Shown: positions 1-64,000 of the stretch, in pieces
How positions within the stretch are numbered: the stretch's first letter is position 1
Layout: each line of letters begins with the position of its first letter
Source: Loktanella sp.
Lineage (GTDB): Bacteria > Pseudomonadota > Alphaproteobacteria > Rhodobacterales > Rhodobacteraceae
Assembly (NCBI GenBank): GCA_024686085.1
Contig: JAIBDT010000008.1
Coordinates: 1-64,000 of the forward strand
Direction of reading: 5' to 3'
DNA length: 64,000 bases
Notes under the pieces: model-generated
Database searches by the model: none
The model's input: only the letters and a program-made list of their open reading frames with translations
What the model was told of the DNA's origin: nothing
Position numbers and translations under genes: made by a program

Positions 1-926
1 TCGGCACTCGGCAAGACATAGCTGACACGCAAATTGCCCGGACCGTCAATGGGCCAATCCGCCGTGTCGGTCTTGGCCGGGCCACGGTGATCTGGGTCAG
101 CCGCCATTTCCGCGCCAATACTGGCAGGTTGCGGGTCCTGGATCGCAGGATTTGCCAAAAACGCAGCCATCGCATCGCGCAAACCCTCACCATCATTGGG
201 GTCTAGGTTGGCGTTGCCCAGCACAACAAAAGGACGATCCCTGCCCTTGGCAATCTCGATCTCCCACAGGCGCAGCTCGTCGCGGTTACGCAATCCATTG
301 CGATCCTCAGGGCCATCAAAAACGGGGGTGGTCGCAGACCACGCCATCAGATCAAAGGGCGGAGCGTCGGGCGGATTAATCGGCACGATCCAATGGGCGC
401 CATGCGACAACCGCTGCGCGGCTTGGGCGGTCTCGCTGGGAAACGGCTTGCCATTTAACACGGGCAGCACTGCGCCCTGCACATCGCGCCACAAAATCGC
501 AGACAGGTCCGTCACAGCGCCTGCGTCAATCGGCCAGCGGGACAAAACCGCCATGCCACCATCACCCGCAAAGCGGCCATAGCCTTGGGCGTCGCGGGCG
601 TCACCCAAATAGCCATTACCGTCCATATCAAGGCCAGTCGCCCACCCCGTATTGGGACGGGCGGCAAAGCGATACGGCAACGAAAGACCACGATCCGACA
701 GGATCAGGGCAAAGGCCTGCAACGCCAAAGCATCATAATCATAATCAAAATTGGTCAGCAGGATCAGATCAGGGGCGGTCTGCACAACCGCACCAACAAT
801 CGCATCAATCTGGGGGTCGGCACCCTTGCGCAAATCGCGCATCAGCACCCCGGGGCCGTCACGACTAAGAGGGGCAGCAAAGGTCGCAATGCGCAGCGTT
901 TCTGCACCCGCGACCCCAGCACTCAA
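1..926 (-). CDS. endonuclease/exonuclease/phosphatase-family protein (3' end outside window)
   Basis: The minus-strand frame is open from the window edge to about 926 and continues past position 1, so the C terminus is missing. It reads ETLRIATFAAPLSRDGPG near the N terminus, followed by DLILLTNFDYD, GNGYLGDARDAQGYGRF, GGMAVLSRWPI and VVLGNANLDPNDGEGL. These match the metal- and phosphate-binding blocks of the exonuclease III/DNase I-like phosphohydrolase fold, of the type often found as secreted proteins in Rhodobacteraceae. There is no in-frame ATG; I chose a TTG at 926, which lies 5 nt after the TAA stop of the upstream membrane-protein gene, so translation may be coupled. A hydrophobic stretch (WLAACIITLSAGVAGA) precedes that TTG in frame and looks like a signal peptide, so the true start may be a rarer codon further upstream. 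Substrate cannot be told. Confidence 0.6.
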   Translation of the reverse strand, partial: MSAGVAGAETLRIATFAAPLSRDGPGVLMRDLRKGADPQIDAIVGAVVQTAPDLILLTNFDYDYDALALQAFALILSDRGLSLPYRFAARPNTGWATGLDMDGNGYLGDARDAQGYGRFAGDGGMAVLSRWPIDAGAVTDLSAILWRDVQGAVLPVLNGKPFPSETAQAAQRLSHGAHWIVPINPPDAPPFDLMAWSATTPVFDGPEDRNGLRNRDELRLWEIEIAKGRDRPFVVLGNANLDPNDGEGLRDAMAAFLANPAIQDPQPASIGAEMAADPDHRGPAKTDTADWPIDGPGNLRVSYVLPSA

Positions 927-931
927 AGTGA

Positions 932-1870
932 TTATGCAGGCAGCAAGCCATCGGCAGCAGCTTTGGCATAAGCGCGCTTGCGCTGCACATAGATCATCTG
1001 TGCGACGCGGCTTAATGCGACGCCACGCATCAACAAACTGGCTGGCAAAAACGCCCATGCGGTAACCGCCCAAATCAAGGTCTGCGGATCATCCAGTGGA
1101 ATTGGCCCAATGAAACGGGTCATCAACTGCACAATCGCTGGGACAATGAATGGTAAAAGAAACCCTAAGATAAGGTTAATTTGGCTGTCGCGGTTCAAAC
1201 GGGCGACCACGTCACCACCCGCAGTCGGGTCAAACGTCGGCAAGTTCACCCAGACGTTAAAAGCGCCGGTCTGGCGCGGCCAACCACGCAAGCGCAGCAA
1301 GATCACAAAAATACCCAAAGACATCAACGAAATCAAATAGCTCAGACCGGCCGCAGTGCGGGCGCGCTCTAGTTCGGCAATCGACATATCCGCGGGCATC
1401 ACCAACAATAGCAGGCGGACAGGCGAATATGGGAAGTCAATCGAGACGCCGATACGCTCACCCGCAGCTTGCAGGAACATGGTGATTGTGGACGCTTGGT
1501 TGGTCTCACGGAAAATAATGGAAAGGGTCATCACCGTCATCAAGAGCGCACCAAAGCGCAGACGGTTAAATGGCGGGGCAGAGCGGAATTCAACAAGACT
1601 GGGGCTACTGGCGCTATATTCGACAATCGTGAAACCAGCGGCAAATATTGCGACAAGCGTCACAATCTGCGACGCGTCAACACTCGACAACGGCAGCATG
1701 ACCGATGGCGTGACCAACATCAGCACGACAAGTATCGCGCGCAAAATTGCACCTGGCAGACGTGAATACACTGCGTTACTACCCTCATTCCGGCTGGATA
1801 CGATACGATGCCGCGTCCTTATTCCGTTTTGATCCTGCGCGATTGCGTCAGGTTGCCTCATTCTTGCCAT
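932..1870 (-). CDS. hypothetical multi-pass inner-membrane protein
   Basis: A 312-residue protein from the ATG at 1870, which has a TTAGG-type ribosome site just upstream; the frame is open to 2005 but the extra residues are polar and unlikely. About six hydrophobic segments are visible, for example AILRAILVVLMLVTPSVM near residue 40, TLVAIFAAGFTIVEY, FGALLMTVMTLSIIF, LSYLISLMSLGIFVILL, LILGFLLPFIVPAIVQLM and WAVTAWAFLPASLLM, with a basic C terminus (VQRKRAYAKAAADGLLPA). I do not recognise the family. It sits directly upstream of the exonuclease-type gene on the same strand, almost touching, so the two are probably co-transcribed. Confidence 0.55.
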   Translation of the reverse strand: MARMRQPDAIAQDQNGIRTRHRIVSSRNEGSNAVYSRLPGAILRAILVVLMLVTPSVMLPLSSVDASQIVTLVAIFAAGFTIVEYSASSPSLVEFRSAPPFNRLRFGALLMTVMTLSIIFRETNQASTITMFLQAAGERIGVSIDFPYSPVRLLLLVMPADMSIAELERARTAAGLSYLISLMSLGIFVILLRLRGWPRQTGAFNVWVNLPTFDPTAGGDVVARLNRDSQINLILGFLLPFIVPAIVQLMTRFIGPIPLDDPQTLIWAVTAWAFLPASLLMRGVALSRVAQMIYVQRKRAYAKAAADGLLPA

Positions 1871-2101
1871 AGTTCTGCCTAACTTCAGTTCACCCTTCAA
1901 GCCATTGATAGACAAGACTAAAAAACTGGGGCGGTTTTGGGGCGAAGGTGGTGCGAGATTGCAACCATTTAAAAGCGGCGACATGGCTATGCTGCGGTCA
2001 AACACAATATCTAGTGGAAACAGGCCGCTAGCCCCCTATCCCACGTAAATCATTGATTAACCATGATGTCAGTATGAGCACATTCGCAGATCAGGCGCGG
2101 C

Positions 2102-2890
2102 CTAGCGCCACAACCTCTTGATTCTGCCGATCAGGCTGGGCGGTTGCACAATTGGGCGCCTGTCCACCTCAGGAACACGCGGGAGGTCCGCAATTAAGGC
2201 ACGCGACGCAGGCGCGTCTGTGTCGTCAATCACAGCGCGATAGCCGGCGACGATATCAAACAGCGGGCCCTCGGAAGGCATCTGCGCGCCATCCTTCAAG
2301 TAATCCGCCTTGATCGCAGCAATGGCATCGCACCCCCTGCCCTCGGCAATCAACGCGGCACAATACAACGCGGCCCAACGACTAGCCTTGGGATGCGCCA
2401 CCACAACCTGCGAAAACGGCGCGTCTGCCACCGCAGCACGGGCCTCATCTGCCAGATCATTGATCGCAGCAACGACCGCACCGGCGGCCTCATGCGGATC
2501 ACTAAACCCTGCCCTCAACTCACGGGCACCAATCGGCAGCGCAGGCACTTTCCACGCCGCGTTTGACCGAAACGACGGCGGCTTGGACAGGTTGCCATGC
2601 AGCCCCTTGGCGCGCCAGTTGATCGGATCAACAGACATCGGCTTGATACCCATCTCGACCTTCAAGATGTTCACCATTCCATCAGAGGTCGTGCCTCCGG
2701 TGACAAAAGCAGTCAGATACCAATCCTCCTCCACGCGAAACACCCAAGCCGAATTGCGCTTCCAGCCCGTGCCTTTGATATGGGCGTTGATCGCCTTCAA
2801 CGTTTCTTTCTTGAACCGCTGACCGCATTGCTGACGCTGGAAAAGGGTCATGGCCTCAGTGGGAATAATCGGAAGCGGGGCTTTCATCAT
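2102..2890 (-). CDS. conserved hypothetical protein, 262 aa
   Basis: Start is the first of two adjacent ATG codons at 2890, with AAGGTG about 5 nt upstream. The N-terminal half reads as a compact domain (TLKAINAHIKGTGWKRNSAWVF, then EEDWYLTAFVTGG), the middle is alanine-rich and helical (AGAVVAAINDLADEARAAVAD), and the tail is a basic PSLIGRIKRLWR. No signal peptide, membrane segment or recognised catalytic motif is visible. It lies just downstream of the leuD terminator on the same strand, so it probably has its own weak promoter or is reached by read-through. Function unknown. Confidence 0.5.
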   Translation of the reverse strand: MMKAPLPIIPTEAMTLFQRQQCGQRFKKETLKAINAHIKGTGWKRNSAWVFRVEEDWYLTAFVTGGTTSDGMVNILKVEMGIKPMSVDPINWRAKGLHGNLSKPPSFRSNAAWKVPALPIGARELRAGFSDPHEAAGAVVAAINDLADEARAAVADAPFSQVVVAHPKASRWAALYCAALIAEGRGCDAIAAIKADYLKDGAQMPSEGPLFDIVAGYRAVIDDTDAPASRALIADLPRVPEVDRRPIVQPPSLIGRIKRLWR

Positions 2891-2899
2891 GGGGACACC

Positions 2900-2935
2900 T
2901 TAAACAAAAACACCCGTAGCGGACTACGGGTGTTC
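2900..2935 (-). terminator. Rho-independent terminator of the leu operon
   Basis: An 11-bp perfect stem (2909-2919 with 2924-2934; arm CACCCGTAG, loop of 4) is followed on the minus strand by TTTTTGTTT. It lies about 20 bp after the leuD stop, in the right orientation for the leuC-leuD transcript. Confidence 0.85.
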
Positions 2936-2956
2936 TCAAAATCATGGCACTTGGAA

Positions 2957-3562
2957 TTAGACCCAAGGACGCGACGTTGCGGCGGCGGCTTCAAAGGCGT
3001 CAATCGAGGCGGCCTTCTCCATCGTCAAACCAATGTCATCGAGACCGTTCATCAAGCAATGCTTCTTGAACGGGTCTACGTCGAAGGTGAACACTTCGCC
3101 ATCAGACGACGTGATTGTCTGCGCTTCCAGATCAACTTCGATACGGGCATTCGCACCCTTCTCGGCGTCCTTCATCAACACATCGACCTGCTCTTGTGGC
3201 AATGCGATCGGCAAGATGCCGTTCTTAAAGCAGTTGTTGTAAAAGATGTCGGCATAAGACGGGGCAATCACACATGTGATGCCAAAATCCGCAATCGCCC
3301 AAGGGGCATGCTCGCGCGACGAGCCACAGCCAAAGTTATCGCCAGCCACCAAAATCTGCGCATCGCGATACGCAGGCTGGTTCAGCACAAAGCTTTCGAT
3401 CTCGTTGCGGTCGTCATCATAACGCATCTCGTCAAACAGGTTCACGCCCAAACCAGAGCGCTTGATTGTCTTCAAAAACTGCTTGGGAATGATCATATCA
3501 GTGTCGATATTGACCAAATCCAATGGGGCGGCAATGCCGCTAAGTTTAGTGAACTTTTCCAT
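2957..3562 (-). CDS. leuD: 3-isopropylmalate dehydratase small subunit
   Basis: LeuD, 201 residues, the usual family length. With LeuC it forms the isopropylmalate isomerase that interconverts 2- and 3-isopropylmalate in leucine synthesis, in the cytoplasm. The sequence has the N-terminal [15 protein letters not shown] and the swivel-domain substrate loop [17 protein letters not shown], plus [20 protein letters not shown], all typical of LeuD. The start overlaps the end of the upstream small Tat-signal gene by 17 bp, so translation is probably coupled. A strong terminator follows directly. The only oddity is the extra gene inserted between leuC and leuD. Confidence 0.97.
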
Positions 3563-4025
3563 GAAAGGTGTCCTCTTCTAACACGTCTTGCGGTGTCTCT
3601 TCCGCAAATTCCGTGTCGATTTCATCTAAAGGGGCCGCATCATCGGCCTCCAAATGGTCCAATGCGGATTTCGCCGCGTCCGTGATCTTTGTTGCCAGAC
3701 GTTTTGCCGACGGGTCATAGCTGCGCTGGATCGTGGGGTTTATCGCCCGCACAGCGCCGACCGCAGACTGGGCAATAGGTTGCACGATGCCACTTGCGGT
3801 CATCTCGCCCATCATTGCCTCGGCCTGCACCGCGCTGACACGCAGTTTCGCCATCAAATCGCCCGTCGACAGCGACGCCTTTGTGCGTGCGTGGAACACG
3901 GCAAGCCCATACATATAGCGGTTATAAACCACTGCCGCAGGGGCCGCCGCTGCACGCACAGGGATCATCGGGGCGACCGCAGCCGCACCCAACATCCCCA
4001 AAAAATTACGTCGCTTTAACGTCAT
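3546..4025 (-). CDS. small Tat-exported hypothetical protein between leuC and leuD
   Basis: A 159-residue protein with a twin-arginine type leader ([22 protein letters not shown]) and a predicted mature part starting near AAPAAVV. The mature region has a helical stretch reminiscent of a winged-helix-like fold ([27 protein letters not shown]) and an acidic tail ([22 protein letters not shown]). I do not recognise a named family. It starts 3 bp after leuC and overlaps the leuD start by 17 bp, so it is in the same transcript. The leader suggests a periplasmic location, which does not fit a role in the cytoplasmic isomerase; its presence there may be accidental or reflect an undescribed link. Confidence 0.8.
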
Positions 4026-4028
4026 GGC

Positions 4029-5435
4029 TTACATCAAATCCCGCACGTCCGTCAGGCGACCCGTGATTGCAGCAGCAGCCGCCATCGCAGGTGACATCAG
4101 GTGCGTGCGTCCGCCGCGACCCTGACGGCCCTCAAAGTTACGGTTGGATGTGGCCGCACAACGCTCGCCCGGCTTCAACTGATCTGGGTTCATCGCCAGA
4201 CACATCGAACAGCCAGCCAAACGCCACTCGAAACCGGCATCGATAAAGATTTGGGCAATGCCCTCTTCTTCGGCTTGGGCACGCACAAGACCAGAGCCCG
4301 GAACAACCATGGCACGCATTCCGTCCTTGATCTTCTTGCCCTTCAGCACGGCGGCAGCAGCGCGGAAATCCTCAATACGACCGTTTGTGCAAGAGCCGAT
4401 AAAGACCGTGTCGATCTCGATATCCGACAGCTTTTGACCTGCCTTCAGACCCATATACTCGATGGACCGCTGGGCAGCGCCCACTTTACCGCCCTTAAAG
4501 GACGCAGGATCAGGCACAACATCGGTGATCGGCAAAACGTCCTCGGGCGATGTGCCCCAAGTGACAAGCGGGGCAATATCTTCACCCTTGATGGTCAGAA
4601 CCTTGTCGAAATGCGCATCTTCGTCGGTGAACAATGTCTTCCAATAGGTCAGCGCGGCTTCCCACTCGGCACCTTTTGGCGCGTGGGGACGACCCATGCA
4701 GTAGTCATATGTTGTCTGGTCAGGCGCGATCAGACCAGCGCGCGCGCCACCTTCAATCGCCATGTTACAAACGGTCATACGACCTTCCATCGACATATCG
4801 CGGATCACTTGACCGCAATATTCAATCACATAACCCGTGCCGCCAGCCGTGCCCGTCAGGCCAATCACGGCCATGGTCACGTCCTTGGCCGTTACACCAG
4901 GGGACAGCTTACCCGTGATCTCGACCTTCATGTTTTTGGACTTCTGCTGGATCAGGGTCTGCGTGGCAAGAACATGCTCGACCTCGGATGTGCCGATGCC
5001 GTGAGCAAGCGATCCAAACGCACCGTGCGTTGCCGTGTGGCTGTCACCACAAACAACAGTCATACCGGGCAAGGTCCAACCTTGCTCTGGGCCAACAATA
5101 TGCACAACACCCTGACGGACGTCTGACACAGGGTAATAGTGCAGACCGAATTCCTTGGCATTGGTGTCCAAGGCCTCAACCTGAATGCGGCTATCCTCGG
5201 TCATGGTCGCGGCATTGGCACGATCCAGCGTCGTAGGGACGTTGTGATCAGGCACGGCAATTGTCTTTTCAGGGGCGCGCACTGTGCGGCCGGTCATGCG
5301 CAGACCTTCAAAGGCTTGCGGGCTTGTCACTTCGTGAACGAGGTGACGGTCGATATACAGCAAACAAGTGCCGTCTTCTGCTTCATGCGCAACATGCGCA
5401 TCCCAGATTTTATCATAGAGCGTTTTGGGGGACAT
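4029..5435 (-). CDS. leuC: 3-isopropylmalate dehydratase large subunit
   Basis: LeuC, 468 residues, normal length; the aconitase-type [4Fe-4S] subunit of isopropylmalate isomerase. Visible family blocks include [19 protein letters not shown] at the N terminus, [46 protein letters not shown] with the first cluster cysteine and [14 protein letters not shown] with the other two. The start ATG at 5435 is preceded by GGGAGAGGACC, a strong ribosome site. It is the first gene of leuC / Tat protein / leuD and is divergent from a MscS channel gene across about 240 bp. I see no leucine-rich leader peptide in that gap. Confidence 0.98.
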
Positions 5436-5677
5436 GGTCCTCTCCCGTATATAGGTGTGTTGAATTCGTAGGCAGGCGAAAGGGGACGACCGTTAGCCGT
5501 TTGCAAGAATGGTGCAAGACGCACCAAAGAACCGCCAAGGCAGTCGTGCGCGATCATCCATATCAAAAACCTGTTTCATACCTGTGCAGATATAGATCAG
5601 AACTGAGTCTCGCAAGAGCGTTAGCTTGATAGCGGCTAATCTGCGTGCAACACTGGGTAAAAGCGAACAGGGCAATC
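5436..5677. other. divergent intergenic region leuC / mscS
   Basis: About 240 bp with no convincing gene. It must hold the promoters for leuC (leftward) and the MscS gene (rightward). A short frame on the minus strand starting near 5581 gives 28 residues without a run of leucine codons, so I do not call an attenuator peptide. I see no clear hairpin followed by a T-run. Confidence 0.5.
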
Positions 5678-7045
5678 ATGGCACAACACACCAGCGGCGG
5701 CGCAAACGGCAGCGAAATCATCCCAAGCGTGCCATTCACGCAACTGGTTGACGCAGGGCAGTCCTTGCTTGACCAAGCTGAAACACTGCTCATGACCCTG
5801 TTTCGGACGTGGAACCTTTATCAAGTGGCGATTGCGGTCGGGCTGTTTGCCATCGCACATATCCTGCGGATGGTCTTCGGGCCACGGGTGCGCGAATGGA
5901 TGGCAAGCCGCGAAAACTGGCCCAAATGGCGGATGCGGATACTGGTGGTCATCCACCAACGACTGCGGGCGATCTTTTACGTCGGACTGATCTGGGCGGC
6001 CTACGGGATCATGCGCGAGATCACATGGCCCAGCCGCAGCTACCTGCTTGGGATTATCGCAACACTGGCACTGGCATGGCTGCTGATCGTCTTTGTGACG
6101 CGGCTAATCAAAAGCCAGTTCCTGCGCAAAATGGTGCGCTGGGTGGCATGGACCTACGTAACACTCGACGTGCTGGGACTGCTTGGGGTGGCGACACGCT
6201 GGCTTGATAGCGCAGGGTTCAGCATCGGCGACTTCAGGTTCTCGCTTTTGTTAGTTGTACAGGCCTTTATTATCATCGGGGCGTTGGTCGCCATCGCAAG
6301 GTTCGCCACAACCACCACCGCCAGCAAAATCAGATCGAACGAAGACATCAGCCCGTCCATGCAAGTGCTGATCGTCAAAGCGCTGCAAATCGGGCTTTAC
6401 GGGGCCGCGTTCTTTGTGGGCGTCAAGGCGATCGGCATCGACCTGACGGGGCTTGCGGTGCTGTCAGGGGCGATTGGTGTGGGCCTTGGTTTTGGTCTGC
6501 AAAAAGTCGTGTCCAACCTCGTGTCAGGGGTCATCATCCTGCTCGACAAATCCATCAAGCCCGGCGACGTGATCAGCCTTGGGGAAACCTTCGGCTGGAT
6601 TAATTCCTTGGGCGCGCGCTACGTCTCGGTTGTCACACGCGACGGCAAAGAATACCTGATCCCGAACGAAGACCTGATCACAGGGCAAGTGGTAAACTGG
6701 TCGCACTCCAACGACTTTGTGCGGCTCGATATCTTCTTTGGCACGTCCTACGGCGACAACCCGCACGAGGTGCGCAAACTGGCAATCGCAGCGGCAGGCG
6801 GCGTTGATCGGGTGCTGTCAACACGACCAACCGTCTGCCACATCGTGGGGTTCGGCGACAGCTCTGTGGATTACATCCTGCGCTTCTGGATCAGCGACCC
6901 GACAGGCGGGCTGACCAACATTCGGGGCAACGTGTTCTTGGCGCTATGGGATACCTTTGCCGAGAACGGCATCTCGATCCCATTCCCGCAACGCGAGGTC
7001 AAAGTGCTGAACGGCGGCAAGCACGACCTCGGGGTGCCCGACTAG
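5678..7045 (+). CDS. MscS-family mechanosensitive ion channel
   Basis: A 455-residue inner-membrane channel that would open under hypo-osmotic stretch. The N-terminal part has several extra membrane helices (YQVAIAVGLFAIAHILRM, IFYVGLIWAAYGIM, GIIATLALAWLLIVFV, LLLVVQAFIIIGALVA), followed by the MscS core: a pore helix rich in Gly/Ala (LSGAIGVGLGFGLQKVVSNL) and the beta domain with KPGDVISLGETFGWINSLGARY and LIPNEDLITGQVVNWSHS. The chosen ATG at 5678 is preceded by an ACAGGG ribosome site; an upstream GTG at 5645 has none. Length and helix number fit the medium-sized MscS paralogues of alphaproteobacteria rather than minimal MscS. Confidence 0.9.
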   Translation: MAQHTSGGANGSEIIPSVPFTQLVDAGQSLLDQAETLLMTLFRTWNLYQVAIAVGLFAIAHILRMVFGPRVREWMASRENWPKWRMRILVVIHQRLRAIFYVGLIWAAYGIMREITWPSRSYLLGIIATLALAWLLIVFVTRLIKSQFLRKMVRWVAWTYVTLDVLGLLGVATRWLDSAGFSIGDFRFSLLLVVQAFIIIGALVAIARFATTTTASKIRSNEDISPSMQVLIVKALQIGLYGAAFFVGVKAIGIDLTGLAVLSGAIGVGLGFGLQKVVSNLVSGVIILLDKSIKPGDVISLGETFGWINSLGARYVSVVTRDGKEYLIPNEDLITGQVVNWSHSNDFVRLDIFFGTSYGDNPHEVRKLAIAAAGGVDRVLSTRPTVCHIVGFGDSSVDYILRFWISDPTGGLTNIRGNVFLALWDTFAENGISIPFPQREVKVLNGGKHDLGVPD

Positions 7046-7110
7046 CAACAGTCCCTTGTAGCGCGACCATTCAGACCTATCTCTAAAGTGAACATGAGAT
7101 AGGTGAAAAC

Positions 7111-7740
7111 ATGGCATCTGGTATCAAACAAGTCATCGCGGCAAGCCTCGGACTGGCCAGCACCAGTGCGGCCGCCGAAGGCAACTATAAAGGTTACGAG
7201 GCCCCACCCTACACCGTTGAGCAGCAAATCGGCACAGCCGAAATACGGCTCTACCAGCCGCATCTGATCGCCGAAGTCACCGTATCAGGTCCGCAAGATC
7301 AGGCGCTGCGGCGCGGATTTTCCGTGCTGGCGGGATACATCTTTGGGGGGAACACCTCTGCGGCATCTATCGACATGACCAGCCCCGTGGCACAGCGGCC
7401 CTCCGAGAAAATCGCGATGACAACGCCCGTCACACAATCCGGCGGCGGCGATAGCTGGACGGTCTCCTTCACCATGCCCACGCAATACACGCACGACACG
7501 CTACCAACACCAAAAACCGATCAGATCCGGTTTGTGGAAACCACCCCCCAGCGACAACTCGTTTTGCAATTCTCGGGACTTGCAGGCACAGCCAAACTAG
7601 ACAGCCGCGCAGCAGACCTGCGGACCATCGCAGACCAAGCAGGCGTGACCTTGGGCGCAGGGCCGTTCTACTACTTCTACGACGCACCCTTCACCCTGCC
7701 TTGGGCACGGCGCAACGAGGTCGCATTTAATGTGAATTAA
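7111..7740 (+). CDS. SOUL-family heme-binding protein
   Basis: A 209-residue protein of the SOUL/HBP family. Recognisable blocks are the N-terminal YKGYEAPPYTVEQQIGTAEIRLYQPHLIAEV, GFSVLAGYIFGGNTSA, and IDMTSPVAQ / KIAMTTPVTQ, which are hallmark SOUL repeats, and a C-terminal FYYFYDAPFTLPWARRNEVAF. The start is preceded by AGGTGAAAAC. A short hydrophobic N terminus (IKQVIAASLGLASTSAAAEG) looks like a signal peptide, so it is probably periplasmic. The bacterial role of these proteins is poorly defined; heme or tetrapyrrole binding is inferred from the family. It is alone on its strand and ends at a hairpin. Confidence 0.9.
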   Translation: MASGIKQVIAASLGLASTSAAAEGNYKGYEAPPYTVEQQIGTAEIRLYQPHLIAEVTVSGPQDQALRRGFSVLAGYIFGGNTSAASIDMTSPVAQRPSEKIAMTTPVTQSGGGDSWTVSFTMPTQYTHDTLPTPKTDQIRFVETTPQRQLVLQFSGLAGTAKLDSRAADLRTIADQAGVTLGAGPFYYFYDAPFTLPWARRNEVAFNVN

Positions 7741-7748
7741 GCCACGAC

Positions 7749-7784
7749 GCGGGGCCACTTTTCGGCAGCCCCGCAAGATTTTTA
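7749..7784 (+). terminator. terminator-like hairpin after the SOUL gene
   Basis: A GC-rich stem GCGGGGC (7749-7755) pairs with GCCCCGC (7768-7774), followed by AAGATTTTTAG. It lies 9 bp after the SOUL-gene stop and between two convergent genes. Confidence 0.6.
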
Positions 7785-9047
7785 GCCAAACATGTCCGCA
7801 GTAATACCCGCATACCAACCGACCGATTCCTCATAGGTCGCCTTGCGCAGGGCGTCGCTTTCGCCTGTGGACGATACAAAGCCATCAACCTTGGCAATCT
7901 TTTCCGCCGTCGCTTCATAGGTGGCACCGACCTTCACACCATTGTTGGTGTCGATCAGCGACCAGCAGGTGTTCGAAAACTTGGCAGGGAACACAGTCGA
8001 ACCCGTCAGCGCGCCGCGCACCGCATTGGCGCAAACTTTGGCCTGACTATTGGCCGAGAAACCCGATTTGGGCATATCGCCTTGGTGACTTGCATCGCCC
8101 AAGACATAAATATCGGCATCCATCTTGCTGCTCATGTCTGCGGCATTCACAGGCGCCCAGTTGCCCTCCGTCACACCCGCAATCTGCGCAATACGACCCG
8201 CCTTCATCGCAGGAATAACGTTGCAAACATCAACCTTGTTGACGTCACCATCAATCGAGATGGTCATCGCATCGGGATCAACTGACACATTGGCACCGCC
8301 AAAATCGGGACCCACACGTTCAATCATCCCGGCGTAATGGGTGTTCCACCCTTCCTCGAACAGACCCTGCTTCGAGAAACTCTCTTTCGGATCCGCAATC
8401 AAGATCTTGGCCGTCGGGTTTTCCTTTTTGAGCAAATGGGCGGCCATCGAAATCCGCTCGTATGGACCCGGCGGGCAGCGGAACGGATTGGGCGGAGCCA
8501 CCATCGCAAACGTGCCACCTTGGGGCATCGCCAAAATCTGGGCGCGCAAAAGCTCGGTCTGCGATCCGGCCTTATAGGCATGCGGCATGGCGTTCTGGGC
8601 ACTCAAATTCCAACCCTCAACCGCACCATCTACAAAGTCGATGCCGGGGCTGAGGATCAGCTTGTCATATGGGACAGACCCACCACCCGCCAGCGCCACC
8701 GCCTTTGCATCGCGGTCCACATCCACCGCCCAATCATGCACCACATTGATGCCCTCTGCGGCGAGATTACCGTAAGAATGGGCCAGCGATCCGATATCGC
8801 GGAAACCACCTAGATAAAGGTTCGAGAAAAAGCAGGTGTAATAGGCGCGGGTCGGTTCGATCAGCGTAACCGCGATCTGGCCCTTGCTGTCCTTGGCAAT
8901 ATAGCGGGCGACCGTCGCGCCACCGGGGCCACCACCCACAACAACCACATGCGGCACGCCATGTCCGGCAGCAAACGCCATCGGGGCCGCAAGGCTGGCA
9001 CCCGCCGCCGACGCCGTGCCCAAGAAACTACGTCTGTTCATCTTCAT
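7782..9047 (-). CDS. soxF: sulfide dehydrogenase flavoprotein subunit (SoxF/FccB type)
   Basis: A 421-residue FAD protein related to the flavoprotein of flavocytochrome c sulfide dehydrogenase, which oxidises sulfide in the periplasm and passes electrons to the cytochrome subunit. It has a Tat leader (NRRSFLGTASAAGASLAAPMAFA), a Rossmann motif (VVVVGGGPGGATVARYI), the conserved TCFFSNLYLGG block, PPNPFRCPPGPYERISM with one redox cysteine, YVLGDASHQGDMPKSGFSANSQAK, and a C-terminal cysteine in FSNTCWSLI. The ATG at 9047 has GGAGG upstream. The cytochrome gene lies 28 bp upstream on the same strand. No other sox gene is in the window, so this pair may act alone in sulfide oxidation or detoxification. 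Confidence 0.88.
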   Translation of the reverse strand: MKMNRRSFLGTASAAGASLAAPMAFAAGHGVPHVVVVGGGPGGATVARYIAKDSKGQIAVTLIEPTRAYYTCFFSNLYLGGFRDIGSLAHSYGNLAAEGINVVHDWAVDVDRDAKAVALAGGGSVPYDKLILSPGIDFVDGAVEGWNLSAQNAMPHAYKAGSQTELLRAQILAMPQGGTFAMVAPPNPFRCPPGPYERISMAAHLLKKENPTAKILIADPKESFSKQGLFEEGWNTHYAGMIERVGPDFGGANVSVDPDAMTISIDGDVNKVDVCNVIPAMKAGRIAQIAGVTEGNWAPVNAADMSSKMDADIYVLGDASHQGDMPKSGFSANSQAKVCANAVRGALTGSTVFPAKFSNTCWSLIDTNNGVKVGATYEATAEKIAKVDGFVSSTGESDALRKATYEESVGWYAGITADMFG

Positions 9048-9075
9048 CGTTACGTCCTCCCTAATATTCACCTTG

Positions 9076-9777
9076 TCACTCAAGGTCTTTGAAATACGCC
9101 GCAAGCGCCGCGATTTCCTCGTCCGACAATCGGCCCGCCATCATCTGCATCACAGGATGCGTGCGCAGCTTACGCTTGTAGGCGTGCATCGCGACAACAA
9201 AGTCCTCCGCAGGCCACTGGGTGATCGACGGAATCCCGTCAGCACCACCATCCGCTTGGTGACACGTGGTGCATTCCCCCGCCAAATACGCGCCATACTC
9301 TGGGTCACCAACAATCGCCAAAATCGCAGGATCAATATCATGATCGGTGCCTTGGGCGGTTGGCATCGCCTCTGGAATATTCGCTGGACTGGCCGAGAAA
9401 CTGCGCAAATACGCGATCACATCAGCACGGTCCTGCGGGTCAGCAAGACCGCGAAAGTTCATACGGGTCTTGGACACCAGCGACTTTGGGTTCTCAAGAT
9501 AAACATCCAGCGTTTCCAAGTCCCACGTGATGCCATCAACACCGGCACGCACCAACCCCTCGGAATAGGGAAAATCATCCAGACTACCCGCTTGGCGCCC
9601 AAACACCCCATTCAACTGCGGACCGATGCGGTTCTTGGCACCTGCGCCGACCTGATGACAACTGGCACATTGGCGAAAAATGGCCTCGCCGCGGGTCACA
9701 TCGCCCGCATCTTCGGCCAGAACCGCCGATCCCGCGAAAAAAGCAGCCAGCACAGTAAATCGCAAGTGACGCAGCAA
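9076..9777 (-). CDS. soxE: diheme cytochrome c, sulfide dehydrogenase subunit (SoxE/FccA type)
   Basis: A cytochrome c of about 233 residues with two CXXCH sites, CASCH in the first half and CTTCH in the second, each in a class I cytochrome c-like domain (NRIGPQLNGVFGRQAG and a later Met region MQMMAGRLSDEEIAALAAYF). It has an export signal ending SAVLAEDAG. It pairs with the flavoprotein just downstream as the electron acceptor subunit. I chose a TTG at 9777, which has GGGAGG 7 nt upstream; an in-frame GTG at 9804 has no ribosome site. Either start keeps the signal peptide. Confidence 0.87.
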   Translation of the reverse strand: MLRHLRFTVLAAFFAGSAVLAEDAGDVTRGEAIFRQCASCHQVGAGAKNRIGPQLNGVFGRQAGSLDDFPYSEGLVRAGVDGITWDLETLDVYLENPKSLVSKTRMNFRGLADPQDRADVIAYLRSFSASPANIPEAMPTAQGTDHDIDPAILAIVGDPEYGAYLAGECTTCHQADGGADGIPSITQWPAEDFVVAMHAYKRKLRTHPVMQMMAGRLSDEEIAALAAYFKDLE

Positions 9778-10007
9778 AACGGGGCCTCCCAACCTTACAT
9801 TCACATATTCAGGTTAAAGAATGGCGCCCATAAGTCAACTTTTCCGCCCTTCAACACAGTCATCGCTACGTGTTGAAATTACCATTTTGGGTTGTTAGCT
9901 TAGAACAAGGCTTGCGTTTGCTGTTAAAACTTGCGCAATACCTCTTTCGCCAGAAAACTGGCACCATCTTCATGGCCGTGATCGCGGCGCTTACAGGGAC
10001 CGCCCCA

Positions 10008-10394
10008 ATGACCACTCGTAAATCCGCCAATAGCGAAAGCATCTTGGCAGCTGTCCTGAAATCGCTCGACGACGACAAAGGCGAAGACATCGTGCAGATT
10101 AGCCTCGCTGGCAAATCCTCTATGGCCGACCACATGGTCATCGCCTCAGGGCGATCCACACGGCAAGTGACCGCCATCGCGGAAAAGCTGGTGGATCGGC
10201 TTAAGGCCGAATTTGGCGTGATCTGTAAGGTCGAAGGCCGCACAACCGGCGACTGGGTTCTGGTCGATGCAGGCGACGTGATCGTGCATATCTTCCGCCC
10301 GGAAGTTCGCGAGTTCTACCAACTCGAAAAGATGTGGCAGCCCGGCCTTGGTCCGGCATCCGAGCCCCCCGTCGAAGCCCCAACAGCAGACTAA
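10008..10394 (+). CDS. rsfS: ribosomal silencing factor RsfS
   Basis: RsfS (Iojap/YbeB), 128 residues from the ATG at 10008; it binds ribosomal protein L14 and blocks subunit joining in starvation. The family core is clear: ILAAVLKSLDDDKGEDIVQISLAGKSSMADHMVIASGRSTRQVTAIAEKL and DWVLVDAGDVIVHIFRPEVREFYQLEKMW. The stop codon overlaps the rlmH start by one base, the conserved bacterial arrangement. The frame is open further upstream (in-frame ATG at 9975) but those residues do not resemble the family. Confidence 0.95.
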   Translation: MTTRKSANSESILAAVLKSLDDDKGEDIVQISLAGKSSMADHMVIASGRSTRQVTAIAEKLVDRLKAEFGVICKVEGRTTGDWVLVDAGDVIVHIFRPEVREFYQLEKMWQPGLGPASEPPVEAPTAD

Positions 10395-10864
10395 TGCGTG
10401 TGCACATCTGCGCTGTGGGCCGACTGCGTAAAGGGCCAGAGCGCGATCTTTACGACGACTACCTCACCCGTTTTGACCGGACAGGTCGCGCATTGGCCCT
10501 TGGGCCCGCGCAACTGATCGAGGTCGAGGACAAAAAAGGTGGCGGCATGCCCGCCGAGGCAGCGCTCCTCGAACGTGCCATCCCGACGGGGTCGCTGATC
10601 TGCGTGATGGACGAACGGGGCAAATTGCAATCATCCCCGCAATTCGCCGAAACCTTAGGGAACTGGCGCGACCAAGGACGGCAAGACGTGGCCTTTGTGA
10701 TCGGCGGGGCAGACGGCATCGACCCTAGCCTGCGCGACCGCGCCGACGCATCCCTGTCTTTTGGCAAGATGGTCTGGCCACATATGCTGGTGCGGGTGAT
10801 GCTAGCCGAACAACTCTACCGCGCGGCATCCATCCTGTCTGGCGGGCCGTATCATCGGGTTTAA
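10394..10864 (+). CDS. rlmH: 23S rRNA (pseudouridine1915-N3)-methyltransferase
   Basis: RlmH, 156 residues, the normal length; a SPOUT-class methyltransferase that methylates pseudouridine 1915 of 23S rRNA using S-adenosylmethionine. The start MRVHICAVGRLRKGPERDLYDDYL, the SAM-binding knot FVIGGADGIDPSLRDRA and the C-terminal SFGKMVWPHMLVRVMLAEQLYRA are all diagnostic. The ATG overlaps the rsfS stop by one base, so the two are translationally coupled. Confidence 0.97.
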   Translation: MRVHICAVGRLRKGPERDLYDDYLTRFDRTGRALALGPAQLIEVEDKKGGGMPAEAALLERAIPTGSLICVMDERGKLQSSPQFAETLGNWRDQGRQDVAFVIGGADGIDPSLRDRADASLSFGKMVWPHMLVRVMLAEQLYRAASILSGGPYHRV

Positions 10865-10885
10865 GGCGCGCTTGGACAAAGGTCA

Positions 10886-11056
10886 CTAGCTGATCTCTTG
10901 CTCGGCTTTGCGCGGACAGGCCGCACAATCGGCACCTGGCACACAGGCCAAGCCACCACACGATCCTTTGATCGGCGCGCGCCCGAAAATGACGCCCAAC
11001 GAGAGTGCGACAAACGCAATCGCGATTATTCCCAAGCTCAGAATGAATGTGGCCAT
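10886..11056 (-). CDS. nqrM: Na+-NQR maturation protein NqrM
   Basis: A 56-residue protein of the DUF539/NqrM family, which helps insert the iron of the NqrD/NqrE iron-sulfur centre. It has one N-terminal membrane helix (TFILSLGIIAIAFVALSLGVIF) and then the conserved basic-cysteine region IKGSCGGLACVPGADCAACPRKAE with four cysteines. It is the last gene of the nqr operon, 7 bp after apbE. The ATG at 11056 is preferred over an in-frame TTG at 11071 that would overlap apbE. Confidence 0.88.
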   Translation of the reverse strand: MATFILSLGIIAIAFVALSLGVIFGRAPIKGSCGGLACVPGADCAACPRKAEQEIS

Positions 11057-11063
11057 ATCTGTT

Positions 11064-12035
11064 CTATCCAATCCGTCGTTTTGCGAAATCTGCCGTCATG
11101 ACTTCGCGCAGGTCGACATGTTCCCGCACCAAAAACACTGCGGGAATTTGATGGTCGTGCGCGAAGTCAGGGCCGTCCCGCGGCCCCATTGCATATAGTG
11201 CGGTCGCAAAGGCGTCGGCAGTCACCGCATCGGGCGCAAAGACGCTCACGGATGCCAATGCGCTCTGCGTCGGGCGCTGGATTTGCGGGTCAATAATGTG
11301 GCTATAGCGGTGACCGGCGTGAAGATAGCTATTCACCGCATCACCCGAGGTCGCCAAGGCTTCGCGATCTAGCCGGACCGCCATTTGAAGACCACGCGCC
11401 CCTGCGATCGGGTGCTCAATGCCAGCGGTCCAAGCACGGCCTTCGGGGTGCAGACCATAGGCAAAAACCTCCCCGCCAAGCTCAACAAAAAAGTCGCGAT
11501 GCCCAAGCCGCACAAGTGCCGCAGACATCTGGTCCAAAGCAAACCCCTTAGCGATCCCGCAAAGGTCCAAAGTCTGTGCAGGATGCGATTTTTGCAGTCC
11601 AGTCTTAGAGACGACGATGTCCTGAAATCTGCCCGCTGGCGCGCTATCGATGGGGCCAAACCCATAGCGTCCCGTTACGCCACCCAAGGTCGGATCAAAC
11701 GCGCCATGCGTGATCTGCGCGATACGTTTGGCCTCGGTCACTGTCGTCAGGATATCGGCTGAAACGGGTTGCATCCGTGTCGTCAGGTTGCTGTTAAAGA
11801 TCGAAATTTCAGACGTCGGTTTAAACGGCGACATCATCGCATCGACGGACATAATAATGCGGGTCAGCTTGGATGCGACCACATCCGCATTAGCACCAAC
11901 CGGCAGGCTTACGCGCCAACGCGCGCCAAAGGCAGGCCCCTCAAGCACGACCAGATCGCCACCCTGCGCCCATAGCCTTGTCGCCGAAAGGCTACAGGTC
12001 GATCCAACAATAAATGCGCGACGTGTCAGGGTCAT
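11064..12035 (-). CDS. apbE: FAD:protein FMN transferase
   Basis: ApbE, 323 residues, Mg2+-dependent enzyme that uses FAD to attach FMN covalently to threonine in NqrC/NqrB-type proteins. The leader is Tat-like (TRRAFIVGSTCSLSATRLWA), consistent with acting in the periplasm. Family blocks: MMSPFKPTSEISIFN, the FDPTLGG motif, DLCGIAKGFALDQM, the FFVELGGEVFAYG block and ALATSGDAVNSY. It sits between nqrF and nqrM in the same transcript (3 bp after nqrF), as expected for the NqrC flavinylating enzyme. Confidence 0.95.
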   Translation of the reverse strand: MTLTRRAFIVGSTCSLSATRLWAQGGDLVVLEGPAFGARWRVSLPVGANADVVASKLTRIIMSVDAMMSPFKPTSEISIFNSNLTTRMQPVSADILTTVTEAKRIAQITHGAFDPTLGGVTGRYGFGPIDSAPAGRFQDIVVSKTGLQKSHPAQTLDLCGIAKGFALDQMSAALVRLGHRDFFVELGGEVFAYGLHPEGRAWTAGIEHPIAGARGLQMAVRLDREALATSGDAVNSYLHAGHRYSHIIDPQIQRPTQSALASVSVFAPDAVTADAFATALYAMGPRDGPDFAHDHQIPAVFLVREHVDLREVMTADFAKRRIG

Positions 12036-12038
12036 TTG

Positions 12039-13262
12039 TCAGGCTCCAAAATCATCGTTGAAAATCTGGTCTGGATCGACGCCCAAATCATCCAGCATCG
12101 CAAGGACTGCCTTGATCATCAAAGGCGGGCCACAAAGGTAGTATTCGCAATCGTGTGGGGCGGGATGTGCGGCAAGGCCACATCGTAAGGCCACCGCGTG
12201 AATATAGCCGACTTCTCCGTGCCAATTGTCTTGCGGGGCAGGATCCGACAGCGCAGCAGTCCAGTCAAAGTTCGGATGGTCTTTCTCCAAACGCGCGAAC
12301 TCGTCTTCATAAAACAGGTCAATTTCGCTGCGCGCACCAAACCAAAAGCTGATCTTGCGGGTCGTCTTTTTGTTTTCCAACTGGTCGGAAATGATGGCGC
12401 GCAACGGGGCCATGCCCACGCCACCGCCGATGAAAACCATCTCGCGGTCGCTTGGTTGCGCCGCAAAGGTACCAAACGGGCCTGACACAGTCGCGGCGTC
12501 TCCGGCTTTCAGGCCAAACAGCCATGACGACACAACACCCGGCGGGACATCAGGCTGATCTTGCGGCGCAAGTGCAAGGCGGATCAGCAAGGTTATCTGC
12601 CCGCCCTTGTCATTGGCATGGGTCGCGATGGAATACGCGCGGGTTTGCTCTGATTTGCTGCTGGCGGTCAGCCCGCCAAGCGCCATCTCGGCCCACGCTG
12701 ACTGATGCTCGGGGGCGATATCGTAGTCGGCATAGCGCAAGGCATAGGCAGGCGCAGTGACCATCACAAATTCGCCGGGCGTAAAAGTAAACGGTGTGCC
12801 AGCCGGAAGGTCCAAGACAATCTCGCGGATCAGCGGCGCAATCGTGCGGCTGGACGCAACGCGACAGTCCCATTCTTTAGCGTCAAGCACGGTATCAGGC
12901 AAAACGATCGACATGTCGGCGCGCAAAGCGGTTTGACAGGCCAACCGGACGCCATCTGCAATATCGCGACGCGACAGGATCGCCATTTCGGTTTGCGCGG
13001 GCGCAGGTCGGCCCTCCATAATTTGCACACGGCATTGGCCGCAGGTACCTGCACCGCCACAGGCGGACGGGATCGCAATCTTTGCTTGGCCCAGCGCCGA
13101 CAACAGCTTGGTGCCTGTGGTTGCCGCAAGACGTCTGTCGTGATTGATGATAATCGTGACAGGCTTCGACGGCATCAGCACTGCACGCGCAGCCAGTACC
13201 GCAATCGCCAGCAGCAGCACAATTGTCACAAAAACCGCAACACCAAGGTAGACCTCTGTCAT
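12039..13262 (-). CDS. nqrF: Na+-translocating NADH:quinone reductase subunit F
   Basis: NqrF, 407 residues, the NADH-oxidising subunit. It has an N-terminal membrane anchor ([23 protein letters not shown]), a [2Fe-2S] ferredoxin domain with Cys pattern [14 protein letters not shown] and a fourth Cys in RLACQ, then an FAD domain with RAYSIA and an NADH-binding C-terminal domain ([16 protein letters not shown] and [14 protein letters not shown]). All expected cofactor motifs are present, so this subunit looks active. It overlaps nqrE by 4 bp. Confidence 0.96.
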
Positions 13263-13861
13263 GGCAGGCTTACCCCCACAAAGGCCGAGAACCCCATCGA
13301 CATCAGGCCCGTGACGATAAACGCCACCCCAAGACCACGCAGGCCCTCGGGCACATCAGCATAACGAAGCCGTTCGCGAATGGCGGCAAAGGCAACAATC
13401 GCAAGCGCCCAGCCGACACCGCTGCCGATGCCATAAACCAAACTTTCGGGCAGATCATAGCGGCGCTCAACCATAAACAAACTCCCGCCAAGAATGGCGC
13501 AGTTCACGGTAATCAGCGGCAAAAACACCCCTAGGCTGCGGTGCAAGGCAGGGGCGTAGCGATCAAGCGTCATTTCCAGAATCTGGACAGTAGCAGCGAT
13601 CACGCCGATGAATGAAATCAGCTTCAGATACGTCAAATCTATCTCGGGCAGCCCCACCCATGCCCACGCGCCCTCGACCAAGAGGCCTTGAAAAATCAGG
13701 TGATTGATCGGAACGGTCAGCGACTGCACAACGATCATTGCAGCACCAAGGCCCAAGGCCGTTTCAACCCGTTTTGACACTGCCAAAAAGGTGCAAACCC
13801 CTAGGAAAAATGTCAGGGCAAGGTTTTCCTGAAAGACAGATCTGAGGAAGATTTCAATCAC
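13259..13861 (-). CDS. nqrE: Na+-translocating NADH:quinone reductase subunit E
   Basis: NqrE, 200 residues, six predicted membrane helices. The two conserved half-repeats each carry a cysteine ([14 protein letters not shown] and [13 protein letters not shown]) that, with the matching pair in NqrD, bind an intramembrane iron-sulfur centre. [19 protein letters not shown] and [23 protein letters not shown] are typical. Overlaps nqrD and nqrF by 4 bp each, so translation is coupled. Confidence 0.95.
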
Positions 13862-14520
13862 GATTTTTCCTCCCCGACCTGCAAGATAATCGGAAAATCA
13901 TTGGGCTCAACCTGTGCCGGACGGCGGGTCCGAATGACCCAGATCAGCACCCCGATAATGAAAAACGCACTTGGCGCCAAAAGCATAAACCCAAGCGGTT
14001 CAAACCAGCCACCCTCGGCCGCCAGCGGCATGACCGTAACACCAAAAAGCGCGCCCGCCCCGAGCAACTCGCGGATCGCAGCCACGATCATCAAGATCAG
14101 CCCATATCCCAAGCCGTTGCCAACACCATCCAGAAAACTTGGCCAGACGGGGTTGTGCATCGCAAAAGATTCCGCACGACCCAGCACGATGCAATTGGTG
14201 ACAATCAGCCCCACAAAGACCGACAGTCGCTGGCTGATCTCAAACGCGAAAGCACGCAGCACTTGGTCGGTGACAATCACCAAGGACGCGATAATCGTGA
14301 TCTGCACGACAAGACGAATGGACGACGGCAGATGCGCCCTGATCATGCTGATCAACGTGCTGGCCGTGGCCAGAACTGTCAGCAGCGCAAGGCCCATGAT
14401 CAGCGCGGTATCAAGCGCGGTTGTGACCGCAAGCGCCGAACAAATCCCCAGCATTTGCAGCGTAACAGGATTATTGTCGATCAATGGCGCGGTCAGATGG
14501 TGCAGGTTCGATTTGCGCAT
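13858..14520 (-). CDS. nqrD: Na+-translocating NADH:quinone reductase subunit D
   Basis: NqrD, 220 residues, six predicted helices; homologous to NqrE. The conserved cysteines are in [17 protein letters not shown] and [14 protein letters not shown]. The C terminus ([16 protein letters not shown]) is cytoplasmic. Lies 2 bp after nqrC and overlaps nqrE by 4 bp. Confidence 0.95.
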
Positions 14521-14522
14521 TT

Positions 14523-15329
14523 TCAGAACTCCTCTGCCTTGAGGCGCGCCAGAAAGGGACCGTAACCCAGATCGCCCAGCCAGAACTGCACAAGGTTCGT
14601 CACACCCGTCGTGGACCGCGTGGCCCCCGTGATACCGTCGACTTGGGTGGGCGTGCTGGCCGCGCCGCGCACAACCGTAATCGTGACCTCACCTTGGTCG
14701 TCCAAGGTCCGCTTGCCAGACCAAAGCGCCTGCCACGCAGGGTCGGTAATCCGTGCGCCTAGGCCCGGGGTCTCGCCTTGCTCATAAATGCTCAGCGCGG
14801 CAATCGTGGTCAGGTCACCATGCAATGCAAGATAAGCGCGGATCGTGGATTGATACCCCGTGCCATAGACTGGCAAAACGACAAGCGCCAAACCCTCTGT
14901 CCCGCGCAGGATATAGACGGGCGCAAGGTTGGGACGCTGTCCGATTTTTGCAGGGTCATCGGATGCGGCAAGGGGTTTGCTTTGGGTGACATCCGATTGC
15001 GCGGTCAGAAAATCAAATGTGGCGGCATCTTTTGTCGGATCAATTTGACCTGTGTCCATAGCGACGATGACGGTCTGCAACGATTGCGCGCCTGTCTCGC
15101 GCATCACGTCAGCCAAACCCGGCAACGTGGCAACCATCGCCGCAAGCTTTGCCTCGCGCGCGGCCTGAACATGTGCCTCTTGGCGCGACTTCAGAGCGAC
15201 CGATGTGGTCGACACAGCGATAGCCGCCACCAGCGACACAAGGAACGCCACGCCAAGGGTTTTGGTGCGACTATCATTGGGCAGCGCAAGGAACCTGCGC
15301 CATAATGCAACGGGTGAATTACGGCTCAT
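14523..15329 (-). CDS. nqrC: Na+-translocating NADH:quinone reductase subunit C
   Basis: NqrC, 268 residues from the ATG at 15329, which has GAGG upstream. It has one N-terminal helix ([23 protein letters not shown]) and a periplasmic FMN domain. The flavinylation motif is present near the C terminus as [12 protein letters not shown], where the Thr of TGAT is the expected covalent FMN site, and [17 protein letters not shown] is the usual upstream block. So ApbE in this operon has at least this target. Overlaps the end of nqrB by 11 bp. Confidence 0.94.
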
Positions 15330-16125
15330 ATCTTTGCCTCTTCGCCCTGCGCCGCACATTGGCATAAACCGCAATCTGGTCGAGCAACGGCGCGAATATA
15401 CTGACTAGAAGTGCGGCAAAAACAACCGACGACAGCGAGCCAAGTCCAACACCTGCTTGGCCCAAAAGGATCACCAAAGCGCCAGCAAGCGCACCATACA
15501 GCCACCGGCCAAGATGTGTGCTTGCACCCGCAACGGGATCACCAATCAAGAAAACCAAACCCAGTATGACGGTCGCACTTTGCAGGTTTTGCAAGTCTGC
15601 TGAGGCAGGCAAGAACGGGACCAACACGGCAATGCATAGGCCAAACGCCGCAACGATCCGCCACGACAACACCCCATATGCCAAAAGCAAGGCACCACCC
15701 AAGCCCGCCACAATCGCTACCTGCGGGGCTCCGCTGTCAGGCTCTATCGCGGGAAACGAGAATAGCAAGAACGCCAAACCAACAACCGCCGCATTCAGAA
15801 AACCACGCCCGCGGACCCCGAAAATAAGATCCCCGAAAACCAGCCCAAAAGACAGCGAGATAACAAGCTGCCAAACGGGCGTCGCAACTGGCAAAAGCAC
15901 TACAAAGATCAACGCGCTGATCAAGCTGTGCCACTGGACTGTCGATTTACGCAAAACCGAGAACACAAATGACCACAGCAGACCAAGACTTAGGCCAATT
16001 GCAACGGGGGCAAACATCTCAGGACCACGCAGAATAACGGTCGCGATCACTGGCAGCAAAAGCGCCACAAAGGTCGCGGCCGACATCCGATGGGCATCCC
16101 AGTGAAGTGGCGCGCTTTTCATCAT
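15319..16125 (-). CDS. nqrB: short NqrB-like subunit lacking the usual FMN site
   Basis: NqrB-like membrane subunit, but only 268 residues; characterised NqrB proteins are about 410. Matching regions are DLIFGVRGRGFLNAAVVGLAFLLFSFPA (residues 99-126), then GLVFLIGDPVAGASTHLGRWLYG and the C-terminal FAPLLDQIAVYANVRRRAKRQ. In ordinary NqrB the FSFPA block is followed by a periplasmic loop with SGAT, whose Thr carries FMN. Here residues 131-134 read SGAP and the next membrane helix begins almost at once, so that loop and its Thr appear to be missing. The N-terminal region is also shortened. Start: first of two ATGs, overlapping the nqrA stop as ATGA. See findings. Confidence 0.85.
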   Translation of the reverse strand: MMKSAPLHWDAHRMSAATFVALLLPVIATVILRGPEMFAPVAIGLSLGLLWSFVFSVLRKSTVQWHSLISALIFVVLLPVATPVWQLVISLSFGLVFGDLIFGVRGRGFLNAAVVGLAFLLFSFPAIEPDSGAPQVAIVAGLGGALLLAYGVLSWRIVAAFGLCIAVLVPFLPASADLQNLQSATVILGLVFLIGDPVAGASTHLGRWLYGALAGALVILLGQAGVGLGSLSSVVFAALLVSIFAPLLDQIAVYANVRRRAKRQRYEP

Positions 16126-17351
16126 GCGACGCCCTCGCTCAGGATCAGATTCAAGGTATGGCGCAAAAGTTGACCATAGTCGCAGCCCGACGGGCAAAGC
16201 CGCGTCAACGGCGCCATGTCCTCTTCGATAAGTTCCAAACAGCCCAACCGCTCTGCGGTTTCAACGTCACCGACAGCTAAGGCGCGCATCAACGGGACGG
16301 GCAAAATAGCAAACGGAAATGCGCGCTCGAACGCCTCCGTGGGCAGCGTGGCACCCGTCGGCGCCGCGGGAAGCGCATCCAATATGCGATGCCAGAACGA
16401 CCCGCCCGCGCTATCCGTCTCTAGCGCCGAAATCTGCAAATCCCTGCGCGCCAAGTAATCGCACTTCTGGCCAGTCAAACGCGATCCAGAAAGCAAGTTA
16501 TCAGGATCAAAATGATCCATCCCGCCCACCACTTCGGATAGCTTTGCGCCAAGCGGTACAATCGCGACTTCGGCCATTTTGGCACCCGATACCGACACAG
16601 ACCTTGTGGTTTTGATCTGCGCGGTCGCCAAAAGATGGCCGATCGCCACGACATCCTGATACCCGATGTCCCAAACCATACGCTGGCGCGAAACGGGCAT
16701 AAGGCGGTGAATTTGCGGGCCAGCATTGCCCGACGGATAAGGGCCAGAGAACGTCGCGATTTTCAGCCTGTCGCGCGGGGGGGACAACGGCGCGCCCTTG
16801 CGCTGACAGACAAAAACCGGACACGTCGTGAGCTGCAAAAGCGCCGCTACGCCACGCTCAAAATCCACGGTCTCGGTTGTCAAAACCACATGCGGATCGA
16901 GGGCTTGCGGGGTCGACTTTGTCGTGGTCACAAAGATGGCGGCAGGGGTGGCCGTCGGATCAGGGATCAGACCAAATGGACGGGTGCGAAAGCTGGGCCA
17001 AGCGCCCGCCTTCAACAGCAATTTGCGCAGATCGCCCTTGGCAAAGTTAACGGCGTCATCACCAGCACCCGTGATCTCCAACATCTCCAAGCGGCGGCGC
17101 GGACCAAGTTTAATCTGGCTGACATGGCCACTTGCAGCAGCCGCAAAACAGATCTCGGGGCGACGGCGATCCACGCAAAGCGTCTGACCCGCGCGAACCG
17201 CGTCACCCTCTTTGACACGCAAATCAAAGACGACATTGGGATAATCATCCCCCAGCAGCGCAACGGTCTTTACCGCAGGCGTCTTAAGCGGCGCACCTTG
17301 GGGTGTTGGCCCAAGCGGGGCCTCAATGCCGCGACGAGTGTCGTAGTGCAT
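16122..17351 (-). CDS. nqrA: Na+-translocating NADH:quinone reductase subunit A
   Basis: NqrA, 409 residues, somewhat shorter than the approximately 445 of gammaproteobacterial NqrA. It is the cytoplasmic peripheral subunit. Recognisable blocks: VKTVALLGDDYPNVVFDLRVKEGDAVRAGQ, AAASGHVSQIKLGPRRRLE, WPSFRTRPFGLIPDPTATPAAIFVTT, FSGPYPSGNAGPQIHRLMPV, and the C-terminal LCPSGCDYGQLLRHTLNLI. The ATG has AGGAGCGACC upstream. It follows the pentaheme cytochrome gene by 10 bp on the same strand. Confidence 0.93.
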   Translation of the reverse strand: MHYDTRRGIEAPLGPTPQGAPLKTPAVKTVALLGDDYPNVVFDLRVKEGDAVRAGQTLCVDRRRPEICFAAAASGHVSQIKLGPRRRLEMLEITGAGDDAVNFAKGDLRKLLLKAGAWPSFRTRPFGLIPDPTATPAAIFVTTTKSTPQALDPHVVLTTETVDFERGVAALLQLTTCPVFVCQRKGAPLSPPRDRLKIATFSGPYPSGNAGPQIHRLMPVSRQRMVWDIGYQDVVAIGHLLATAQIKTTRSVSVSGAKMAEVAIVPLGAKLSEVVGGMDHFDPDNLLSGSRLTGQKCDYLARRDLQISALETDSAGGSFWHRILDALPAAPTGATLPTEAFERAFPFAILPVPLMRALAVGDVETAERLGCLELIEEDMAPLTRLCPSGCDYGQLLRHTLNLILSEGVA

Positions 17352-17361
17352 GGTCGCTCCT

Positions 17362-18444
17362 TTAAGGACGCTGAAATCCGGTTGTGTCGATTTCGGCGAC
17401 TTCGGAAAGGTTCTCGATACTGTCGATCATCAGCTGAATGACGTAATGCGGGTTATGCGCAAATGCGCCGCTATCCTTGGCAACAAATTGATAGTTATAG
17501 GCCGCCTTCAACAGACGCGGGGTCCAAGATTGATACCGATTGGGGAAAACCGCCTCGATGCTATCTGCGGCGCCATCTGTGTTGAGATCACGAAAGAAGT
17601 AGGGATAGGCGACCTCTGAATAGGCAATCGGGTTATCGGTCACCTGTTTTGCGTAGACCATGATCGCGACCTTCAGCGCGGCGTGCAGGTCTTCGATAAC
17701 CACGCCAATGCCCGCTGTGGGGTCACCATTCATCAAGATATCAAGTTGGGTTGTGCGGATGGCACGAAACTCGGTCACGCCTGCGTGGCAACTGGTGCAG
17801 CTTTCCAGCGCAACCTCTGTCTTGTGCGGGTCATGGCAGCTGACGCAGGTATCAAGACCCTCAACATGGGCAAACGGCCCCGCGTAACTGCGACCCTCAT
17901 ACTGATAGCCACCGCGCATGGTGCCGCCCAATTGGGTCGACGTCGCCGCCGCATAGTGGATATTGATAAACGCGATGTCGGGATAGACGGTATCATCCTC
18001 CAGATCGACTACACGCGCGTCGACTTGGTCCATCGAACTGCGGCCTTGGTGACAGACAGAACAAATCGCGGAACTATCTGGCACACTGACGGTTTGACCG
18101 TTCGGGAACAAAACGCGGTCTAACGCTTTTGCGTTATCATTGTGGCAGGCCGCGCACTCAACCGACGTCCCAACGGGAACGCTATGGTCAATCAGGCCTG
18201 CGGTCGTTGCGGGTGTGCTGAGATAATCAATGACGCCTGTGGCAGAGTGGCAAACTGCGCAAGTGCCGGGAATTTCGCCCTCAGTATCCCAATGGCGAAA
18301 CGCTTCGGACGTTGAATCCGCATGCGGCGAAGACAGCCACGCATCAAGAATTTCAAGGTCGGTCGGTTTGTCATCCGCTGACACTGGCCCCGCAAAAATG
18401 ACCCCAATCAACAGCAATAACAACGCTATAGCCCTTTTCGTCAT
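17362..18444 (-). CDS. pentaheme c-type cytochrome heading the nqr operon
   Basis: A 360-residue protein with a signal peptide (AIALLLLLIGVIFAGPVSA) and five CXXCH heme sites at about residues 62-66 (CAVCH), 97-101 (CAACH), 128-132 (CSVCH), 200-204 (CVSCH) and 216-220 (CTSCH). The C-terminal 140 residues have no heme site and may form a quinone-, partner- or FMN-contacting domain. It is expected to be periplasmic. It starts at an ATG with GGAGG upstream and lies 10 bp before nqrA, so it should be co-transcribed with all nqr genes. I do not recognise a named family; a role in passing electrons to or from the NQR periplasmic face is inference. Confidence 0.88.
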   Translation of the reverse strand: MTKRAIALLLLLIGVIFAGPVSADDKPTDLEILDAWLSSPHADSTSEAFRHWDTEGEIPGTCAVCHSATGVIDYLSTPATTAGLIDHSVPVGTSVECAACHNDNAKALDRVLFPNGQTVSVPDSSAICSVCHQGRSSMDQVDARVVDLEDDTVYPDIAFINIHYAAATSTQLGGTMRGGYQYEGRSYAGPFAHVEGLDTCVSCHDPHKTEVALESCTSCHAGVTEFRAIRTTQLDILMNGDPTAGIGVVIEDLHAALKVAIMVYAKQVTDNPIAYSEVAYPYFFRDLNTDGAADSIEAVFPNRYQSWTPRLLKAAYNYQFVAKDSGAFAHNPHYVIQLMIDSIENLSEVAEIDTTGFQRP

Positions 18445-18583
18445 AGCAGCACCTCCAGCAAAATTTTGAACCTTCCAACAACACATAACAGGTCTTTCAC
18501 ACGCTAGGATTGATCCACATCAACGTGGCCAGCCGAGGTCTATGCTTGGGTTGTCTGGCGACGAAATGCAAAAGGGGTTCAAC

Positions 18584-20185
18584 ATGACCGACATCAAAAT
18601 TAAATTCTGCGGCGCGGCCGGACACGTCACAGGGTCCTGCTATCTTTTGCAAACCCCCCAAAGCACATTCTTGGTCGATTGCGGCCTGTTTCAAGGGTCC
18701 AAAAAAGTCAGGGCGCTGAACTATGAACCTTTCCCCTTCCAACCGCAGGACGTCGATTTTGTGCTGCAAACCCATGCGCATATTGACCACTCGGGGCAAC
18801 TGCCCAAGCTGACGTCGACGGGCTTTAAGGGAAAGATTTTTGCGACCGAAGGGACGCGGGATTTACTGACCTTCATGCTGCCCGACAGTGGCTATATCCA
18901 AGAAATGGAAGTCGAACATCGCAACCGTCGCAATCAGCGGCGGGGGAAACCTGAAGTCGCGCCCATCTACACCCGCAAGGACGCAGAGGACTGTTTGGCT
19001 CATATCGTGGCCTTGGATTACGAAGACTGGGTGCAGGTCGGACCAGACGTCCGCGCACGGTTCTGGAACGCGGGGCACATCCTCGGGTCCGCCTCAATCG
19101 AGGTCGAAATCGACCAAGAAGATGCACCAGCACTGCGGCTTTTGTTTTCGGGCGACATCGGACCTGACAATAAACTTTTCCATCCCGACCCCGACGCGCC
19201 AGCCGACTTTGACTACGTCATCTCGGAATCGACCTACGGGAACCGAGAGCGGCCAGAAACATCGGTAGATGCGCGCCGGGCCGCACTGCAAACCGAGGTC
19301 GCCCGTGCGCTGGCAGGCGACGGCATGTTGCTGATCCCCGTCTTTGCGGTCGAACGGACACAAGAACTGATCACTGACATTCTGGCGCTGCAAAAAGCGG
19401 GTGACATTCCAAGCGCGCCAATCTTTCTCGACTCGCCATTGGCGATCCGTGTCACCAGAGTTTTTCAAAAACACAGCGGTGATTTAGAAGACCTCAGCGT
19501 CAGTCCACAGCTTTTGAATAGCCCGCAACTTCATCCCACCCAGACGACCGATGAAAGCAAAAGCATCGCAAAGATAACCGGTGGGGCGATCATTCTTGCG
19601 GCAAGTGGGATGTGTGACGCGGGCCGCATCCGGCACCACCTCAAGCAATGGCTCTGGCAGGAAAAAGCCACCGTTTTGTTTGTCGGCTATCAGGCGCAAG
19701 GCAGCATGGGACGTCGCATCAGCGAAGGTGCAAAACGCGTGACGATCCAAGGCGAGGACATCAAGATCAACGCAAAAATCCGCAAACTCGATGCCTATTC
19801 GGGACACGCAGATGGGGCCGAATTGGCGAGTTGGATTTCAGAACGCAAACCGATCCAAAAGGCGCTGATCCTGACACATGGCGAAGAAGACCAGATGGAC
19901 GCATTGCATGATAAAGTCATCGCACTTGGGATCGACGCCCGTCGGATCGTGATGCCTGCACTGGACGACGAAATGGTCTTGTCGGCGGCGGGTAGTCTGA
20001 CCCTTGTCCCTGCGCAAGAACAACGCGTCAAACCCGCCAAACCAAAGTCCCCCGATTGGGACAATGACCTTGCCGAACTGGTCAACGCGGTCAGAGACGG
20101 TTTTCACGCCGCCGCCGACGATAAGGCGCGCGCGGTATTTGTGCGTCAGCTTCGCAAATCGCTGGACCTCGACAAAGCGGGCTAG
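18584..20185 (+). CDS. MBL-fold RNA exonuclease, beta-CASP family
   Basis: A 533-residue cytoplasmic metallo-beta-lactamase/beta-CASP protein of the YSH1/CPSF-73-like group, expected to process RNA. Zn ligands are seen in THAHIDHSG, NAGHILGSASIEV and LFSGDIGPD, the beta-CASP part has GMLLIPVFAVERTQEL, SGMCDAGRIRHHLKQW and FVGYQAQGSMGRRI, and a terminal SGHADGAELASW and LTHGEEDQMDAL. The start ATG at 18584 has an AAGGGG ribosome site upstream. Divergent from the pentaheme/nqr operon. Native RNA substrate unknown. Confidence 0.9.
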   Translation: MTDIKIKFCGAAGHVTGSCYLLQTPQSTFLVDCGLFQGSKKVRALNYEPFPFQPQDVDFVLQTHAHIDHSGQLPKLTSTGFKGKIFATEGTRDLLTFMLPDSGYIQEMEVEHRNRRNQRRGKPEVAPIYTRKDAEDCLAHIVALDYEDWVQVGPDVRARFWNAGHILGSASIEVEIDQEDAPALRLLFSGDIGPDNKLFHPDPDAPADFDYVISESTYGNRERPETSVDARRAALQTEVARALAGDGMLLIPVFAVERTQELITDILALQKAGDIPSAPIFLDSPLAIRVTRVFQKHSGDLEDLSVSPQLLNSPQLHPTQTTDESKSIAKITGGAIILAASGMCDAGRIRHHLKQWLWQEKATVLFVGYQAQGSMGRRISEGAKRVTIQGEDIKINAKIRKLDAYSGHADGAELASWISERKPIQKALILTHGEEDQMDALHDKVIALGIDARRIVMPALDDEMVLSAAGSLTLVPAQEQRVKPAKPKSPDWDNDLAELVNAVRDGFHAAADDKARAVFVRQLRKSLDLDKAG

Positions 20186-20203
20186 GCGCAAAATGCAGGC
20201 ACC

Positions 20204-21214
20204 CTAGGGCGACATACTTGTCATACTGATCCTCTTGACCCGCTTGTCCTGCCCAAACGAGATCACGGCATACCAGGCAGCATAACTCCGCCGATCAGTC
20301 GCGCAGGACAGCATCGCAAACCTGTCCGCCGTCGGGGCCTCGCCGCTTGGGACACGGCCCAGAATACGGATCACCTCGCCACGGCTCAGGCCCACCTTCA
20401 GGCCAGAAGGCATCTGCCATTTGTGTTCGGTCGACTGCATGTCCGTCACCACACCACGTAGAACATCAATGCGCAGACCAATAAGATCCAAGCGGTCAAT
20501 CTCGACGCCGCTGCTTGTGATCTCTCCAGTCCGCTCGGGCGTCCCCAACTTGCCCAGCCTGTCCATCGGATCAGCCATCTGCATACCAGCAAACACGAAC
20601 TCAGCCGCAGGCAGGCATTCCTCAAGAACGCCATTGTATTCCTCATCCCGCATGATCGGATCTGGGGCATCGGTAAGCGTTGGCATCCATGTCTCGGACG
20701 CAGAATCCCACGTCAAACCCGCGTTCATTTTGGCGTCATGAATCCCGCCACCAAAACCATAGCTGACCGTGTCTGGGATACATTCAAGGCGACTTAATTT
20801 CTCACCGTTTTTTGCGACGTCAATCCAGCCCAGATGACGCGGGCCCAGCGCCATTTCCTCATCCGAAAACGGGCGGTCAAATCCACCCATCACCTCATAA
20901 CTATAATCACCATTATAAAACGTGACGCTTTCTGTGATCGCTTTGCCAAGACCGTTCCACCCAGCAAAATCGACGCGTTCAATCGTCTCGGTCAGTACCA
21001 GTTCAGGCGGCCCGCCAATTGGGCCATACGCATAACGCGCAACCTGATCGTCAAAGCAGACAAACACCTCCGTACTGCGGCCCGCGATCTGGCAAGACGT
21101 AAACGGCTCTTGGCCCTGCGGACAGTCCGCATAAGCGGCACCAGCCGCTAAAACGTGCAAAACGACCACGCCAATTCCGAAATACTGTCCCAATACTCGA
21201 ACCCCTGCGCTCAT
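20204..21214 (-). CDS. secreted hypothetical protein, 336 aa
   Basis: It has a signal peptide (VLGQYFGIGVVVLHVLAAGAAYA) and a mature part starting DCPQGQEPFTSCQIAGRSTEVFVCFDDQVARYAYGP, a block seen in Rhodobacteraceae proteins of unknown role. Later there is FYNGDYSYEVMGGF and, near the C terminus, LKVGLSRGEVIRILGR, which resembles a SmpA/BamE-like domain. Several cysteines could form disulfides. It is convergent with the beta-CASP gene and lies upstream of the FAD/GcvT gene on the other side. No function claimed. Confidence 0.65.
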   Translation of the reverse strand: MSAGVRVLGQYFGIGVVVLHVLAAGAAYADCPQGQEPFTSCQIAGRSTEVFVCFDDQVARYAYGPIGGPPELVLTETIERVDFAGWNGLGKAITESVTFYNGDYSYEVMGGFDRPFSDEEMALGPRHLGWIDVAKNGEKLSRLECIPDTVSYGFGGGIHDAKMNAGLTWDSASETWMPTLTDAPDPIMRDEEYNGVLEECLPAAEFVFAGMQMADPMDRLGKLGTPERTGEITSSGVEIDRLDLIGLRIDVLRGVVTDMQSTEHKWQMPSGLKVGLSRGEVIRILGRVPSGEAPTADRFAMLSCATDRRSYAAWYAVISFGQDKRVKRISMTSMSP

Positions 21215-21255
21215 CAATCACGCAACGATGAACAGGTTCGATTTCAAAGTCTACC

Positions 21256-23724
21256 TCAGCTGCGCATATTGGCCCCGTTGGCATCATATATCGGACCACC
21301 CAGAACCTCGGCGTCATAAAACTCACCCAAGATTTCGACCTGCAACTTTGTGCCCGCCACCGCATTCTCGGCCGAGACATAGCCCATCGCCATGGACATC
21401 CCCGACCGATGACCAAACCCGCCAGAAGACACATAACCAACAGCCGCGCCATCCTTCAGGATCGCCTCGTCATTGCTGACGTCGATGCCGTCCACGTCAA
21501 TGGTCATCGTGACCAGCTTTTGCGCAGGACGAGCATCGCGAATGGCTTGCGTCGCCTCTTTCCCAACAAAGTCCTTCTTCCAGTTGATAAACGCATCCAT
21601 GCCACTTGCGACCGCATCAAAATCGGGGCGGAATTCCAGCGTCCAAACGCCCCAGCCCTTTTCCAACCGCATCGACATCAACGCCCGCGCACCATACCAG
21701 CGATACCCCAGATCAGCGCCCGCCTCTTCAATCGCCGTGGCCAGACGCAACAGGTATTGCGGCTTGCAGTAAATCTCGTAGCCCAACTCGCCCGAGAAAC
21801 TGATGCGGCTCAAAATGACAGGCACGTCGCCCACAAACGTCTGGCGCAGATCACGGAACTTGAACGCCGTGTCAGACACATCATCGCGGGTAATACGGGA
21901 TAGCAGCACGCGCGACTTGGGGCCAGACAAAGCAATCCCATGCCAGTCGTCACTGACATTCTGGTAGGTCACATCAGTAGGCAGGTCCTTTTCGAACCAG
22001 CGGCGATGCGCTTCTTGCATGGCCCCCGATCCGAACAACATAAAGTGGTCATCGCCCAAACAGGCCACAGTCAAATCGCCATACAACTTGCCCTTTGGCG
22101 TTAGCATAGGGGTCAGGGTCAAACGGCCGGCCTTTGGCACATACCCCGCCAGTGTTTTGTCCAGATAAGCCCGTGCACCCGCGCCCTTGAATTCGTGCTT
22201 GGCAAAGTTGGCGATCTCGATCCCGCCCACGGCCCCTTGCACCGCTTTGACCTCACGCGCGACGTATTCATGGGACCGGTTGCGCTCGAACGTCGGCGTC
22301 TCATGGGCATCCTCAGGGCCATCCGCGAACCATAGCGCGTTCTCCAGACCAAAGCCTTGGCCCATCCGCGCACCTTTCGCGACCAACCGGTCATAGAGCG
22401 CCGTAGTTTTCTGCATCCGCCCTTTCGGCAGCGTCTCGTTGGGGAAGGTCATCACAAAGCGACGCTCGTAGTTTTCGGTCGATTTGATCGTGCCCCAATC
22501 GGGCGTCGCAAATTCACCAAAGCGCGCCACATCCATCGCCCAAACATCAATCGAGGGCTCGCCGTCAATCATCCATTCGGCCATCGTCAGCCCGACACCG
22601 CCACCCTGACAAAAACCTGCCATGACGCCCACGGCGACCCAGTAATTCTTCATGCCCGGAACAGGGCCAATCATCGGGTTGCCATCAGGGCCAAAGGTGA
22701 ACGGGCCGTTGATCATGTCCTTGATCCCCGCTTCGCCAATCGCAGGAATACGCTCGAACGACATCTCCAGACGGTCAGCAATACGGTCAAGATCAGGCTG
22801 CAACAACTCATGGCCAAAGGTCCACGGTGTGCCGCCCACCTTCCAAGGGGTGCCCTTCGGCTCGTAAGTGCCCAGCAGCATGCCTTGCCGTTCTTGGCGG
22901 AAATAGATGTTGGCCTCGTAATCAATCCCGGCAGGCAAACGACCCGCCTCGCCCATGCTTTCCATACGCTCTGCGATCAGGGGGATTTTGTCGGTGATCA
23001 GATAGTGATGCTCCATCGGCTGCACAGGCAGATTGACGCCCGACATCTGACCCACTTCACGGGCCCACAGACCACCGCAATTCACGATCTGCTCGGCATT
23101 GATCTGACCCTTTGGCGTGGTCAAATCCCAAGACCCGTCAGGGCGCTGCGATATCGCCGTGACACCGCAATGGGTGAAATACTGCGCGCCATGCACACGG
23201 GCGGCCTTGGCAAAGGCGTAAGTGGCACCGGACGGATCAAGGTCCCCATCTTGGTCATCCCACAACGCGGCATGATAATGCTTGGGATCAATCAGCGGAT
23301 GACGCTCGGCCAGTTCTTTGGGGCTGATAAACTCTTGGTTCAGGCCCATATAGCGGGCCTTGGACCGCTCGCGCTTCAGGTAATCATACCATTCCTTTGT
23401 AGAGGCTGCATAAAACCCGCCCGTAATATGCAGGCCCACAGAATGGCCCGACAATTCCTCGATCTCTTTATACAGATCAATGGTATAGCTCTGCAGACGG
23501 CTGATATTCGGATCAGACGAAATCGTATGAATTTGACCAGCGGCATGCCAGCTAGACCCCGACGTCAGCTCGTTACGCTCCAACAAGACAACATCTTTCC
23601 AGCCGAACTTTGCAAGATGGAACAGGATCGAACAGCCAACCACACCGCCGCCGATCACCACTACCTTTGCGTGGGACGGAAGCGGCTTGCCTGTGGCAGT
23701 TTCATCATTTTGAATCTCGGGCAT
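21256..23724 (-). CDS. FAD-dependent oxidoreductase with GcvT domain (dimethylglycine/sarcosine dehydrogenase-like), copy 1
   Basis: An 822-residue fused protein. Residues 1 to about 400 form a DAO-type FAD domain (KVVVIGGGVVGCSILFHLAKFGWKDVVLLERNELTSGSSWHAAG, in which the His of WHAAG is the expected covalent FAD site); the C-terminal half is a GcvT/aminomethyltransferase domain (DVSDTAFKFRDLRQTF, FSGELGYEIY). Such enzymes oxidatively demethylate dimethylglycine, sarcosine or relatives, passing the methyl to tetrahydrofolate. Exact substrate is not evident. It is divergent from a LysR gene, a likely regulator. Two more paralogues lie at 31-38 kb. Confidence 0.88.
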   Translation of the reverse strand: MPEIQNDETATGKPLPSHAKVVVIGGGVVGCSILFHLAKFGWKDVVLLERNELTSGSSWHAAGQIHTISSDPNISRLQSYTIDLYKEIEELSGHSVGLHITGGFYAASTKEWYDYLKRERSKARYMGLNQEFISPKELAERHPLIDPKHYHAALWDDQDGDLDPSGATYAFAKAARVHGAQYFTHCGVTAISQRPDGSWDLTTPKGQINAEQIVNCGGLWAREVGQMSGVNLPVQPMEHHYLITDKIPLIAERMESMGEAGRLPAGIDYEANIYFRQERQGMLLGTYEPKGTPWKVGGTPWTFGHELLQPDLDRIADRLEMSFERIPAIGEAGIKDMINGPFTFGPDGNPMIGPVPGMKNYWVAVGVMAGFCQGGGVGLTMAEWMIDGEPSIDVWAMDVARFGEFATPDWGTIKSTENYERRFVMTFPNETLPKGRMQKTTALYDRLVAKGARMGQGFGLENALWFADGPEDAHETPTFERNRSHEYVAREVKAVQGAVGGIEIANFAKHEFKGAGARAYLDKTLAGYVPKAGRLTLTPMLTPKGKLYGDLTVACLGDDHFMLFGSGAMQEAHRRWFEKDLPTDVTYQNVSDDWHGIALSGPKSRVLLSRITRDDVSDTAFKFRDLRQTFVGDVPVILSRISFSGELGYEIYCKPQYLLRLATAIEEAGADLGYRWYGARALMSMRLEKGWGVWTLEFRPDFDAVASGMDAFINWKKDFVGKEATQAIRDARPAQKLVTMTIDVDGIDVSNDEAILKDGAAVGYVSSGGFGHRSGMSMAMGYVSAENAVAGTKLQVEILGEFYDAEVLGGPIYDANGANMRS

Positions 23725-23815
23725 CGGTAGCCTCCTGAATTAAGTGGCAAGCGGTGCGCCCGCGACCTTTCCGTACAAATCCTACCCACAATCTATGGCA
23801 CTGTGACGCTTGATA

Positions 23816-23832
23816 ATTCCAATGCTTTGAAT
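23816..23832. promoter_or_regulatory. possible LysR-type operator (T-N11-A)
   Basis: ATTC (23816-23819), 9 bases, then GAAT (23829-23832) forms an inverted repeat with the T-N11-A spacing of LysR sites, in the 119-bp divergent gap between the FAD/GcvT gene and the LysR gene, 12 bp before the LysR start. The match is short, so this is tentative. Confidence 0.35.
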
Positions 23833-23843
23833 AATGTCAGCTT

Positions 23844-24770
23844 ATGCAAAAACTCTGGTCCCAACTGTCCTCGCCTCGCCATCTCGTTGTATTCGAGACC
23901 GCCGCACGAACGGGATCATTCACGCTGGCCGCACAAGAATTAAACGTGCAGCAACCCTCGGTCAGCGCGTCGATCAAACAGTTAGAGACATCATTAGGCG
24001 TGCAATTGTTCCAACGCAGCCACCGTAAGATAACGCTGACAAATGCAGGCAGCCGCCTTTTTGCCGACGTCACGCGGGCGTTTGATCAGTTGGCGCAATC
24101 GGCCTCGGCCATCCAGCAATTCGCAAGCAACGACCACGTCACGCTCAGCGCGTCCTCTGCGTTCAACAACTACTGGATGCTGCCGCTGATCGCATCATTT
24201 CAACAAGCAAACCCCGACATCGACCTGCGCCTGCAATCCAGCGACCGCGAACCCGACCTGAACGGTGAGACAATCAGTCTCGCGATCAGGCTTGGCACCG
24301 GAGACTGGGCCGATTGCGATAGCCAGTTGATCGCAGACGAGGTCATTTACCCCATCGCATCACCACGCGTCATGGCCGCCGCCGTGACCCTGCACACTGT
24401 GCCAGACCTGCGGCAACAACGCCTGATCCATCTAGAAGAACCCATTCGCGCGCGCCCGTCGTGGCAGCAATGGTTCAACGCATTCGGAGTGTCCGAGCTA
24501 CCACCGCGCAGCGGGCTGCGGCTCAATGACTATGCGCTCGTGCTACAGGCCGCGATGGCGGGCGAAGGCTTTGCCTTCGGCTGGCACCATCTGGTTGACC
24601 CACTTGTGCAACAAGGGATGCTCGCGGCACGACCCGAATGGACATGGAAGACGGGCAAAGGGATCTATCTGGTCTGGTCAAAAAGCCGACCACTGACGCC
24701 AAAAGCGCAAATCGTACGCGACTGGATGTTGTCAATACGGCCACCCAGTTGCGACCATCAAGATACGTGA
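23844..24770 (+). CDS. LysR-family transcriptional regulator (GcvA-like)
   Basis: A 308-residue regulator. The N terminus is a winged helix-turn-helix (FETAARTGSFTLAAQELNVQQPSVSASIKQLETSLGVQLFQRSHRKITLTNAG), followed by the usual substrate-binding domain (FNNYWMLPLIASFQQANPDIDLRL, ISLAIRLGTGDW). GcvA-type members have this ISLAIRxGxGxW pattern. It is divergent from the FAD/GcvT oxidoreductase and followed within 10 bp by a ProC-like gene, both candidate targets. No clear ribosome site precedes the ATG. Confidence 0.9.
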   Translation: MQKLWSQLSSPRHLVVFETAARTGSFTLAAQELNVQQPSVSASIKQLETSLGVQLFQRSHRKITLTNAGSRLFADVTRAFDQLAQSASAIQQFASNDHVTLSASSAFNNYWMLPLIASFQQANPDIDLRLQSSDREPDLNGETISLAIRLGTGDWADCDSQLIADEVIYPIASPRVMAAAVTLHTVPDLRQQRLIHLEEPIRARPSWQQWFNAFGVSELPPRSGLRLNDYALVLQAAMAGEGFAFGWHHLVDPLVQQGMLAARPEWTWKTGKGIYLVWSKSRPLTPKAQIVRDWMLSIRPPSCDHQDT

Positions 24771-24780
24771 AAGGAACGAC

Positions 24781-25506
24781 ATGCAAATAGGCGTCATCGG
24801 ATGTGGAACAATCGCAAGCGCCGTGGTCCACGGGATCGCGGGCGACAGCCACCAGATCACTCTCTCACAAAGAAGCAGCCGCTTCACCGCCCCGCTTGCC
24901 GCAGCCTATGACAACGTCCAAATCGCGGACAATCAGGGCGTCATAGACGCCAGCGATGTTGTGTTTTTGGGGCTGATGTCAGACATCGCAAGCGCAGTCT
25001 TGGACACCCTCACCTTCCGCAAAGACCAAAGGATCATCACCTTCATGGCGGGCGCAACGCTGGCCGAAGTCGACGCCATGGTGCGCCCCGCCCGCGCCAC
25101 CGCGATCATGATGCCATTCCCCGGAATTGCGCAGGGCGGAACGCCGATCATGATGCAAGGCGATACCGAACTGGTCGGCCAAATCTTCGGGGGGCGCAAC
25201 AGCATCTTGCCCGTGAACGACGCAGGGGAAATGGACGCCTATCTCTGCGCCCAAGCGGTGCTATCGCCCGTCGCACGTATGGTCGCGGATGCAGCGGACT
25301 GGCTCGGCGAACGGGTCGCCGACAAAGCCCAAGCCGAGGCATTTCTGCGGACCCTGATCGCCTCAAACCTGTCAAATATGCCTTGCGAAACATTGATAGA
25401 GGCACTTAACACGCCGCAAGGCTACAACCAGCGACTGCGGCTGCATATGGAAGACAGCGGGATGGGTAATACGCTCAAGGCAGGGCTCGACAAAATGGCC
25501 GACTGA
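24781..25506 (+). CDS. pyrroline-5-carboxylate reductase-like NAD(P) enzyme
   Basis: A 241-residue protein of the ProC fold, shorter than typical ProC (about 270). It starts with a dinucleotide motif (IGVIGCGTIASAVVHGI), has VVFLGLMSDIASAVL and FMAGATLAEVDAMVR, and the PFPGIAQGGTPIMM stretch typical of the family, with a C-terminal helical dimerisation part. AAAGGAACGAC precedes the ATG. It follows the LysR gene by 10 bp. A role in proline synthesis is not assured; it may reduce another imino acid linked to the neighbouring amine metabolism. Confidence 0.8.
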   Translation: MQIGVIGCGTIASAVVHGIAGDSHQITLSQRSSRFTAPLAAAYDNVQIADNQGVIDASDVVFLGLMSDIASAVLDTLTFRKDQRIITFMAGATLAEVDAMVRPARATAIMMPFPGIAQGGTPIMMQGDTELVGQIFGGRNSILPVNDAGEMDAYLCAQAVLSPVARMVADAADWLGERVADKAQAEAFLRTLIASNLSNMPCETLIEALNTPQGYNQRLRLHMEDSGMGNTLKAGLDKMAD

Positions 25507-25519
25507 CGTTCACCTACGC

Positions 25520-25957
25520 TCAGGCAGAAAACTTGTATTCAATCGCAGAAAACGCGTCTTCTCCGAAACCATAAGCGAACTTCAAACCCTCCGCGCCCGC
25601 GCGCACACCGTGCTCCACATTGCCTGGAACGAAAACCGCCGAACCGGGTGAAATGTGATGCGGCTGGCCATCCAGTGTCACAACGCCAGACCCCGAAAGG
25701 CAAAAGTAAAACTCTGGCGGCGCGTGGCGGTGCAGGTGCAAAACACCGTTTGCAGGGAACGTCGCGATCCCCAAAACCAATCCGGTAGAGGCCGTCTTGT
25801 CACCCGAAATCAATGTTTGCCATGTCACATCCCCAAACGCGGGATCAAACCCACCTTCAATCGGCTGGTCGTCCACCAACGTCACAAATCCAGCGGTGTT
25901 ATCGTTTGCTGCAACTGGCTCAAAGACAGCGGCGTCGATCATAGGGGATATAGGCAT
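25520..25957 (-). CDS. dddW: cupin protein, probable DMSP lyase DddW
   Basis: A 145-residue single-domain cupin from the ATG at 25957 (GGAG 9 nt upstream; an in-frame TTG at 25972 would add 5 residues). The metal-site motif is LHLHRHAPPEFYF, with His76, His78, Glu82, Tyr84 and, 34 residues after the Glu, His116 in PGNVEHGVRAG. Ruegeria pomeroyi DddW uses His81/His83/Glu87/Tyr89/His121, the same spacing, and its gene is also divergent from a LysR gene, as here. DddW cleaves dimethylsulfoniopropionate to acrylate and dimethyl sulfide. Spacing of this kind is shared by many cupins, so the call is probable rather than proven. Confidence 0.5.
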   Translation of the reverse strand: MPISPMIDAAVFEPVAANDNTAGFVTLVDDQPIEGGFDPAFGDVTWQTLISGDKTASTGLVLGIATFPANGVLHLHRHAPPEFYFCLSGSGVVTLDGQPHHISPGSAVFVPGNVEHGVRAGAEGLKFAYGFGEDAFSAIEYKFSA

Positions 25958-26073
25958 CAGGCAGGTCTCCAAGGTTTAGCGTTGCAGTGTTGCCGCTAGA
26001 TATCGGGCACTTCTGGTCAAAACAAAAACGATGAAATATACAATCTATAGGCAAATAAATTTGGTGATAGATC

Positions 26074-26973
26074 ATGCTGGATAAACACATCAATCTCACT
26101 TGGCTGCGGACCTTCGAGGCCGCCGCGCGACACTTGAATTTCACCGAAACCGCAGCCGAACTTGGCCTGACCCAAACCGCAGTCAGCCTGCACATTCGAT
26201 CCCTCGAAGAACGGCTCGGAAACCGCCTGTTTCACCGCCGCGCGCGTCATTTGTCACTGACCGAAATCGGACAGGCCTATGTGCCCACGGTCAGACAATC
26301 CCTGTCTGACATCAGCCTTGCCACAACCAGTCTTTTTGGGTCCGCAACCAGCCGGATGATCACGCTCAAGGCACCGATCTCGACCTCCGCCCTGTGGCTG
26401 GCACCGCGCTTGCCAAAATTCAAAGACCTCCACCCTGATATCGCGTTTCGCCTCGTCTCCAACATTTGGACTGACGCGACGGGATTTGATGACGTGGACG
26501 TCGAATTGCGCGTTGGACGTGGCGACTGGACCGACACGCCTTCGGAAAAACTATCCGATGAGGACATCGTTCCAATCTGCAGCATCAACCAACGGCACAA
26601 CGCGCCAAAACTCAGCGACCTGCTCAAAGGGCCGCTTATTCGAATTCTGGGCCAAGAGGCAGACTGGGGCCGATACTTTGCCGCCCATGACCTCGTCATG
26701 CCAACAGACGTACCCGAATATTTCGTTGATACCATGACGGCAGCGATTGAACTGGCAGCAACGGGTGGTGGCTACGCGGTCATCATCAAGCGGCTGGTGG
26801 ATATGGCAAACGCAGCACATCCACGCGTTCTTATCGCCGGAGACCCGATCCCGATTCCGAACGGGCACTACCTCATGCGACCACGGTCGAAACGATCCAA
26901 ACGGCCCGAAGTACTACTATTCGAGAACTGGCTGCGCGAAGAATTTTCAACCGACACCACGCCAGATGCCTAG
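26074..26973 (+). CDS. LysR-family regulator divergent from the DddW-like cupin
   Basis: A 299-residue LysR protein: HTH (LTWLRTFEAAARHLNFTETAAELGLTQTAVSLHIRSLEERLGNRLFHRRARHLSLTEIG) and a GcvA-type substrate domain (STSALWLAPRLPKFKDLHPDIAFRLV, VELRVGRGDWTD). It is divergent from the cupin gene across about 115 bp; in the known dddW locus such a regulator mediates induction by DMSP. An inverted repeat ATCTAT (26043-26048) / ATAGAT (26067-26072) lies immediately before the start codon and might be a site, though it is weak evidence. Confidence 0.88.
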   Translation: MLDKHINLTWLRTFEAAARHLNFTETAAELGLTQTAVSLHIRSLEERLGNRLFHRRARHLSLTEIGQAYVPTVRQSLSDISLATTSLFGSATSRMITLKAPISTSALWLAPRLPKFKDLHPDIAFRLVSNIWTDATGFDDVDVELRVGRGDWTDTPSEKLSDEDIVPICSINQRHNAPKLSDLLKGPLIRILGQEADWGRYFAAHDLVMPTDVPEYFVDTMTAAIELAATGGGYAVIIKRLVDMANAAHPRVLIAGDPIPIPNGHYLMRPRSKRSKRPEVLLFENWLREEFSTDTTPDA

Positions 26974-27078
26974 GTCACGCCCCCACACCGCGAAAATCAG
27001 CCGCATCAAAATGACACGCTATTCCGTGTCGGCAGAAAATACGTTAGATCAAACCAATCTAATGCAAGGAGCCTCCCC

Positions 27079-28593
27079 ATGACCGCCCCCAAACCCGTCG
27101 TTTTGTGTATTCTCGATGGCTGGGGCCTGCGCGATGACCCGACAGGCAACGCGCCCCTGCTGGCCCAAACACCCAACTTCGACGCGATCATGGCGGGGCC
27201 ACATGCGAAACTTTTGACGCACGGCAACGACGCGGGCCTGCCCACAGGGCAGATGGGCAACTCAGAAGTCGGGCACACCAACATCGGCGCAGGCCGTGTC
27301 GTAGCGATGGACCTCGGACAGATTGACCTGTCCATCGAAGACGGCAGCTTTCCAAACGCCGACGCACTCGTGAACTTTATCGCCACCATGAAATCTTCAG
27401 GCGGCACCGCTCACCTGATGGGGCTTGCGTCCGACGGCGGGGTGCACGGGCACGTCAGCCACATCATCGCTGCGGCAAAAGCACTTGACGACGCGGGCAT
27501 CCCCACCGTGCTACACGCCATTACCGACGGGCGCGACGTCGCCCCGCAAAGCGCAAAAGACTTCCTTGCGCATCTAACCACGTACCTGCCAGCCGCCACC
27601 AAAATCGTCACTGTTATCGGGCGCTATTACGCCATGGACCGTGACAACCGCTGGGAACGGGTGCAAACCGCCTATGACGCCATGGTCTTGGGCCAAGGGG
27701 ATGCGGCAGCAGACCCGCAAGCGGCAATCGACGCTTCCTACGCAAACGGGAAAACCGACGAATTCATCCCCGCCACCGTGATCGGCGACTACGCAGGCTT
27801 TGCCAAAGGCGACGGGCTGTTCTGCCTCAACTTCCGGTCCGACCGCGCCCGCGAAATCTTGGCAGCAATCGTTGATCCGGACTTCGACGGGTTCGCCCGC
27901 GACATGCCCGACCTCGCAGCCAAACTCGGCATGGTCAGCTACTCGGACGCTCACGACACATGGTTTGAAACCGTCTTTCCAAAACGGGACATCCCCAACA
28001 CGCTGGGGGCATGGGTCGCCACACACGGGCTGAAACAGTTCCGACTAGCCGAAACCGAAAAATACCCGCACGTGACATTCTTCCTGAACGGAGGCGTCGA
28101 AGTGCCTGCCGCTGGCGAAGACCGTTTCATGCCAAAATCACCCAAAGTGGCGACCTACGACCTGCAACCCGAAATGTCGTCCGTCGAAGTCACCGCAGCT
28201 TTCGTCAAAGCCATCGGCGCAGGCTATGACCTGATCGTGACCAACTACGCCAACCCCGACATGGTCGGACACACCGGCGATTTGAGCGCTGGGATCGCGG
28301 CCTGCGAAGCGGTTGATCGGGGCTTGGGCGAAGTCCTAGCAGCACTCAAAGCGGCAGGCGGGGCGATGATCGTCACCGCAGACCACGGCAACTGCGAAAC
28401 CATGATCGACCCCGAAACAGGCGGGCCGCACACCGCACACACACTCAACCCTGTGCCAGTCGCACTTGTGGGCGGACCTGCAAACGCGTCCCTACGCGAC
28501 GGACGTCTGGCCGATCTTGCGCCAACGTTGCTTGATCTGATGGGTCTCGACCTACCGCCCGAAATGACTGGCAGGACACTTATCACCAAATGA
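27079..28593 (+). CDS. gpmI: 2,3-bisphosphoglycerate-independent phosphoglycerate mutase
   Basis: GpmI, 504 residues, normal length; interconverts 3- and 2-phosphoglycerate in glycolysis and gluconeogenesis, using two Mn2+ ions. It has the CILDGWGLRDDPTGNAP start, the catalytic Ser loop TGQMGNSEVGHTNIGAGR, DGRDVAPQSAKDFL, NFRSDRAREI, and VTADHGNCETMIDP with metal ligands. AAGGAG precedes the ATG. It overlaps the EnvC gene by 4 bp (ATGA). Confidence 0.97.
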   Translation: MTAPKPVVLCILDGWGLRDDPTGNAPLLAQTPNFDAIMAGPHAKLLTHGNDAGLPTGQMGNSEVGHTNIGAGRVVAMDLGQIDLSIEDGSFPNADALVNFIATMKSSGGTAHLMGLASDGGVHGHVSHIIAAAKALDDAGIPTVLHAITDGRDVAPQSAKDFLAHLTTYLPAATKIVTVIGRYYAMDRDNRWERVQTAYDAMVLGQGDAAADPQAAIDASYANGKTDEFIPATVIGDYAGFAKGDGLFCLNFRSDRAREILAAIVDPDFDGFARDMPDLAAKLGMVSYSDAHDTWFETVFPKRDIPNTLGAWVATHGLKQFRLAETEKYPHVTFFLNGGVEVPAAGEDRFMPKSPKVATYDLQPEMSSVEVTAAFVKAIGAGYDLIVTNYANPDMVGHTGDLSAGIAACEAVDRGLGEVLAALKAAGGAMIVTADHGNCETMIDPETGGPHTAHTLNPVPVALVGGPANASLRDGRLADLAPTLLDLMGLDLPPEMTGRTLITK

Positions 28594-29705
28594 TCCGCCT
28601 GATCCTGATCTTGATGCTGGCAACAACCAGCGCGACCGCGCAAAGCACAGGCGAAGCCGCCATCGCGGCTGCCGAACGCTTGGCGATGGCAGGCGAAAGC
28701 CTGACCGCCGCGGGCAGCGCACGCGACCGCGTGAAAGCCCTGACCGAAACCGTGCAAGCCTACGAAGACGGATTGGTTGCGATGCGTGCAGGGCTACGGC
28801 GCGCCGCGATCCGACAAAAAACTGTCGAGGCCGAACTCGCTGCAAAATCGGGCGAAGTCGGACGGCTTTTGGGCGTGCTGCAAACCATGGGACGCGCACC
28901 AACACCGCTGTTGCTACTGCATCCCAGCGGGCCAACAGGCACAGCACGCGGCGGCATGATGGTCGCTGACGTGGCCCCTGCAATCCAAGACGAGGTCATG
29001 GTCCTACGCGCGCAACTCGAAGAAGTGGCCTTGCTGCGCGGGTTGCAAGAAAACGCAGCCGCAACCCTGCAAGAAGGGCTCGACGGGGCGCAAGCGGCAC
29101 GCACAGCCCTTTCGGCTGCGATCTCGGACAGGACCGATCTGCCGCAACGGTTCACCGAAGACCCCATTCAAACCGCGCTGCTGCTGGCCAGCACCGAAAC
29201 CCTTGAAGGGTTCGCCAGCGGACTGACCGAAGCCTTCATCGACGGTGTCACGCCCGTGGACGCAATGGCGCGCAAAGGCACGTTGCAAATGCCCGTGCAG
29301 GGCCAGCTTTTGCGGGCCTTCAACGCGCCCGACGCAGCAGGGATCAGCAGACCAGGGGTCATTGTTGCGGCGCGACCACGCGCCCTAGTGACCGCACCGG
29401 CGGCGGCCACGATCCTGTTTCGCGGCCCCTTGCTGGAATACGGAAACGTCATCATCTTGGAACCGGCCGCTGACGTGCTATTTGTCATTGCAGGGCTGGC
29501 AGACGTCTTTGGCGAAACTGGCCAAGTCATCCCCGAAGGGTCGCCCATCGGATTGTTGGGCGGAGAAGTGCCGAGCGCTAACGCGATTTTGACTGAAAGT
29601 GGGGCAAACTCTGGCTCTGTGGCCTCACAGACCCTTTATCTTGAGGTCAGAGAAGGGCAAAGTCCCATCAACCCCGCCGACTGGTTCGTGCTGGACGCCA
29701 ATTAG
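28590..29705 (+). CDS. envC: EnvC-like murein hydrolase activator with degenerate LytM domain
   Basis: A 371-residue exported protein: signal peptide (LILILMLATTSATA), a long helical coiled-coil region of about residues 20-220, and a C-terminal LytM/M23 domain. The LytM domain lacks the Zn-binding His and Asp: where active M23 enzymes have H...D and HxH, this has ISRPGVIVAARPRA and VIILEPAADVLFVIAGL. That is what is known for EnvC-type activators, which stimulate amidases in cell separation rather than cutting themselves. It is in an operon with gpmI and ctpA. Confidence 0.85.
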   Translation: MIRLILILMLATTSATAQSTGEAAIAAAERLAMAGESLTAAGSARDRVKALTETVQAYEDGLVAMRAGLRRAAIRQKTVEAELAAKSGEVGRLLGVLQTMGRAPTPLLLLHPSGPTGTARGGMMVADVAPAIQDEVMVLRAQLEEVALLRGLQENAAATLQEGLDGAQAARTALSAAISDRTDLPQRFTEDPIQTALLLASTETLEGFASGLTEAFIDGVTPVDAMARKGTLQMPVQGQLLRAFNAPDAAGISRPGVIVAARPRALVTAPAAATILFRGPLLEYGNVIILEPAADVLFVIAGLADVFGETGQVIPEGSPIGLLGGEVPSANAILTESGANSGSVASQTLYLEVREGQSPINPADWFVLDAN

Positions 29706-29717
29706 GACAGGAAGACT

Positions 29718-31052
29718 ATGAAAAAGCTGATGATCGCCGCCGCAAGCGGCACCATTCTCGGGCTGATCGCAACGACGCAGGTTGCAGGTCCACTTCTGGC
29801 GCAAGAAGCCGACAATAGCGCGAGCGTGTATGAACAGCTTGATCTGTTTGGTGACATCTTCCAGCGCATCCGGTCAGGCTACGTCGAAGACGTCGAAGAA
29901 AAAGACCTGATCGAGGCCGCGATCAACGGGATGCTGACCTCACTTGATCCACACTCCAGCTATCTGTCCGCCGATGATGCCGCCGCAATGCGCGTGCAGA
30001 CGCGTGGCGAATTTGGCGGCTTGGGCATCGAAGTGACCCAAGAAGATGGTTGGGTCAAAGTTGTATCCCCCATGGACGGCACCCCTGCCGATGCAGCGGG
30101 TATTCTGGCAGGCGACTTTATCACTGCCGTCGACGGTGAAAACGTGCTGGGTCTAACCCTTGATGAAGCGGTCGACATGATGCGCGGGCCTGTTGGGTCC
30201 GAGATCATCATCACGGTCGTGCGCGAAGGCGAGATCGAACCCTTCGACGTGTCCATCATCCGCGACACAATCAAACTTACCGCCGTGCGCAGCAGGACCG
30301 AAGGCAACGCCGTCGTCTTGCGGATCGCGACCTTCAGCGATCAAACCTACTCCGATCTGGAAAGCGGGCTGCAAGAGCAAGTGCAAGAAGCAGGTGGCAT
30401 GGATAATGTCGACGGGATCATCCTTGACCTTCGCAACAATCCTGGCGGTTTGCTGAACCAAGCAATCTATGTGTCTGATGCGTTCCTCGACGCAGGCGAA
30501 ATCGTATCGACACGGGGCCGTGACGCCAATGATAGTGACCGCTTCAACGCAGAACTTGGTGATCTGGCCCAAGGCAAACCTATCGTCGTGCTGATCAACG
30601 GTGGCTCGGCGTCCGCTTCCGAGATCGTCGCAGGCGCGTTGCAAGACCACCGCCGCGCCATCGTCGTAGGGACCAAATCTTTCGGCAAAGGGTCCGTACA
30701 AACCGTTGTGCCGCTGCAAGGGGACGGCGCCATGCGCCTGACCACTGCGCGCTACTACACACCGTCAGGGCGCTCGATCCAAGCACTGGGTATCTCGCCC
30801 GACATCATCGTCGAGCAGCCGCGGCGCGAACCTGAAGTAGAAGGCGAAGAAGAAGAGACACGCGCACCACGCTCCGAAGCAGACCTGCGCGGCTCGCTCA
30901 ACAACGACAGCCTGACCGAAGACGAAATCCGGCTGATCGAAGAGGACCGCGCACGCGCAGAAGCCGCAGCCGAACTGCGCGAGGAAGACTACCAACTGGC
31001 CTACGCAATCGACATCCTCAAAGGGCTGAACGCACTGGGGCCAAAAGAGTAA
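29718..31052 (+). CDS. ctpA: C-terminal processing peptidase, S41 family
   Basis: A 444-residue periplasmic serine protease with a signal peptide (MIAAASGTILGLIATTQVAGPLLA), an N-terminal helical region, a PDZ domain (GGLGIEVTQEDGWVKVVSPMDGTPADAAGILAGDFI) and a catalytic domain with Ser in NGGSASASEIVAGALQDH and Lys in GTKSFGKGSVQ. The last 60 residues are acidic and low-complexity (EPEVEGEEEETRAPRSEADLRG). CtpA-type proteases trim envelope proteins. It is 12 bp after envC and followed by a strong terminator. Confidence 0.95.
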   Translation: MKKLMIAAASGTILGLIATTQVAGPLLAQEADNSASVYEQLDLFGDIFQRIRSGYVEDVEEKDLIEAAINGMLTSLDPHSSYLSADDAAAMRVQTRGEFGGLGIEVTQEDGWVKVVSPMDGTPADAAGILAGDFITAVDGENVLGLTLDEAVDMMRGPVGSEIIITVVREGEIEPFDVSIIRDTIKLTAVRSRTEGNAVVLRIATFSDQTYSDLESGLQEQVQEAGGMDNVDGIILDLRNNPGGLLNQAIYVSDAFLDAGEIVSTRGRDANDSDRFNAELGDLAQGKPIVVLINGGSASASEIVAGALQDHRRAIVVGTKSFGKGSVQTVVPLQGDGAMRLTTARYYTPSGRSIQALGISPDIIVEQPRREPEVEGEEEETRAPRSEADLRGSLNNDSLTEDEIRLIEEDRARAEAAAELREEDYQLAYAIDILKGLNALGPKE

Positions 31053-31070
31053 TCAAGCGTCAAACCAAAC

Positions 31071-31110
31071 AAAAAGGGCCTCAGCATCACACAATGCTGG
31101 GGCCCTTTTT
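31071..31110. terminator. strong hairpin terminator between convergent genes
   Basis: A 17-bp stem with one wobble (arms 31071-31087 and 31094-31110; AAAAAGGGCC at one end, GGCCCTTTTT at the other, loop CACACA), with A/T tracts on both sides, so it can stop both ctpA (rightward) and the minus-strand gene at 31118. Confidence 0.9.
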
Positions 31111-31117
31111 GATCGCG

Positions 31118-31687
31118 CTATTCTGGGGGGACGCGCCAGTCATTGCCAGCCGCCAGCCACGCGTTAAACGCTGCGCGGTGATCCTGCGACGGCCCATGCG
31201 GAATAACGTCTCTCGGATCAGCGCTCATGACATATGCCATCCCCTCAATATACCAACGTGGCAAACCTTTTGACGACGGCAACACGCCAAAGTTTTCGGC
31301 CTGCCAGTGATGAATCAACTCGTGGCGAATGATGTAATCATGCCAACCGGTTTCATTGACAACCAAACGACCCGTGCCCCAGAAATACAAGCCCCAGACC
31401 TGCGGATTGCCAAACCTGGCAAAGCAATCGGTCGTGCTGCAAAACAACAGGCGCGGTGGGGCTTTAAACGGACCCACCCTTTCCGTAACAAAGGCCACAG
31501 CATCATCACGCAAAGCCCGCGCCTCTGCCAGACGCGTCCTATCATCGACACAAATGTCGTCATCAAAACAGGTCAGGCCATAAGCGGCTGGCATGAAAAT
31601 ACGCGCGTAGGTAAAGCCCGCACATGACGGAACCGCCGCCATCAAAATTAGCAAACCTGCCGCGATGATGCCTTTGCGCTTCACCAA
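31118..31687 (-). CDS. putative metalloprotease-like lipoprotein/exported protein with HExxH
   Basis: A 189-residue protein with a hydrophobic leader (GIIAAGLLILMAAVPSCAGF; the AVPSC stretch could be a lipobox). The notable motif is IIRHELIHHWQAENFG, an HExxH zinc-protease signature, followed by LPRWYIEGMAYVMS, the Glu-containing downstream block seen in gluzincin-like (peptidase MA) proteins. Cysteines in CFDDDICVDD and FCSTTDCFARFG may form disulfides. Substrate unknown; no regulator or partner is next to it. It follows the FAD/GcvT gene by 2 bp on the same strand. Confidence 0.6.
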   Translation of the reverse strand: MVKRKGIIAAGLLILMAAVPSCAGFTYARIFMPAAYGLTCFDDDICVDDRTRLAEARALRDDAVAFVTERVGPFKAPPRLLFCSTTDCFARFGNPQVWGLYFWGTGRLVVNETGWHDYIIRHELIHHWQAENFGVLPSSKGLPRWYIEGMAYVMSADPRDVIPHGPSQDHRAAFNAWLAAGNDWRVPPE

Positions 31688-31689
31688 AC

Positions 31690-34134
31690 CTAGGCCTTAG
31701 CCCGTGCGCCTGTCGGATCATAAAAAGGCTTCAATGACGCCTCCGCTTTCACCCGCACACCCATAACATCAATCTCGTAAGTCGACCCCAAAACATCCGA
31801 AACACTCTCGCCCTGACAGGGAATATAAGCCATGCCCATCGCCGCCCCGAGGTGATGACCATAGACACCAGAGGTCATGTGGCTGACCACCTGGCCATCA
31901 CGCATGACAGGCTCGTTGTGATACAACAGCGGCTCTGGATCAGTCAGTTTGAACTGCACCAATCGCTTGGATAGCCCCGCCTCTTTCTTGCGCAACACAG
32001 CATCGCGACCAATGAAATCGGGCTTGTCCGCCTTCACAGCAAAGCCCAATCCAGCCTCCAACACATGATCCTCACATGTAATGTCATGGCCAAAGTGACG
32101 AAAGCCCTTCTCGATGCGACCCGCATCCATCATGTGCATGCCGCACAGCTTCAAATTCATATCTTGCCCGGCAGCATGCAAGGTCTCGAACGCATGGGCG
32201 GCCATGTCAGAGGACACGTAAATCTCCCACCCCAGCTCACCCACGTAAGTTACGCGGTGCACGCGTGCCAGCCCCATGCCCAGCTCGATCTCTTGGGCGG
32301 TGCCAAACGGGTTGACCTTGTTGCTAAAATCATTGGGCGAAACAGCCTGCAAAAGCTGACGCGCATTTGGCCCCATCACAGCCAGAACCCCTTCGCCTGC
32401 GGTCACATCGGTTATCACGACATTAAACGTGCCGACATTGCGCTGCATCCAAACCTGATCAGCAAGGCGCGTCGCAGCAGGGGTGACGACCAAAAACGCC
32501 GCCTCCGACAGGCGGGTTACCGTGACATCCGCCTCAATCCCAGCGCGGGAATTCAGGAATTGCGTGTAAACGATCTTGCCCACAGGCACGTCATACTGAC
32601 CGCCGCCGACATAGTTCATGAACGCGACAGCGTCACGGCCTTCAACGCGAATTTTGCCAAACGACGACATGTCATACATGCCGACATTGGTGCGCACGGC
32701 GGCCAATTCCTCTTTCACATTGTCAAAGAAATTCTGCCGCTTCCATGAGTATTCATATTCTGGGTTTTGCCCAACGCGCGCAAACCAGTTGGCCCGCTCC
32801 CAACCCGCCAGTTCGCCCATCACCGCGCCATTGTCGATAAGATGCCGGTGAAACGGCGTGCGGCGAATACCGCGTGCCGTCGCCTTTTGGCGGAACGGGA
32901 AATGGTCGGCGTAAAGCAGACCAAGCGTCTCTTTTGAGCGCTCGAACAGGTAATGCTTGTTGCCCTGAAACGGCTGCATCCGGCTGATATCCACATCACC
33001 CAGATCAAACGGCTTTTCGCCCGCATCCATCCATTGCGACAGCGCCATACCCGCGCCACCAGCAGATTGAATCCCGATCGAGTTGAATCCAGCCGCGACC
33101 CAGACATTCTCCATCTCGGGGGCCAGCCCAAGGTGGTAGGCATCATCAGGTGTAAAACTTTCAGGCCCGTTAAAGAACGTATGAATCCCCGCCTCGGCCA
33201 GCATCGGCATACGGTTCACAGCATTTTCTAAAATCGGCTCGAAGTGGTCAAAATCCTCTGGCAGTTGGTCAAATTCAAAGTCCGCAGGAATTCCGTCCAT
33301 CGCCCAAGGCTTTGCATTCGGCTCGAACGCACCCAGCAGCATTTTGCCCGCGTCTTCCTTGTAATACGCACATTCATCAGGGACGCGCAGCACAGGCATC
33401 TGGGTCAGACCCGCAATTGGCTCGGTCACGATATAGAAATGCTCGCAGGCATGCAGCGGCACGTTTACGCCCGCCATACGCCCAACCTCATGGCCCCACA
33501 TGCCGCCACAGTTCACGATCATATCGCAGTCGATCTGACCTGTCTCGGTGCCGTTGTTCCATTCCACCGACGTCACACGACGCCCCTCGCGGTTGATCTT
33601 TGTAACCGCCGTGCGCTCGATCACCTTCGCGCCGTTTTGCCGCGCGCCCTTGGCCAAGGCCAATGCAATGTTAGCGGGGTCACCCTGCCCGTCCAGCGGC
33701 AAATAAACCCCCGCCGTCACACCATCAATGTTCAGATGCTCGTAGCGTTCTTTGACTTCTTTGGGACTGATCTCCTCGACCTCAACACCAAAAGCACGCG
33801 CCATGCCCGCTTGGCGGAAAATCTCTTCTTTGCGTTCCTCGGTCAGCGCAGCCGTGATCGACCCAACGCGCTTGAACCCTGTCGCCACACCCGTCTCGGC
33901 CTCCAGATTTCCGTAAAGTTCTTGGGAATACTTCGCGAGCTTGGTCATATTGGCCGTCGCACGTAGCTGGGCAATCAACCCCGCCGCATGCCACGTGGTG
34001 CCAGACGTCAACTGCTTGCGCTCCAACAGCACAACATCTTTCCAACCCAGCTGGGCCAAGTGGTAGGCGACAGAGCACCCAATAACCCCACCGCCAATAA
34101 TAACAACGCGCGCATGTGTCGGGACATTTGCCAT
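31690..34134 (-). CDS. FAD-dependent oxidoreductase with GcvT domain, copy 2
   Basis: An 814-residue fused protein. FAD domain: ARVVIIGGGVIGCSVAYHLAQLGWKDVVLLERKQLTSGTTWHAAGLIAQL, with the WHAAG His for covalent FAD. GcvT domain: YDMSSFGKIRVEGRDAV, YTQFLNSRAGIEADVTVTRL, YVGELGWEIYVSSDMA, and DAGRIEKGFRHFGHDI. This pattern is closest to sarcosine/dimethylglycine dehydrogenases. AGGA lies upstream of the ATG. Its gene is 12 bp after the homocysteine methyltransferase gene, which supports a shared methylamine pathway (betaine to glycine). Confidence 0.9.
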   Translation of the reverse strand: MANVPTHARVVIIGGGVIGCSVAYHLAQLGWKDVVLLERKQLTSGTTWHAAGLIAQLRATANMTKLAKYSQELYGNLEAETGVATGFKRVGSITAALTEERKEEIFRQAGMARAFGVEVEEISPKEVKERYEHLNIDGVTAGVYLPLDGQGDPANIALALAKGARQNGAKVIERTAVTKINREGRRVTSVEWNNGTETGQIDCDMIVNCGGMWGHEVGRMAGVNVPLHACEHFYIVTEPIAGLTQMPVLRVPDECAYYKEDAGKMLLGAFEPNAKPWAMDGIPADFEFDQLPEDFDHFEPILENAVNRMPMLAEAGIHTFFNGPESFTPDDAYHLGLAPEMENVWVAAGFNSIGIQSAGGAGMALSQWMDAGEKPFDLGDVDISRMQPFQGNKHYLFERSKETLGLLYADHFPFRQKATARGIRRTPFHRHLIDNGAVMGELAGWERANWFARVGQNPEYEYSWKRQNFFDNVKEELAAVRTNVGMYDMSSFGKIRVEGRDAVAFMNYVGGGQYDVPVGKIVYTQFLNSRAGIEADVTVTRLSEAAFLVVTPAATRLADQVWMQRNVGTFNVVITDVTAGEGVLAVMGPNARQLLQAVSPNDFSNKVNPFGTAQEIELGMGLARVHRVTYVGELGWEIYVSSDMAAHAFETLHAAGQDMNLKLCGMHMMDAGRIEKGFRHFGHDITCEDHVLEAGLGFAVKADKPDFIGRDAVLRKKEAGLSKRLVQFKLTDPEPLLYHNEPVMRDGQVVSHMTSGVYGHHLGAAMGMAYIPCQGESVSDVLGSTYEIDVMGVRVKAEASLKPFYDPTGARAKA

Positions 34135-34146
34135 CGTGCAGTTTCC

Positions 34147-35013
34147 TTATTTAAAACGTTTGGCCAAAGTTTGAATATGCGCAGGACCAACCTCGCAGCA
34201 GCCACCGATCAACGTGGCCCCGCCATCAACCCAAGTTTGCGCGAAATCAGCATAGCGATCAGGCCCCAAATCCGTGCGGGCGGACAGTACGTCGACCGTA
34301 GCACCGATATGGTCAAAGGTATCGGAAATACCGGTAAACCCGTTAGCATAAGCGCCAATCGGCACCCCTGCGCCGCGCAGCGACGGCAGTCCAGCCGTCA
34401 CCGCCTCAGGCAATGAGCAATTGATCAGCACAGCCGCAGGCGAAAATTCGGCCAGCAGCGGCAAAACATCCACCAAAGGTTCACCCGACCGCAACTTGGT
34501 CCCGTCACGATCATCCACCGACAGCGCCAACCAAACAGGCTTGCCCGTCACCGCACAGCCCATCAAACCGCCACGGGCCTCGTCGATCGAAGACATGGTT
34601 TCCAGCAAATGCACATCAACAAAATCCGCGTGGATACGGGCCAGTTCGGCATAGGCCTCGGCGGCGCGATCAGAGGGAGGGGCAAGATCAGGCTGAAACG
34701 AAAACCCCAGCGGACCCATCGATCCTGCAACGATCCCCGCGCCATTTGCGTCCCGTGCAGCCACCGCCACCTCGCAGGCCAAAACGGACAGCTCTTGCAA
34801 ACGATCGGCCATGCCATGCGACGCCAAACGGGTCGGCAAAACCGCGTAGCTATTGGTCGTGGCAACATCGGCCCCTGCGGCAAAATACGCGTCATGCACG
34901 GCGCGAACCATCGCAGGATCGTCCAACAAGGCTTGGATCGACCACAACGATGTCGCGCGGCCAGCGCGGGCGATTAGCTCTTGGCCCATGCCGCCATCCA
35001 GCAGGGTGATCAT
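34147..35013 (-). CDS. homocysteine S-methyltransferase family protein (possible betaine-homocysteine methyltransferase)
   Basis: A 288-residue Zn enzyme: N-terminal LLDGGMGQELI, ATTNSYAV, the VLINCSLPEAV cysteine and the C-terminal GGATLIGGCCEVGPAHI cysteine pair that bind Zn and activate homocysteine thiolate. The methyl donor is not fixed by sequence; S-methylmethionine, DMSP or glycine betaine are options. Its place between two FAD/GcvT dehydrogenases (4-bp overlap with copy 3, 12 bp before copy 2) suggests glycine betaine, giving dimethylglycine for its neighbours. That is inference. Confidence 0.85.
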   Translation of the reverse strand: MITLLDGGMGQELIARAGRATSLWSIQALLDDPAMVRAVHDAYFAAGADVATTNSYAVLPTRLASHGMADRLQELSVLACEVAVAARDANGAGIVAGSMGPLGFSFQPDLAPPSDRAAEAYAELARIHADFVDVHLLETMSSIDEARGGLMGCAVTGKPVWLALSVDDRDGTKLRSGEPLVDVLPLLAEFSPAAVLINCSLPEAVTAGLPSLRGAGVPIGAYANGFTGISDTFDHIGATVDVLSARTDLGPDRYADFAQTWVDGGATLIGGCCEVGPAHIQTLAKRFK

Positions 35014-37472
35014 GCGCGAATCCGCGCGTTTTCAGGATCCCAGAGCGGCGCGTCTTCCTGAACTGTCGCCATGCAATCCTGACCAAAGATATTGATTGCA
35101 ACCTTGGTGCCAGCCACCGCCAGATCAGGGCGGATCATGCCCAGCGCAATCGACTTGCCAACACGGTGACCAAACGCGCCCGAGGTCGTCTCACCAACCA
35201 CCTGACCGTCATGAATAATCGTCGACATATAGGGCGCGTCAGCGGCAGGCACTTCATCTAGCGTCAAAGTCACAAACTGCTTGGTCACACCTTGCTGCTT
35301 TTCAGCCAGCAACGCCGCCTTGCCGGGGAAATCACCTTTGTCCCATTTCACAAACCGTTCCATGCCACCCTGCAACATCGTGTAATCGGTGGACAAATCG
35401 CCCTTCCAAGCGCGATAGCCCTTCTCGATCCGCAAGGAATTCAACGCATACATGCCAAAGGGCTTCAACCCATGAGCTGCACCCGCAGCCATCACCGCGT
35501 CATAAACCGCCGCCGTATCTGCGACCTTAGTATGAATTTCCCAGCCTAGCTCGCCGGCAAATGACACGCGCACCAACTGAACCCAAATGCCCGCAATCTG
35601 CGCCGACTGGTGGGTCAACCAACCAAGCGACAGATCAGCATCCGAACAATCCGCCAGCACATCACGTGCCTTTGGACCGGTCAATATCTGACAGCTAAAG
35701 TTCAGTGTCACGTCCGTCAGGGTAAACTTCGCATCCGCAGGCATACGGCCCTTCAGAAACTCGAAATCATGCCACTGCGCCGTCGCCGCCGTGATGATAA
35801 AGAACGTATCTTCGGCCAATCGCATCGCCGAGACTTCGGTCACAATGCGGCCACGACTGTCGGCAAAATAGATCAGACCAATACGGCCCACCTTTGGGAT
35901 ACCGCCTGTGCCATTATCGCGCAGGAATTGGGCAGCCCCCTCACCGTCCAGTTTATACCGCGAGAAACCGGGCAAATCGAGGATACCAGCGGCATCGCGG
36001 ACCGCTTCGCATTCTTCCTTGATGCGAACTTCCCACGGGCCAGACCGTTCCCACGTATGGGTCGCGGCCTCGGACGTATCGTCGCCGTCCGCTGCATACC
36101 AATTGGCACGTTCCCAGCCGTTATAGGCCCCCATCAAGCCGCCTTGCGCAATCACTTTGTCATGCACTGCCGACAGCTTTTTATCGCGGGCAGCAGGCCA
36201 TTCGTGGTGCGGGAAATGCATCGCGTATTCATGGCCGTAGACCTCTTTGGCCTTACGGTCACAGTAATCCTGATCGGTGTAATCGGTATAGCGACGCGGA
36301 TCGACCGCCCACATATCCCACTCGGTTTCGCCTTCGGTAATCCACTCGGCCATAACCTTGCCCGCGCCACCACCTTGGGTGATGCCAAAGGTGAACACGC
36401 AGGCCTCATAGGCATTCGGCACACCGGGCATTGGCCCCATCAGCGGCAAACCGTCAGGCGCATAGGGGATCGGGCCGTTGATGACACGGCCCACGCCAGC
36501 CGTGCCAAGCACGGGCACGCGCGCCATAGCATCCTCGATATACCACTCCAAACGCTCCAAATCGTCAGGGTATAGCTGAAAGCTAAAGTCGTCGGGCATT
36601 GGGTCCTCAGGGGTCATCCAATGGCCCTTACAGTTCCGCTCGTACGGGCCAAGGTTCAGCCCGTTCTTGTCCTGACGCAGGTAATAGGAACTATCCACAT
36701 CGCGCAGCAGCGGCACCTTACGGTTGTTGGCCTCTGTCCATGCCTTCAACTCGGGGATTTCCTCGGTCAGGAAATACTGGTGCGACATCGTGGCCATAGG
36801 CACCGTGCGGCCACCATATGGCTTGAACCATTCACCCACACGCTGGGCATAATAGCCCGCCGCATTCACAACCTTTTCGCAGCGGATATCACCCTTGTCT
36901 GTATGTACGATCCACTCGCCATTCTCGCGACTGACACCCGTTGCAGGGCAGAACCGCTCAATCTTGGCACCCAGCGCACGGGCGCCTTTCGCCAGCGCTT
37001 GGGTCAATTGCGCGGGGTCAATATCACCGTCGTCAGGGTCCCAAAGACCGCCCACCAGATCATGGGTTTCCAAGAACGGATAGGCCTCTTTCATGTCCGC
37101 ATTCGACATCATCTCGACGCTCAAACCCTGATAGTTTGCCATACCGCGCGCGCGCTCAAACTCTTGCATACGTTCTTTGGAATGGGCCAGTCGGATCGAC
37201 CCCGTGACATGGTAATTCATCGGGTAATCAACGGCTTCGGCCAAACCCGCATAAAGCCCTAACGAATAGCGCTGCATGTTCATAATTGCCCAAGATGTGC
37301 TGAACGACGGGCAGTTGCCCGCCGCGTGCCATGTGGACCCTGCGGTCAGTTCATTCTTTTCTAACAAGACGCAATCGGTCCAGCCCGCCTTGGCCAGATG
37401 ATACAGCGTCGACACGCCCACAACACCGCCACCGATGATGACCACTCGGGCGGTCGTTGGAAAATCTGCCAT
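35010..37472 (-). CDS. FAD-dependent oxidoreductase with GcvT domain, copy 3
   Basis: An 820-residue fused protein with FAD motif (ARVVIIGGGVVGVSTLYHLAKAGWTDCVLLEKNELTAGSTWHAAGNCPSF), including the WHAAG His, and GcvT blocks (GILDLPGFSRYKLDGEGAAQFL, LVRVSFAGELGWEIHTKV, LRIEKGYRAWKGDL). The ATG has AAGGGAGCTAAACC upstream. It is the first gene of copy 3 / methyltransferase / copy 2, and lies 60 bp after an XRE-cupin regulator gene, with a perfect palindrome in between. Confidence 0.9.
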   Translation of the reverse strand: MADFPTTARVVIIGGGVVGVSTLYHLAKAGWTDCVLLEKNELTAGSTWHAAGNCPSFSTSWAIMNMQRYSLGLYAGLAEAVDYPMNYHVTGSIRLAHSKERMQEFERARGMANYQGLSVEMMSNADMKEAYPFLETHDLVGGLWDPDDGDIDPAQLTQALAKGARALGAKIERFCPATGVSRENGEWIVHTDKGDIRCEKVVNAAGYYAQRVGEWFKPYGGRTVPMATMSHQYFLTEEIPELKAWTEANNRKVPLLRDVDSSYYLRQDKNGLNLGPYERNCKGHWMTPEDPMPDDFSFQLYPDDLERLEWYIEDAMARVPVLGTAGVGRVINGPIPYAPDGLPLMGPMPGVPNAYEACVFTFGITQGGGAGKVMAEWITEGETEWDMWAVDPRRYTDYTDQDYCDRKAKEVYGHEYAMHFPHHEWPAARDKKLSAVHDKVIAQGGLMGAYNGWERANWYAADGDDTSEAATHTWERSGPWEVRIKEECEAVRDAAGILDLPGFSRYKLDGEGAAQFLRDNGTGGIPKVGRIGLIYFADSRGRIVTEVSAMRLAEDTFFIITAATAQWHDFEFLKGRMPADAKFTLTDVTLNFSCQILTGPKARDVLADCSDADLSLGWLTHQSAQIAGIWVQLVRVSFAGELGWEIHTKVADTAAVYDAVMAAGAAHGLKPFGMYALNSLRIEKGYRAWKGDLSTDYTMLQGGMERFVKWDKGDFPGKAALLAEKQQGVTKQFVTLTLDEVPAADAPYMSTIIHDGQVVGETTSGAFGHRVGKSIALGMIRPDLAVAGTKVAINIFGQDCMATVQEDAPLWDPENARIRA

Positions 37473-37499
37473 GGTTTAGCTCCCTTGTTTTATTGGTCA

Positions 37500-37523
37500 A
37501 AACCTTATCCGCGGATAAGGTTT
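37500..37523. repeat. 24-bp perfect palindrome between regulator and FAD/GcvT operon
   Basis: A perfect two-fold symmetric site, centre TTATCCGCGGATAA (37505-37518), 9 bp after the XRE-cupin stop and 28 bp before the FAD/GcvT start. On the minus strand it is followed by TTTTG, so it could be a weak terminator, but a loop-less palindrome is more like an operator. Confidence 0.7.
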
Positions 37524-37532
37524 GCCGTTGAT

Positions 37533-38102
37533 TTAGTAGACCGGCGGCGCAATCACCCAGATCGCCACACAAGGCACATCATGGGGATTGGACCACCGGT
37601 AATGTTGTCCACGGATACGAAAACTATCGCCCGCTTTAAGGTGAAAAACGGTGCCGTCGATCCACAGATCAAGCTGCCCCGACGCGATATAGCCCACCTC
37701 TTGCGTGGGCCGTACAATGGCATCAACCATCTCGGCATGTGGTTCAAACGTGGAATGCACGACCTCGAAATCGTCGGTCAAATCGGGGGAAAGCAGTTCC
37801 TCGACCAACCCCGCTTCACGCGATCCGATTGGCCTGCGAGCATCGCGGCGCACGATGAAACCTTCCTCTCCCGCCGCCGAAGCGGTCCTGAAAAGACTAG
37901 AAACCGACACATCCAAAAGCCGCGCCATGGCGCGAAGATCGTCGATTGCGGGTTCGGAAATATCCCGCTCGACTTGGCTCATCCAGCCTACCGACTTGCC
38001 CAAAACATCCGCCATCCCCGCCAGCGTCATGCCCCGCGACTTGCGCAGCGCGCGCAGGTCAGCACCCAATGTCCGCGCTTCGATTGGCAGGTCATGCAGC
38101 AT
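37533..38102 (-). CDS. XRE-family regulator with C-terminal cupin domain
   Basis: A 189-residue regulator. The N-terminal HTH is LRALRKSRGMTLAGMADVLGKSVGWMSQVERDISEPAIDDLRAMARLLDVSVSSLF; the C-terminal part is a cupin (DFEVVHSTFEPHAEM, VGYIASGQLDLWIDGTVFHLKAGDSFRIRGQHYRWSNP). This architecture is common among amine and polyamine regulators (PuuR-like). The ATG at 38102 is chosen over an upstream TTG. It is likely to control the adjacent FAD/GcvT operon and possibly itself; two inverted repeats flank it. Confidence 0.88.
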   Translation of the reverse strand: MLHDLPIEARTLGADLRALRKSRGMTLAGMADVLGKSVGWMSQVERDISEPAIDDLRAMARLLDVSVSSLFRTASAAGEEGFIVRRDARRPIGSREAGLVEELLSPDLTDDFEVVHSTFEPHAEMVDAIVRPTQEVGYIASGQLDLWIDGTVFHLKAGDSFRIRGQHYRWSNPHDVPCVAIWVIAPPVY

Positions 38103-38111
38103 GTTTGGTCC

Positions 38112-38175
38112 GTGAAAAAATGTCCTCAAATTTCACACTCACTGATTCGCATGAAATCTCAAAGCATTTTTTCAC
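38112..38175. repeat. nested inverted repeats upstream of the XRE-cupin gene
   Basis: GTGAAAAAATG (38112-38122) and its exact reverse complement CATTTTTTCAC (38165-38175) flank 42 bp. Nested inside are ATTTCA (38130-38135) and TGAAAT (38152-38157). The right arm overlaps the 3' end of the LacI gene. It lies in the promoter region of the XRE-cupin gene. Confidence 0.7.
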
Positions 38176-39179
38176 GCCCAATGCGCGAGCGTCATGATCT
38201 GCACATCGGCCAAGGCGGACGCGTCGGGGATCGGGTTCAAGCCGTGAAACGCAGTGATCGTCCCAAAGGCCTGTGCCATGTCGCGCCCGAGATCGTGATC
38301 GAGTAGAAAATTGATCTGGCCCTTGCGCAGCAGTGATGTGTTCTCGCCGTCAAGGTCATGGGCGATGTAGACCAGCGGGCGGTCCAGCGCGGACAGGATC
38401 GCGCGGTTGCCACCGCCCATCGAATAAACCCCGCGCAGATCATCCAGACACGCCCCGAGGCCAGCGATCTGAGAGGCAGTCTGCAACGCCAGCCCCGCGC
38501 CGCCGCTGATTTCGATCACGGCCATCTGCGGCAGATAGCGCGGCACCGCTTTGCGAAAGGCATCCGCGCGGGTTTCTTCGCCTTCAAAGGCGTCGTGACT
38601 TTGGTTCAGCAACACCGTCCCCGCCGTCTGCCCGCGCAAGGCAACCCCCATCAAATAAGCTGCCGTGCGCCCCGCCTGCGCGTTGTTCAGTCCGACATGG
38701 GCCAAGCGGCGCGAGGCGGCGATGTCGGTGAACAGGGTCACCACAGGAATACCCTTTGCGGTAAGGCTATCAACCGCGCCTCGGATCGCGGGCAGATCGC
38801 GGGCTTTGAGGCAAACGCCTTGGCTGCCGCGCTGTGCGATCCGCGCCAGATGGTCCAAGGTTTGCGCCTCGGTCATGGTCTCTTGGAATGTAAAACGCGG
38901 CCTTAACACTGCGGGCGCAAAGCCGGGCAACACCGCCTCGGAGGCCGCCCTGACCTTTTGCGAGAACCGACGCGGGGCCTCGACGACGACATCAATGAAC
39001 ATGCGACGACCGCGGGCAGCAAGCTGGCCTTCTTGGCGCTTCAATTCATCAATCGCGGCGGCAACGCGAGCCTTAGTCTGGGCGCTGACATGCGCACGCG
39101 CGTTGATCACACGGTCCACGGTGGCGGTGGAAAGACCAGCCTGCTGGGCGATTTCTTTGATCGGGAAGCGATGTGTCAT
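38172..39179 (-). CDS. LacI-family transcriptional regulator
   Basis: A 335-residue regulator from the ATG at 39179. HTH: FPIKEIAQQAGLSTATVDRVINARAHVSAQTKARVAAAIDEL; the effector domain is a periplasmic-binding-protein fold of the xylose/ribose type (GSQGVCLKARDLPAIRGAVDSL, LAHVGLNNAQAGRTAAYLMG, GVYSMGGGNRAILSAL, INFLLDHDLGRDMAQAF). The HTH and layout resemble CytR/PurR relatives that bind sugars or polyols. It is divergent from the PhyH gene across 76 bp, a likely target. Confidence 0.9.
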   Translation of the reverse strand: MTHRFPIKEIAQQAGLSTATVDRVINARAHVSAQTKARVAAAIDELKRQEGQLAARGRRMFIDVVVEAPRRFSQKVRAASEAVLPGFAPAVLRPRFTFQETMTEAQTLDHLARIAQRGSQGVCLKARDLPAIRGAVDSLTAKGIPVVTLFTDIAASRRLAHVGLNNAQAGRTAAYLMGVALRGQTAGTVLLNQSHDAFEGEETRADAFRKAVPRYLPQMAVIEISGGAGLALQTASQIAGLGACLDDLRGVYSMGGGNRAILSALDRPLVYIAHDLDGENTSLLRKGQINFLLDHDLGRDMAQAFGTITAFHGLNPIPDASALADVQIMTLAHWA

Positions 39180-39255
39180 TGATGGATTATTGATGTGTTT
39201 TGACGGCGCGGGCAAGACCCCTTCCCGCTAGGCTGGCACAAAGGGAGAGCCACAG

Positions 39256-40404
39256 ATGACCGCATATTTTGACCCAGACGCCTGCAATCTAGATGATTTC
39301 AAAGTGCTGACGCAGCAAAAGCTGACCACCAAAGATGTGCCTTTGGCCGCTGACATTCAAAAGAATGCGCCGATCTATGATGTGTCCAAACTGGCAGATC
39401 ACTTGGGCGATCCTGCTTTGCGCCGTTCGCTGATGGCCGAATGGGCGCAAGGGTTGCGCACAGGATCGGGCATCGTGGTGCTGCAAAACGCCTATGCCGA
39501 CACCAGCGCGATTGATGCCGCGACCCAGATTTATAACGATGTTATTGCCGCTGAAAAGTTGGCCAATGGCAGCGCAGCCGATCATTTTGCCGCCGCTGGT
39601 AATAACGACCGCATCTGGAATTCGCTGCAAAAGCTGTGTTTGGCCGACCCTGCGACCTTTGCCCGATACTTTGCCAATCCTGCGATTGCGGCGGTGTGCG
39701 AGGCTTGGCTTGGTCCAAACTATCAGATGACAGCGCAGGTCAATTTGGTTCGCCCCGGTGGTGGGGCGCAACTGGCGCACCGCGATTATCATCTGGGGTT
39801 CCAGACCGCCGAGACATCCGCCAGCTACCCCGCCCATGTGCATGATCTGTCGCCTGTGCTGACGTTGCAGGGTGCGGTTGCCCATTCGGATATGCCAGTG
39901 GAAAGCGGCCCGACAAAGCTGCTGCCGTTTAGCCAAGCTTATGCTGCGGGCTATGCCGCGTGGCGGCGCGATGATTTCCGTGCGTATTTCGAGGAAAGCT
40001 ATATCCAACTGCCGTTATCAAAGGGCGATGCGCTGTTTTTCAGCCCTGCCCTGTTCCACGGCGCGGGGGCCAATACCAGCGTGGATGTGCACCGTATGGC
40101 GAACCTATTGCAGGTCTCGTCGGCCTTTGGCCGCGCGATGGAAAACATCGACCGTATTGCAATGTGCAAAGCGATGTATCCTGTGATGGCAGGGTTGAAC
40201 CTTGGGCCTGCTGAACGCGTGGCCGCGATTGCGTCTTGTGCAGAGGGCTATTCTTTCCCGACGAATCTGGACCTTGATCCGCCTATGGGTGGTTTGGCCC
40301 CGCAGACCCAAGCCGCGTTGTTTCATGCCGCGTTGCAGGATGGGTGGCCTGCTGAAAAGTTCAACGCAGCCTTAGACGCGCAAACCGCCCGTCAACGCGC
40401 CTGA
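39256..40404 (+). CDS. phytanoyl-CoA dioxygenase (PhyH) family protein
   Basis: A 382-residue Fe(II)/2-oxoglutarate oxygenase. The Fe-binding HxD is in LAHRDYHLGFQ, the distal His in ALFHGAGANTSVDVHRMAN with the Arg for 2-oxoglutarate nearby (HRMANLLQ), and a conserved PVESGPTKLLPFSQ precedes them. Substrate unknown. GGGAGAGCCACAG precedes the start. It is divergent from a LacI regulator, which suggests a sugar- or polyol-type inducer, though this is inference. It ends in a 13-bp convergent overlap with the fRMsr gene. Confidence 0.9.
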   Translation: MTAYFDPDACNLDDFKVLTQQKLTTKDVPLAADIQKNAPIYDVSKLADHLGDPALRRSLMAEWAQGLRTGSGIVVLQNAYADTSAIDAATQIYNDVIAAEKLANGSAADHFAAAGNNDRIWNSLQKLCLADPATFARYFANPAIAAVCEAWLGPNYQMTAQVNLVRPGGGAQLAHRDYHLGFQTAETSASYPAHVHDLSPVLTLQGAVAHSDMPVESGPTKLLPFSQAYAAGYAAWRRDDFRAYFEESYIQLPLSKGDALFFSPALFHGAGANTSVDVHRMANLLQVSSAFGRAMENIDRIAMCKAMYPVMAGLNLGPAERVAAIASCAEGYSFPTNLDLDPPMGGLAPQTQAALFHAALQDGWPAEKFNAALDAQTARQRA

Positions 40405-40850
40405 GCGAAGGCCGTTTTGAGGATCGCGGCCAGTTGGGTCGCGTCCTCTTGCGTGAAGGCCGCGGGCTGATTGCTGTCGATGTCGAACACGCCCAAGAGC
40501 GTGTCTTGGTCGTTGAACACGGGCAGCACGATTTCCGACCGTGTGCTGGAGGCGCAGGCGATGTGCCCCGGAAAGGCATCAACATCATCGACCAGTTGCA
40601 CCGCACCCGTGCGCGCCGCAGCCCCGCAAACCCCGCGCGAAAACGGGATCACAAGGCAGCCATGCCCGCCTTGGTATGGCCCGATCTTGAGCAGCTCTGG
40701 CGCCGTGGCGCGGTAGAACCCTGTCCAGTCAAACCGGTCGTCGCTGTGATGCACTTCGCAGGCCACGGTCGCCATGAGCGCGACGGTGTCGGTCTCGCCT
40801 GCCGTCAGCGATGTGATGGTTTGTGTCAGCATTGCATAGTCGGTGCGCAT
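40392..40850 (-). CDS. free methionine-(R)-sulfoxide reductase (GAF domain)
   Basis: A 152-residue single GAF-domain protein of the fRMsr type, which reduces free methionine-R-sulfoxide. Diagnostic blocks are FDWTGFYRATAPELLKIGPYQGGHGCLVI, FSRGVCGAAARTGAVQLVDDV and FPGHIACASSTRSEIVLPVF; the three cysteines (HGC, GVCG, IACAS) match the redox cysteines of the family. Cytosolic. Convergent with the PhyH gene (13-bp overlap). Confidence 0.9.
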   Translation of the reverse strand: MRTDYAMLTQTITSLTAGETDTVALMATVACEVHHSDDRFDWTGFYRATAPELLKIGPYQGGHGCLVIPFSRGVCGAAARTGAVQLVDDVDAFPGHIACASSTRSEIVLPVFNDQDTLLGVFDIDSNQPAAFTQEDATQLAAILKTAFAQAR

Positions 40851-41009
40851 GGTCGGGGTCTTTTCGTTGGAAATGTTGCCTCAATTTAGCGCGATTGCGC
40901 GGGTTGCACCATAAAGATTTGAAAAGGCGTATTGCCCCAAAATGAACACGGTCTGATCATTGTGTCGCCCCGATCAAAGCTCAAAAGGGTTTCATAGCTG
41001 CATAGCTTT

Positions 41010-41058
41010 CCTCGGTATCCCGCATTTATAGCCCCCACCCAGTTGCGGGGTACCGAGG
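41010..41058. repeat. 15-bp inverted repeat in the leader region upstream of ggt
   Basis: CCTCGGTATCCCGCA (41010-41024) pairs with TGCGGGGTACCGAGG (41044-41058) with one wobble pair and a 19-nt loop; the only strong structure in the 288-bp gap between fRMsr and ggt. There is no T-run, so it is not a classical terminator; operator or mRNA hairpin are both possible. The rest of the gap shows no convincing gene. Confidence 0.7.
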
Positions 41059-41138
41059 TTCTTACCCCCCCTGATACTTTGTCATTGCTTGAAACCGAAA
41101 CTAGCATAGGTTTTGGCTAAGCTATTTCAGGAGAAGAC

Positions 41139-42716
41139 ATGCGCGATTTTCAAATCAATGGTCGGTCGGCCACTTATGCTGCCAACGGTATGTGCGCGAC
41201 GTCTCATCCGTTGGCAGCCAAGGTAGCTGTCCAGATGTTAGAGGCAGGCGGGAACGCTGTGGACGCTGCAATTGCCGGCGCTGTCTTGTTGGGTATTTGC
41301 GAGCCACAGATGACGGGTATTGGTGGCGATTGCTTTGTATTGCTGACCCCAGCGGGTGAAGATCGCGTGATTGCTTTGAACGGGTCGGGCCGTGCGCCTG
41401 CTGGACTCGACGCTGCACAGATACGCGCCAAAGGTCTGTCGACGGTCCCTTTGGGTGGCCCGGAGGCGGTCACGATCCCCGGCGCGATTGATGCGTTTTG
41501 CAAGCTGTCCAAGGATTATGGCAAACTGGGCCTTAAAGCGGCGCTTGCCCCTGCGATCCATTATGCCGAAGCGGGCGTGCCCGTCGCCCCGCGTGTTGCA
41601 TTCGACTGGGCGCAGGCGGTGGATGCGCTGCAAGGCACGGCCCGCGATCAGTATTTGCTGAATGGCAAGGCCCCTGTTGCGGGTCAGATGTTCCGTGCGC
41701 CGGGCCAAGCGGAGGTTTTACGCCGCATCGGTCTGGAGGGCCGCGCCGGATTTTACGAGGGCGAGATTGCCGAGGATATGGTTGCCGCGCTGACGGCTGC
41801 GGGCGGTGTACACACGATGGACGATTTCGCCAACTGCCGCGCTGATTATACCGATCCGGTCACGGGTGGGTATGGCGGCTTGGACTTGTGGGAGCATCCG
41901 CCCAATGGTCAGGGGGCCACGGCGATTTTGATGCTCAACATCCTGAAGCATTTTGAAATCGCGGGTATGGACCCTTTTGGCGCCCAGCGCGCCCATATCG
42001 AGGCCGAGGCTGCAAAGCTGGCCTATGACACCCGCAACCGCTTGATCGCAGATCCAGACCATACGCACCGTTTGGCGCATATGCTGTCAGCGGACACAGC
42101 CGCAAAGCTGGCGGGCCTGATTGATCCCAAGCGTGCGATGCCTGCCGATCTGCCGGGTGCAGAGGCGGTGCATAAGGATACGATCTACATCACTGTGGTC
42201 GACAAAGACCGCATGTGCGTGTCGCTGATATATTCGGTATTCCATTCCTTCGGGTCTGGCATTGCGTCCGACAAGTTTGGCGTGTTGTTCCAGAACCGTG
42301 GCGCGGGCTTTACTTTAGAGGAAGGTCACATCAACGAAGCCAAAGGCGGCAAGCGTCCGATGCATACGATCATCCCTGCGATGCTGATGAAAGACGGCAA
42401 ACCTCATATGCCGTTTGGTGTGATGGGTGGGCAGTATCAGCCCAATGGTCATGCGCGGTTTGTCACCAACCTGACCGATTTCGGGATGGACGTCCAAGAG
42501 GCGATTGACGCGCCGCGTAGCTTTGCCGAGGGCTTGGATCTGAAGGTCGAGCGCGGCTATAGCGATGCAGTCCGTGCGGAACTGTCAGAAATGGGTCATA
42601 ACGTCAGCATTCCCGACGGCCCAATTGGCGGCGGTCAGGCGATTGAATTGCGTGATGATGGTGTGCTGGTCGGCGGATCTGATCCGCGCAAGGATGGCTG
42701 TGCGTTGGGTTACTAA
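41139..42716 (+). CDS. ggt: gamma-glutamyltransferase family protein
   Basis: A 525-residue Ntn-hydrolase precursor that self-cleaves to expose a Thr nucleophile. The N-terminal large subunit has ATSHPLAAKVAVQMLEAGGNAVDAAIA and MTGIGGDCFVLL; the cleavage/nucleophile region is AVHKDTIYITVVDKD, where the Thr of KDT is the expected nucleophile; the small subunit has PMHTIIPAMLMKDGKPHMPFGVMGGQYQPNGHARFVTN. No clear signal peptide, so it may be cytoplasmic, unlike E. coli Ggt. AGGAGAAGAC precedes the start. Acts on gamma-glutamyl peptides by family. Confidence 0.9.
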   Translation: MRDFQINGRSATYAANGMCATSHPLAAKVAVQMLEAGGNAVDAAIAGAVLLGICEPQMTGIGGDCFVLLTPAGEDRVIALNGSGRAPAGLDAAQIRAKGLSTVPLGGPEAVTIPGAIDAFCKLSKDYGKLGLKAALAPAIHYAEAGVPVAPRVAFDWAQAVDALQGTARDQYLLNGKAPVAGQMFRAPGQAEVLRRIGLEGRAGFYEGEIAEDMVAALTAAGGVHTMDDFANCRADYTDPVTGGYGGLDLWEHPPNGQGATAILMLNILKHFEIAGMDPFGAQRAHIEAEAAKLAYDTRNRLIADPDHTHRLAHMLSADTAAKLAGLIDPKRAMPADLPGAEAVHKDTIYITVVDKDRMCVSLIYSVFHSFGSGIASDKFGVLFQNRGAGFTLEEGHINEAKGGKRPMHTIIPAMLMKDGKPHMPFGVMGGQYQPNGHARFVTNLTDFGMDVQEAIDAPRSFAEGLDLKVERGYSDAVRAELSEMGHNVSIPDGPIGGGQAIELRDDGVLVGGSDPRKDGCALGY

Positions 42717-42725
42717 CCCGACGTA

Positions 42726-43052
42726 TCAGTTCAGTTGCACCTGTAGCGGGTATTGTCCGTCTTCAAACGGTCCAAAAAGATCATCCAGATCGGGGTGTTC
42801 AACAGGCTGGCCTGAATAGTCGGCGACAAGGTTCTGTTCGGACACGTAAGCCACGTAGTAACTTTGGTCATTTTCAGCGAGCAGGTGATAAAACGGCTGG
42901 TCCTTTTTGGGACGGCTGTCCTCTGGGATCGCGTCGTACCAAGCATCTGTGTTCGAGAACATCGCATCCACGTCAAAAACAACCCCACGAAAAGGATGCT
43001 TGCGGTGGCGGACGACTTGGCCCAGATGATATTTTGCGCGCGTTTTGAACAT
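42726..43052 (-). CDS. hspQ: heat shock protein HspQ
   Basis: HspQ, 108 residues, normal length; a hemimethylated-DNA-binding-fold protein that promotes Lon-dependent degradation in E. coli. Clear features: KYHLGQVVRHRKHPFRGVVFDVDAMFSNTDAWYDAI, QPFYHLLAENDQSYYVAYVSEQNL and GQPVEHPDLDDLFGPFEDG. Convergent with ggt, whose stop lies 9 bp away; divergent from the AEC transporter gene. Confidence 0.95.
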   Translation of the reverse strand: MFKTRAKYHLGQVVRHRKHPFRGVVFDVDAMFSNTDAWYDAIPEDSRPKKDQPFYHLLAENDQSYYVAYVSEQNLVADYSGQPVEHPDLDDLFGPFEDGQYPLQVQLN

Positions 43053-43135
43053 ATACTTTTGTCCCCCGCCTGCTTAGTAAACCCCCAGCGTGGGCAGTGT
43101 CTATCCTCTGCGGCTTAATTTGAAGGAAACAGTCT

Positions 43136-44017
43136 GTGAACCTTGCACTGACAGTACTGAATATCACCGCCCCAGTCTTCATTCTGGGTGCAGTCGGTTA
43201 CCTTTGGGTCAAGATGGGGTTCGAGTACCGCGTCGAGTTTGTGACCCGCCTGACGATGACCCTTTCGGTGCCTTGTCTGATCTTTGTGGCCTTAATGAAA
43301 GCGGATATCGATCCGCAGGCGCTGGCGGCCTTGTCCCTTGCCAGTTTTGTGGCTTATGCAATTGTTTCCATTGTGTTTATTATCATTCTCAAGTTGCGCG
43401 GCCTATCGTTTTCGACCTATCTGGCCCCTTTGGTTTTCGGCAATACGGGCAACCTTGGCCTGCCCTTGGCGATGTTTGCTTTTGGTGACGCGGGCCTAAG
43501 TTACGCAGTTGTCGTCTTTGCCGTGATGGCAATTTTGTCGTTCACGATTGGTGTTTGGGTGGTGTCAGGCGGCGGGTCTTTGTTGCGCGTTATCAAAGAG
43601 CCAGTTGTCGCCGGAACCGTCCTTGGTGCGTTGTTTTTGTGGCAAGGGTGGACCACGCCACAGTTTTTGACCAACGCGTTAGAGCTGATTGGCCAGATGG
43701 CGATTCCCATCATGTTGATCACGCTTGGCGTCGCTGTTGCCCGTCTTGAAACCCGCGATATGGGCCAAGCAATCTGGCTGTCGGTCATCAAGGCGCTGAT
43801 TTGTGCAGCCGCCGCATGGTTTGCCGCCCGCTGGTTCGGGTTGGGCCCCGTGCCTACGGCCGTTTTGATCGTGCAAGTCTCGACTCCTGTGGCGGTCACG
43901 TCCTACCTGTTGGCCGAAAAATACGGTGAGGACGCCCAGCCTGTGGCGGGCATGGTTGTTGCCTCGACGATTCTGTCGGTGATCACTTTACCGCTTATTC
44001 TTGCCTTTGTGATCTAG
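43136..44017 (+). CDS. AEC-family transporter
   Basis: A 293-residue inner-membrane protein of the auxin efflux carrier (AEC) family. About ten hydrophobic segments in two inverted halves, for example ITAPVFILGAVGYLWV, LTMTLSVPCLIFVALM, LVFGNTGNLGLPLAMFAFGD and VVAGTVLGALFLW, with the conserved FGNTGNLGLPL loop and LIVQVSTPVAVTSYLLAEKYG in the second half. Bacterial members export or import malate and other carboxylates; the substrate here is unknown. It starts at a GTG with AAGGA upstream. Confidence 0.88.
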   Translation: MNLALTVLNITAPVFILGAVGYLWVKMGFEYRVEFVTRLTMTLSVPCLIFVALMKADIDPQALAALSLASFVAYAIVSIVFIIILKLRGLSFSTYLAPLVFGNTGNLGLPLAMFAFGDAGLSYAVVVFAVMAILSFTIGVWVVSGGGSLLRVIKEPVVAGTVLGALFLWQGWTTPQFLTNALELIGQMAIPIMLITLGVAVARLETRDMGQAIWLSVIKALICAAAAWFAARWFGLGPVPTAVLIVQVSTPVAVTSYLLAEKYGEDAQPVAGMVVASTILSVITLPLILAFVI

Positions 44018-44096
44018 CCGCTGCGTGAAGACGGTTCACAGCACATCGAATCTGCGCTAGGCTACCTACAAAATAAACGACAAAAGCGAGAGGCAT

Positions 44097-44681
44097 ATGA
44101 GCAGCATCTTTCGCGCATTGATACTATTGGTAGCTTTAGGTAGCTGCGGGTCCAAGAATTTCTCGGCCCCGCGCAACCTCGATAACGCGTGTTCCATTGT
44201 ATCCGAGCGCCCCGCGTATTTACGCGCTTTCAAAGCGGCCGAGCGGAAATGGGGCGTTCCCGTTCCTGTTCTGATGGCGATCATCTATCAGGAAAGCAAA
44301 TTCATCGGTAACAACCGCACCCCGCATCAATATGCGCTGGGCGTCATTCCGATTGGTCGCCAGTCGTCCGCCTTTGGGTATTCCCAAGCCCTTGATGGCA
44401 CATGGAAGGAATACAAAGATCAAGAAGGTGGTCGCCGCGCCCGTCGTGATGACATCAAGGACGCCACTGATTTTATGGGCTGGTATATGGCCCAGACCAA
44501 GGTATCGACAGGCGTGTCTTTAAGTGACACCCGCAACCAATACCTTGCCTATCATGACGGCCGATCTGGCTATTTGCGCGGCACGTGGAAAAGCAAAAGC
44601 TGGCTGATCCGTATCGCCAATGAGGTGGATAACCGCGCGATTACCTATGACGCCCAACTGCGGTCCTGCCGCAAGAGATAG
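44097..44681 (+). CDS. lytic transglycosylase (SLT)-like lipoprotein
   Basis: A 194-residue protein with a lipobox (LILLVALGSCGS, lipidation Cys at residue 17) and an SLT-type lysozyme domain: KWGVPVPVLMAIIYQESKFIGNN (Glu of QES is the catalytic acid), then SSAFGYSQALDGTWKEY and ATDFMGWYMAQT, and a C-terminal YLAYHDGRSGYLRGTW. The family cleaves peptidoglycan between MurNAc and GlcNAc. Outer-membrane anchored by inference. Followed directly by a strong hairpin terminator. Confidence 0.88.
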   Translation: MSSIFRALILLVALGSCGSKNFSAPRNLDNACSIVSERPAYLRAFKAAERKWGVPVPVLMAIIYQESKFIGNNRTPHQYALGVIPIGRQSSAFGYSQALDGTWKEYKDQEGGRRARRDDIKDATDFMGWYMAQTKVSTGVSLSDTRNQYLAYHDGRSGYLRGTWKSKSWLIRIANEVDNRAITYDAQLRSCRKR

Positions 44682-44682
44682 C

Positions 44683-44713
44683 AAAAAGGCGCCCCTGATC
44701 GGGCGCCTTTTTT
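44683..44713. terminator. bidirectional hairpin terminator
   Basis: Stem AAAAAGGCGCCC / GGGCGCCTTTTT with a short loop CTGATC, T-rich on both sides. It ends the SLT lipoprotein gene and faces the convergent SH3 gene at 44715. Confidence 0.9.
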
Positions 44714-44714
44714 A

Positions 44715-45056
44715 TTACTCTGCCAGAAACACCGATTTGACCCAGCCAAAAACGTAGTCACCGGTTTCGTCCCAGACCACTTTGGTCCAGCGGTTGTTTT
44801 GCTCGAAGGGCGTCAGGTCGACGTTGCCGTCGCAGCTATGCACTGGCACGCTGTCGATGTTTTGCACGCCCGTTGCATCATGGGGCAGCGCCCCGATGAC
44901 CGAAAATCCCAAGCTAGGCCCCGACCGCACGTTCAGCACATCGTCTGCTGCAACCCCAACCACGCGGTAGCTGTCCGGCCCGTCCGCGCAAGCCAACAGC
45001 GGGCTTGATAGCCCTGCTGCCAGAAGCGCGCCTAGGATGAGTGGTTTCAGCCTCAT
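44715..45056 (-). CDS. exported SH3-domain protein
   Basis: A 113-residue protein with a signal peptide (LILGALLAAGLSSPLLACA) and a bacterial SH3-like domain: YRVVGVAADDVLNVRSGPSLGFSVIGALPHDATGVQ and the C-terminal YVFGWVKSVFLAE. The NVRSGPS motif is the standard SH3_3 signature. Role likely envelope or peptidoglycan-related, but not defined. It overlaps lolA by 4 bp (same strand), so the two are co-translated. Confidence 0.85.
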   Translation of the reverse strand: MRLKPLILGALLAAGLSSPLLACADGPDSYRVVGVAADDVLNVRSGPSLGFSVIGALPHDATGVQNIDSVPVHSCDGNVDLTPFEQNNRWTKVVWDETGDYVFGWVKSVFLAE

Positions 45057-45658
45057 TTGTTCCAGTTGTTCATTTCGTTTTGGATGTTGAACTTCACCTC
45101 GGGGATTGATCCCCCTGCGATCATGTCATTCAGGATCACTGTCGTTTGGCTGCCCACATCGTCGGTCACGATCCATTGGCGTAGTTCCACAGGGTTGGCC
45201 GTGAAGACCATCTGGATATTCCCGTATTGCGGGTTTTCGGGGTCTTGTGCTGTGATCGTCGTGGTTGTCCCATCCGAGGTATGCCCCGTCACCATGCGCG
45301 CCGCCCCGAGGTTCACGTTTCTTTCCAGAATGATCTTGAGCGGGGTTTGGTTCAGTGGGTACCGGTCCGGCCCGTTGTTGGACCGTGGATCAAAGATCGC
45401 CACTTGTCCGCCCCCCGCCAGCACCAGCGAATTGTCGGGCGCGTTATATTCGAACCTGATCCGTCCGGGCCGTTTGATGTAGATTTGCCCCGTCGACAAA
45501 GTCCCGTCCGCATTGATCTGCGTGAACCCGCCCTGCGCGGTTTGCAGCCCGTTGAGGTAGCTGGACACTTGGTTCAGCGAAAGCTGCTCTGCCATCGCTG
45601 GAAGCCCTGTGACCGCAAGTGCCGCTGTGAGTGTCAAAAAGAGACGTCGTTTCATCAT
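45053..45658 (-). CDS. lolA: outer-membrane lipoprotein carrier protein LolA
   Basis: LolA, 201 residues from the ATG at 45658 (AAGGTAAGATT upstream). It carries lipoproteins across the periplasm to LolB. Signal peptide KRRLFLTLTAALAVTGLPAMA, then the family blocks LNGLQTAQGGFTQINADGTLSTGQIYIKRPGRIRFEYNAP, VAIFDPRSN and VFTANPVELRQWIVTDDVG. Cytoplasmic membrane partner LolCDE is not in the window. Confidence 0.93.
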   Translation of the reverse strand: MMKRRLFLTLTAALAVTGLPAMAEQLSLNQVSSYLNGLQTAQGGFTQINADGTLSTGQIYIKRPGRIRFEYNAPDNSLVLAGGGQVAIFDPRSNNGPDRYPLNQTPLKIILERNVNLGAARMVTGHTSDGTTTTITAQDPENPQYGNIQMVFTANPVELRQWIVTDDVGSQTTVILNDMIAGGSIPEVKFNIQNEMNNWNK

Positions 45659-45781
45659 AATCTTACCTTTGTTGCGCAGGGTCTTCGTTGCACCCTGACA
45701 GATAAGCACCAGATAGCCCTATGACCAGATGTTAAGCGATAACAGTGCCGTTGTCGGCGGATAACAACGTGTTTTAATGGA

Positions 45782-46759
45782 TTAATCGCGTGGCACACCT
45801 ATGACCCCAGCGCAGTCGCCGATCTTGATCAGCCCCGGGAAATGCCGCGCGATCAGGATGCCGTGGCCTGCCGCATGTAAAGTTTGCGCGGGCTGTCCTG
45901 TGTGCTCTGTGTTCCAGATCAGTCCGATGGGTTGGTCCTTTTGAACGGTGTCCCCGAGGTCGATCAGTGGCTCGAACAGGCCTGAATGGCTGGCGAAGGT
46001 AAAGCTTTCGCCGTCCACCATGTCGATGGTGGTGCTGGGTTTGAGGTTCATTTCGCCGCCCAAGATGCCCGCGTGGATCAGCACGTTACGCAGTCCAGTC
46101 TTGGCGATCTGGATGGATTTCGCAGTGGCCGACCCGCCGCCCCCAAGTTCGGTCGAGACGAAGACCTTGCCCATGTCCTCTACGGCAGTGTCATACATGC
46201 CCACATTGTCGATCTCGCGCAGCATCACCGAATAGGGCGCGTTGAACGCCTGCATGGCTGCGATGCAAGCGGCCTGTTGGCCCGCGTTATCGAGCAGGTG
46301 AGCGGCGGCGAATGGCACAAAATCAAGCGTCTTACCGCCCGAGTGAAAGTCCAGAACGATGTCCGCGAGTGGCACAAGGGTCGTCTGAAAATAGGCCGCG
46401 ATTTTCTGGGTGACGGTGCCTTTTGCATCGCCCGGAAAACTGCGGTTCAAGTTGCCTTTATCGATAGGCGAGGTGCGGGTACCTGCCAGAAAAGCGGGGT
46501 GGTTCATCTGCGGGATGATAATGACGCGGCCTGTGATCTGGTCGGGGGTCAGGGTCGCCGCCAAGTCGTGCAGCGCCACTGGTCCCTCGTATTCGTCGCC
46601 ATGATTCCCCCCCGTCAGCAAGGCGGTCGGCCCTGCCCCGTGTTGGATCACGGTGATCGGGATCATCAAGGCCCCCCATGCGCTGTCGTCGCGACTATAG
46701 GCGAGTTGTAGATGGCCGTGATGAATGCCGTTTTGGTCGAGCGGAATGGTTGCTTGCAT
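45782..46759 (-). CDS. doeB: N-alpha-acetyl-L-2,4-diaminobutyrate deacetylase DoeB
   Basis: A 325-residue Zn-dependent aminoacylase of the succinylglutamate desuccinylase/AstE family. Motifs: LLTGGNHGDEYEGPVAL (His-Gly-Asp-Glu), DLHSGGK-like DFHSGGKTLDFVPF, and STELGGGGSATAKSI, followed by a beta domain (SHSGLFEPLIDLGDTVQKDQPIG). In ectoine catabolism DoeB removes the acetyl group from the product of DoeA to give 2,4-diaminobutyrate. It follows doeA by 3 bp, the usual doeAB pairing. Confidence 0.9.
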   Translation of the reverse strand: MQATIPLDQNGIHHGHLQLAYSRDDSAWGALMIPITVIQHGAGPTALLTGGNHGDEYEGPVALHDLAATLTPDQITGRVIIIPQMNHPAFLAGTRTSPIDKGNLNRSFPGDAKGTVTQKIAAYFQTTLVPLADIVLDFHSGGKTLDFVPFAAAHLLDNAGQQAACIAAMQAFNAPYSVMLREIDNVGMYDTAVEDMGKVFVSTELGGGGSATAKSIQIAKTGLRNVLIHAGILGGEMNLKPSTTIDMVDGESFTFASHSGLFEPLIDLGDTVQKDQPIGLIWNTEHTGQPAQTLHAAGHGILIARHFPGLIKIGDCAGVIGVPRD

Positions 46760-46762
46760 CGC

Positions 46763-47947
46763 TTAGTCCTTTACCACCATTTGACGCGGCACATTGGCCA
46801 GACATTCAGGCCCATCCGCGCCGATCCGAATGCTTTCGGTGATCTCGAAGCCCCAATCGTCCATCCACAGACCTGTCATGAAATGAAAGGTCATGTTTTC
46901 TTGCATCACGGTTTTGTCGCCATCGCGGATCGACATGGTGCGCTCGCCCCAATCGGGCGGATAGCTGGACCCGATCGCATAGCCCGCGCGGCTGTTTTTC
47001 TCGATCCCGTGTTTCTTGAGCGTGCCAAAGAAGGCGTGCGCGATATCTTCGCACAGGTTACCAGCGCGGGCCTTTTCCAGCCCTGCCTCCATCCCTTCGA
47101 GAACCGCCTTTTCGGCGCCGATGAAGGCTTTGGTCGGTTTACCAAGGAACACTGTGCGCGATAGCGGGCAGTGGTAGCGGTGGTAGGCGCCAGCGAGTTC
47201 AAAGAACGTCCCTTCGCCCGATTTCAGCGCCGTGTCATCCCAAGTCAGATGTGGTGCGCTGGCGTCTGCGCCTGACGGGAACATCGGCACGATGGACGGG
47301 TAGTCGCCGCCGCCGATCTCATTGTTATAGCGCAGCGCGGTATCGTAGATTTCTGCGGCCAGATCGCACTTGCGCATCCCCGGTGTAATGATCTCGGCGA
47401 CGCGGTTGTGCATCGATGTGACCCGCTTGCCCGCGATACGCATATAGTCCAGTTCGGTCGATGATTTGACGGCCCGCTGCCAGTTGACCAGACCTGTGCT
47501 GTCATGGAATTTCGCGTCTGGCAGGTGGCTTTGCAGAGATGCAAAGGCCGCGGCCGTGAACCAGTAGTTGTCCATCTCAACCCCGATGCGCCCGCGCCCC
47601 ATGTTGCGGTCGATCATCTGTGCGCTGAGGTAATCCATCGGGTGCCGCGAGGTTGATTGCACATAGTGGTCGGGGTAGCCGATGATGTTTTTGGGGTCCA
47701 TGTAGCAGGTCCGCCGCGCCCCGTTGCCGTCCATGTCCCGCCCGAACCAGATAGGGTCGCCCGACAGCCCCAAGACCACGCATTGGTGCACATAGAACGA
47801 CCAGCCGTCATAGCCTGTTAGCCAGTTCATATTGGTGGGGTCTGTGACGATCAGAACATCGACACCTGCCGCCTGCATCGCGGTGCGTGTTTTAGCGATC
47901 CGTGCTGCATATTCGGTAGGCGTGAAATAGAGCGTAGGCTGTGACAT
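46763..47947 (-). CDS. doeA: ectoine hydrolase DoeA
   Basis: A 394-residue M24-fold protein of the DoeA/EutD type that opens the ectoine ring. Typical stretches are DVLIVTDPTNMNWLTGYDGWSFYVHQCVVL at the N terminus, IIGYPDHYVQSTSRHPMDYLS, the VEMDNYWFTAAAF block, and a C-terminal M24 region (GYAIGSSYPPDWGERTMSIRDGD, TFHFMTGLWMDDWGFEITESI). Paired with doeB. Other ectoine genes (uehABC transport, doeC) are not in the window; the aminotransferase at 50-51.7 kb could be DoeD, but this is uncertain. Confidence 0.9.
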   Translation of the reverse strand: MSQPTLYFTPTEYAARIAKTRTAMQAAGVDVLIVTDPTNMNWLTGYDGWSFYVHQCVVLGLSGDPIWFGRDMDGNGARRTCYMDPKNIIGYPDHYVQSTSRHPMDYLSAQMIDRNMGRGRIGVEMDNYWFTAAAFASLQSHLPDAKFHDSTGLVNWQRAVKSSTELDYMRIAGKRVTSMHNRVAEIITPGMRKCDLAAEIYDTALRYNNEIGGGDYPSIVPMFPSGADASAPHLTWDDTALKSGEGTFFELAGAYHRYHCPLSRTVFLGKPTKAFIGAEKAVLEGMEAGLEKARAGNLCEDIAHAFFGTLKKHGIEKNSRAGYAIGSSYPPDWGERTMSIRDGDKTVMQENMTFHFMTGLWMDDWGFEITESIRIGADGPECLANVPRQMVVKD

Positions 47948-48032
47948 GAGCTATCCCCTGTGTTGCGTTCCCCCGATTAAGCGGCGCGTTTACCAAGGTG
48001 TCGCGACCAAAAGCGACATGATGCGTCGATGC

Positions 48033-50273
48033 TTAGGCCACCATCCCTGCCCGTCGTAAGCGCAATGCGTTGGTAACGACAAAGACGCTGGACAGCGCCA
48101 TGGCCCCTGCCGCCAGCATCGGTGACAGCAACATGCCGTTGATCGGGTAAAGCACCCCTGCGGCGACGGGGATCAGGGCCGCGTTATAGGCGAAGGCCCA
48201 GAACAGATTTTGCCGGATGTTCCGCATGGTCGCGTGCGAGATTGCAAAGGCCCGCATCACGCCCGACAGGTCACCCGACATCAAGACCATATCCGCGCTT
48301 TCGATGGCCACGTCTGTGCCTGACCCGATAGCGATGCCGATGTCGGCGCTGGCAAGGGCTGGCGCGTCGTTGATCCCGTCGCCGACAAAGGCCACGATGT
48401 CTCCGTCTTTGCGCAAGCCGTCGAGCGCCGCCACTTTGCCGTCGGGCAGCACGTTTGCGATGACGGTGTCGATGCCAAGGATGCCCGCCACGTTTTGCGC
48501 AGTGCCTGCGTCATCCCCTGTGATCATCGCGACCTTAAGATCCATCGCGTGCAAGCCCCGAATGATCTCGGCGGCGTTGTCTTTGATCGGGTCGGTAACG
48601 GCAAAGAGGGCTGCGAGTTTGCCGTTGATTGCCATGTAGAACGGGGTTTGGCCCTGCTGTGCCAATGTGTCGGCTTGGTCCGCAAGCGATGCCCTGTCGA
48701 TGTTTTCGCGGTCCATCAGCCGAGCAGCCCCGATCAGGATTGTATCCCCGTCGATGGTCGCTTGCACGCCGTAGCCTGCGATTGCCGAAAAGCTGTTGGG
48801 TTTGGTGATTTCCAATCCTTTGTCGGTGGCGGCTGTGACGATGGCGCTGCCGATGGGGTGCTCGGAAAGGGCCTCTATGCTGGCGGCTTTTTGCAACACG
48901 TCGTTGTCGTCATGCCCGTCTGTGACGCTGAATGTCGTCAGGGTCGGCTTGCCTTTGGTCAGAGTGCCTGTTTTATCAAACGCCACGATTGTCGCTGATT
49001 GCAACTGTTGCAGCGCGTCGCCTTTACGGAACAAAACGCCCATTTCGGCAGCTCTGCCTGTCCCCACCATGATCGAGGTTGGCGTCGCCAGCCCCATCGC
49101 GCAGGGGCAAGCCACGATCAGGACCGAGACCCCAGAGACAAGGGCGAGGCCAAGGGCGGGATCTGGTCCGAAGGTCAGCCAGACGATGACCGTTAGGGTG
49201 GCAAGCACAAGCACCACAGGCACGAACCAGCCTGTGACCTTGTTGACGAGTTCTTGGATTGGCAGCCGCGCGCCTTGTGCGTCTTGCACCATGCGGATGA
49301 TCTGCGCCAGCGTGGTATCTGCGCCGACTTTGGTGGCCTCGACAAGGATCGTGCCGGAGCCGTTGATCGTGCCGCCTGTGACTGGATCGCCGATGGTTTT
49401 GCGCACGGGTATCGGTTCACCCGTCAGCATGCTTTCGTCAATCAGCGAGCTGCCTTCGGTGACTGTGCCGTCCACCGCGACCTGTTCACCAGGTTTGATT
49501 TCAACGATGTCGCTGACCACGATCTTCTCGATGGCCAGGGCTATGACCTTGCCTTTACGGATTACGTTGGCTTGCTTGGGCGCGAGGCCGATCAGCTTGC
49601 GGATAGCGTCGCCTGTTTGCCCTTTGGCGCGAGCCTCTAGCAGGCGGCCAAGAAGGATCAGGGTGATGATGACTGCCGCCGCCTCGAAATAGACGCCGCG
49701 TGATCCCGCGGGCAGGATGCTGGGCGCGAAGGTCGCGATGGTCGAGAACCCCCATGCCGCAAGGGTGCCAAGCGCCACCAGCGCGTTCATGTCGGGCGCG
49801 CCTTTCAGCAGCGCGGACACGCCTTTGCGGTAAAAGTCCGCACCGGGCCAGATCATGATCAGGGTGGTCAGCGCAAACTGGATGACCTTGTCGGCCTGTG
49901 CGCCGATGGTGCTATCGATCCAAGTCGCGACACCGGGGATGAAGTGCGCGCCCATTGCCAGCGCAAACACGGGGATCGTTAGGATCGCGGCGATTTTAAC
50001 ACGGCGCGACAGTGCGATTGCTTCGTCCGCTTTACGATCTTGTTGCGCTGCGGGGTCGATTTGCACCGAGGCAGGATAACCCGCTTTGGTCGAGACTTTG
50101 GCGATCTCGATGGGGCTGGTCAGGGTCGGGTCAAAGTCGATCGTTGCGGTTTCGGTCGCAAGGTTGACCTGCGCTGTGCTCACCCCTTCGGCTGTGCCAA
50201 GCGCCTTTTCCACGCGCCCGACACAGGACGCACAGGTCATGCCTTGAATCTCGATGCGAAGCGTTTCGGTCAT
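48033..50273 (-). CDS. copA: copper-translocating P1B-type ATPase (CopA-like)
   Basis: A 746-residue P-type ATPase from the ATG at 50273. One N-terminal heavy-metal domain (IQGMTCASCVGRVEKAL with CxxC), membrane helices with the metal-site CPC (VACPCAMGLATP), phosphorylation DKTGTLTKGKP, actuator TGEP, SEHPIGSAIV and the hinge VGDGINDAPALASADIGIAIG. This is the Cu(I)-export type by CPC and HMA. It lies 14 bp after the aminotransferase gene and 85 bp before doeA on the same strand, an odd companion for ectoine genes. Confidence 0.92.
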   Translation of the reverse strand: MTETLRIEIQGMTCASCVGRVEKALGTAEGVSTAQVNLATETATIDFDPTLTSPIEIAKVSTKAGYPASVQIDPAAQQDRKADEAIALSRRVKIAAILTIPVFALAMGAHFIPGVATWIDSTIGAQADKVIQFALTTLIMIWPGADFYRKGVSALLKGAPDMNALVALGTLAAWGFSTIATFAPSILPAGSRGVYFEAAAVIITLILLGRLLEARAKGQTGDAIRKLIGLAPKQANVIRKGKVIALAIEKIVVSDIVEIKPGEQVAVDGTVTEGSSLIDESMLTGEPIPVRKTIGDPVTGGTINGSGTILVEATKVGADTTLAQIIRMVQDAQGARLPIQELVNKVTGWFVPVVLVLATLTVIVWLTFGPDPALGLALVSGVSVLIVACPCAMGLATPTSIMVGTGRAAEMGVLFRKGDALQQLQSATIVAFDKTGTLTKGKPTLTTFSVTDGHDDNDVLQKAASIEALSEHPIGSAIVTAATDKGLEITKPNSFSAIAGYGVQATIDGDTILIGAARLMDRENIDRASLADQADTLAQQGQTPFYMAINGKLAALFAVTDPIKDNAAEIIRGLHAMDLKVAMITGDDAGTAQNVAGILGIDTVIANVLPDGKVAALDGLRKDGDIVAFVGDGINDAPALASADIGIAIGSGTDVAIESADMVLMSGDLSGVMRAFAISHATMRNIRQNLFWAFAYNAALIPVAAGVLYPINGMLLSPMLAAGAMALSSVFVVTNALRLRRAGMVA

Positions 50274-50287
50274 AGTTTCTTTCCCGT

Positions 50288-51664
50288 TTATAGCGCAGAG
50301 AGGACTTCGTGCGCGGCCTCTTTTGCGACAGCTACAATATGGTCGACCTCTGCGGGTGTGACGCAAAGCGGTGGTGCGAAACCGACGATATCGCCTTGGG
50401 GCATGGCGCGCGCGATCACGTCCCGTTTGGCCATAGCCGCCACGATCGACGGGCCGATTTTCTGGGCAGGATCAAAGAAAGTTAGCGGCGCGCTGGAGGC
50501 TGCAAATTCGACGGCGGATAACAGCCCTTCGCCGCGGACCTCGGCCACGTATTTGTTGTCGCCGAAAGCCTCGCGTAGCGCGTTGTTCAGGTAAGCCCCT
50601 GTCTGCCGCGCATTGTCGATCAGCCCCATTTGGTCGATCAGGTTTAGGTTGGCGACCCCAGCCGCGGCCCCGATGGGGTGCGCGGAATAGGTCCAGCCGT
50701 GCCCGATGGCCCCGTTCTCGTCGGTGCCTTGTTCGAGGACTTTCCAAACTTTGTCGGAAATGATCGACCCAGACAGCGGCGCATAGGCGGATGTCAGTCC
50801 CTTGGCGATAGTAATGAAATCCGCCTCGATGCCGTAGTGATCGCAGCCGAATTTGCTGCCCAAACGGCCAAAGCCTGTGACGACCTCGTCGACGATCAGC
50901 AGGATGTCGTATTTGCGCAGCACCGCTTGGATCGCAGCCCAGTAGCCTACGGGTGGCGGTACGATGCCCCCTGTCCCCAAAATGGGTTCGCCAATGAAGG
51001 CCGCGATGGTGTCTGGTCCCTCTGCGAGGATCATTGCCTCTAGCTTGGCTGCGCAATCGGCTGTGAAGTCGGCCTCTGACATGTCACGGTTTTCGCGGCG
51101 CAGATAGTAAGGCGCTTGGGTATGCAGCACGCCCGAAAGCGGTAGATCGAATTTGTTGTGGAAGAATTCCAGCCCTGTCAGCGACCCTGTCATCAGGCCC
51201 GACCCGTGATAGCCGCGCCAGCGCGAGATGATCTTTTTCTTCTGTGGCCGCCCGAGGACGTTATTGTAGTACCAGACCAGTTTAATGTTGGTCTCGTTGG
51301 CATCCGATCCTGATTGCCCGAAATACACCTTGGACATATTCGCGGGCGCACGGTCCATGACCATTTTCGCCAGTGTGATCGACGCCTCTGTGCCATGTCC
51401 GACATAGGCGTGGTAGTAGGCCAATTCGTGCGCTTGTTTGGAAATCGCGTCGGCAATCTCGGTCCGTCCGTAGCCTACATTGACGCAGTAAAGTCCTGCA
51501 AACGCATCCAGCATCCGCCGTCCGTCGCGGTCGGTGATATAGACGCCCTTGCCAGACGAGATGACCCGTGTTGGTGTCTCGCCGCGTGCATGTTGTGCAA
51601 GGTGGGTCGAGCTGTGAAAAAAGTTTTCACGGTCCCACTCGGCGAGTTGGTCATTATTCAGCAT
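50288..51664 (-). CDS. class III aminotransferase, PLP-dependent
   Basis: A 458-residue aminotransferase from the ATG at 51664 (AAAGGA upstream). Blocks: DGRRMLDAFAGLYCVNVGYGR, YFGQSGSDANETNIKLVWYYNN, ISRWRGYHGSGLMTGSLTG, VDEVVTGFGRLGSKFGCDHYGIEADFITIAKGLTSAYAPLSG (Lys of AKG binds PLP) and a GHGWTYSAHPIGAAAGVANL close to the end. It resembles the putrescine/taurine-pyruvate or DoeD-like group; the amino donor is not defined. It is divergent from the GntR cluster and shares its operator, so a role in the same pathway is likely. The gene is also in line with copA and doeAB. Confidence 0.9.
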   Translation of the reverse strand: MLNNDQLAEWDRENFFHSSTHLAQHARGETPTRVISSGKGVYITDRDGRRMLDAFAGLYCVNVGYGRTEIADAISKQAHELAYYHAYVGHGTEASITLAKMVMDRAPANMSKVYFGQSGSDANETNIKLVWYYNNVLGRPQKKKIISRWRGYHGSGLMTGSLTGLEFFHNKFDLPLSGVLHTQAPYYLRRENRDMSEADFTADCAAKLEAMILAEGPDTIAAFIGEPILGTGGIVPPPVGYWAAIQAVLRKYDILLIVDEVVTGFGRLGSKFGCDHYGIEADFITIAKGLTSAYAPLSGSIISDKVWKVLEQGTDENGAIGHGWTYSAHPIGAAAGVANLNLIDQMGLIDNARQTGAYLNNALREAFGDNKYVAEVRGEGLLSAVEFAASSAPLTFFDPAQKIGPSIVAAMAKRDVIARAMPQGDIVGFAPPLCVTPAEVDHIVAVAKEAAHEVLSAL

Positions 51665-51790
51665 GGTGTATGTCCTTTGAACGTCGTGGCGAGGCCTGCA
51701 AGATCGGCAATGCTGACTATTCTCCCGCGGCGTGCGGATTGCAAGTGCGGCCTTTGGTCTATTTGGCAAATCACAACGCTTGACTAAAAA

Positions 51791-51819
51791 TGTATAATCT
51801 TTGTACACAATATGTACAA
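51791..51819 (-). promoter_or_regulatory. predicted sigma70-type promoter of the aminotransferase gene
   Basis: On the minus strand, TTGTAC (-35, 51814-51819) and TATACA (-10, 51791-51796) are 17 bp apart, the preferred spacing, about 125 bp before the start codon. The -35 lies inside the GntR-type palindrome. Confidence 0.6.
51801..51819. promoter_or_regulatory. GntR-type operator in the divergent region
   Basis: Perfect inverted repeat TTGTACA (51801-51807), 5-bp spacer, TGTACAA (51813-51819). It overlaps the -35 of the leftward promoter and lies 14 bp before the GntR start, so the GntR protein probably controls both directions and itself. Confidence 0.7.
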
Positions 51820-51832
51820 AGGGAGGATTCTT

Positions 51833-52537
51833 ATGTCCAAGACCAAAAAGTCATTGTGTGCCGCTGATCTGCGCAATCGCATATTGTCGCAAGATATCGC
51901 ACCGGGATCGGATTTGGACGAAGCGCGCCTGTCCGAAGAATACGGGATTTCCCGCACGCCCTTGCGCGAGGTTTTGCAGCGTTTGGCGGGGGATGGTTTT
52001 GTCCGTCTGGAGGAAAACCGTGGTGCGAAGGTCGCCTCGATGGACCTGTCGGTGATGCGCGTGTTTTTCCAGACCGCCCCGCTGATCTATTGCTCGATTG
52101 CCCGCCAAGCCGCCGAGAACCGCACGGGTCCGCAGCTGGATCAGTTGAAGGATATTCAAGTGCAGTTTACCGCCGCCATTCGTGCGGGTGATACCGACCA
52201 CGTGGCCCTGCTGAACCATGCGTTTCATGAACAGATGGGCGAGATGGCGCAGAATCCGTATCTGCTGGTCAGTCTCAAGCGCATGTTGATCGACCACACC
52301 CGTTTTAGTCAGACGTTTTTCCGCCCGCAGACCCCTGCTGATAAGGACCGTATCGAAAAGGCGATTGCCCAGCATGATGCGATGATTTCAGCGATTGAAG
52401 CCCGCGAGACTGCTCTCGCGATTGATCTGACGTTGCAACACTGGGATCTGTCCCGCGACCAGATCGAAAAATATGTCCGCCCCGACCCCCTACCACTTGA
52501 TGTGATTTCAATGAAAGACCGCCGCAATGCAGTTTGA
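51833..52537 (+). CDS. GntR-family transcriptional regulator (FadR/FCD group)
   Basis: A 234-residue regulator from the ATG at 51833 (GGGAGG upstream). Winged-helix N terminus: DLRNRILSQDIAPGSDLDEARLSEEYGISRTPLREVLQRLAGDGFVRLEENRGAKVASMD; the C-terminal helical FCD domain (TAPLIYCSIARQAAENRT, LLNHAFHEQMGEMAQNPYLLV, AIAQHDAMISAIEARET) has the His/Asp pattern that binds metal or carboxylate ligands. It heads the DapA / ALDH / MttB / oxidase operon with an 11-bp overlap and probably binds the palindrome immediately upstream. Confidence 0.92.
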   Translation: MSKTKKSLCAADLRNRILSQDIAPGSDLDEARLSEEYGISRTPLREVLQRLAGDGFVRLEENRGAKVASMDLSVMRVFFQTAPLIYCSIARQAAENRTGPQLDQLKDIQVQFTAAIRAGDTDHVALLNHAFHEQMGEMAQNPYLLVSLKRMLIDHTRFSQTFFRPQTPADKDRIEKAIAQHDAMISAIEARETALAIDLTLQHWDLSRDQIEKYVRPDPLPLDVISMKDRRNAV

Positions 52538-53435
52538 AGGTATCTACACCCCGATCGTGACCCCCTATCACGACGATTTTTCCGTCAACGAAGAGGCATT
52601 GGCGTTGACGGTGGAACACCTGATTTCGTCGGGTGTGCATGGCATAATTGTTGCGGGGTCCACGGGTGAATATTACGCCCAGACCGCTGAGGAACGCCTT
52701 TGGATGATGGATCGCTGCGCGGAGTTGATCGCAGGTCGTGTCCCGATGATTGTCGGCACAGGCGCTATTCGCACCGAAGATAGTGTAATGTTTGCGCAGG
52801 CCGCCAAAAAGGCGGGCGCTGATGCCTTGCTGGTCGCCACCCCGCCATATGCTTACCCCACGGGTCGCGAGATTGCGCTGCATGCGCTGGCCGTGGACCG
52901 TGCGGCGAATTTGCCTGTAATGCTGTATAACTATCCGGGTCGTATGTCGGTAAATATGGACGAGGAGACGCTGGATCGTTTGGGCCGGTCTCCGAATTTC
53001 TGTGCGATCAAGGAAAGCAGCGGCGACATCAACCGTGTCCACATGCTGGCCCGTGATTATCCGCATATTGCCCTGTCGTGCGGCATGGATGATCAGGCGC
53101 TCGAGTTCTTTGCATGGGGTGCGCGGTCTTGGGTTTGTGCGGGGTCCAACTTTGCCCCCGAAGCGCATCTTGCGATGTATCAGGCCTGCGCGGTTGAGGG
53201 TGATTTCACCAAGGGCCGCGCGATTATGTCGGCAATGTTGCCGCTGATGAGCGTGCTGGAACAGGGTGGCAAGTTTGTGCAGTGCATCAAATACGGCCTG
53301 ACCCTGCGCGGCATTGATGCGGGTCCACCGCGCAAGCCGCTGCAACCGCTGAACAAGGATGACAAACGCCAGTTGGCCGAGGTCATTCGCACCATGAACA
53401 CCACCATTTCCAGCATCACCGGAGTCCAGCTATGA
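52527..53435 (+). CDS. DapA-family aldolase/lyase
   Basis: A 302-residue (alpha/beta)8 protein of the dihydrodipicolinate synthase superfamily. It has GSTGEYYAQT, the Schiff-base Lys in NFCAIKESSGDI and the Tyr in MLYNYPGRMS. Members include true DapA, N-acetylneuraminate lyase, and hydroxyproline-pathway deaminase. The real substrate is not clear; a catabolic role is inferred from the operon (aldehyde dehydrogenase next, MttB after). Its start overlaps the GntR gene by 11 bp and its end overlaps the aldehyde dehydrogenase gene by 4 bp. Confidence 0.85.
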   Translation: MQFEGIYTPIVTPYHDDFSVNEEALALTVEHLISSGVHGIIVAGSTGEYYAQTAEERLWMMDRCAELIAGRVPMIVGTGAIRTEDSVMFAQAAKKAGADALLVATPPYAYPTGREIALHALAVDRAANLPVMLYNYPGRMSVNMDEETLDRLGRSPNFCAIKESSGDINRVHMLARDYPHIALSCGMDDQALEFFAWGARSWVCAGSNFAPEAHLAMYQACAVEGDFTKGRAIMSAMLPLMSVLEQGGKFVQCIKYGLTLRGIDAGPPRKPLQPLNKDDKRQLAEVIRTMNTTISSITGVQL

Positions 53436-54910
53436 CCGATCTTTTGACCCACGCTGAATACCAAGCGATTGCAGCGGACCTCGAATTTCCGCGCACTGCG
53501 TTTATTGATGGCAAGTATCGCGCAGGCACGGGTGCCAAGTTTGCCACGACGAACCCTGCCACGGGTGAGGTTTTGGCGGAAATTTCGGGCTGTAGTGCCG
53601 ATGATGTGGATTTTGCGGTAGCGAAAGCCCGCGCCGCTTTTGACCAAGGTCATTGGTCCAAGATGCACCCGTCCGACCGTAAGGATGTGCTGATACGCTT
53701 GTGCAAATTGATGACGCGCAATCGACGTGAACTCGCCGTGATGGAGAGCCTTGATAGCGGTAAACCGATCATGGATTGCGAAACGATTGATGTGCCCGAG
53801 ACGATCCATTGCATCAAATGGCACGCCGAGGCTGTCGACAAGATTTACGACCAGACCAGTCCTACGGGTGACGACGCGATCTCGATGATTGTGCGCGAAC
53901 CGATTGGCGTGGTGGGCGCTGTGCTGCCGTGGAATTTCCCGCTGATGATGCTGGCGTGGAAGATCGGTCCCGCGCTGGCGGCTGGGTGTAGCGTGATTGT
54001 GAAACCTGCCGAGCAGACATCGCTGACCGCCCTGCGTGTCGCAGAGTTGGCACATGAGGCAGGCGTGCCGCGTGGCGTGTTTCAGGTATTGCCCGGCGAT
54101 GGTCCGACAGTGGGTGAACCGCTCGGCCGTCACATGGATGTGGATATGGTCAGCTTTACCGGATCGACGGAAACGGGACGTCGGTTCTTGCATTATGCCG
54201 CCGATAGTAACCTGAAAAAGATCGTGTTGGAATGTGGTGGCAAGAACCCTGCGGTGGTGTTTGATGATGCCGAGAACTTGGATCATGTCGCATCCCATGT
54301 TGTGAATGCGGCGTTTTGGAATGCCGGGCAGAATTGCTCTGCTGCGTCCAGATTGATTGTGCATAAAGCGGTGAAAGCCCCGTTGATGGAGAAGATCACC
54401 GCTCGTTTACGCGATTGGAAAACGGGTGATCCGTTGGACCCGAACACGCATATCGGCGCGCTGATTGATGCTGACCATTGCGCGAAAGTGCGCAGCTTTC
54501 TGGATAAGGCCGACAAGGGTGATGGCCCGTTTGTGTCCCCTGTGGTTTACGAGGTTAAAAAGGATGATCCCCGCGCGAGGGACGAGATTTTCGGCCCTGT
54601 GCTATGTGTGATTGAGGTCGCCAGCAATGACGAGGCGATTGAGGTTGCCAATCAGACCGTTTACGGGCTGGCTGCCTCGGTCTTTACGGCCAATACCCGT
54701 CAGGCGATCCGTGCGGCGCGCGATATTCGTGCGGGCACTGTCACGGTCAATTGCTATGGCGAGGGTGATATTGCGACACCTTTTGGCGGCTATAAGCAGT
54801 CAGGCTTTGGCGGTCGTGACAATGGCATTCATGCCCATGATCAATTCACCGAACTTAAGACAATCTGGATTGACCTGACTGATCCCACCGAGGGAGATAA
54901 CGTCGCATGA
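53432..54910 (+). CDS. NAD-dependent aldehyde dehydrogenase (PuuC-like)
   Basis: A 492-residue aldehyde dehydrogenase. The general base Glu is in LECGGKNPAVVF, the nucleophile Cys in GQNCSAASRL; MIVREPIGVVGAVLPWNFPLMMLAWKIGPALAAG and TVNCYGEGDIATPFGGYKQSGFGGRDNG follow the gamma-glutamyl-gamma-aminobutyraldehyde (PuuC) pattern. It would oxidise an amino-aldehyde. It is co-translated with the DapA-like gene (4-bp overlap) and the MttB gene (4-bp overlap). Confidence 0.92.
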   Translation: MTDLLTHAEYQAIAADLEFPRTAFIDGKYRAGTGAKFATTNPATGEVLAEISGCSADDVDFAVAKARAAFDQGHWSKMHPSDRKDVLIRLCKLMTRNRRELAVMESLDSGKPIMDCETIDVPETIHCIKWHAEAVDKIYDQTSPTGDDAISMIVREPIGVVGAVLPWNFPLMMLAWKIGPALAAGCSVIVKPAEQTSLTALRVAELAHEAGVPRGVFQVLPGDGPTVGEPLGRHMDVDMVSFTGSTETGRRFLHYAADSNLKKIVLECGGKNPAVVFDDAENLDHVASHVVNAAFWNAGQNCSAASRLIVHKAVKAPLMEKITARLRDWKTGDPLDPNTHIGALIDADHCAKVRSFLDKADKGDGPFVSPVVYEVKKDDPRARDEIFGPVLCVIEVASNDEAIEVANQTVYGLAASVFTANTRQAIRAARDIRAGTVTVNCYGEGDIATPFGGYKQSGFGGRDNGIHAHDQFTELKTIWIDLTDPTEGDNVA

Positions 54911-56457
54911 GCGTTGATGCAGTTGGCACGGTCCGTCGTGGCCGTGGCGCGCGCACAGCGTTAAGGCAGACCCGCGACATCAAGATGCTGCCGTCGCTAA
55001 AACGTGGCATTCCGCTGACCGAACCGATGTCAGCCGAGCGTATTGCGCAGATTGATAGCGCGTCGATGGACATTCTCGAACAGGTCGGCGTGGTGTTTCG
55101 CGATCCGATTGCGCTTGAGGACTGGAAACGTGCTGGCGCAGATGTGCGCGGCGAGACTGTGTTTCTGGACCGCGAACTGGTCCGCGGCTTGATCAAGTCG
55201 ATCCCGTCGTCGTTTACCTATCACGCGAGAAACCCCGCCAATAATCTGCCGTTTGGCAAGGATCATTCGATTTTCGTGCCAATGACAGGTGCGCCGTTTT
55301 TGCGCGATCTGGATGATGTGCGCCGCAATCCCACGTTAGAGGATTTGGCGAATTTTCATAAGCTAAGTCATATGCTGCCTGCGATGCATTCAAGCGCGCA
55401 TCATATTGTCGAACCCTATGACCATCCGATCAGCCAGCGCCATTTGCGTATTACCTATTCGTCGATGAAACATTCCGACAAGACGTTCATGGGTATGACG
55501 ACCAGCCCGAAGAATGCCGAGGATGTGCTGGAGATGGCGGCCATTTTGTTTGGCAAAGACTTTATGATGACCCACCCCGTTGTGACGGGCAATTGTAACG
55601 GCAATTCGCCGCTCGTCTGGGACGAGACGATGCTGGGCGCGATGCGTGCCTTTGCCCGCTATAACCAGCCTGTGCTGTGCTCGCCGTTTGTCTTGGGTGG
55701 GGCCAATACCCCTGCCAGTGTTGCCCCGACGGTTGCGCAGTTGAACGCCGAGGCGCTGAGTGCGCTGGCCTATACGCAGGTCGTCAACAAGGGCACCCCT
55801 GCGATTTACGGGCATTATCTGGCGACCGTTTCGATGAAGTCGGGTGCGCCGATGGCAGGCACCCCCGAGATCAGTTTGATGAACATGATGATCGGCCAGA
55901 TGGCCCGATTTTATGACATTCCTTGGCGCACGTCCAATACCCTTGGCGGGTCCAAGACGTTTGATGCCCAAGCGGGCTATGAAAGTGCCAGCACGATGAT
56001 GGCTGTGCTGATGTCGGGCGCGAATTACATCTGGCATTCGGCGGGTTGGAACGAGGCGGGCATGCATTGCTCGATGGCCAAGTTTGTTGTTGATGCCGAG
56101 CAATGCGCGATGGGGTACCGCATGGCGCAGGGCGTCAACTGGGACGACTTTGACGCGGCCATGCAGGCGGTGCGCGATGTCGGCCCCGGTGGGCATTATC
56201 TGGGGCATCCGCATACGCTAGAGAATTTCCAGCGCGCGTTTTTCATGCCTGACATGTTCGACAACAACTCGATTGAACAGTGGCAAGCCGAAGGGTCTGT
56301 CGAGATCACCGAGCGCGCGTTGCAGCGGGTCCGTGCCATGCTTGGCGAGTATGAAGAACCGAAACTGGACGCGGGCATTAACGATGAATTGCTGGACTAT
56401 ATCGCGCGTCGCGAGCGCGAGATCCCCGCAGCAGATGCATTGAATCAGGATTACTAA
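54907..56457 (+). CDS. trimethylamine methyltransferase (MttB) family protein, non-pyrrolysine
   Basis: A 516-residue MttB-superfamily protein without any in-frame amber codon, so it is a non-pyrrolysine homologue. Typical regions are QVGVVFRDPIALEDWKRAGADV, GAPFLRDLDDVRRNPTLEDLANFHKL, NGNSPLVWDETMLGAMRAFARYNQPV, and SGANYIWHSAGWNEAGMHCSMAKFVVDAEQ. Known non-pyrrolysine relatives demethylate glycine betaine, proline betaine, carnitine or gamma-butyrobetaine to a corrinoid protein. No corrinoid protein gene is next to it. The substrate here is unknown; the aldehyde dehydrogenase, lyase and oxidase around it suggest an N-methylated amine. Confidence 0.9.
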   Translation: MSVDAVGTVRRGRGARTALRQTRDIKMLPSLKRGIPLTEPMSAERIAQIDSASMDILEQVGVVFRDPIALEDWKRAGADVRGETVFLDRELVRGLIKSIPSSFTYHARNPANNLPFGKDHSIFVPMTGAPFLRDLDDVRRNPTLEDLANFHKLSHMLPAMHSSAHHIVEPYDHPISQRHLRITYSSMKHSDKTFMGMTTSPKNAEDVLEMAAILFGKDFMMTHPVVTGNCNGNSPLVWDETMLGAMRAFARYNQPVLCSPFVLGGANTPASVAPTVAQLNAEALSALAYTQVVNKGTPAIYGHYLATVSMKSGAPMAGTPEISLMNMMIGQMARFYDIPWRTSNTLGGSKTFDAQAGYESASTMMAVLMSGANYIWHSAGWNEAGMHCSMAKFVVDAEQCAMGYRMAQGVNWDDFDAAMQAVRDVGPGGHYLGHPHTLENFQRAFFMPDMFDNNSIEQWQAEGSVEITERALQRVRAMLGEYEEPKLDAGINDELLDYIARREREIPAADALNQDY

Positions 56458-57797
56458 TGGCGCCGATTACTGTCTCTCAATTACCTGTTGATCCAGGCCC
56501 TGCGGCATGGAACTGTATTTTGCCTGAGCCTGCGGCCGCACAGGTTGTCAGTGGTGATCTGACCGCCGATTGGATCGTGATTGGTGCAGGCTATGCGGGC
56601 TTGGCGGCGGCGCGTCGTCTGACCCAGCTATGTCCGTCGGACCGCGTGGTGGTGCTAGAGGCCTGCCGCGTGGCGGACGGGCCTGCGGGCCGCAACTCTG
56701 GCTTTATGATTGATTTGCCGCATGATCTGGCCTCGGACGATTACGGCGGAGACTTGGCCCATGATACTGCGTTGACGGTGGATAATCGTGCTGCGATTGA
56801 TTTTGCCGCAAGCATGGCGGCGGACTATGGGCTGGGCGCAGAGGCCTTTGTGCGCAGTGGCAAGATCAACGGTGCCGCGACTGATAAGGGTATGCGCCAC
56901 AATGCCGAGTATGCGCAGCATTTGGCGCACATGGGCGAGCCGTCCGAGATGCTGGATGCCGCCCAGATGCGCGACATGACGGGCATTGATTACTACAAAG
57001 GCGGGCTGTTTACCGCTGGCACGGCGATCATCCAGCCAGCCGCGTTTGTGCGCGGGGTTGCCCGTGGCCTGACCCAAGATGGCGTGCAGGTTTTCGAGAA
57101 CAGCCCTGTGACCCAGCTGGACCGTACCGGCAATTGGCGTGCCACGACGCCACAGGGGTCGGTGACCGCGCCCAAGGTGATTTTGGCCGTGAACGGGCAT
57201 TTAAACAGCTTTGGCTTTCTTAAGGGCCAGTTGATGCATGTGTTTACCTATGCGTCGATGACCCGTCCACTGACGGCGTCTGAGATGGATGCATTGGGTG
57301 GTGCGCCGATTTGGGGGCTGACGCCTGCGGACCCGATGGGCACAACTGTGCGCCGTATTATGACCGCTGATGGCTACCGTTTGGTAGTGCGCAACCGCTT
57401 TACGTTTGATCCCACGATGCAGGTGGATCAGGCGCGGATTGCCGACGTGGCCAAGGATCATGACAGGTCGTTTGCCGCCCGCTTCCCGATGCTGCCCGAT
57501 GTGACGATGCAGTATCGCTGGGGTGGCAGGCTATGTCTGAGCCGCAATAACGTCAGCGTGGTGCGTCCCTTGGACGAGGGGTTGTTCTCGGCGTGCTGTC
57601 AGAACGGATTGGGCACGACGCGCGGGACGTTGTCGGGCATGTTGGCTGCTGAATTGGCAACAGGGACGATGTCGGACAGGTTGATCCGCGCGATGGCGGC
57701 CCCCGAACCGCGCCGCCTGCCACCGCGCCCGATTGCGCAGCTGGGTGCCAAGATGGTCCTGAAATGGCAAGAACGTCAGGCGGGTCTAGAGCTTTAG
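56457..57797 (+). CDS. FAD-dependent amine oxidase (PuuB/DAO-like)
   Basis: A 446-residue flavoprotein with N-terminal WIVIGAGYAGLAAARRLTQL, VVLEACRVADGPAGRNSGFMID and a C-terminal FAD part (GLFSACCQNGLGTTRGTLSGMLAAELA). The RNSGFMID segment and overall layout resemble gamma-glutamylputrescine oxidase and related DAO enzymes that oxidise secondary or N-methyl amines. It starts at the MttB stop (1-bp overlap) and ends in a 4-bp convergent overlap with the membrane protein gene. Expected to release aldehyde or formaldehyde. Confidence 0.88.
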   Translation: MAPITVSQLPVDPGPAAWNCILPEPAAAQVVSGDLTADWIVIGAGYAGLAAARRLTQLCPSDRVVVLEACRVADGPAGRNSGFMIDLPHDLASDDYGGDLAHDTALTVDNRAAIDFAASMAADYGLGAEAFVRSGKINGAATDKGMRHNAEYAQHLAHMGEPSEMLDAAQMRDMTGIDYYKGGLFTAGTAIIQPAAFVRGVARGLTQDGVQVFENSPVTQLDRTGNWRATTPQGSVTAPKVILAVNGHLNSFGFLKGQLMHVFTYASMTRPLTASEMDALGGAPIWGLTPADPMGTTVRRIMTADGYRLVVRNRFTFDPTMQVDQARIADVAKDHDRSFAARFPMLPDVTMQYRWGGRLCLSRNNVSVVRPLDEGLFSACCQNGLGTTRGTLSGMLAAELATGTMSDRLIRAMAAPEPRRLPPRPIAQLGAKMVLKWQERQAGLEL

Positions 57798-58810
57798 CGT
57801 TTAAACAGCCGTGCAGCGATCGGTGCGCCCAAGATGACAACAACGATCCGCAAGACGTGGTGTGCGATCACGAAGGCCATGTCGGCCCCGACGATCAGCG
57901 CCAGAATGGTCATTTCTGCCTGCCCCCCCGGTGTAAAGGCAAGCAGGGTTTCCAGCGGTGGCGCGAGATCGGCCAGATGGATGATCTCGGCGAAGATGAT
58001 GGTCAGCACGATCAGGATCCCGCAGAACCCAAGCGCGGCCACGACGTCGCGCTGCACCTCGTGCAGGGTGACGCCTGCGTATTTGGTCCCCACGGTCATG
58101 CCGATAAAGAACTGCGCCATCCAGATCGCCTCTGCTGGGGGCCTATGTTGCAGGATGCCAAGTAGCGCCAAGATGGCCGCCAAGATCATCGGCCCTAGGA
58201 TGGATGCGCCGAACATGCCGACCGCCTTGGCCGCTTGCCAACCGACGATCCCGCTGACGGCCATGATCAGCAATTGCGACGGCGCGATGGTGCTGGCGGG
58301 TGCACCCGGTGCATTGGACAGGTCCGCCCCCCAGTAGCCCTGCAAGATGAACGGCAGCGCCACAACGACGACCATAACCCGTGTCGCGTGGATCAGGGAC
58401 AGGGCGCGCACGTCGCCGCCTGCTTCTTCGCCAAAGGCCAGCATGTCTTGCAAACCGCCGGGCATGGCCGAGTAATAGCTGGTCGCAAAGTCGAACCCCC
58501 AGATCCGTTGGAAATAGGGCACGCCGATGGCCCCGACGCAGAGGATCATCACAGGGATCATCAAAAGCGTGGGCCACATCGCGGCCATGGAAATCAGCAA
58601 GGCGGTGGTGAAGGTCGCCCCGACAGCGACCCCCAATATGGTCCGCATGACGTGGTTGACCGTTTTGTTTCCCGCCATGGGCACGCCCGCCATTGCTGCG
58701 ATCAGGCAGGCAAAGATCGGTCCCAGCAGCCACGGCAACGGCACACCAAGCAACAAGAAGGCCGCGACCCCGATCCCTGCGATAACGTACGTGACTGCGA
58801 GGGTGATCAT
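57794..58810 (-). CDS. AbrB-family (putative ammonia monooxygenase) membrane protein
   Basis: A 338-residue multi-pass protein of Pfam AbrB (PF05145), a family labelled putative ammonia monooxygenase but now seen as a transporter-like or regulator-linked membrane protein. Segments include YVIAGIGVAAFLLLGVPLPWLLGPIFACLIAAMAG, the family loop YYSAMPGGLQDMLAFGEEAGGD, and in the second half FFIGMTVGTKYAGVTLHEVQRDVVAAL and LAFTPGGQAEMTILAL. The two PGG motifs mark the inverted halves. Convergent with the MttB operon. Function not settled. Confidence 0.85.
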   Translation of the reverse strand: MITLAVTYVIAGIGVAAFLLLGVPLPWLLGPIFACLIAAMAGVPMAGNKTVNHVMRTILGVAVGATFTTALLISMAAMWPTLLMIPVMILCVGAIGVPYFQRIWGFDFATSYYSAMPGGLQDMLAFGEEAGGDVRALSLIHATRVMVVVVALPFILQGYWGADLSNAPGAPASTIAPSQLLIMAVSGIVGWQAAKAVGMFGASILGPMILAAILALLGILQHRPPAEAIWMAQFFIGMTVGTKYAGVTLHEVQRDVVAALGFCGILIVLTIIFAEIIHLADLAPPLETLLAFTPGGQAEMTILALIVGADMAFVIAHHVLRIVVVILGAPIAARLFKR

Positions 58811-58947
58811 GGGCGGATTATGCCAATCTTATTGTTTAAATGCGGTCGATTCTGTCCCAAAGGGCGTCCGAAAACCTAGCCCCCTTATCAACCCAAACCG
58901 CGAATCCAGTCAAAGCCTAATCGTGATCGCCGAGATTCCCGACAAAT

Positions 58948-58961
58948 TTGATCTGCATCAA
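58948..58961. promoter_or_regulatory. FNR/NNR-type box upstream of pseudoazurin
   Basis: TTGATCTGCATCAA is a perfect TTGAT-N4-ATCAA palindrome, 91 bp before the pseudoazurin start. In denitrifying alphaproteobacteria such sites bind FNR or NNR/DnrD. It would place the operon under low oxygen and nitric oxide control. Confidence 0.7.
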
Positions 58962-59052
58962 GAAAGTTGGGCTGTTTTTGTTGTGCCTGCGCAAAGAGCG
59001 GGCTGTTTGAGGGGGTTAAAACAGGGGCAATCGAACACGAAAGGAAAACAAA

Positions 59053-59484
59053 ATGTTTCGAATGATTGCCTCTGGTCTTGCACTGAGCGTCGCCCTGACT
59101 GGCGCTGCTGTTGCTGAAGATTTCGAAGTGAAGATGTTGAACCGCGGTGAAGCCGGATCGATGATTTTTGAACCTGCGTTCCTGCAGATCGCGGCGGGCG
59201 ACACCGTTAAATTCGTCGCCGAAGATCGTGGTCACAATGCGGAAGCCATCCCCGAGATGATGCCCGAAGGTGCAGAAGCTTTTGAAGGCAAGATCAACGA
59301 AGAGATCGCAGTAACCTTCGATGTGGACGGTCTGTATGGCGTCCGCTGCAAGCCGCACTATGCCATGGGCATGGTGATGACCATTGCTGTGGGTGACGCG
59401 GTGCAGATGCCTGACGACTACCTTGAAGGCCGCATCCCAAGAGGTGCCAAGAAACGCTTTGAAGAACAGCTTTCCAATCTTTGA
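59053..59484 (+). CDS. pseudoazurin
   Basis: A 143-residue periplasmic blue copper protein with signal peptide ([18 protein letters not shown]). Type 1 copper ligands are visible: His in DRGHNAEAI and Cys, His and Met in [13 protein letters not shown]. It carries electrons to nitrite reductase. AAAGGAAAACAAA precedes the ATG. nirK begins 56 bp after it, so the two are likely co-transcribed from the FNR/NNR-controlled promoter. Confidence 0.95.
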
Positions 59485-59540
59485 CTTTACCAGCGCGGGC
59501 CGCATGTGCCTGCGCGCCCCTTGCCGAACAGGAGACGAAA

Positions 59541-60755
59541 ATGACTAAGATTTATAACCCCGGCTTATTGCCAACCAGCCGTCGCAACGTTTTGCGTGGC
59601 TCTGTGCTTGCGGGTGCTGCTGCAATGACAGGTGGCACTGCTTTTGCCGCCCAGCGCCGTGCCCCATTGCCAAAGACACACGCCCCAATGGCGTATTTTA
59701 CACAAGCGGCTGATCAGCAGACTGCGGCCGAATCCGCCCCTGCGGATCTGACTGGTTTCACCCGCGTGAAGCAGGAATTGGTCGCCCCACCCTTTGCCCC
59801 TGCCCACGAGCAGGTTGCCACGGGCGGCCCGAAGATCATCGAGATCACAATGGAAACCACCGAAGTTCTGATGGTGATTGACGAGGACACGGGCGCCGAA
59901 GTTTGGGCGCTGACCTATAACGGCTCTGTCCCGGGTCCGCTGATCATTTGCCACGAAGGCGATATGGTCGAGCTGACATTGCGCAACCCGTCCGAAAGCC
60001 AGATGGAGCATAACATCGACTTTCACGCCTCTACAGGTGCGCTGGGCGGCGGTGGTTTGACCCACGTTTATCCGGGTGAAGAAACCGTGCTGCGCTGGAA
60101 AGCGACTAAAGCAGGTTGCTTCACCTATCACTGCGCCCCCGGTGGTGCGATGATCCCGTATCACGTCACACACGGCATGAACGGTGCGGTAATGGTGCTG
60201 CCACGTGACGGTCTGAAAGACGCCGAAGGTAATGCCCTGACCTATGACAGCATCGCCTATATCGGTGAGCAGGATTACTATCTGCCGAAAGACGAAAACG
60301 GCGATTACAAGACGTATGAAGTTGCAGGCGAAGACTATGCCGACAGCCTAGATGCGATGCGCACGCTGATCCCGACACATAGTGTGTTCAACGGCGCAGT
60401 TGGTGCCTTGACTGGCGACGGTGCCTTGCGTGCCAAAGTTGGCGAGACCGTCTTGATGATCCACAACCAAGCGAACCGCGACAGCCGTCCGCACTTGATC
60501 GGTGGTCACGGCAACTATGTCTGGGAAACCTCGTTCACCACCCCACCGCTGAAAGACGTCGAGACATGGTTTGTGCGTGGCGGCACGGCGATGGCGTCAA
60601 TGTACACGTTCGAGCAGCCAGGTGTTTACGCCTATGTGAACCACAACCTGATTGAGGCCACCTTGCTGGGTGCCGCTGCGCACTTTGTGGCTGAGGGCGA
60701 ATGGGACAACAACCTGATGGAACAGGTCGTAGCCCCGCGCGCGTTTGAAGCTTAA
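59541..60755 (+). CDS. nirK: copper-containing nitrite reductase
   Basis: NirK, 404 residues from the ATG at 59541 (GGAGACGAAA upstream), reducing nitrite to nitric oxide in the periplasm. Tat-type leader [24 protein letters not shown]. Copper ligands: type 1 His in MEHNIDFHA, Cys and His in [23 protein letters not shown] with Met; type 2 His in NIDFHA, in YHC, and in the C-terminal [17 protein letters not shown]. All ligands are present, so it looks functional. Partner genes in the operon are pseudoazurin and nirV. Nitric oxide and nitrous oxide reductase genes are not in the window. Confidence 0.97.
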
Positions 60756-60769
60756 CCGGAGCACTGATA

Positions 60770-61519
60770 ATGAAAACCACGGCTGCCAAGACATCCCCTT
60801 TCCTCCTTAGTGCGGTGATGGGTTTGGCAGTGGTGGCGCTGGTCGGGGCCGCGCTAATGTTGCGCGGCCCCGATCCCATTGACGCCCCGCAGATGGCCGA
60901 AAGCCCTGGGGTGATGCCTGATGGTGCTGCGCTGTTTGTGCAGAAATACGAGGTCACGGTGGCCGAATGGAATGCCTGTCATGCCGCAGGTCGGTGCGAG
61001 CTGGCACTGCGTGTCGCTGCAAACCGCGATGCGGCAACGATGCCTGCGACGGGCCTGTCCTACATTGATGTTATAGAATATCTGGCGTGGATCAAAGACG
61101 CGACCCGCCATGATTTCCGCCTGCCCACATTGGCCGAATGGGAATTTATGGCCGCCCCCGTTATGCCCAAGACCCCCGATCCTTTCTTTACCGATCCATC
61201 GCTTTCATGGGCCTCTGCGTATTTGTTAGAGCCGCAAACCAAACGCGTGTTGCGCCCCCAAGGTGCCTTTGACACCACCCCCGAGGGCATTGTGGATCTC
61301 AATGGCAGCGTCTGGGAGTGGACGGCGGAATGCTATGCTGGTGCCAGTGGTATCGACATTGATCCTGCCCGTTGCCCCGCCTTTTTCGTCGGTGGTGAAC
61401 ATGTTGCCGCGATCCCGTTTTTGGTGCGCGATCCTGCCCGTGGCGGCTGCGCTGTCGGGACCCCGCCTGCGCATTTGGGTCTGCGGCTGGTGTCTGACAG
61501 ATCGTGGCGCATAGGCTAG
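60770..61519 (+). CDS. nirV: NirV-like formylglycine-sulfatase-domain protein
   Basis: A 249-residue protein with one N-terminal membrane helix (FLLSAVMGLAVVALVGAALML) and a SUMF1/FGE-sulfatase domain: YEVTVAEWNACHAAGRC, FRLPTLAEWEFMAA, LNGSVWEWTAECY, and a C-terminal HLGLRLVSDR. NirV is regularly found after nirK but its role is not established. GGAG lies upstream of the start. 14 bp after nirK. The formylglycine-generating cysteine pair of true FGE is not clearly kept, so enzyme activity is doubtful. Confidence 0.88.
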   Translation: MKTTAAKTSPFLLSAVMGLAVVALVGAALMLRGPDPIDAPQMAESPGVMPDGAALFVQKYEVTVAEWNACHAAGRCELALRVAANRDAATMPATGLSYIDVIEYLAWIKDATRHDFRLPTLAEWEFMAAPVMPKTPDPFFTDPSLSWASAYLLEPQTKRVLRPQGAFDTTPEGIVDLNGSVWEWTAECYAGASGIDIDPARCPAFFVGGEHVAAIPFLVRDPARGGCAVGTPPAHLGLRLVSDRSWRIG

Positions 61520-62048
61520 CACTACGACACGTCCGCACCGCACAATCCAAACTGGTCTCAATGGCGACTGGGACTGCTTGCCGCCACGAGGTCGAAAACG
61601 TTGCTTCGATTCGGCAGATACCTTTGGATGGGATTGCTTTGTTGGCAGCGACAAGAAACCCAAGTGGTTTTCCAAGACATCGAGACACGCGAAACTACTT
61701 CGATCTGGTAAATTGGGATATACGCAATAACGACCTTACGCTGGCAGAAAAATATACCTGTGCGCGATTTAACGCATAATCCGTATTTTGATAATTTTGC
61801 GCCGCGAGAGATCGTGTTTTGCCCGCATCCCTGCAGCGCAATTTCTTGCACATAAACAGGGGCTTGCGTCATCAAAAAAACATTTCGCACCTGACGTACG
61901 GCAACTTTATTAAAGGTTTATCACCAATATCAAAAAACAACTTCTAGTTGCTAAGCTGCAATTGTGATAAAACCTTGAAAATCAGTTAACGAGTTTTGGT
62001 TGGAGTACGAGTTTAAAGGGACAAAAGGCTTTTTCAGGGGGAATACCA
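61520..62048. other. AT-richer intergenic region, no clear gene
   Basis: About 530 bp between nirV and the first gene of the terminal cluster. Short frames exist on both strands but none has a credible start with a protein-like sequence. The second half (about 61780-61990) is AT-rich with long A/T runs (for example ATCAAAAAAACATTTC and TTTATTAAAGGTTTATC). A ribosome site (AGGGGG) sits just before the ATG at 62049. Probably holds the promoter of the next operon. Confidence 0.5.
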
Positions 62049-62537
62049 ATGACAGTCAATGTTAATTTAAGCGCGAATCTGGTCGTAGGAGGCGCGGTTG
62101 TTCCGCTCTCGACGCAAGATCTGGACATGTCGAAACTCAGCCTAGATGACTTGAATGCCGCGATTAAAGCAGGCATCAGTTTTGGCCTTCCGGCGAATTC
62201 ATCGATTTCAACCAACCTTGGCGGATTGGTCGATTGGCTAAAAACCAAAGCAGACAAAACCTTTACGATGCCCGACGCGATTGACAAAATTCTCGGCGAC
62301 GCGGCAAAAGACCTCAATTCGGTGTCCATCACCATCATGTCGTTTCATGTCAATACCGCAGGTCATTTCGACATTGCCATCATTATCCATTTTGAAGGTG
62401 GACTTGATAAGGTTCTGCATCTGCCACCCGCCGTTTCAGAAATTATCGACATCAACGATATCGGCTTTAGCTTCAGCTATGACAAGACAACAACTGTCAA
62501 TCCGGCAGCGCAAACTAGCGTCACCGGTGGCCAATAG
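62049..62537 (+). CDS. unknown protein, member 1 of a terminal repeat-like cluster
   Basis: A 162-residue protein with AGGGGG upstream. No signal peptide or membrane segment. Its second half resembles that of the next protein: a sheet-like stretch (SVSITIMSFHVNTAGHFDIAIIIHFEGG), then LHLPPAVSEIIDINDIGFSFSYDKTT. I do not recognise a family with certainty; the DIGFSFSY-type ending recalls proteins annotated DUF6603. Codon use is less GC-biased than in the genes before it, which may mean recent acquisition. Confidence 0.65.
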   Translation: MTVNVNLSANLVVGGAVVPLSTQDLDMSKLSLDDLNAAIKAGISFGLPANSSISTNLGGLVDWLKTKADKTFTMPDAIDKILGDAAKDLNSVSITIMSFHVNTAGHFDIAIIIHFEGGLDKVLHLPPAVSEIIDINDIGFSFSYDKTTTVNPAAQTSVTGGQ

Positions 62538-63006
62538 CCCAATTGTTCCTGCGACATACTTGACGGAACACTTAACTGCCACTGGCCCTGATCTGGACAT
62601 TGTCGCTGTCCCTTCAGGTTTGGAACAGGCAACCCGAGAACAATTGCAGGCCGCGTTTGACAAGCGCGTGGCCTTTCAATGGAACCGTAACGGGGACCCG
62701 TCGGTGACGGTCGCACAGGGCATTGAATACCTCAGCAAGCAGCTGAAAGTCTGGGGCATTTCCTTTGATCCGATCGAATTGGGCGACGGGGTAAAGGCGT
62801 TGTTTGCACCATTGGCGGCGGTTTCTGACGATGTCAGTGAACTGGTCGCGGATGTGACAACGCTGACGTTGACGTCAAAGCAGGTGATCGTGCTGTCGTT
62901 GAAATTCACCTCCAATGCGCAAAACACAGTGCTGCCGTTTCAACCCTTTGTCCAAGACCTGCTGGACGGGTCGTCGCTGGGCATTTCCATCGCGTATCGG
63001 CCATGA
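62527..63006 (+). CDS. unknown protein, member 2 of the terminal cluster
   Basis: About 159 residues from the GTG at 62527, overlapping the end of member 1 by 11 bp; an ATG at 62479 in the same frame is an alternative start. The order of parts matches member 1: a helical stretch (VAQGIEYLSKQLKVWGISF), a sheet (TLTLTSKQVIVLSLKFTS), and a closing FVQDLLDGSSLGISIAYRP. Its stop overlaps member 3 by 4 bp (ATGA), so the three are co-translated. Function unknown. Confidence 0.65.
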   Translation: MANSPIVPATYLTEHLTATGPDLDIVAVPSGLEQATREQLQAAFDKRVAFQWNRNGDPSVTVAQGIEYLSKQLKVWGISFDPIELGDGVKALFAPLAAVSDDVSELVADVTTLTLTSKQVIVLSLKFTSNAQNTVLPFQPFVQDLLDGSSLGISIAYRP

Positions 63007-64000
63007 GTGAAATTCGCACAACAATTGGCGGTTCTGGCACTTTGTTTGGTGTCGACGTCGAGGTGGACGCCGACATCACAAAGACGCAAGGCGAGACGGG
63101 GCTGGACTGGCGGGTGCGCATTTTGCCCGATGCAACAATCAATCTTAGCCAGTCATTAGAAGCCCTCGCCGAACAGCTGTCATTGTCGGTCACCCTGCCC
63201 GACAGTCTTCAGCTTAGCGCAACCATCGAGGCCATGGTCGGCGAGGTCACTAAGCCCGCCAAAGGGCCAAGCGGTTTTGACGTGGCGGCGCGGTTCAAAC
63301 TGGAAGTGTTGAAGCATCATTTTTGGCAACTTGATCTATCATACACCAGCGGCGCCAGCATCAACGGCAAACCCGCGATGGTGAACGGCAAACCCGCCTA
63401 TGTGTTCGGGATGAGCATGGCCGGACCAATCGAGCTGTCCCAACTGCCCCTGATCGGATCCGTGCCAGAAATCGGCGATCTGATCATCGAAAAGATCGGG
63501 TTCTTCTACAGCAACGCCGAATTTAGAAGTGCGGATGATAAGCTAGACTTCACGCTGCCCAATTTCGGCACCGACACAACGCTGGCCCCCGCAGGCACCA
63601 AAGTCACATTGGATCATGGTGGTTTCAATCTGGCCGCGATGTATCAACACAAAGGCCACGATGCCCAGACAATGGCCGTCCCCATGGCCACCAGCACAAA
63701 ACCCGCAGGCGAGGTTGCAAAGTTTTCAACGACACCCTCGGTGGCCCAATCTCCAATCAAGTGGATCAACATCGGTAAAACATTCGGTCCAGTGGGCCTG
63801 CAAAAAATCGGCCTCGGGTTTAGCAGCGCATCTGATCCTGACACCCAATCTGGGTCGGTTGGCATTTATGTTGACGGGATGTTTCAGGTTGCAGGGCTGG
63901 GGCTGGAACAGTTGGGCTTTCGCTTTGACATGCCGAAATCCACGAACGGCAAAGTCAGCTTTGATCCGCTCAAAGACATCCATTTCCATCTGGGCGGTTT
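63003..64000 (+). CDS. unknown large protein, member 3 of the terminal cluster (DUF6603-like), C terminus outside window
   Basis: The frame is open from the ATG at 63003 to the window edge (332 residues so far), with no signal peptide. It is made of beta-rich repeats that end in short G-x-x-x-F units: DLIIEKIGFFYSNAEF (near residue 160), GLQKIGLGFSSASD and GLGLEQLGFRFDMP, the same ending pattern as members 1 and 2. Early text: GGSGTLFGVDVEVDADITKTQ and LDWRVRILPDATINLSQSLEAL. It looks like a large repeat protein of the DUF6603 kind, though I cannot confirm this without a search. Function unknown. Confidence 0.6.
   Translation, partial: MSEIRTTIGGSGTLFGVDVEVDADITKTQGETGLDWRVRILPDATINLSQSLEALAEQLSLSVTLPDSLQLSATIEAMVGEVTKPAKGPSGFDVAARFKLEVLKHHFWQLDLSYTSGASINGKPAMVNGKPAYVFGMSMAGPIELSQLPLIGSVPEIGDLIIEKIGFFYSNAEFRSADDKLDFTLPNFGTDTTLAPAGTKVTLDHGGFNLAAMYQHKGHDAQTMAVPMATSTKPAGEVAKFSTTPSVAQSPIKWINIGKTFGPVGLQKIGLGFSSASDPDTQSGSVGIYVDGMFQVAGLGLEQLGFRFDMPKSTNGKVSFDPLKDIHFHLGG

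Follow-up and report, generated by a model that had tools for sequence, protein, structure and literature searches.

The window analysed here, a 64,000-nucleotide stretch of Loktanella sp. DNA, carries a six-gene nqr row whose NqrB, on the evidence of its sequence, has neither the covalent FMN site nor the N-terminal quinone helices; the row opens with a gene for a periplasmic pentaheme cytochrome c. The best reading of this short-NqrB system is an NADH:cytochrome c branch of the NQR family. More specifically, it is probably a six-subunit NQR relative in which electrons would pass from NADH through NqrF, NqrD/E, and the FMN of NqrC to the periplasmic pentaheme cytochrome. The features of the row are the following:

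17362-18444, minus strand: pentaheme cytochrome c, periplasmic; five CXXCH motifs; first gene of the row; Pfam matches of the cytochrome c7/c3 type
16122-17351, minus strand: nqrA; 409 aa; NQRA_N and NQRA_2nd domains
15319-16125, minus strand: short nqrB; stop included, 268 codons for 268 aa; without the FMN loop and the N-terminal quinone helices
15724-15735, minus strand: SGAP, NqrB residues 131-134; shortened periplasmic turn at the site of the FMN loop in canonical NqrB
14523-15329, minus strand: nqrC; TGAT FMN motif; 166.5 bits against an NCBIfam cut-off of 144
13858-14520, minus strand: nqrD; above the NCBIfam cut-off; Cys 27 and 110
13259-13861, minus strand: nqrE; above the NCBIfam cut-off; Cys 23 and 121
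12039-13262, minus strand: nqrF; NADH/FAD/2Fe-2S input; 465.8 bits against a cut-off of 295; Cys 68, 74, 77, and 109
11064-12035, minus strand: apbE, FMN transferase; PF02424, E 5e-61
10886-11071, minus strand: nqrM, NQR maturation factor; 61 aa; PF04400, E 1.2e-6; overlaps the end of apbE

The pentaheme open reading frame spans 17362-18486 with a likely start (MTKRAIALLL) at 18444, and the predicted N-terminus looks like a Sec signal. Its stop codon lies 10 bases from the nqrA ATG (17351), and a ribosome-binding-like aaaggag overlaps the stop. Promoter and terminator scans returned counts at chance level. About 1.1 kb behind nqrM, also on the minus strand, the window holds genes for a flavocytochrome c sulfide dehydrogenase flavoprotein (7782-9047) and a two-domain cytochrome c (9076-9804). 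The source genome (2.99 Mb, 109 contigs, 91.4% complete) also encodes the 49-kDa subunit of complex I, so the NQR row is probably not its sole NADH dehydrogenase.

The sequence-only reading had described an NqrB of 268 residues with SGAP shortly before a membrane helix, a missing FMN-bearing Thr, a largely missing loop, and a short N-terminal part, and each of these points was borne out. An AlphaFold2 model built from 64 sequences (mean pLDDT 93) places the start of the helix at residue 134. In the alignment with V. cholerae NqrB (415 aa), query residues 31-127 correspond to chain residues 122-219 and query residues 136/137-263 to chain residues 276/277-411; about 57 residues, including the FMN loop (about 220-276 of V. 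cholerae NqrB), are gone. The structural alignment pairs residues 1-266 of the model with 43-414 of NqrB, leaving chain residues 1-42 unmatched and thus also absent. The PF03116 match is likewise in two pieces, covering profile positions 14-132 and 173-292 of 296. Structural comparison of the model, alongside which a Foldseek search was run, gave Z-scores of 24.5-28.0 against NqrB and RnfD chains, and the next folds, ammonium and urea channels, reached at most 12.8. The NqrB segments that at least 80% of canonical rows possess, but no more than 25% of short ones, are 1-28, 33-46, 80-119, 215-258, 297-299, and 308-315, numbered after L025, a canonical relative. The tetrapeptide SGAP was given no weight as a relic of SGAT, as the other short sequences shown read PGT, PGP, and others.

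These losses affect defined functional sites. NqrB binds FMN via a threonine, as stated in passages of PMC10643135 and PMC12174285 (the number 236 appears in mutant names among the structure matches), and parts of the same two papers assign its N-terminal helices a role in building the quinone site. We compared 58 canonical NqrBs with 100 distinct short ones of 240 aa or more, identical sequences being counted once; most of the latter came from a pentaheme-based scan, so that pentaheme linkage inside this set is given by construction. The column of the covalent FMN Thr is empty in 100/100 short NqrBs and holds T in 58/58 canonical ones. The quinone-pocket residue F159 is kept in 1/100 and the quinone-contact residue N156 in 0/100 short sequences, against 58/58 canonical sequences in both cases. 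Among the acids proposed to line the Na+ path (D52, E157, and E273, as listed in the part of PMC10643135 that treats them), aligned D52 is kept in 33/100 short NqrBs, E157, the proposed Na+ entry, in 0/100 (58/58 canonical), and the Glu that ends the lost loop, numbered 274 and thus one off in our alignment, in 4/100. D397 is kept in 100/100. The riboflavin site gave a mixed picture. The sequence-only reading had also placed riboflavin contacts in the shortened part, which is only partly right: all four polar riboflavin residues tested are kept in 43/100 short NqrBs (58/58 canonical; T/S and D/E allowed), and in the window T162, N200, N203, and D346 align with S, G, N, and D.

In contrast to NqrB, the input side of the complex keeps its motifs. 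The earlier statement that the other subunits retain theirs (TGAT in NqrC, four cysteines in NqrF, two each in NqrD and NqrE) was confirmed for the window, and nearly all short operons agree. All four NqrF cysteines are present in 98/98 short operons, the NqrD cysteines in 97/98 and 98/98, and the NqrE cysteines in 98/98. NqrC carries S/TGAT in 96/99 short operons, with one AGAT and two sequences with Ser for Thr; the canonical motif is AGAT in 49/58 and SGAT in 9/58. NqrC, NqrD, NqrE, and NqrF of the window pass their NCBIfam NQR cut-offs, whereas NqrA (TIGR01936, 272.5 against 321.05 bits) and NqrB (TIGR01937, 116.9 against an equivalog threshold of 349.9 bits) do not. NqrA is itself shortened, about 22 residues of the canonical C-terminal half being gone, mainly 344-365 (L025 numbering). 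Kept motifs on the one side and two subunits below their cut-offs on the other place the main losses in the NqrC-to-quinone part of the enzyme.

NqrM (PF04400) was found at cut-off in 38/38 canonical-type genomes versus 4/40 short-only genomes (that of the window, G547, G648, and G727); in G530 and G504, which hold both operon types, the PF04400 matches fall in the canonical stretches. Just behind apbE, an NqrM-like SCG motif is present in 53/93 short loci with apbE and in 0/56 canonical ones. Judged by this motif, a separate, diverged NqrM accompanies the short clade in at least the 53 loci that bear it. A looser pattern, which matched 80/93 short loci, was too permissive and was not used.

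To place the short type within its family, we relied on an NqrD search of 394 Rhodobacteraceae genomes (393 genera), in which the pentaheme gene played no part. NqrD matched in 113 genomes, seven of them below cut-off and left out of the counts (three of these seven served as RNF outgroup), and 106 genomes scored above cut-off, at 108 places. All 108 places were taken with about 7.5 kb per side, less at contig ends. They comprise 48 short operons, 56 canonical operons, and four cut by contig ends, and two genomes hold both types. Leaving aside the cut operons, NqrB is bimodal: the distance from the FxFP/FAYP proline to the GRW/GRY arginine is either 76-83 or 136 residues, with nothing between. 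The short operon is common, occurring in 48 of the 394 genomes drawn. Named strains that carry it include Yoonia maricola DSM 29128, Devosia subaequoris DSM 23447, and Jannaschia seohaensis DSM 25227.

Phylogeny was inferred from NqrD and NqrE, chosen since neither carries the deletion. The tree of 80 rows was rooted on three RNF operons as a long-branch outgroup and was drawn from NQRs of this phylum. The 42 short rows form one clade (support 88/93, without a star), whose sister group is made up of canonical rows from Rhodobacteraceae and from other families of the phylum (92/84). Canonical Rhodobacteraceae rows form a clade of their own (98/93), and all NQR rows split from the RNF operons with 100/100. 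The deletion of the SGAT loop thus recurs in a distinct clade, a positive outcome of the check proposed by the sequence-only reading, and, as this clade is sister to the classical NQRs sampled, the short type is no recent loss inside the canonical lineage. Among 24 genomes of the same genus, six have a short and three a canonical-size NqrB, and eight of these nine operons were read. The short ones are scattered over several branches of the short clade, which suggests horizontal transfer. In three genomes of another family of the phylum (L283, L284, and L285), a second, divergent NQR besides the main one gave a similar NqrD score; it proved to be canonical (402-414 aa, SGAT).

The pentaheme gene is linked to the short type. 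In the NqrD survey, it lies beside 43/48 short operons, including the visibly decayed one of G420, versus 0/56 canonical operons. This lends support to the earlier suggestion of a different electron exit and supplies a concrete candidate for this inferred exit. In the other short operons the situation varies: G749 has its pentaheme gene elsewhere, followed by an exchanger/antiporter gene; G419 has a 113-aa four-heme protein, and G513 an ethylbenzene dehydrogenase family protein with a heme motif, each divergent from nqrA; no pentaheme gene was found in the genome of G443, nor in that of G649, whose contig ends within nqrB. For two of the places cut by contig ends (G564 and G762), a separate contig carries the pentaheme gene next to part of nqrA or nqrB. 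A whole-genome search of 78 genomes found a full-length pentaheme in 2/54 canonical-only genomes, adjoining a ferric-reductase-like gene in G418 and a nine-heme protein in G414, and a marginal match in three others (G632, G497, and G535). None was found in 14 genomes without an NqrD match. Furthermore, pentaheme distances correlate with those of NqrD+E+F over 92 loci (Mantel r 0.95; 0/999 permutations as high), a correlation that is at least partly shared ancestry.

All 108 distinct pentahemes scoring above 400 bits carry five CXXCH motifs and exactly five further invariant His, the conserved distal ones. This fits a protein with five bis-histidine hemes, which would make it a carrier rather than an enzyme. 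Its structure was modelled at pLDDT 93, and no PDB entry matched at E <= 0.001. The best match, NrfA, had an E of 0.51 and a query TM of 0.38 (0.42 in the second row) and was not used as structural kin.

Among the best 80 of 134 pentaheme relatives, 66 loci have NqrB nearby (one a fragment) and 14 do not, some of these lying near contig ends. A ferric-reductase-like membrane protein adjoins the pentaheme gene in six of the 14 NqrB-less loci and in G418, and both such neighbours scanned by Pfam contain Ferric_reduct, FAD, and NAD-binding domains. The loci that pair a pentaheme with a ferric-reductase-like NAD(P)H protein and hold no NQR genes are L049, L050, L056, L059, L060, L067, and L303. 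Possibly, this pair constitutes a second, simpler export module with the same carrier. The pairing of one carrier with two NAD(P)H-oxidising membrane modules that are unrelated to each other is the strongest indication that this carrier accepts electrons delivered across the membrane from NAD(P)H.

A further association concerns cations. A gene for a PF00999 cation/proton exchanger is present at 25/100 distinct short loci and 0/58 canonical ones (Pfam was run on four). At 19 of these 25 loci, the exchanger gene lies 7-55 bases behind the pentaheme gene and has the same orientation. Examples are L033:11084-12247 and L172:2183-3403; in the window, no PF00999 gene was found within 9001-21000. The one-sided occurrence of the exchanger suggests that the short NQR system may still handle cations. 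The three largest clusters of conserved neighbours looked, by eye, like antisense shadows of nqr genes, and it was the exchanger that was followed further.

Taken together, the data can be arranged into a working mechanism. According to sections of PMC10643135, NqrC of the Vibrio enzyme shuttles from NqrD/E to NqrB and back, and NqrB is where the electrons finally reach quinone. In the short type, the motifs of an input arm running from NADH over FAD and 2Fe-2S (NqrF) and 2Fe-2S (NqrD/E) to FMN (NqrC) are kept. Since NqrB has lost its FMN and quinone sites, electrons would most simply go from NqrC-FMN straight to the pentaheme, which would relay them to periplasmic cytochromes and bypass the quinone pool. 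The remaining role of NqrB would be to dock NqrC and perhaps to conduct ions. Any Na+ pumping that persists would depend on the NqrD/E-NqrC switch rather than on an electron return through NqrB. Several observations count against this reading: the loss of riboflavin residues is incomplete, as would suit an NqrB that still binds a flavin; pentaheme genes occur without a short NQR in 2/54 canonical-only genomes and at 14 of the best 80 pentaheme loci; G443 and G649 yielded no pentaheme; and NqrA, which carries no cofactor, is retained. Going one step further, the system is conceivable as a primary Na+-pumping NADH:cytochrome c oxidoreductase in which electrons cross the membrane only once, on a branch as old as the split from the classical NQRs sampled; this further reading is less likely than not. 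Were it true, ion pumping in NQR and RNF would need only the NqrD/E-NqrC switch, not electron return through NqrB flavins.

The same set of carriers could in principle run backwards, with periplasmic electrons, for instance from sulfur oxidation, entering at the pentaheme and being driven by an ion gradient through NqrC, NqrD/E, and NqrF to NAD+. We consider such reverse transport unlikely. The sulfide dehydrogenase genes behind nqrM would suit it, as would the distribution of SoxB, which is above cut-off in 34/40 short-type genomes (38 short, two probably short) versus 22/38 canonical-type genomes (Fisher p 0.011, with no correction for multiple testing or kinship). These samples are 40 of the 50 genomes whose operon is short or probably so, among them two with an operon cut by a contig end and two with both types, and 38 of 56 others, among them one with a cut operon. 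The exchanger association (25/100 against 0/58) would fit a link to ion gradients in either direction. However, no homologue of FccA or FccB of the window was reported in eight stretches of the same genus (E 1e-4) or in the best 80 pentaheme loci (E 1e-8), which makes them a non-recurrent neighbour, and the second kind of protein paired with the pentaheme belongs to the ferric-reductase/NADPH-oxidase type. Proteins of this type run outward from NAD(P)H. The forward direction, from NADH to cytochrome, is preferred. In the same two samples, a photosynthetic reaction centre was recorded in 19/40 short-type and 10/38 canonical-type genomes (p 0.064), a contrast that was not used.

A trimmed quinone reductase would keep the classical destination: NqrC-FMN would hand electrons straight to riboflavin bound non-covalently in NqrB, from where they would reach quinone at a different site, with the pentaheme as a side branch or accessory. 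The conservation of part of the riboflavin site speaks for it, the D346 equivalent being D in 96/100, T162 being T/S in 85/100, and N203 being N in 55/100 short NqrBs, as does a proposal in portions of PMC11334425 that, in two-subunit Nqr/Rnf-like complexes without the Thr, an NqrC-type FMN reaches the flavin site of the membrane subunit. Nevertheless, the helices and residues of the quinone pocket are lost in almost all short NqrBs, and the NqrB deletion and the pentaheme occur together in 43/48 short versus 0/56 canonical operons; we regard this scheme as quite improbable. A frameshift or misassembly was named by the sequence-only reading as a refuting possibility, and decay has a parallel in G420 (L140), yet decay or misassembly is as good as refuted by a deletion common to 100 distinct short NqrBs and to 48/108 operons drawn regardless of NqrB, by an nqrB dN/dS of about 0.09-0.32 with dN well below dS in 8/8 close pairs of relatives (the window in none of them), by the confident NqrB fold, and by the kept motifs of the other redox subunits. 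A second complete NqrB that might stand in for the short one was likewise not encountered: no other PF03116 protein was found in the 91.4%-complete source genome. The operon of G420 is a short-type row with fragmented nqrA, nqrC, and pentaheme genes and is apparently decaying.

Returning to the NADH:cytochrome c reading, we compared the short type with known systems. It resembles the Na+-NQR of V. cholerae (NqrABCDEF) in having six subunits, NqrA to NqrF, in one row, ApbE and NqrM, the motifs of NqrF, NqrD/E, and NqrC, and the NqrB fold. It differs in an NqrB without FMN-Thr loop and N-terminal quinone helices, a shortened NqrA, a pentaheme gene in the row, and NqrA and NqrB scores below the NCBIfam equivalog cut-offs. 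Of the Na+-NQR features tested, four are shared (six subunits in one row and the motifs of NqrF, NqrD/E, and NqrC), four are not (the FMN Thr, the quinone helices and pocket, the Na+-path acids, and the cut-offs of two subunits), and the riboflavin site is mixed; for this reason we classify the short type as a variant branch of the NQR kind and do not call it Na+-NQR.

The closest working model for a pentaheme exit is the Rnf complex of Methanosarcina acetivorans with its multiheme cytochrome MA0658, where a cytochrome outside the membrane is the proposed electron exit; the two cytochromes are likened here by role and not by sequence. In the relevant passages of PMC4023990 and PMC12174285, RnfG-FMN is proposed to reduce this co-transcribed cytochrome outside the membrane. 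That system uses ferredoxin as donor, and its RnfD has a potential flavin motif SGTF (PMC4023990, in the part on RnfD), unlike the short type with its NADH-oxidising NqrF and the loss of the whole NqrB loop. Two-subunit Nqr/Rnf-like complexes share an NqrB/RnfD-type membrane domain without flavinylated Thr, and are proposed to move electrons in one direction only, outward from NAD(P)H (sections of PMC11334425 and PMC8238504). They differ in that their NAD-binding domain (PF00175) is fused to the membrane subunit, whereas the short type has six separate genes and an NqrB with PF03116 only. RnfD of bacterial RNF matches the NqrB model structurally (Z 24.5-27.2) and also lacks the NqrB-type N-terminal helices, according to an excerpt of PMC12174285; unlike the short NqrB, it keeps the conserved Thr, as a passage of PMC11334425 states. 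RNF further differs in having RnfB and RnfC in place of NqrF and NqrA, and the NqrD+NqrE tree groups the short clade with NQR. Among the open-licence papers searched, none was recognised as describing an NQR that lacks the FMN site of NqrB or is accompanied by a pentaheme cytochrome, and the portions of PMC11323493 and PMC7565565 consulted describe no such system.

There is no settled account of how electron transfer moves Na+ across NqrB; two of the triggers that have been proposed are reduction of the NqrB flavins and quinone. Both sit in parts that are lost or altered in the short clade, which thereby offers a natural experiment. If the short type still pumps, the NqrB-flavin and quinone steps are dispensable; if it does not, the NQR family contains a non-pumping electron exporter. 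Wherever subunits are simply named nqr, the short type would pass as an ordinary NADH:quinone pump. In the respiration of these marine bacteria, it would stand as a further exit for NADH electrons that does not depend on quinone.

Elsewhere in the window, three minus-strand genes (21256-23724, 31690-34134, and 35010-37472) encode proteins of 814-822 aa that combine an FAD oxidoreductase with an aminomethyltransferase (GCV_T) domain. They lie within 16.3 kb, and their domain content is dimethylglycine/sarcosine dehydrogenase-like.
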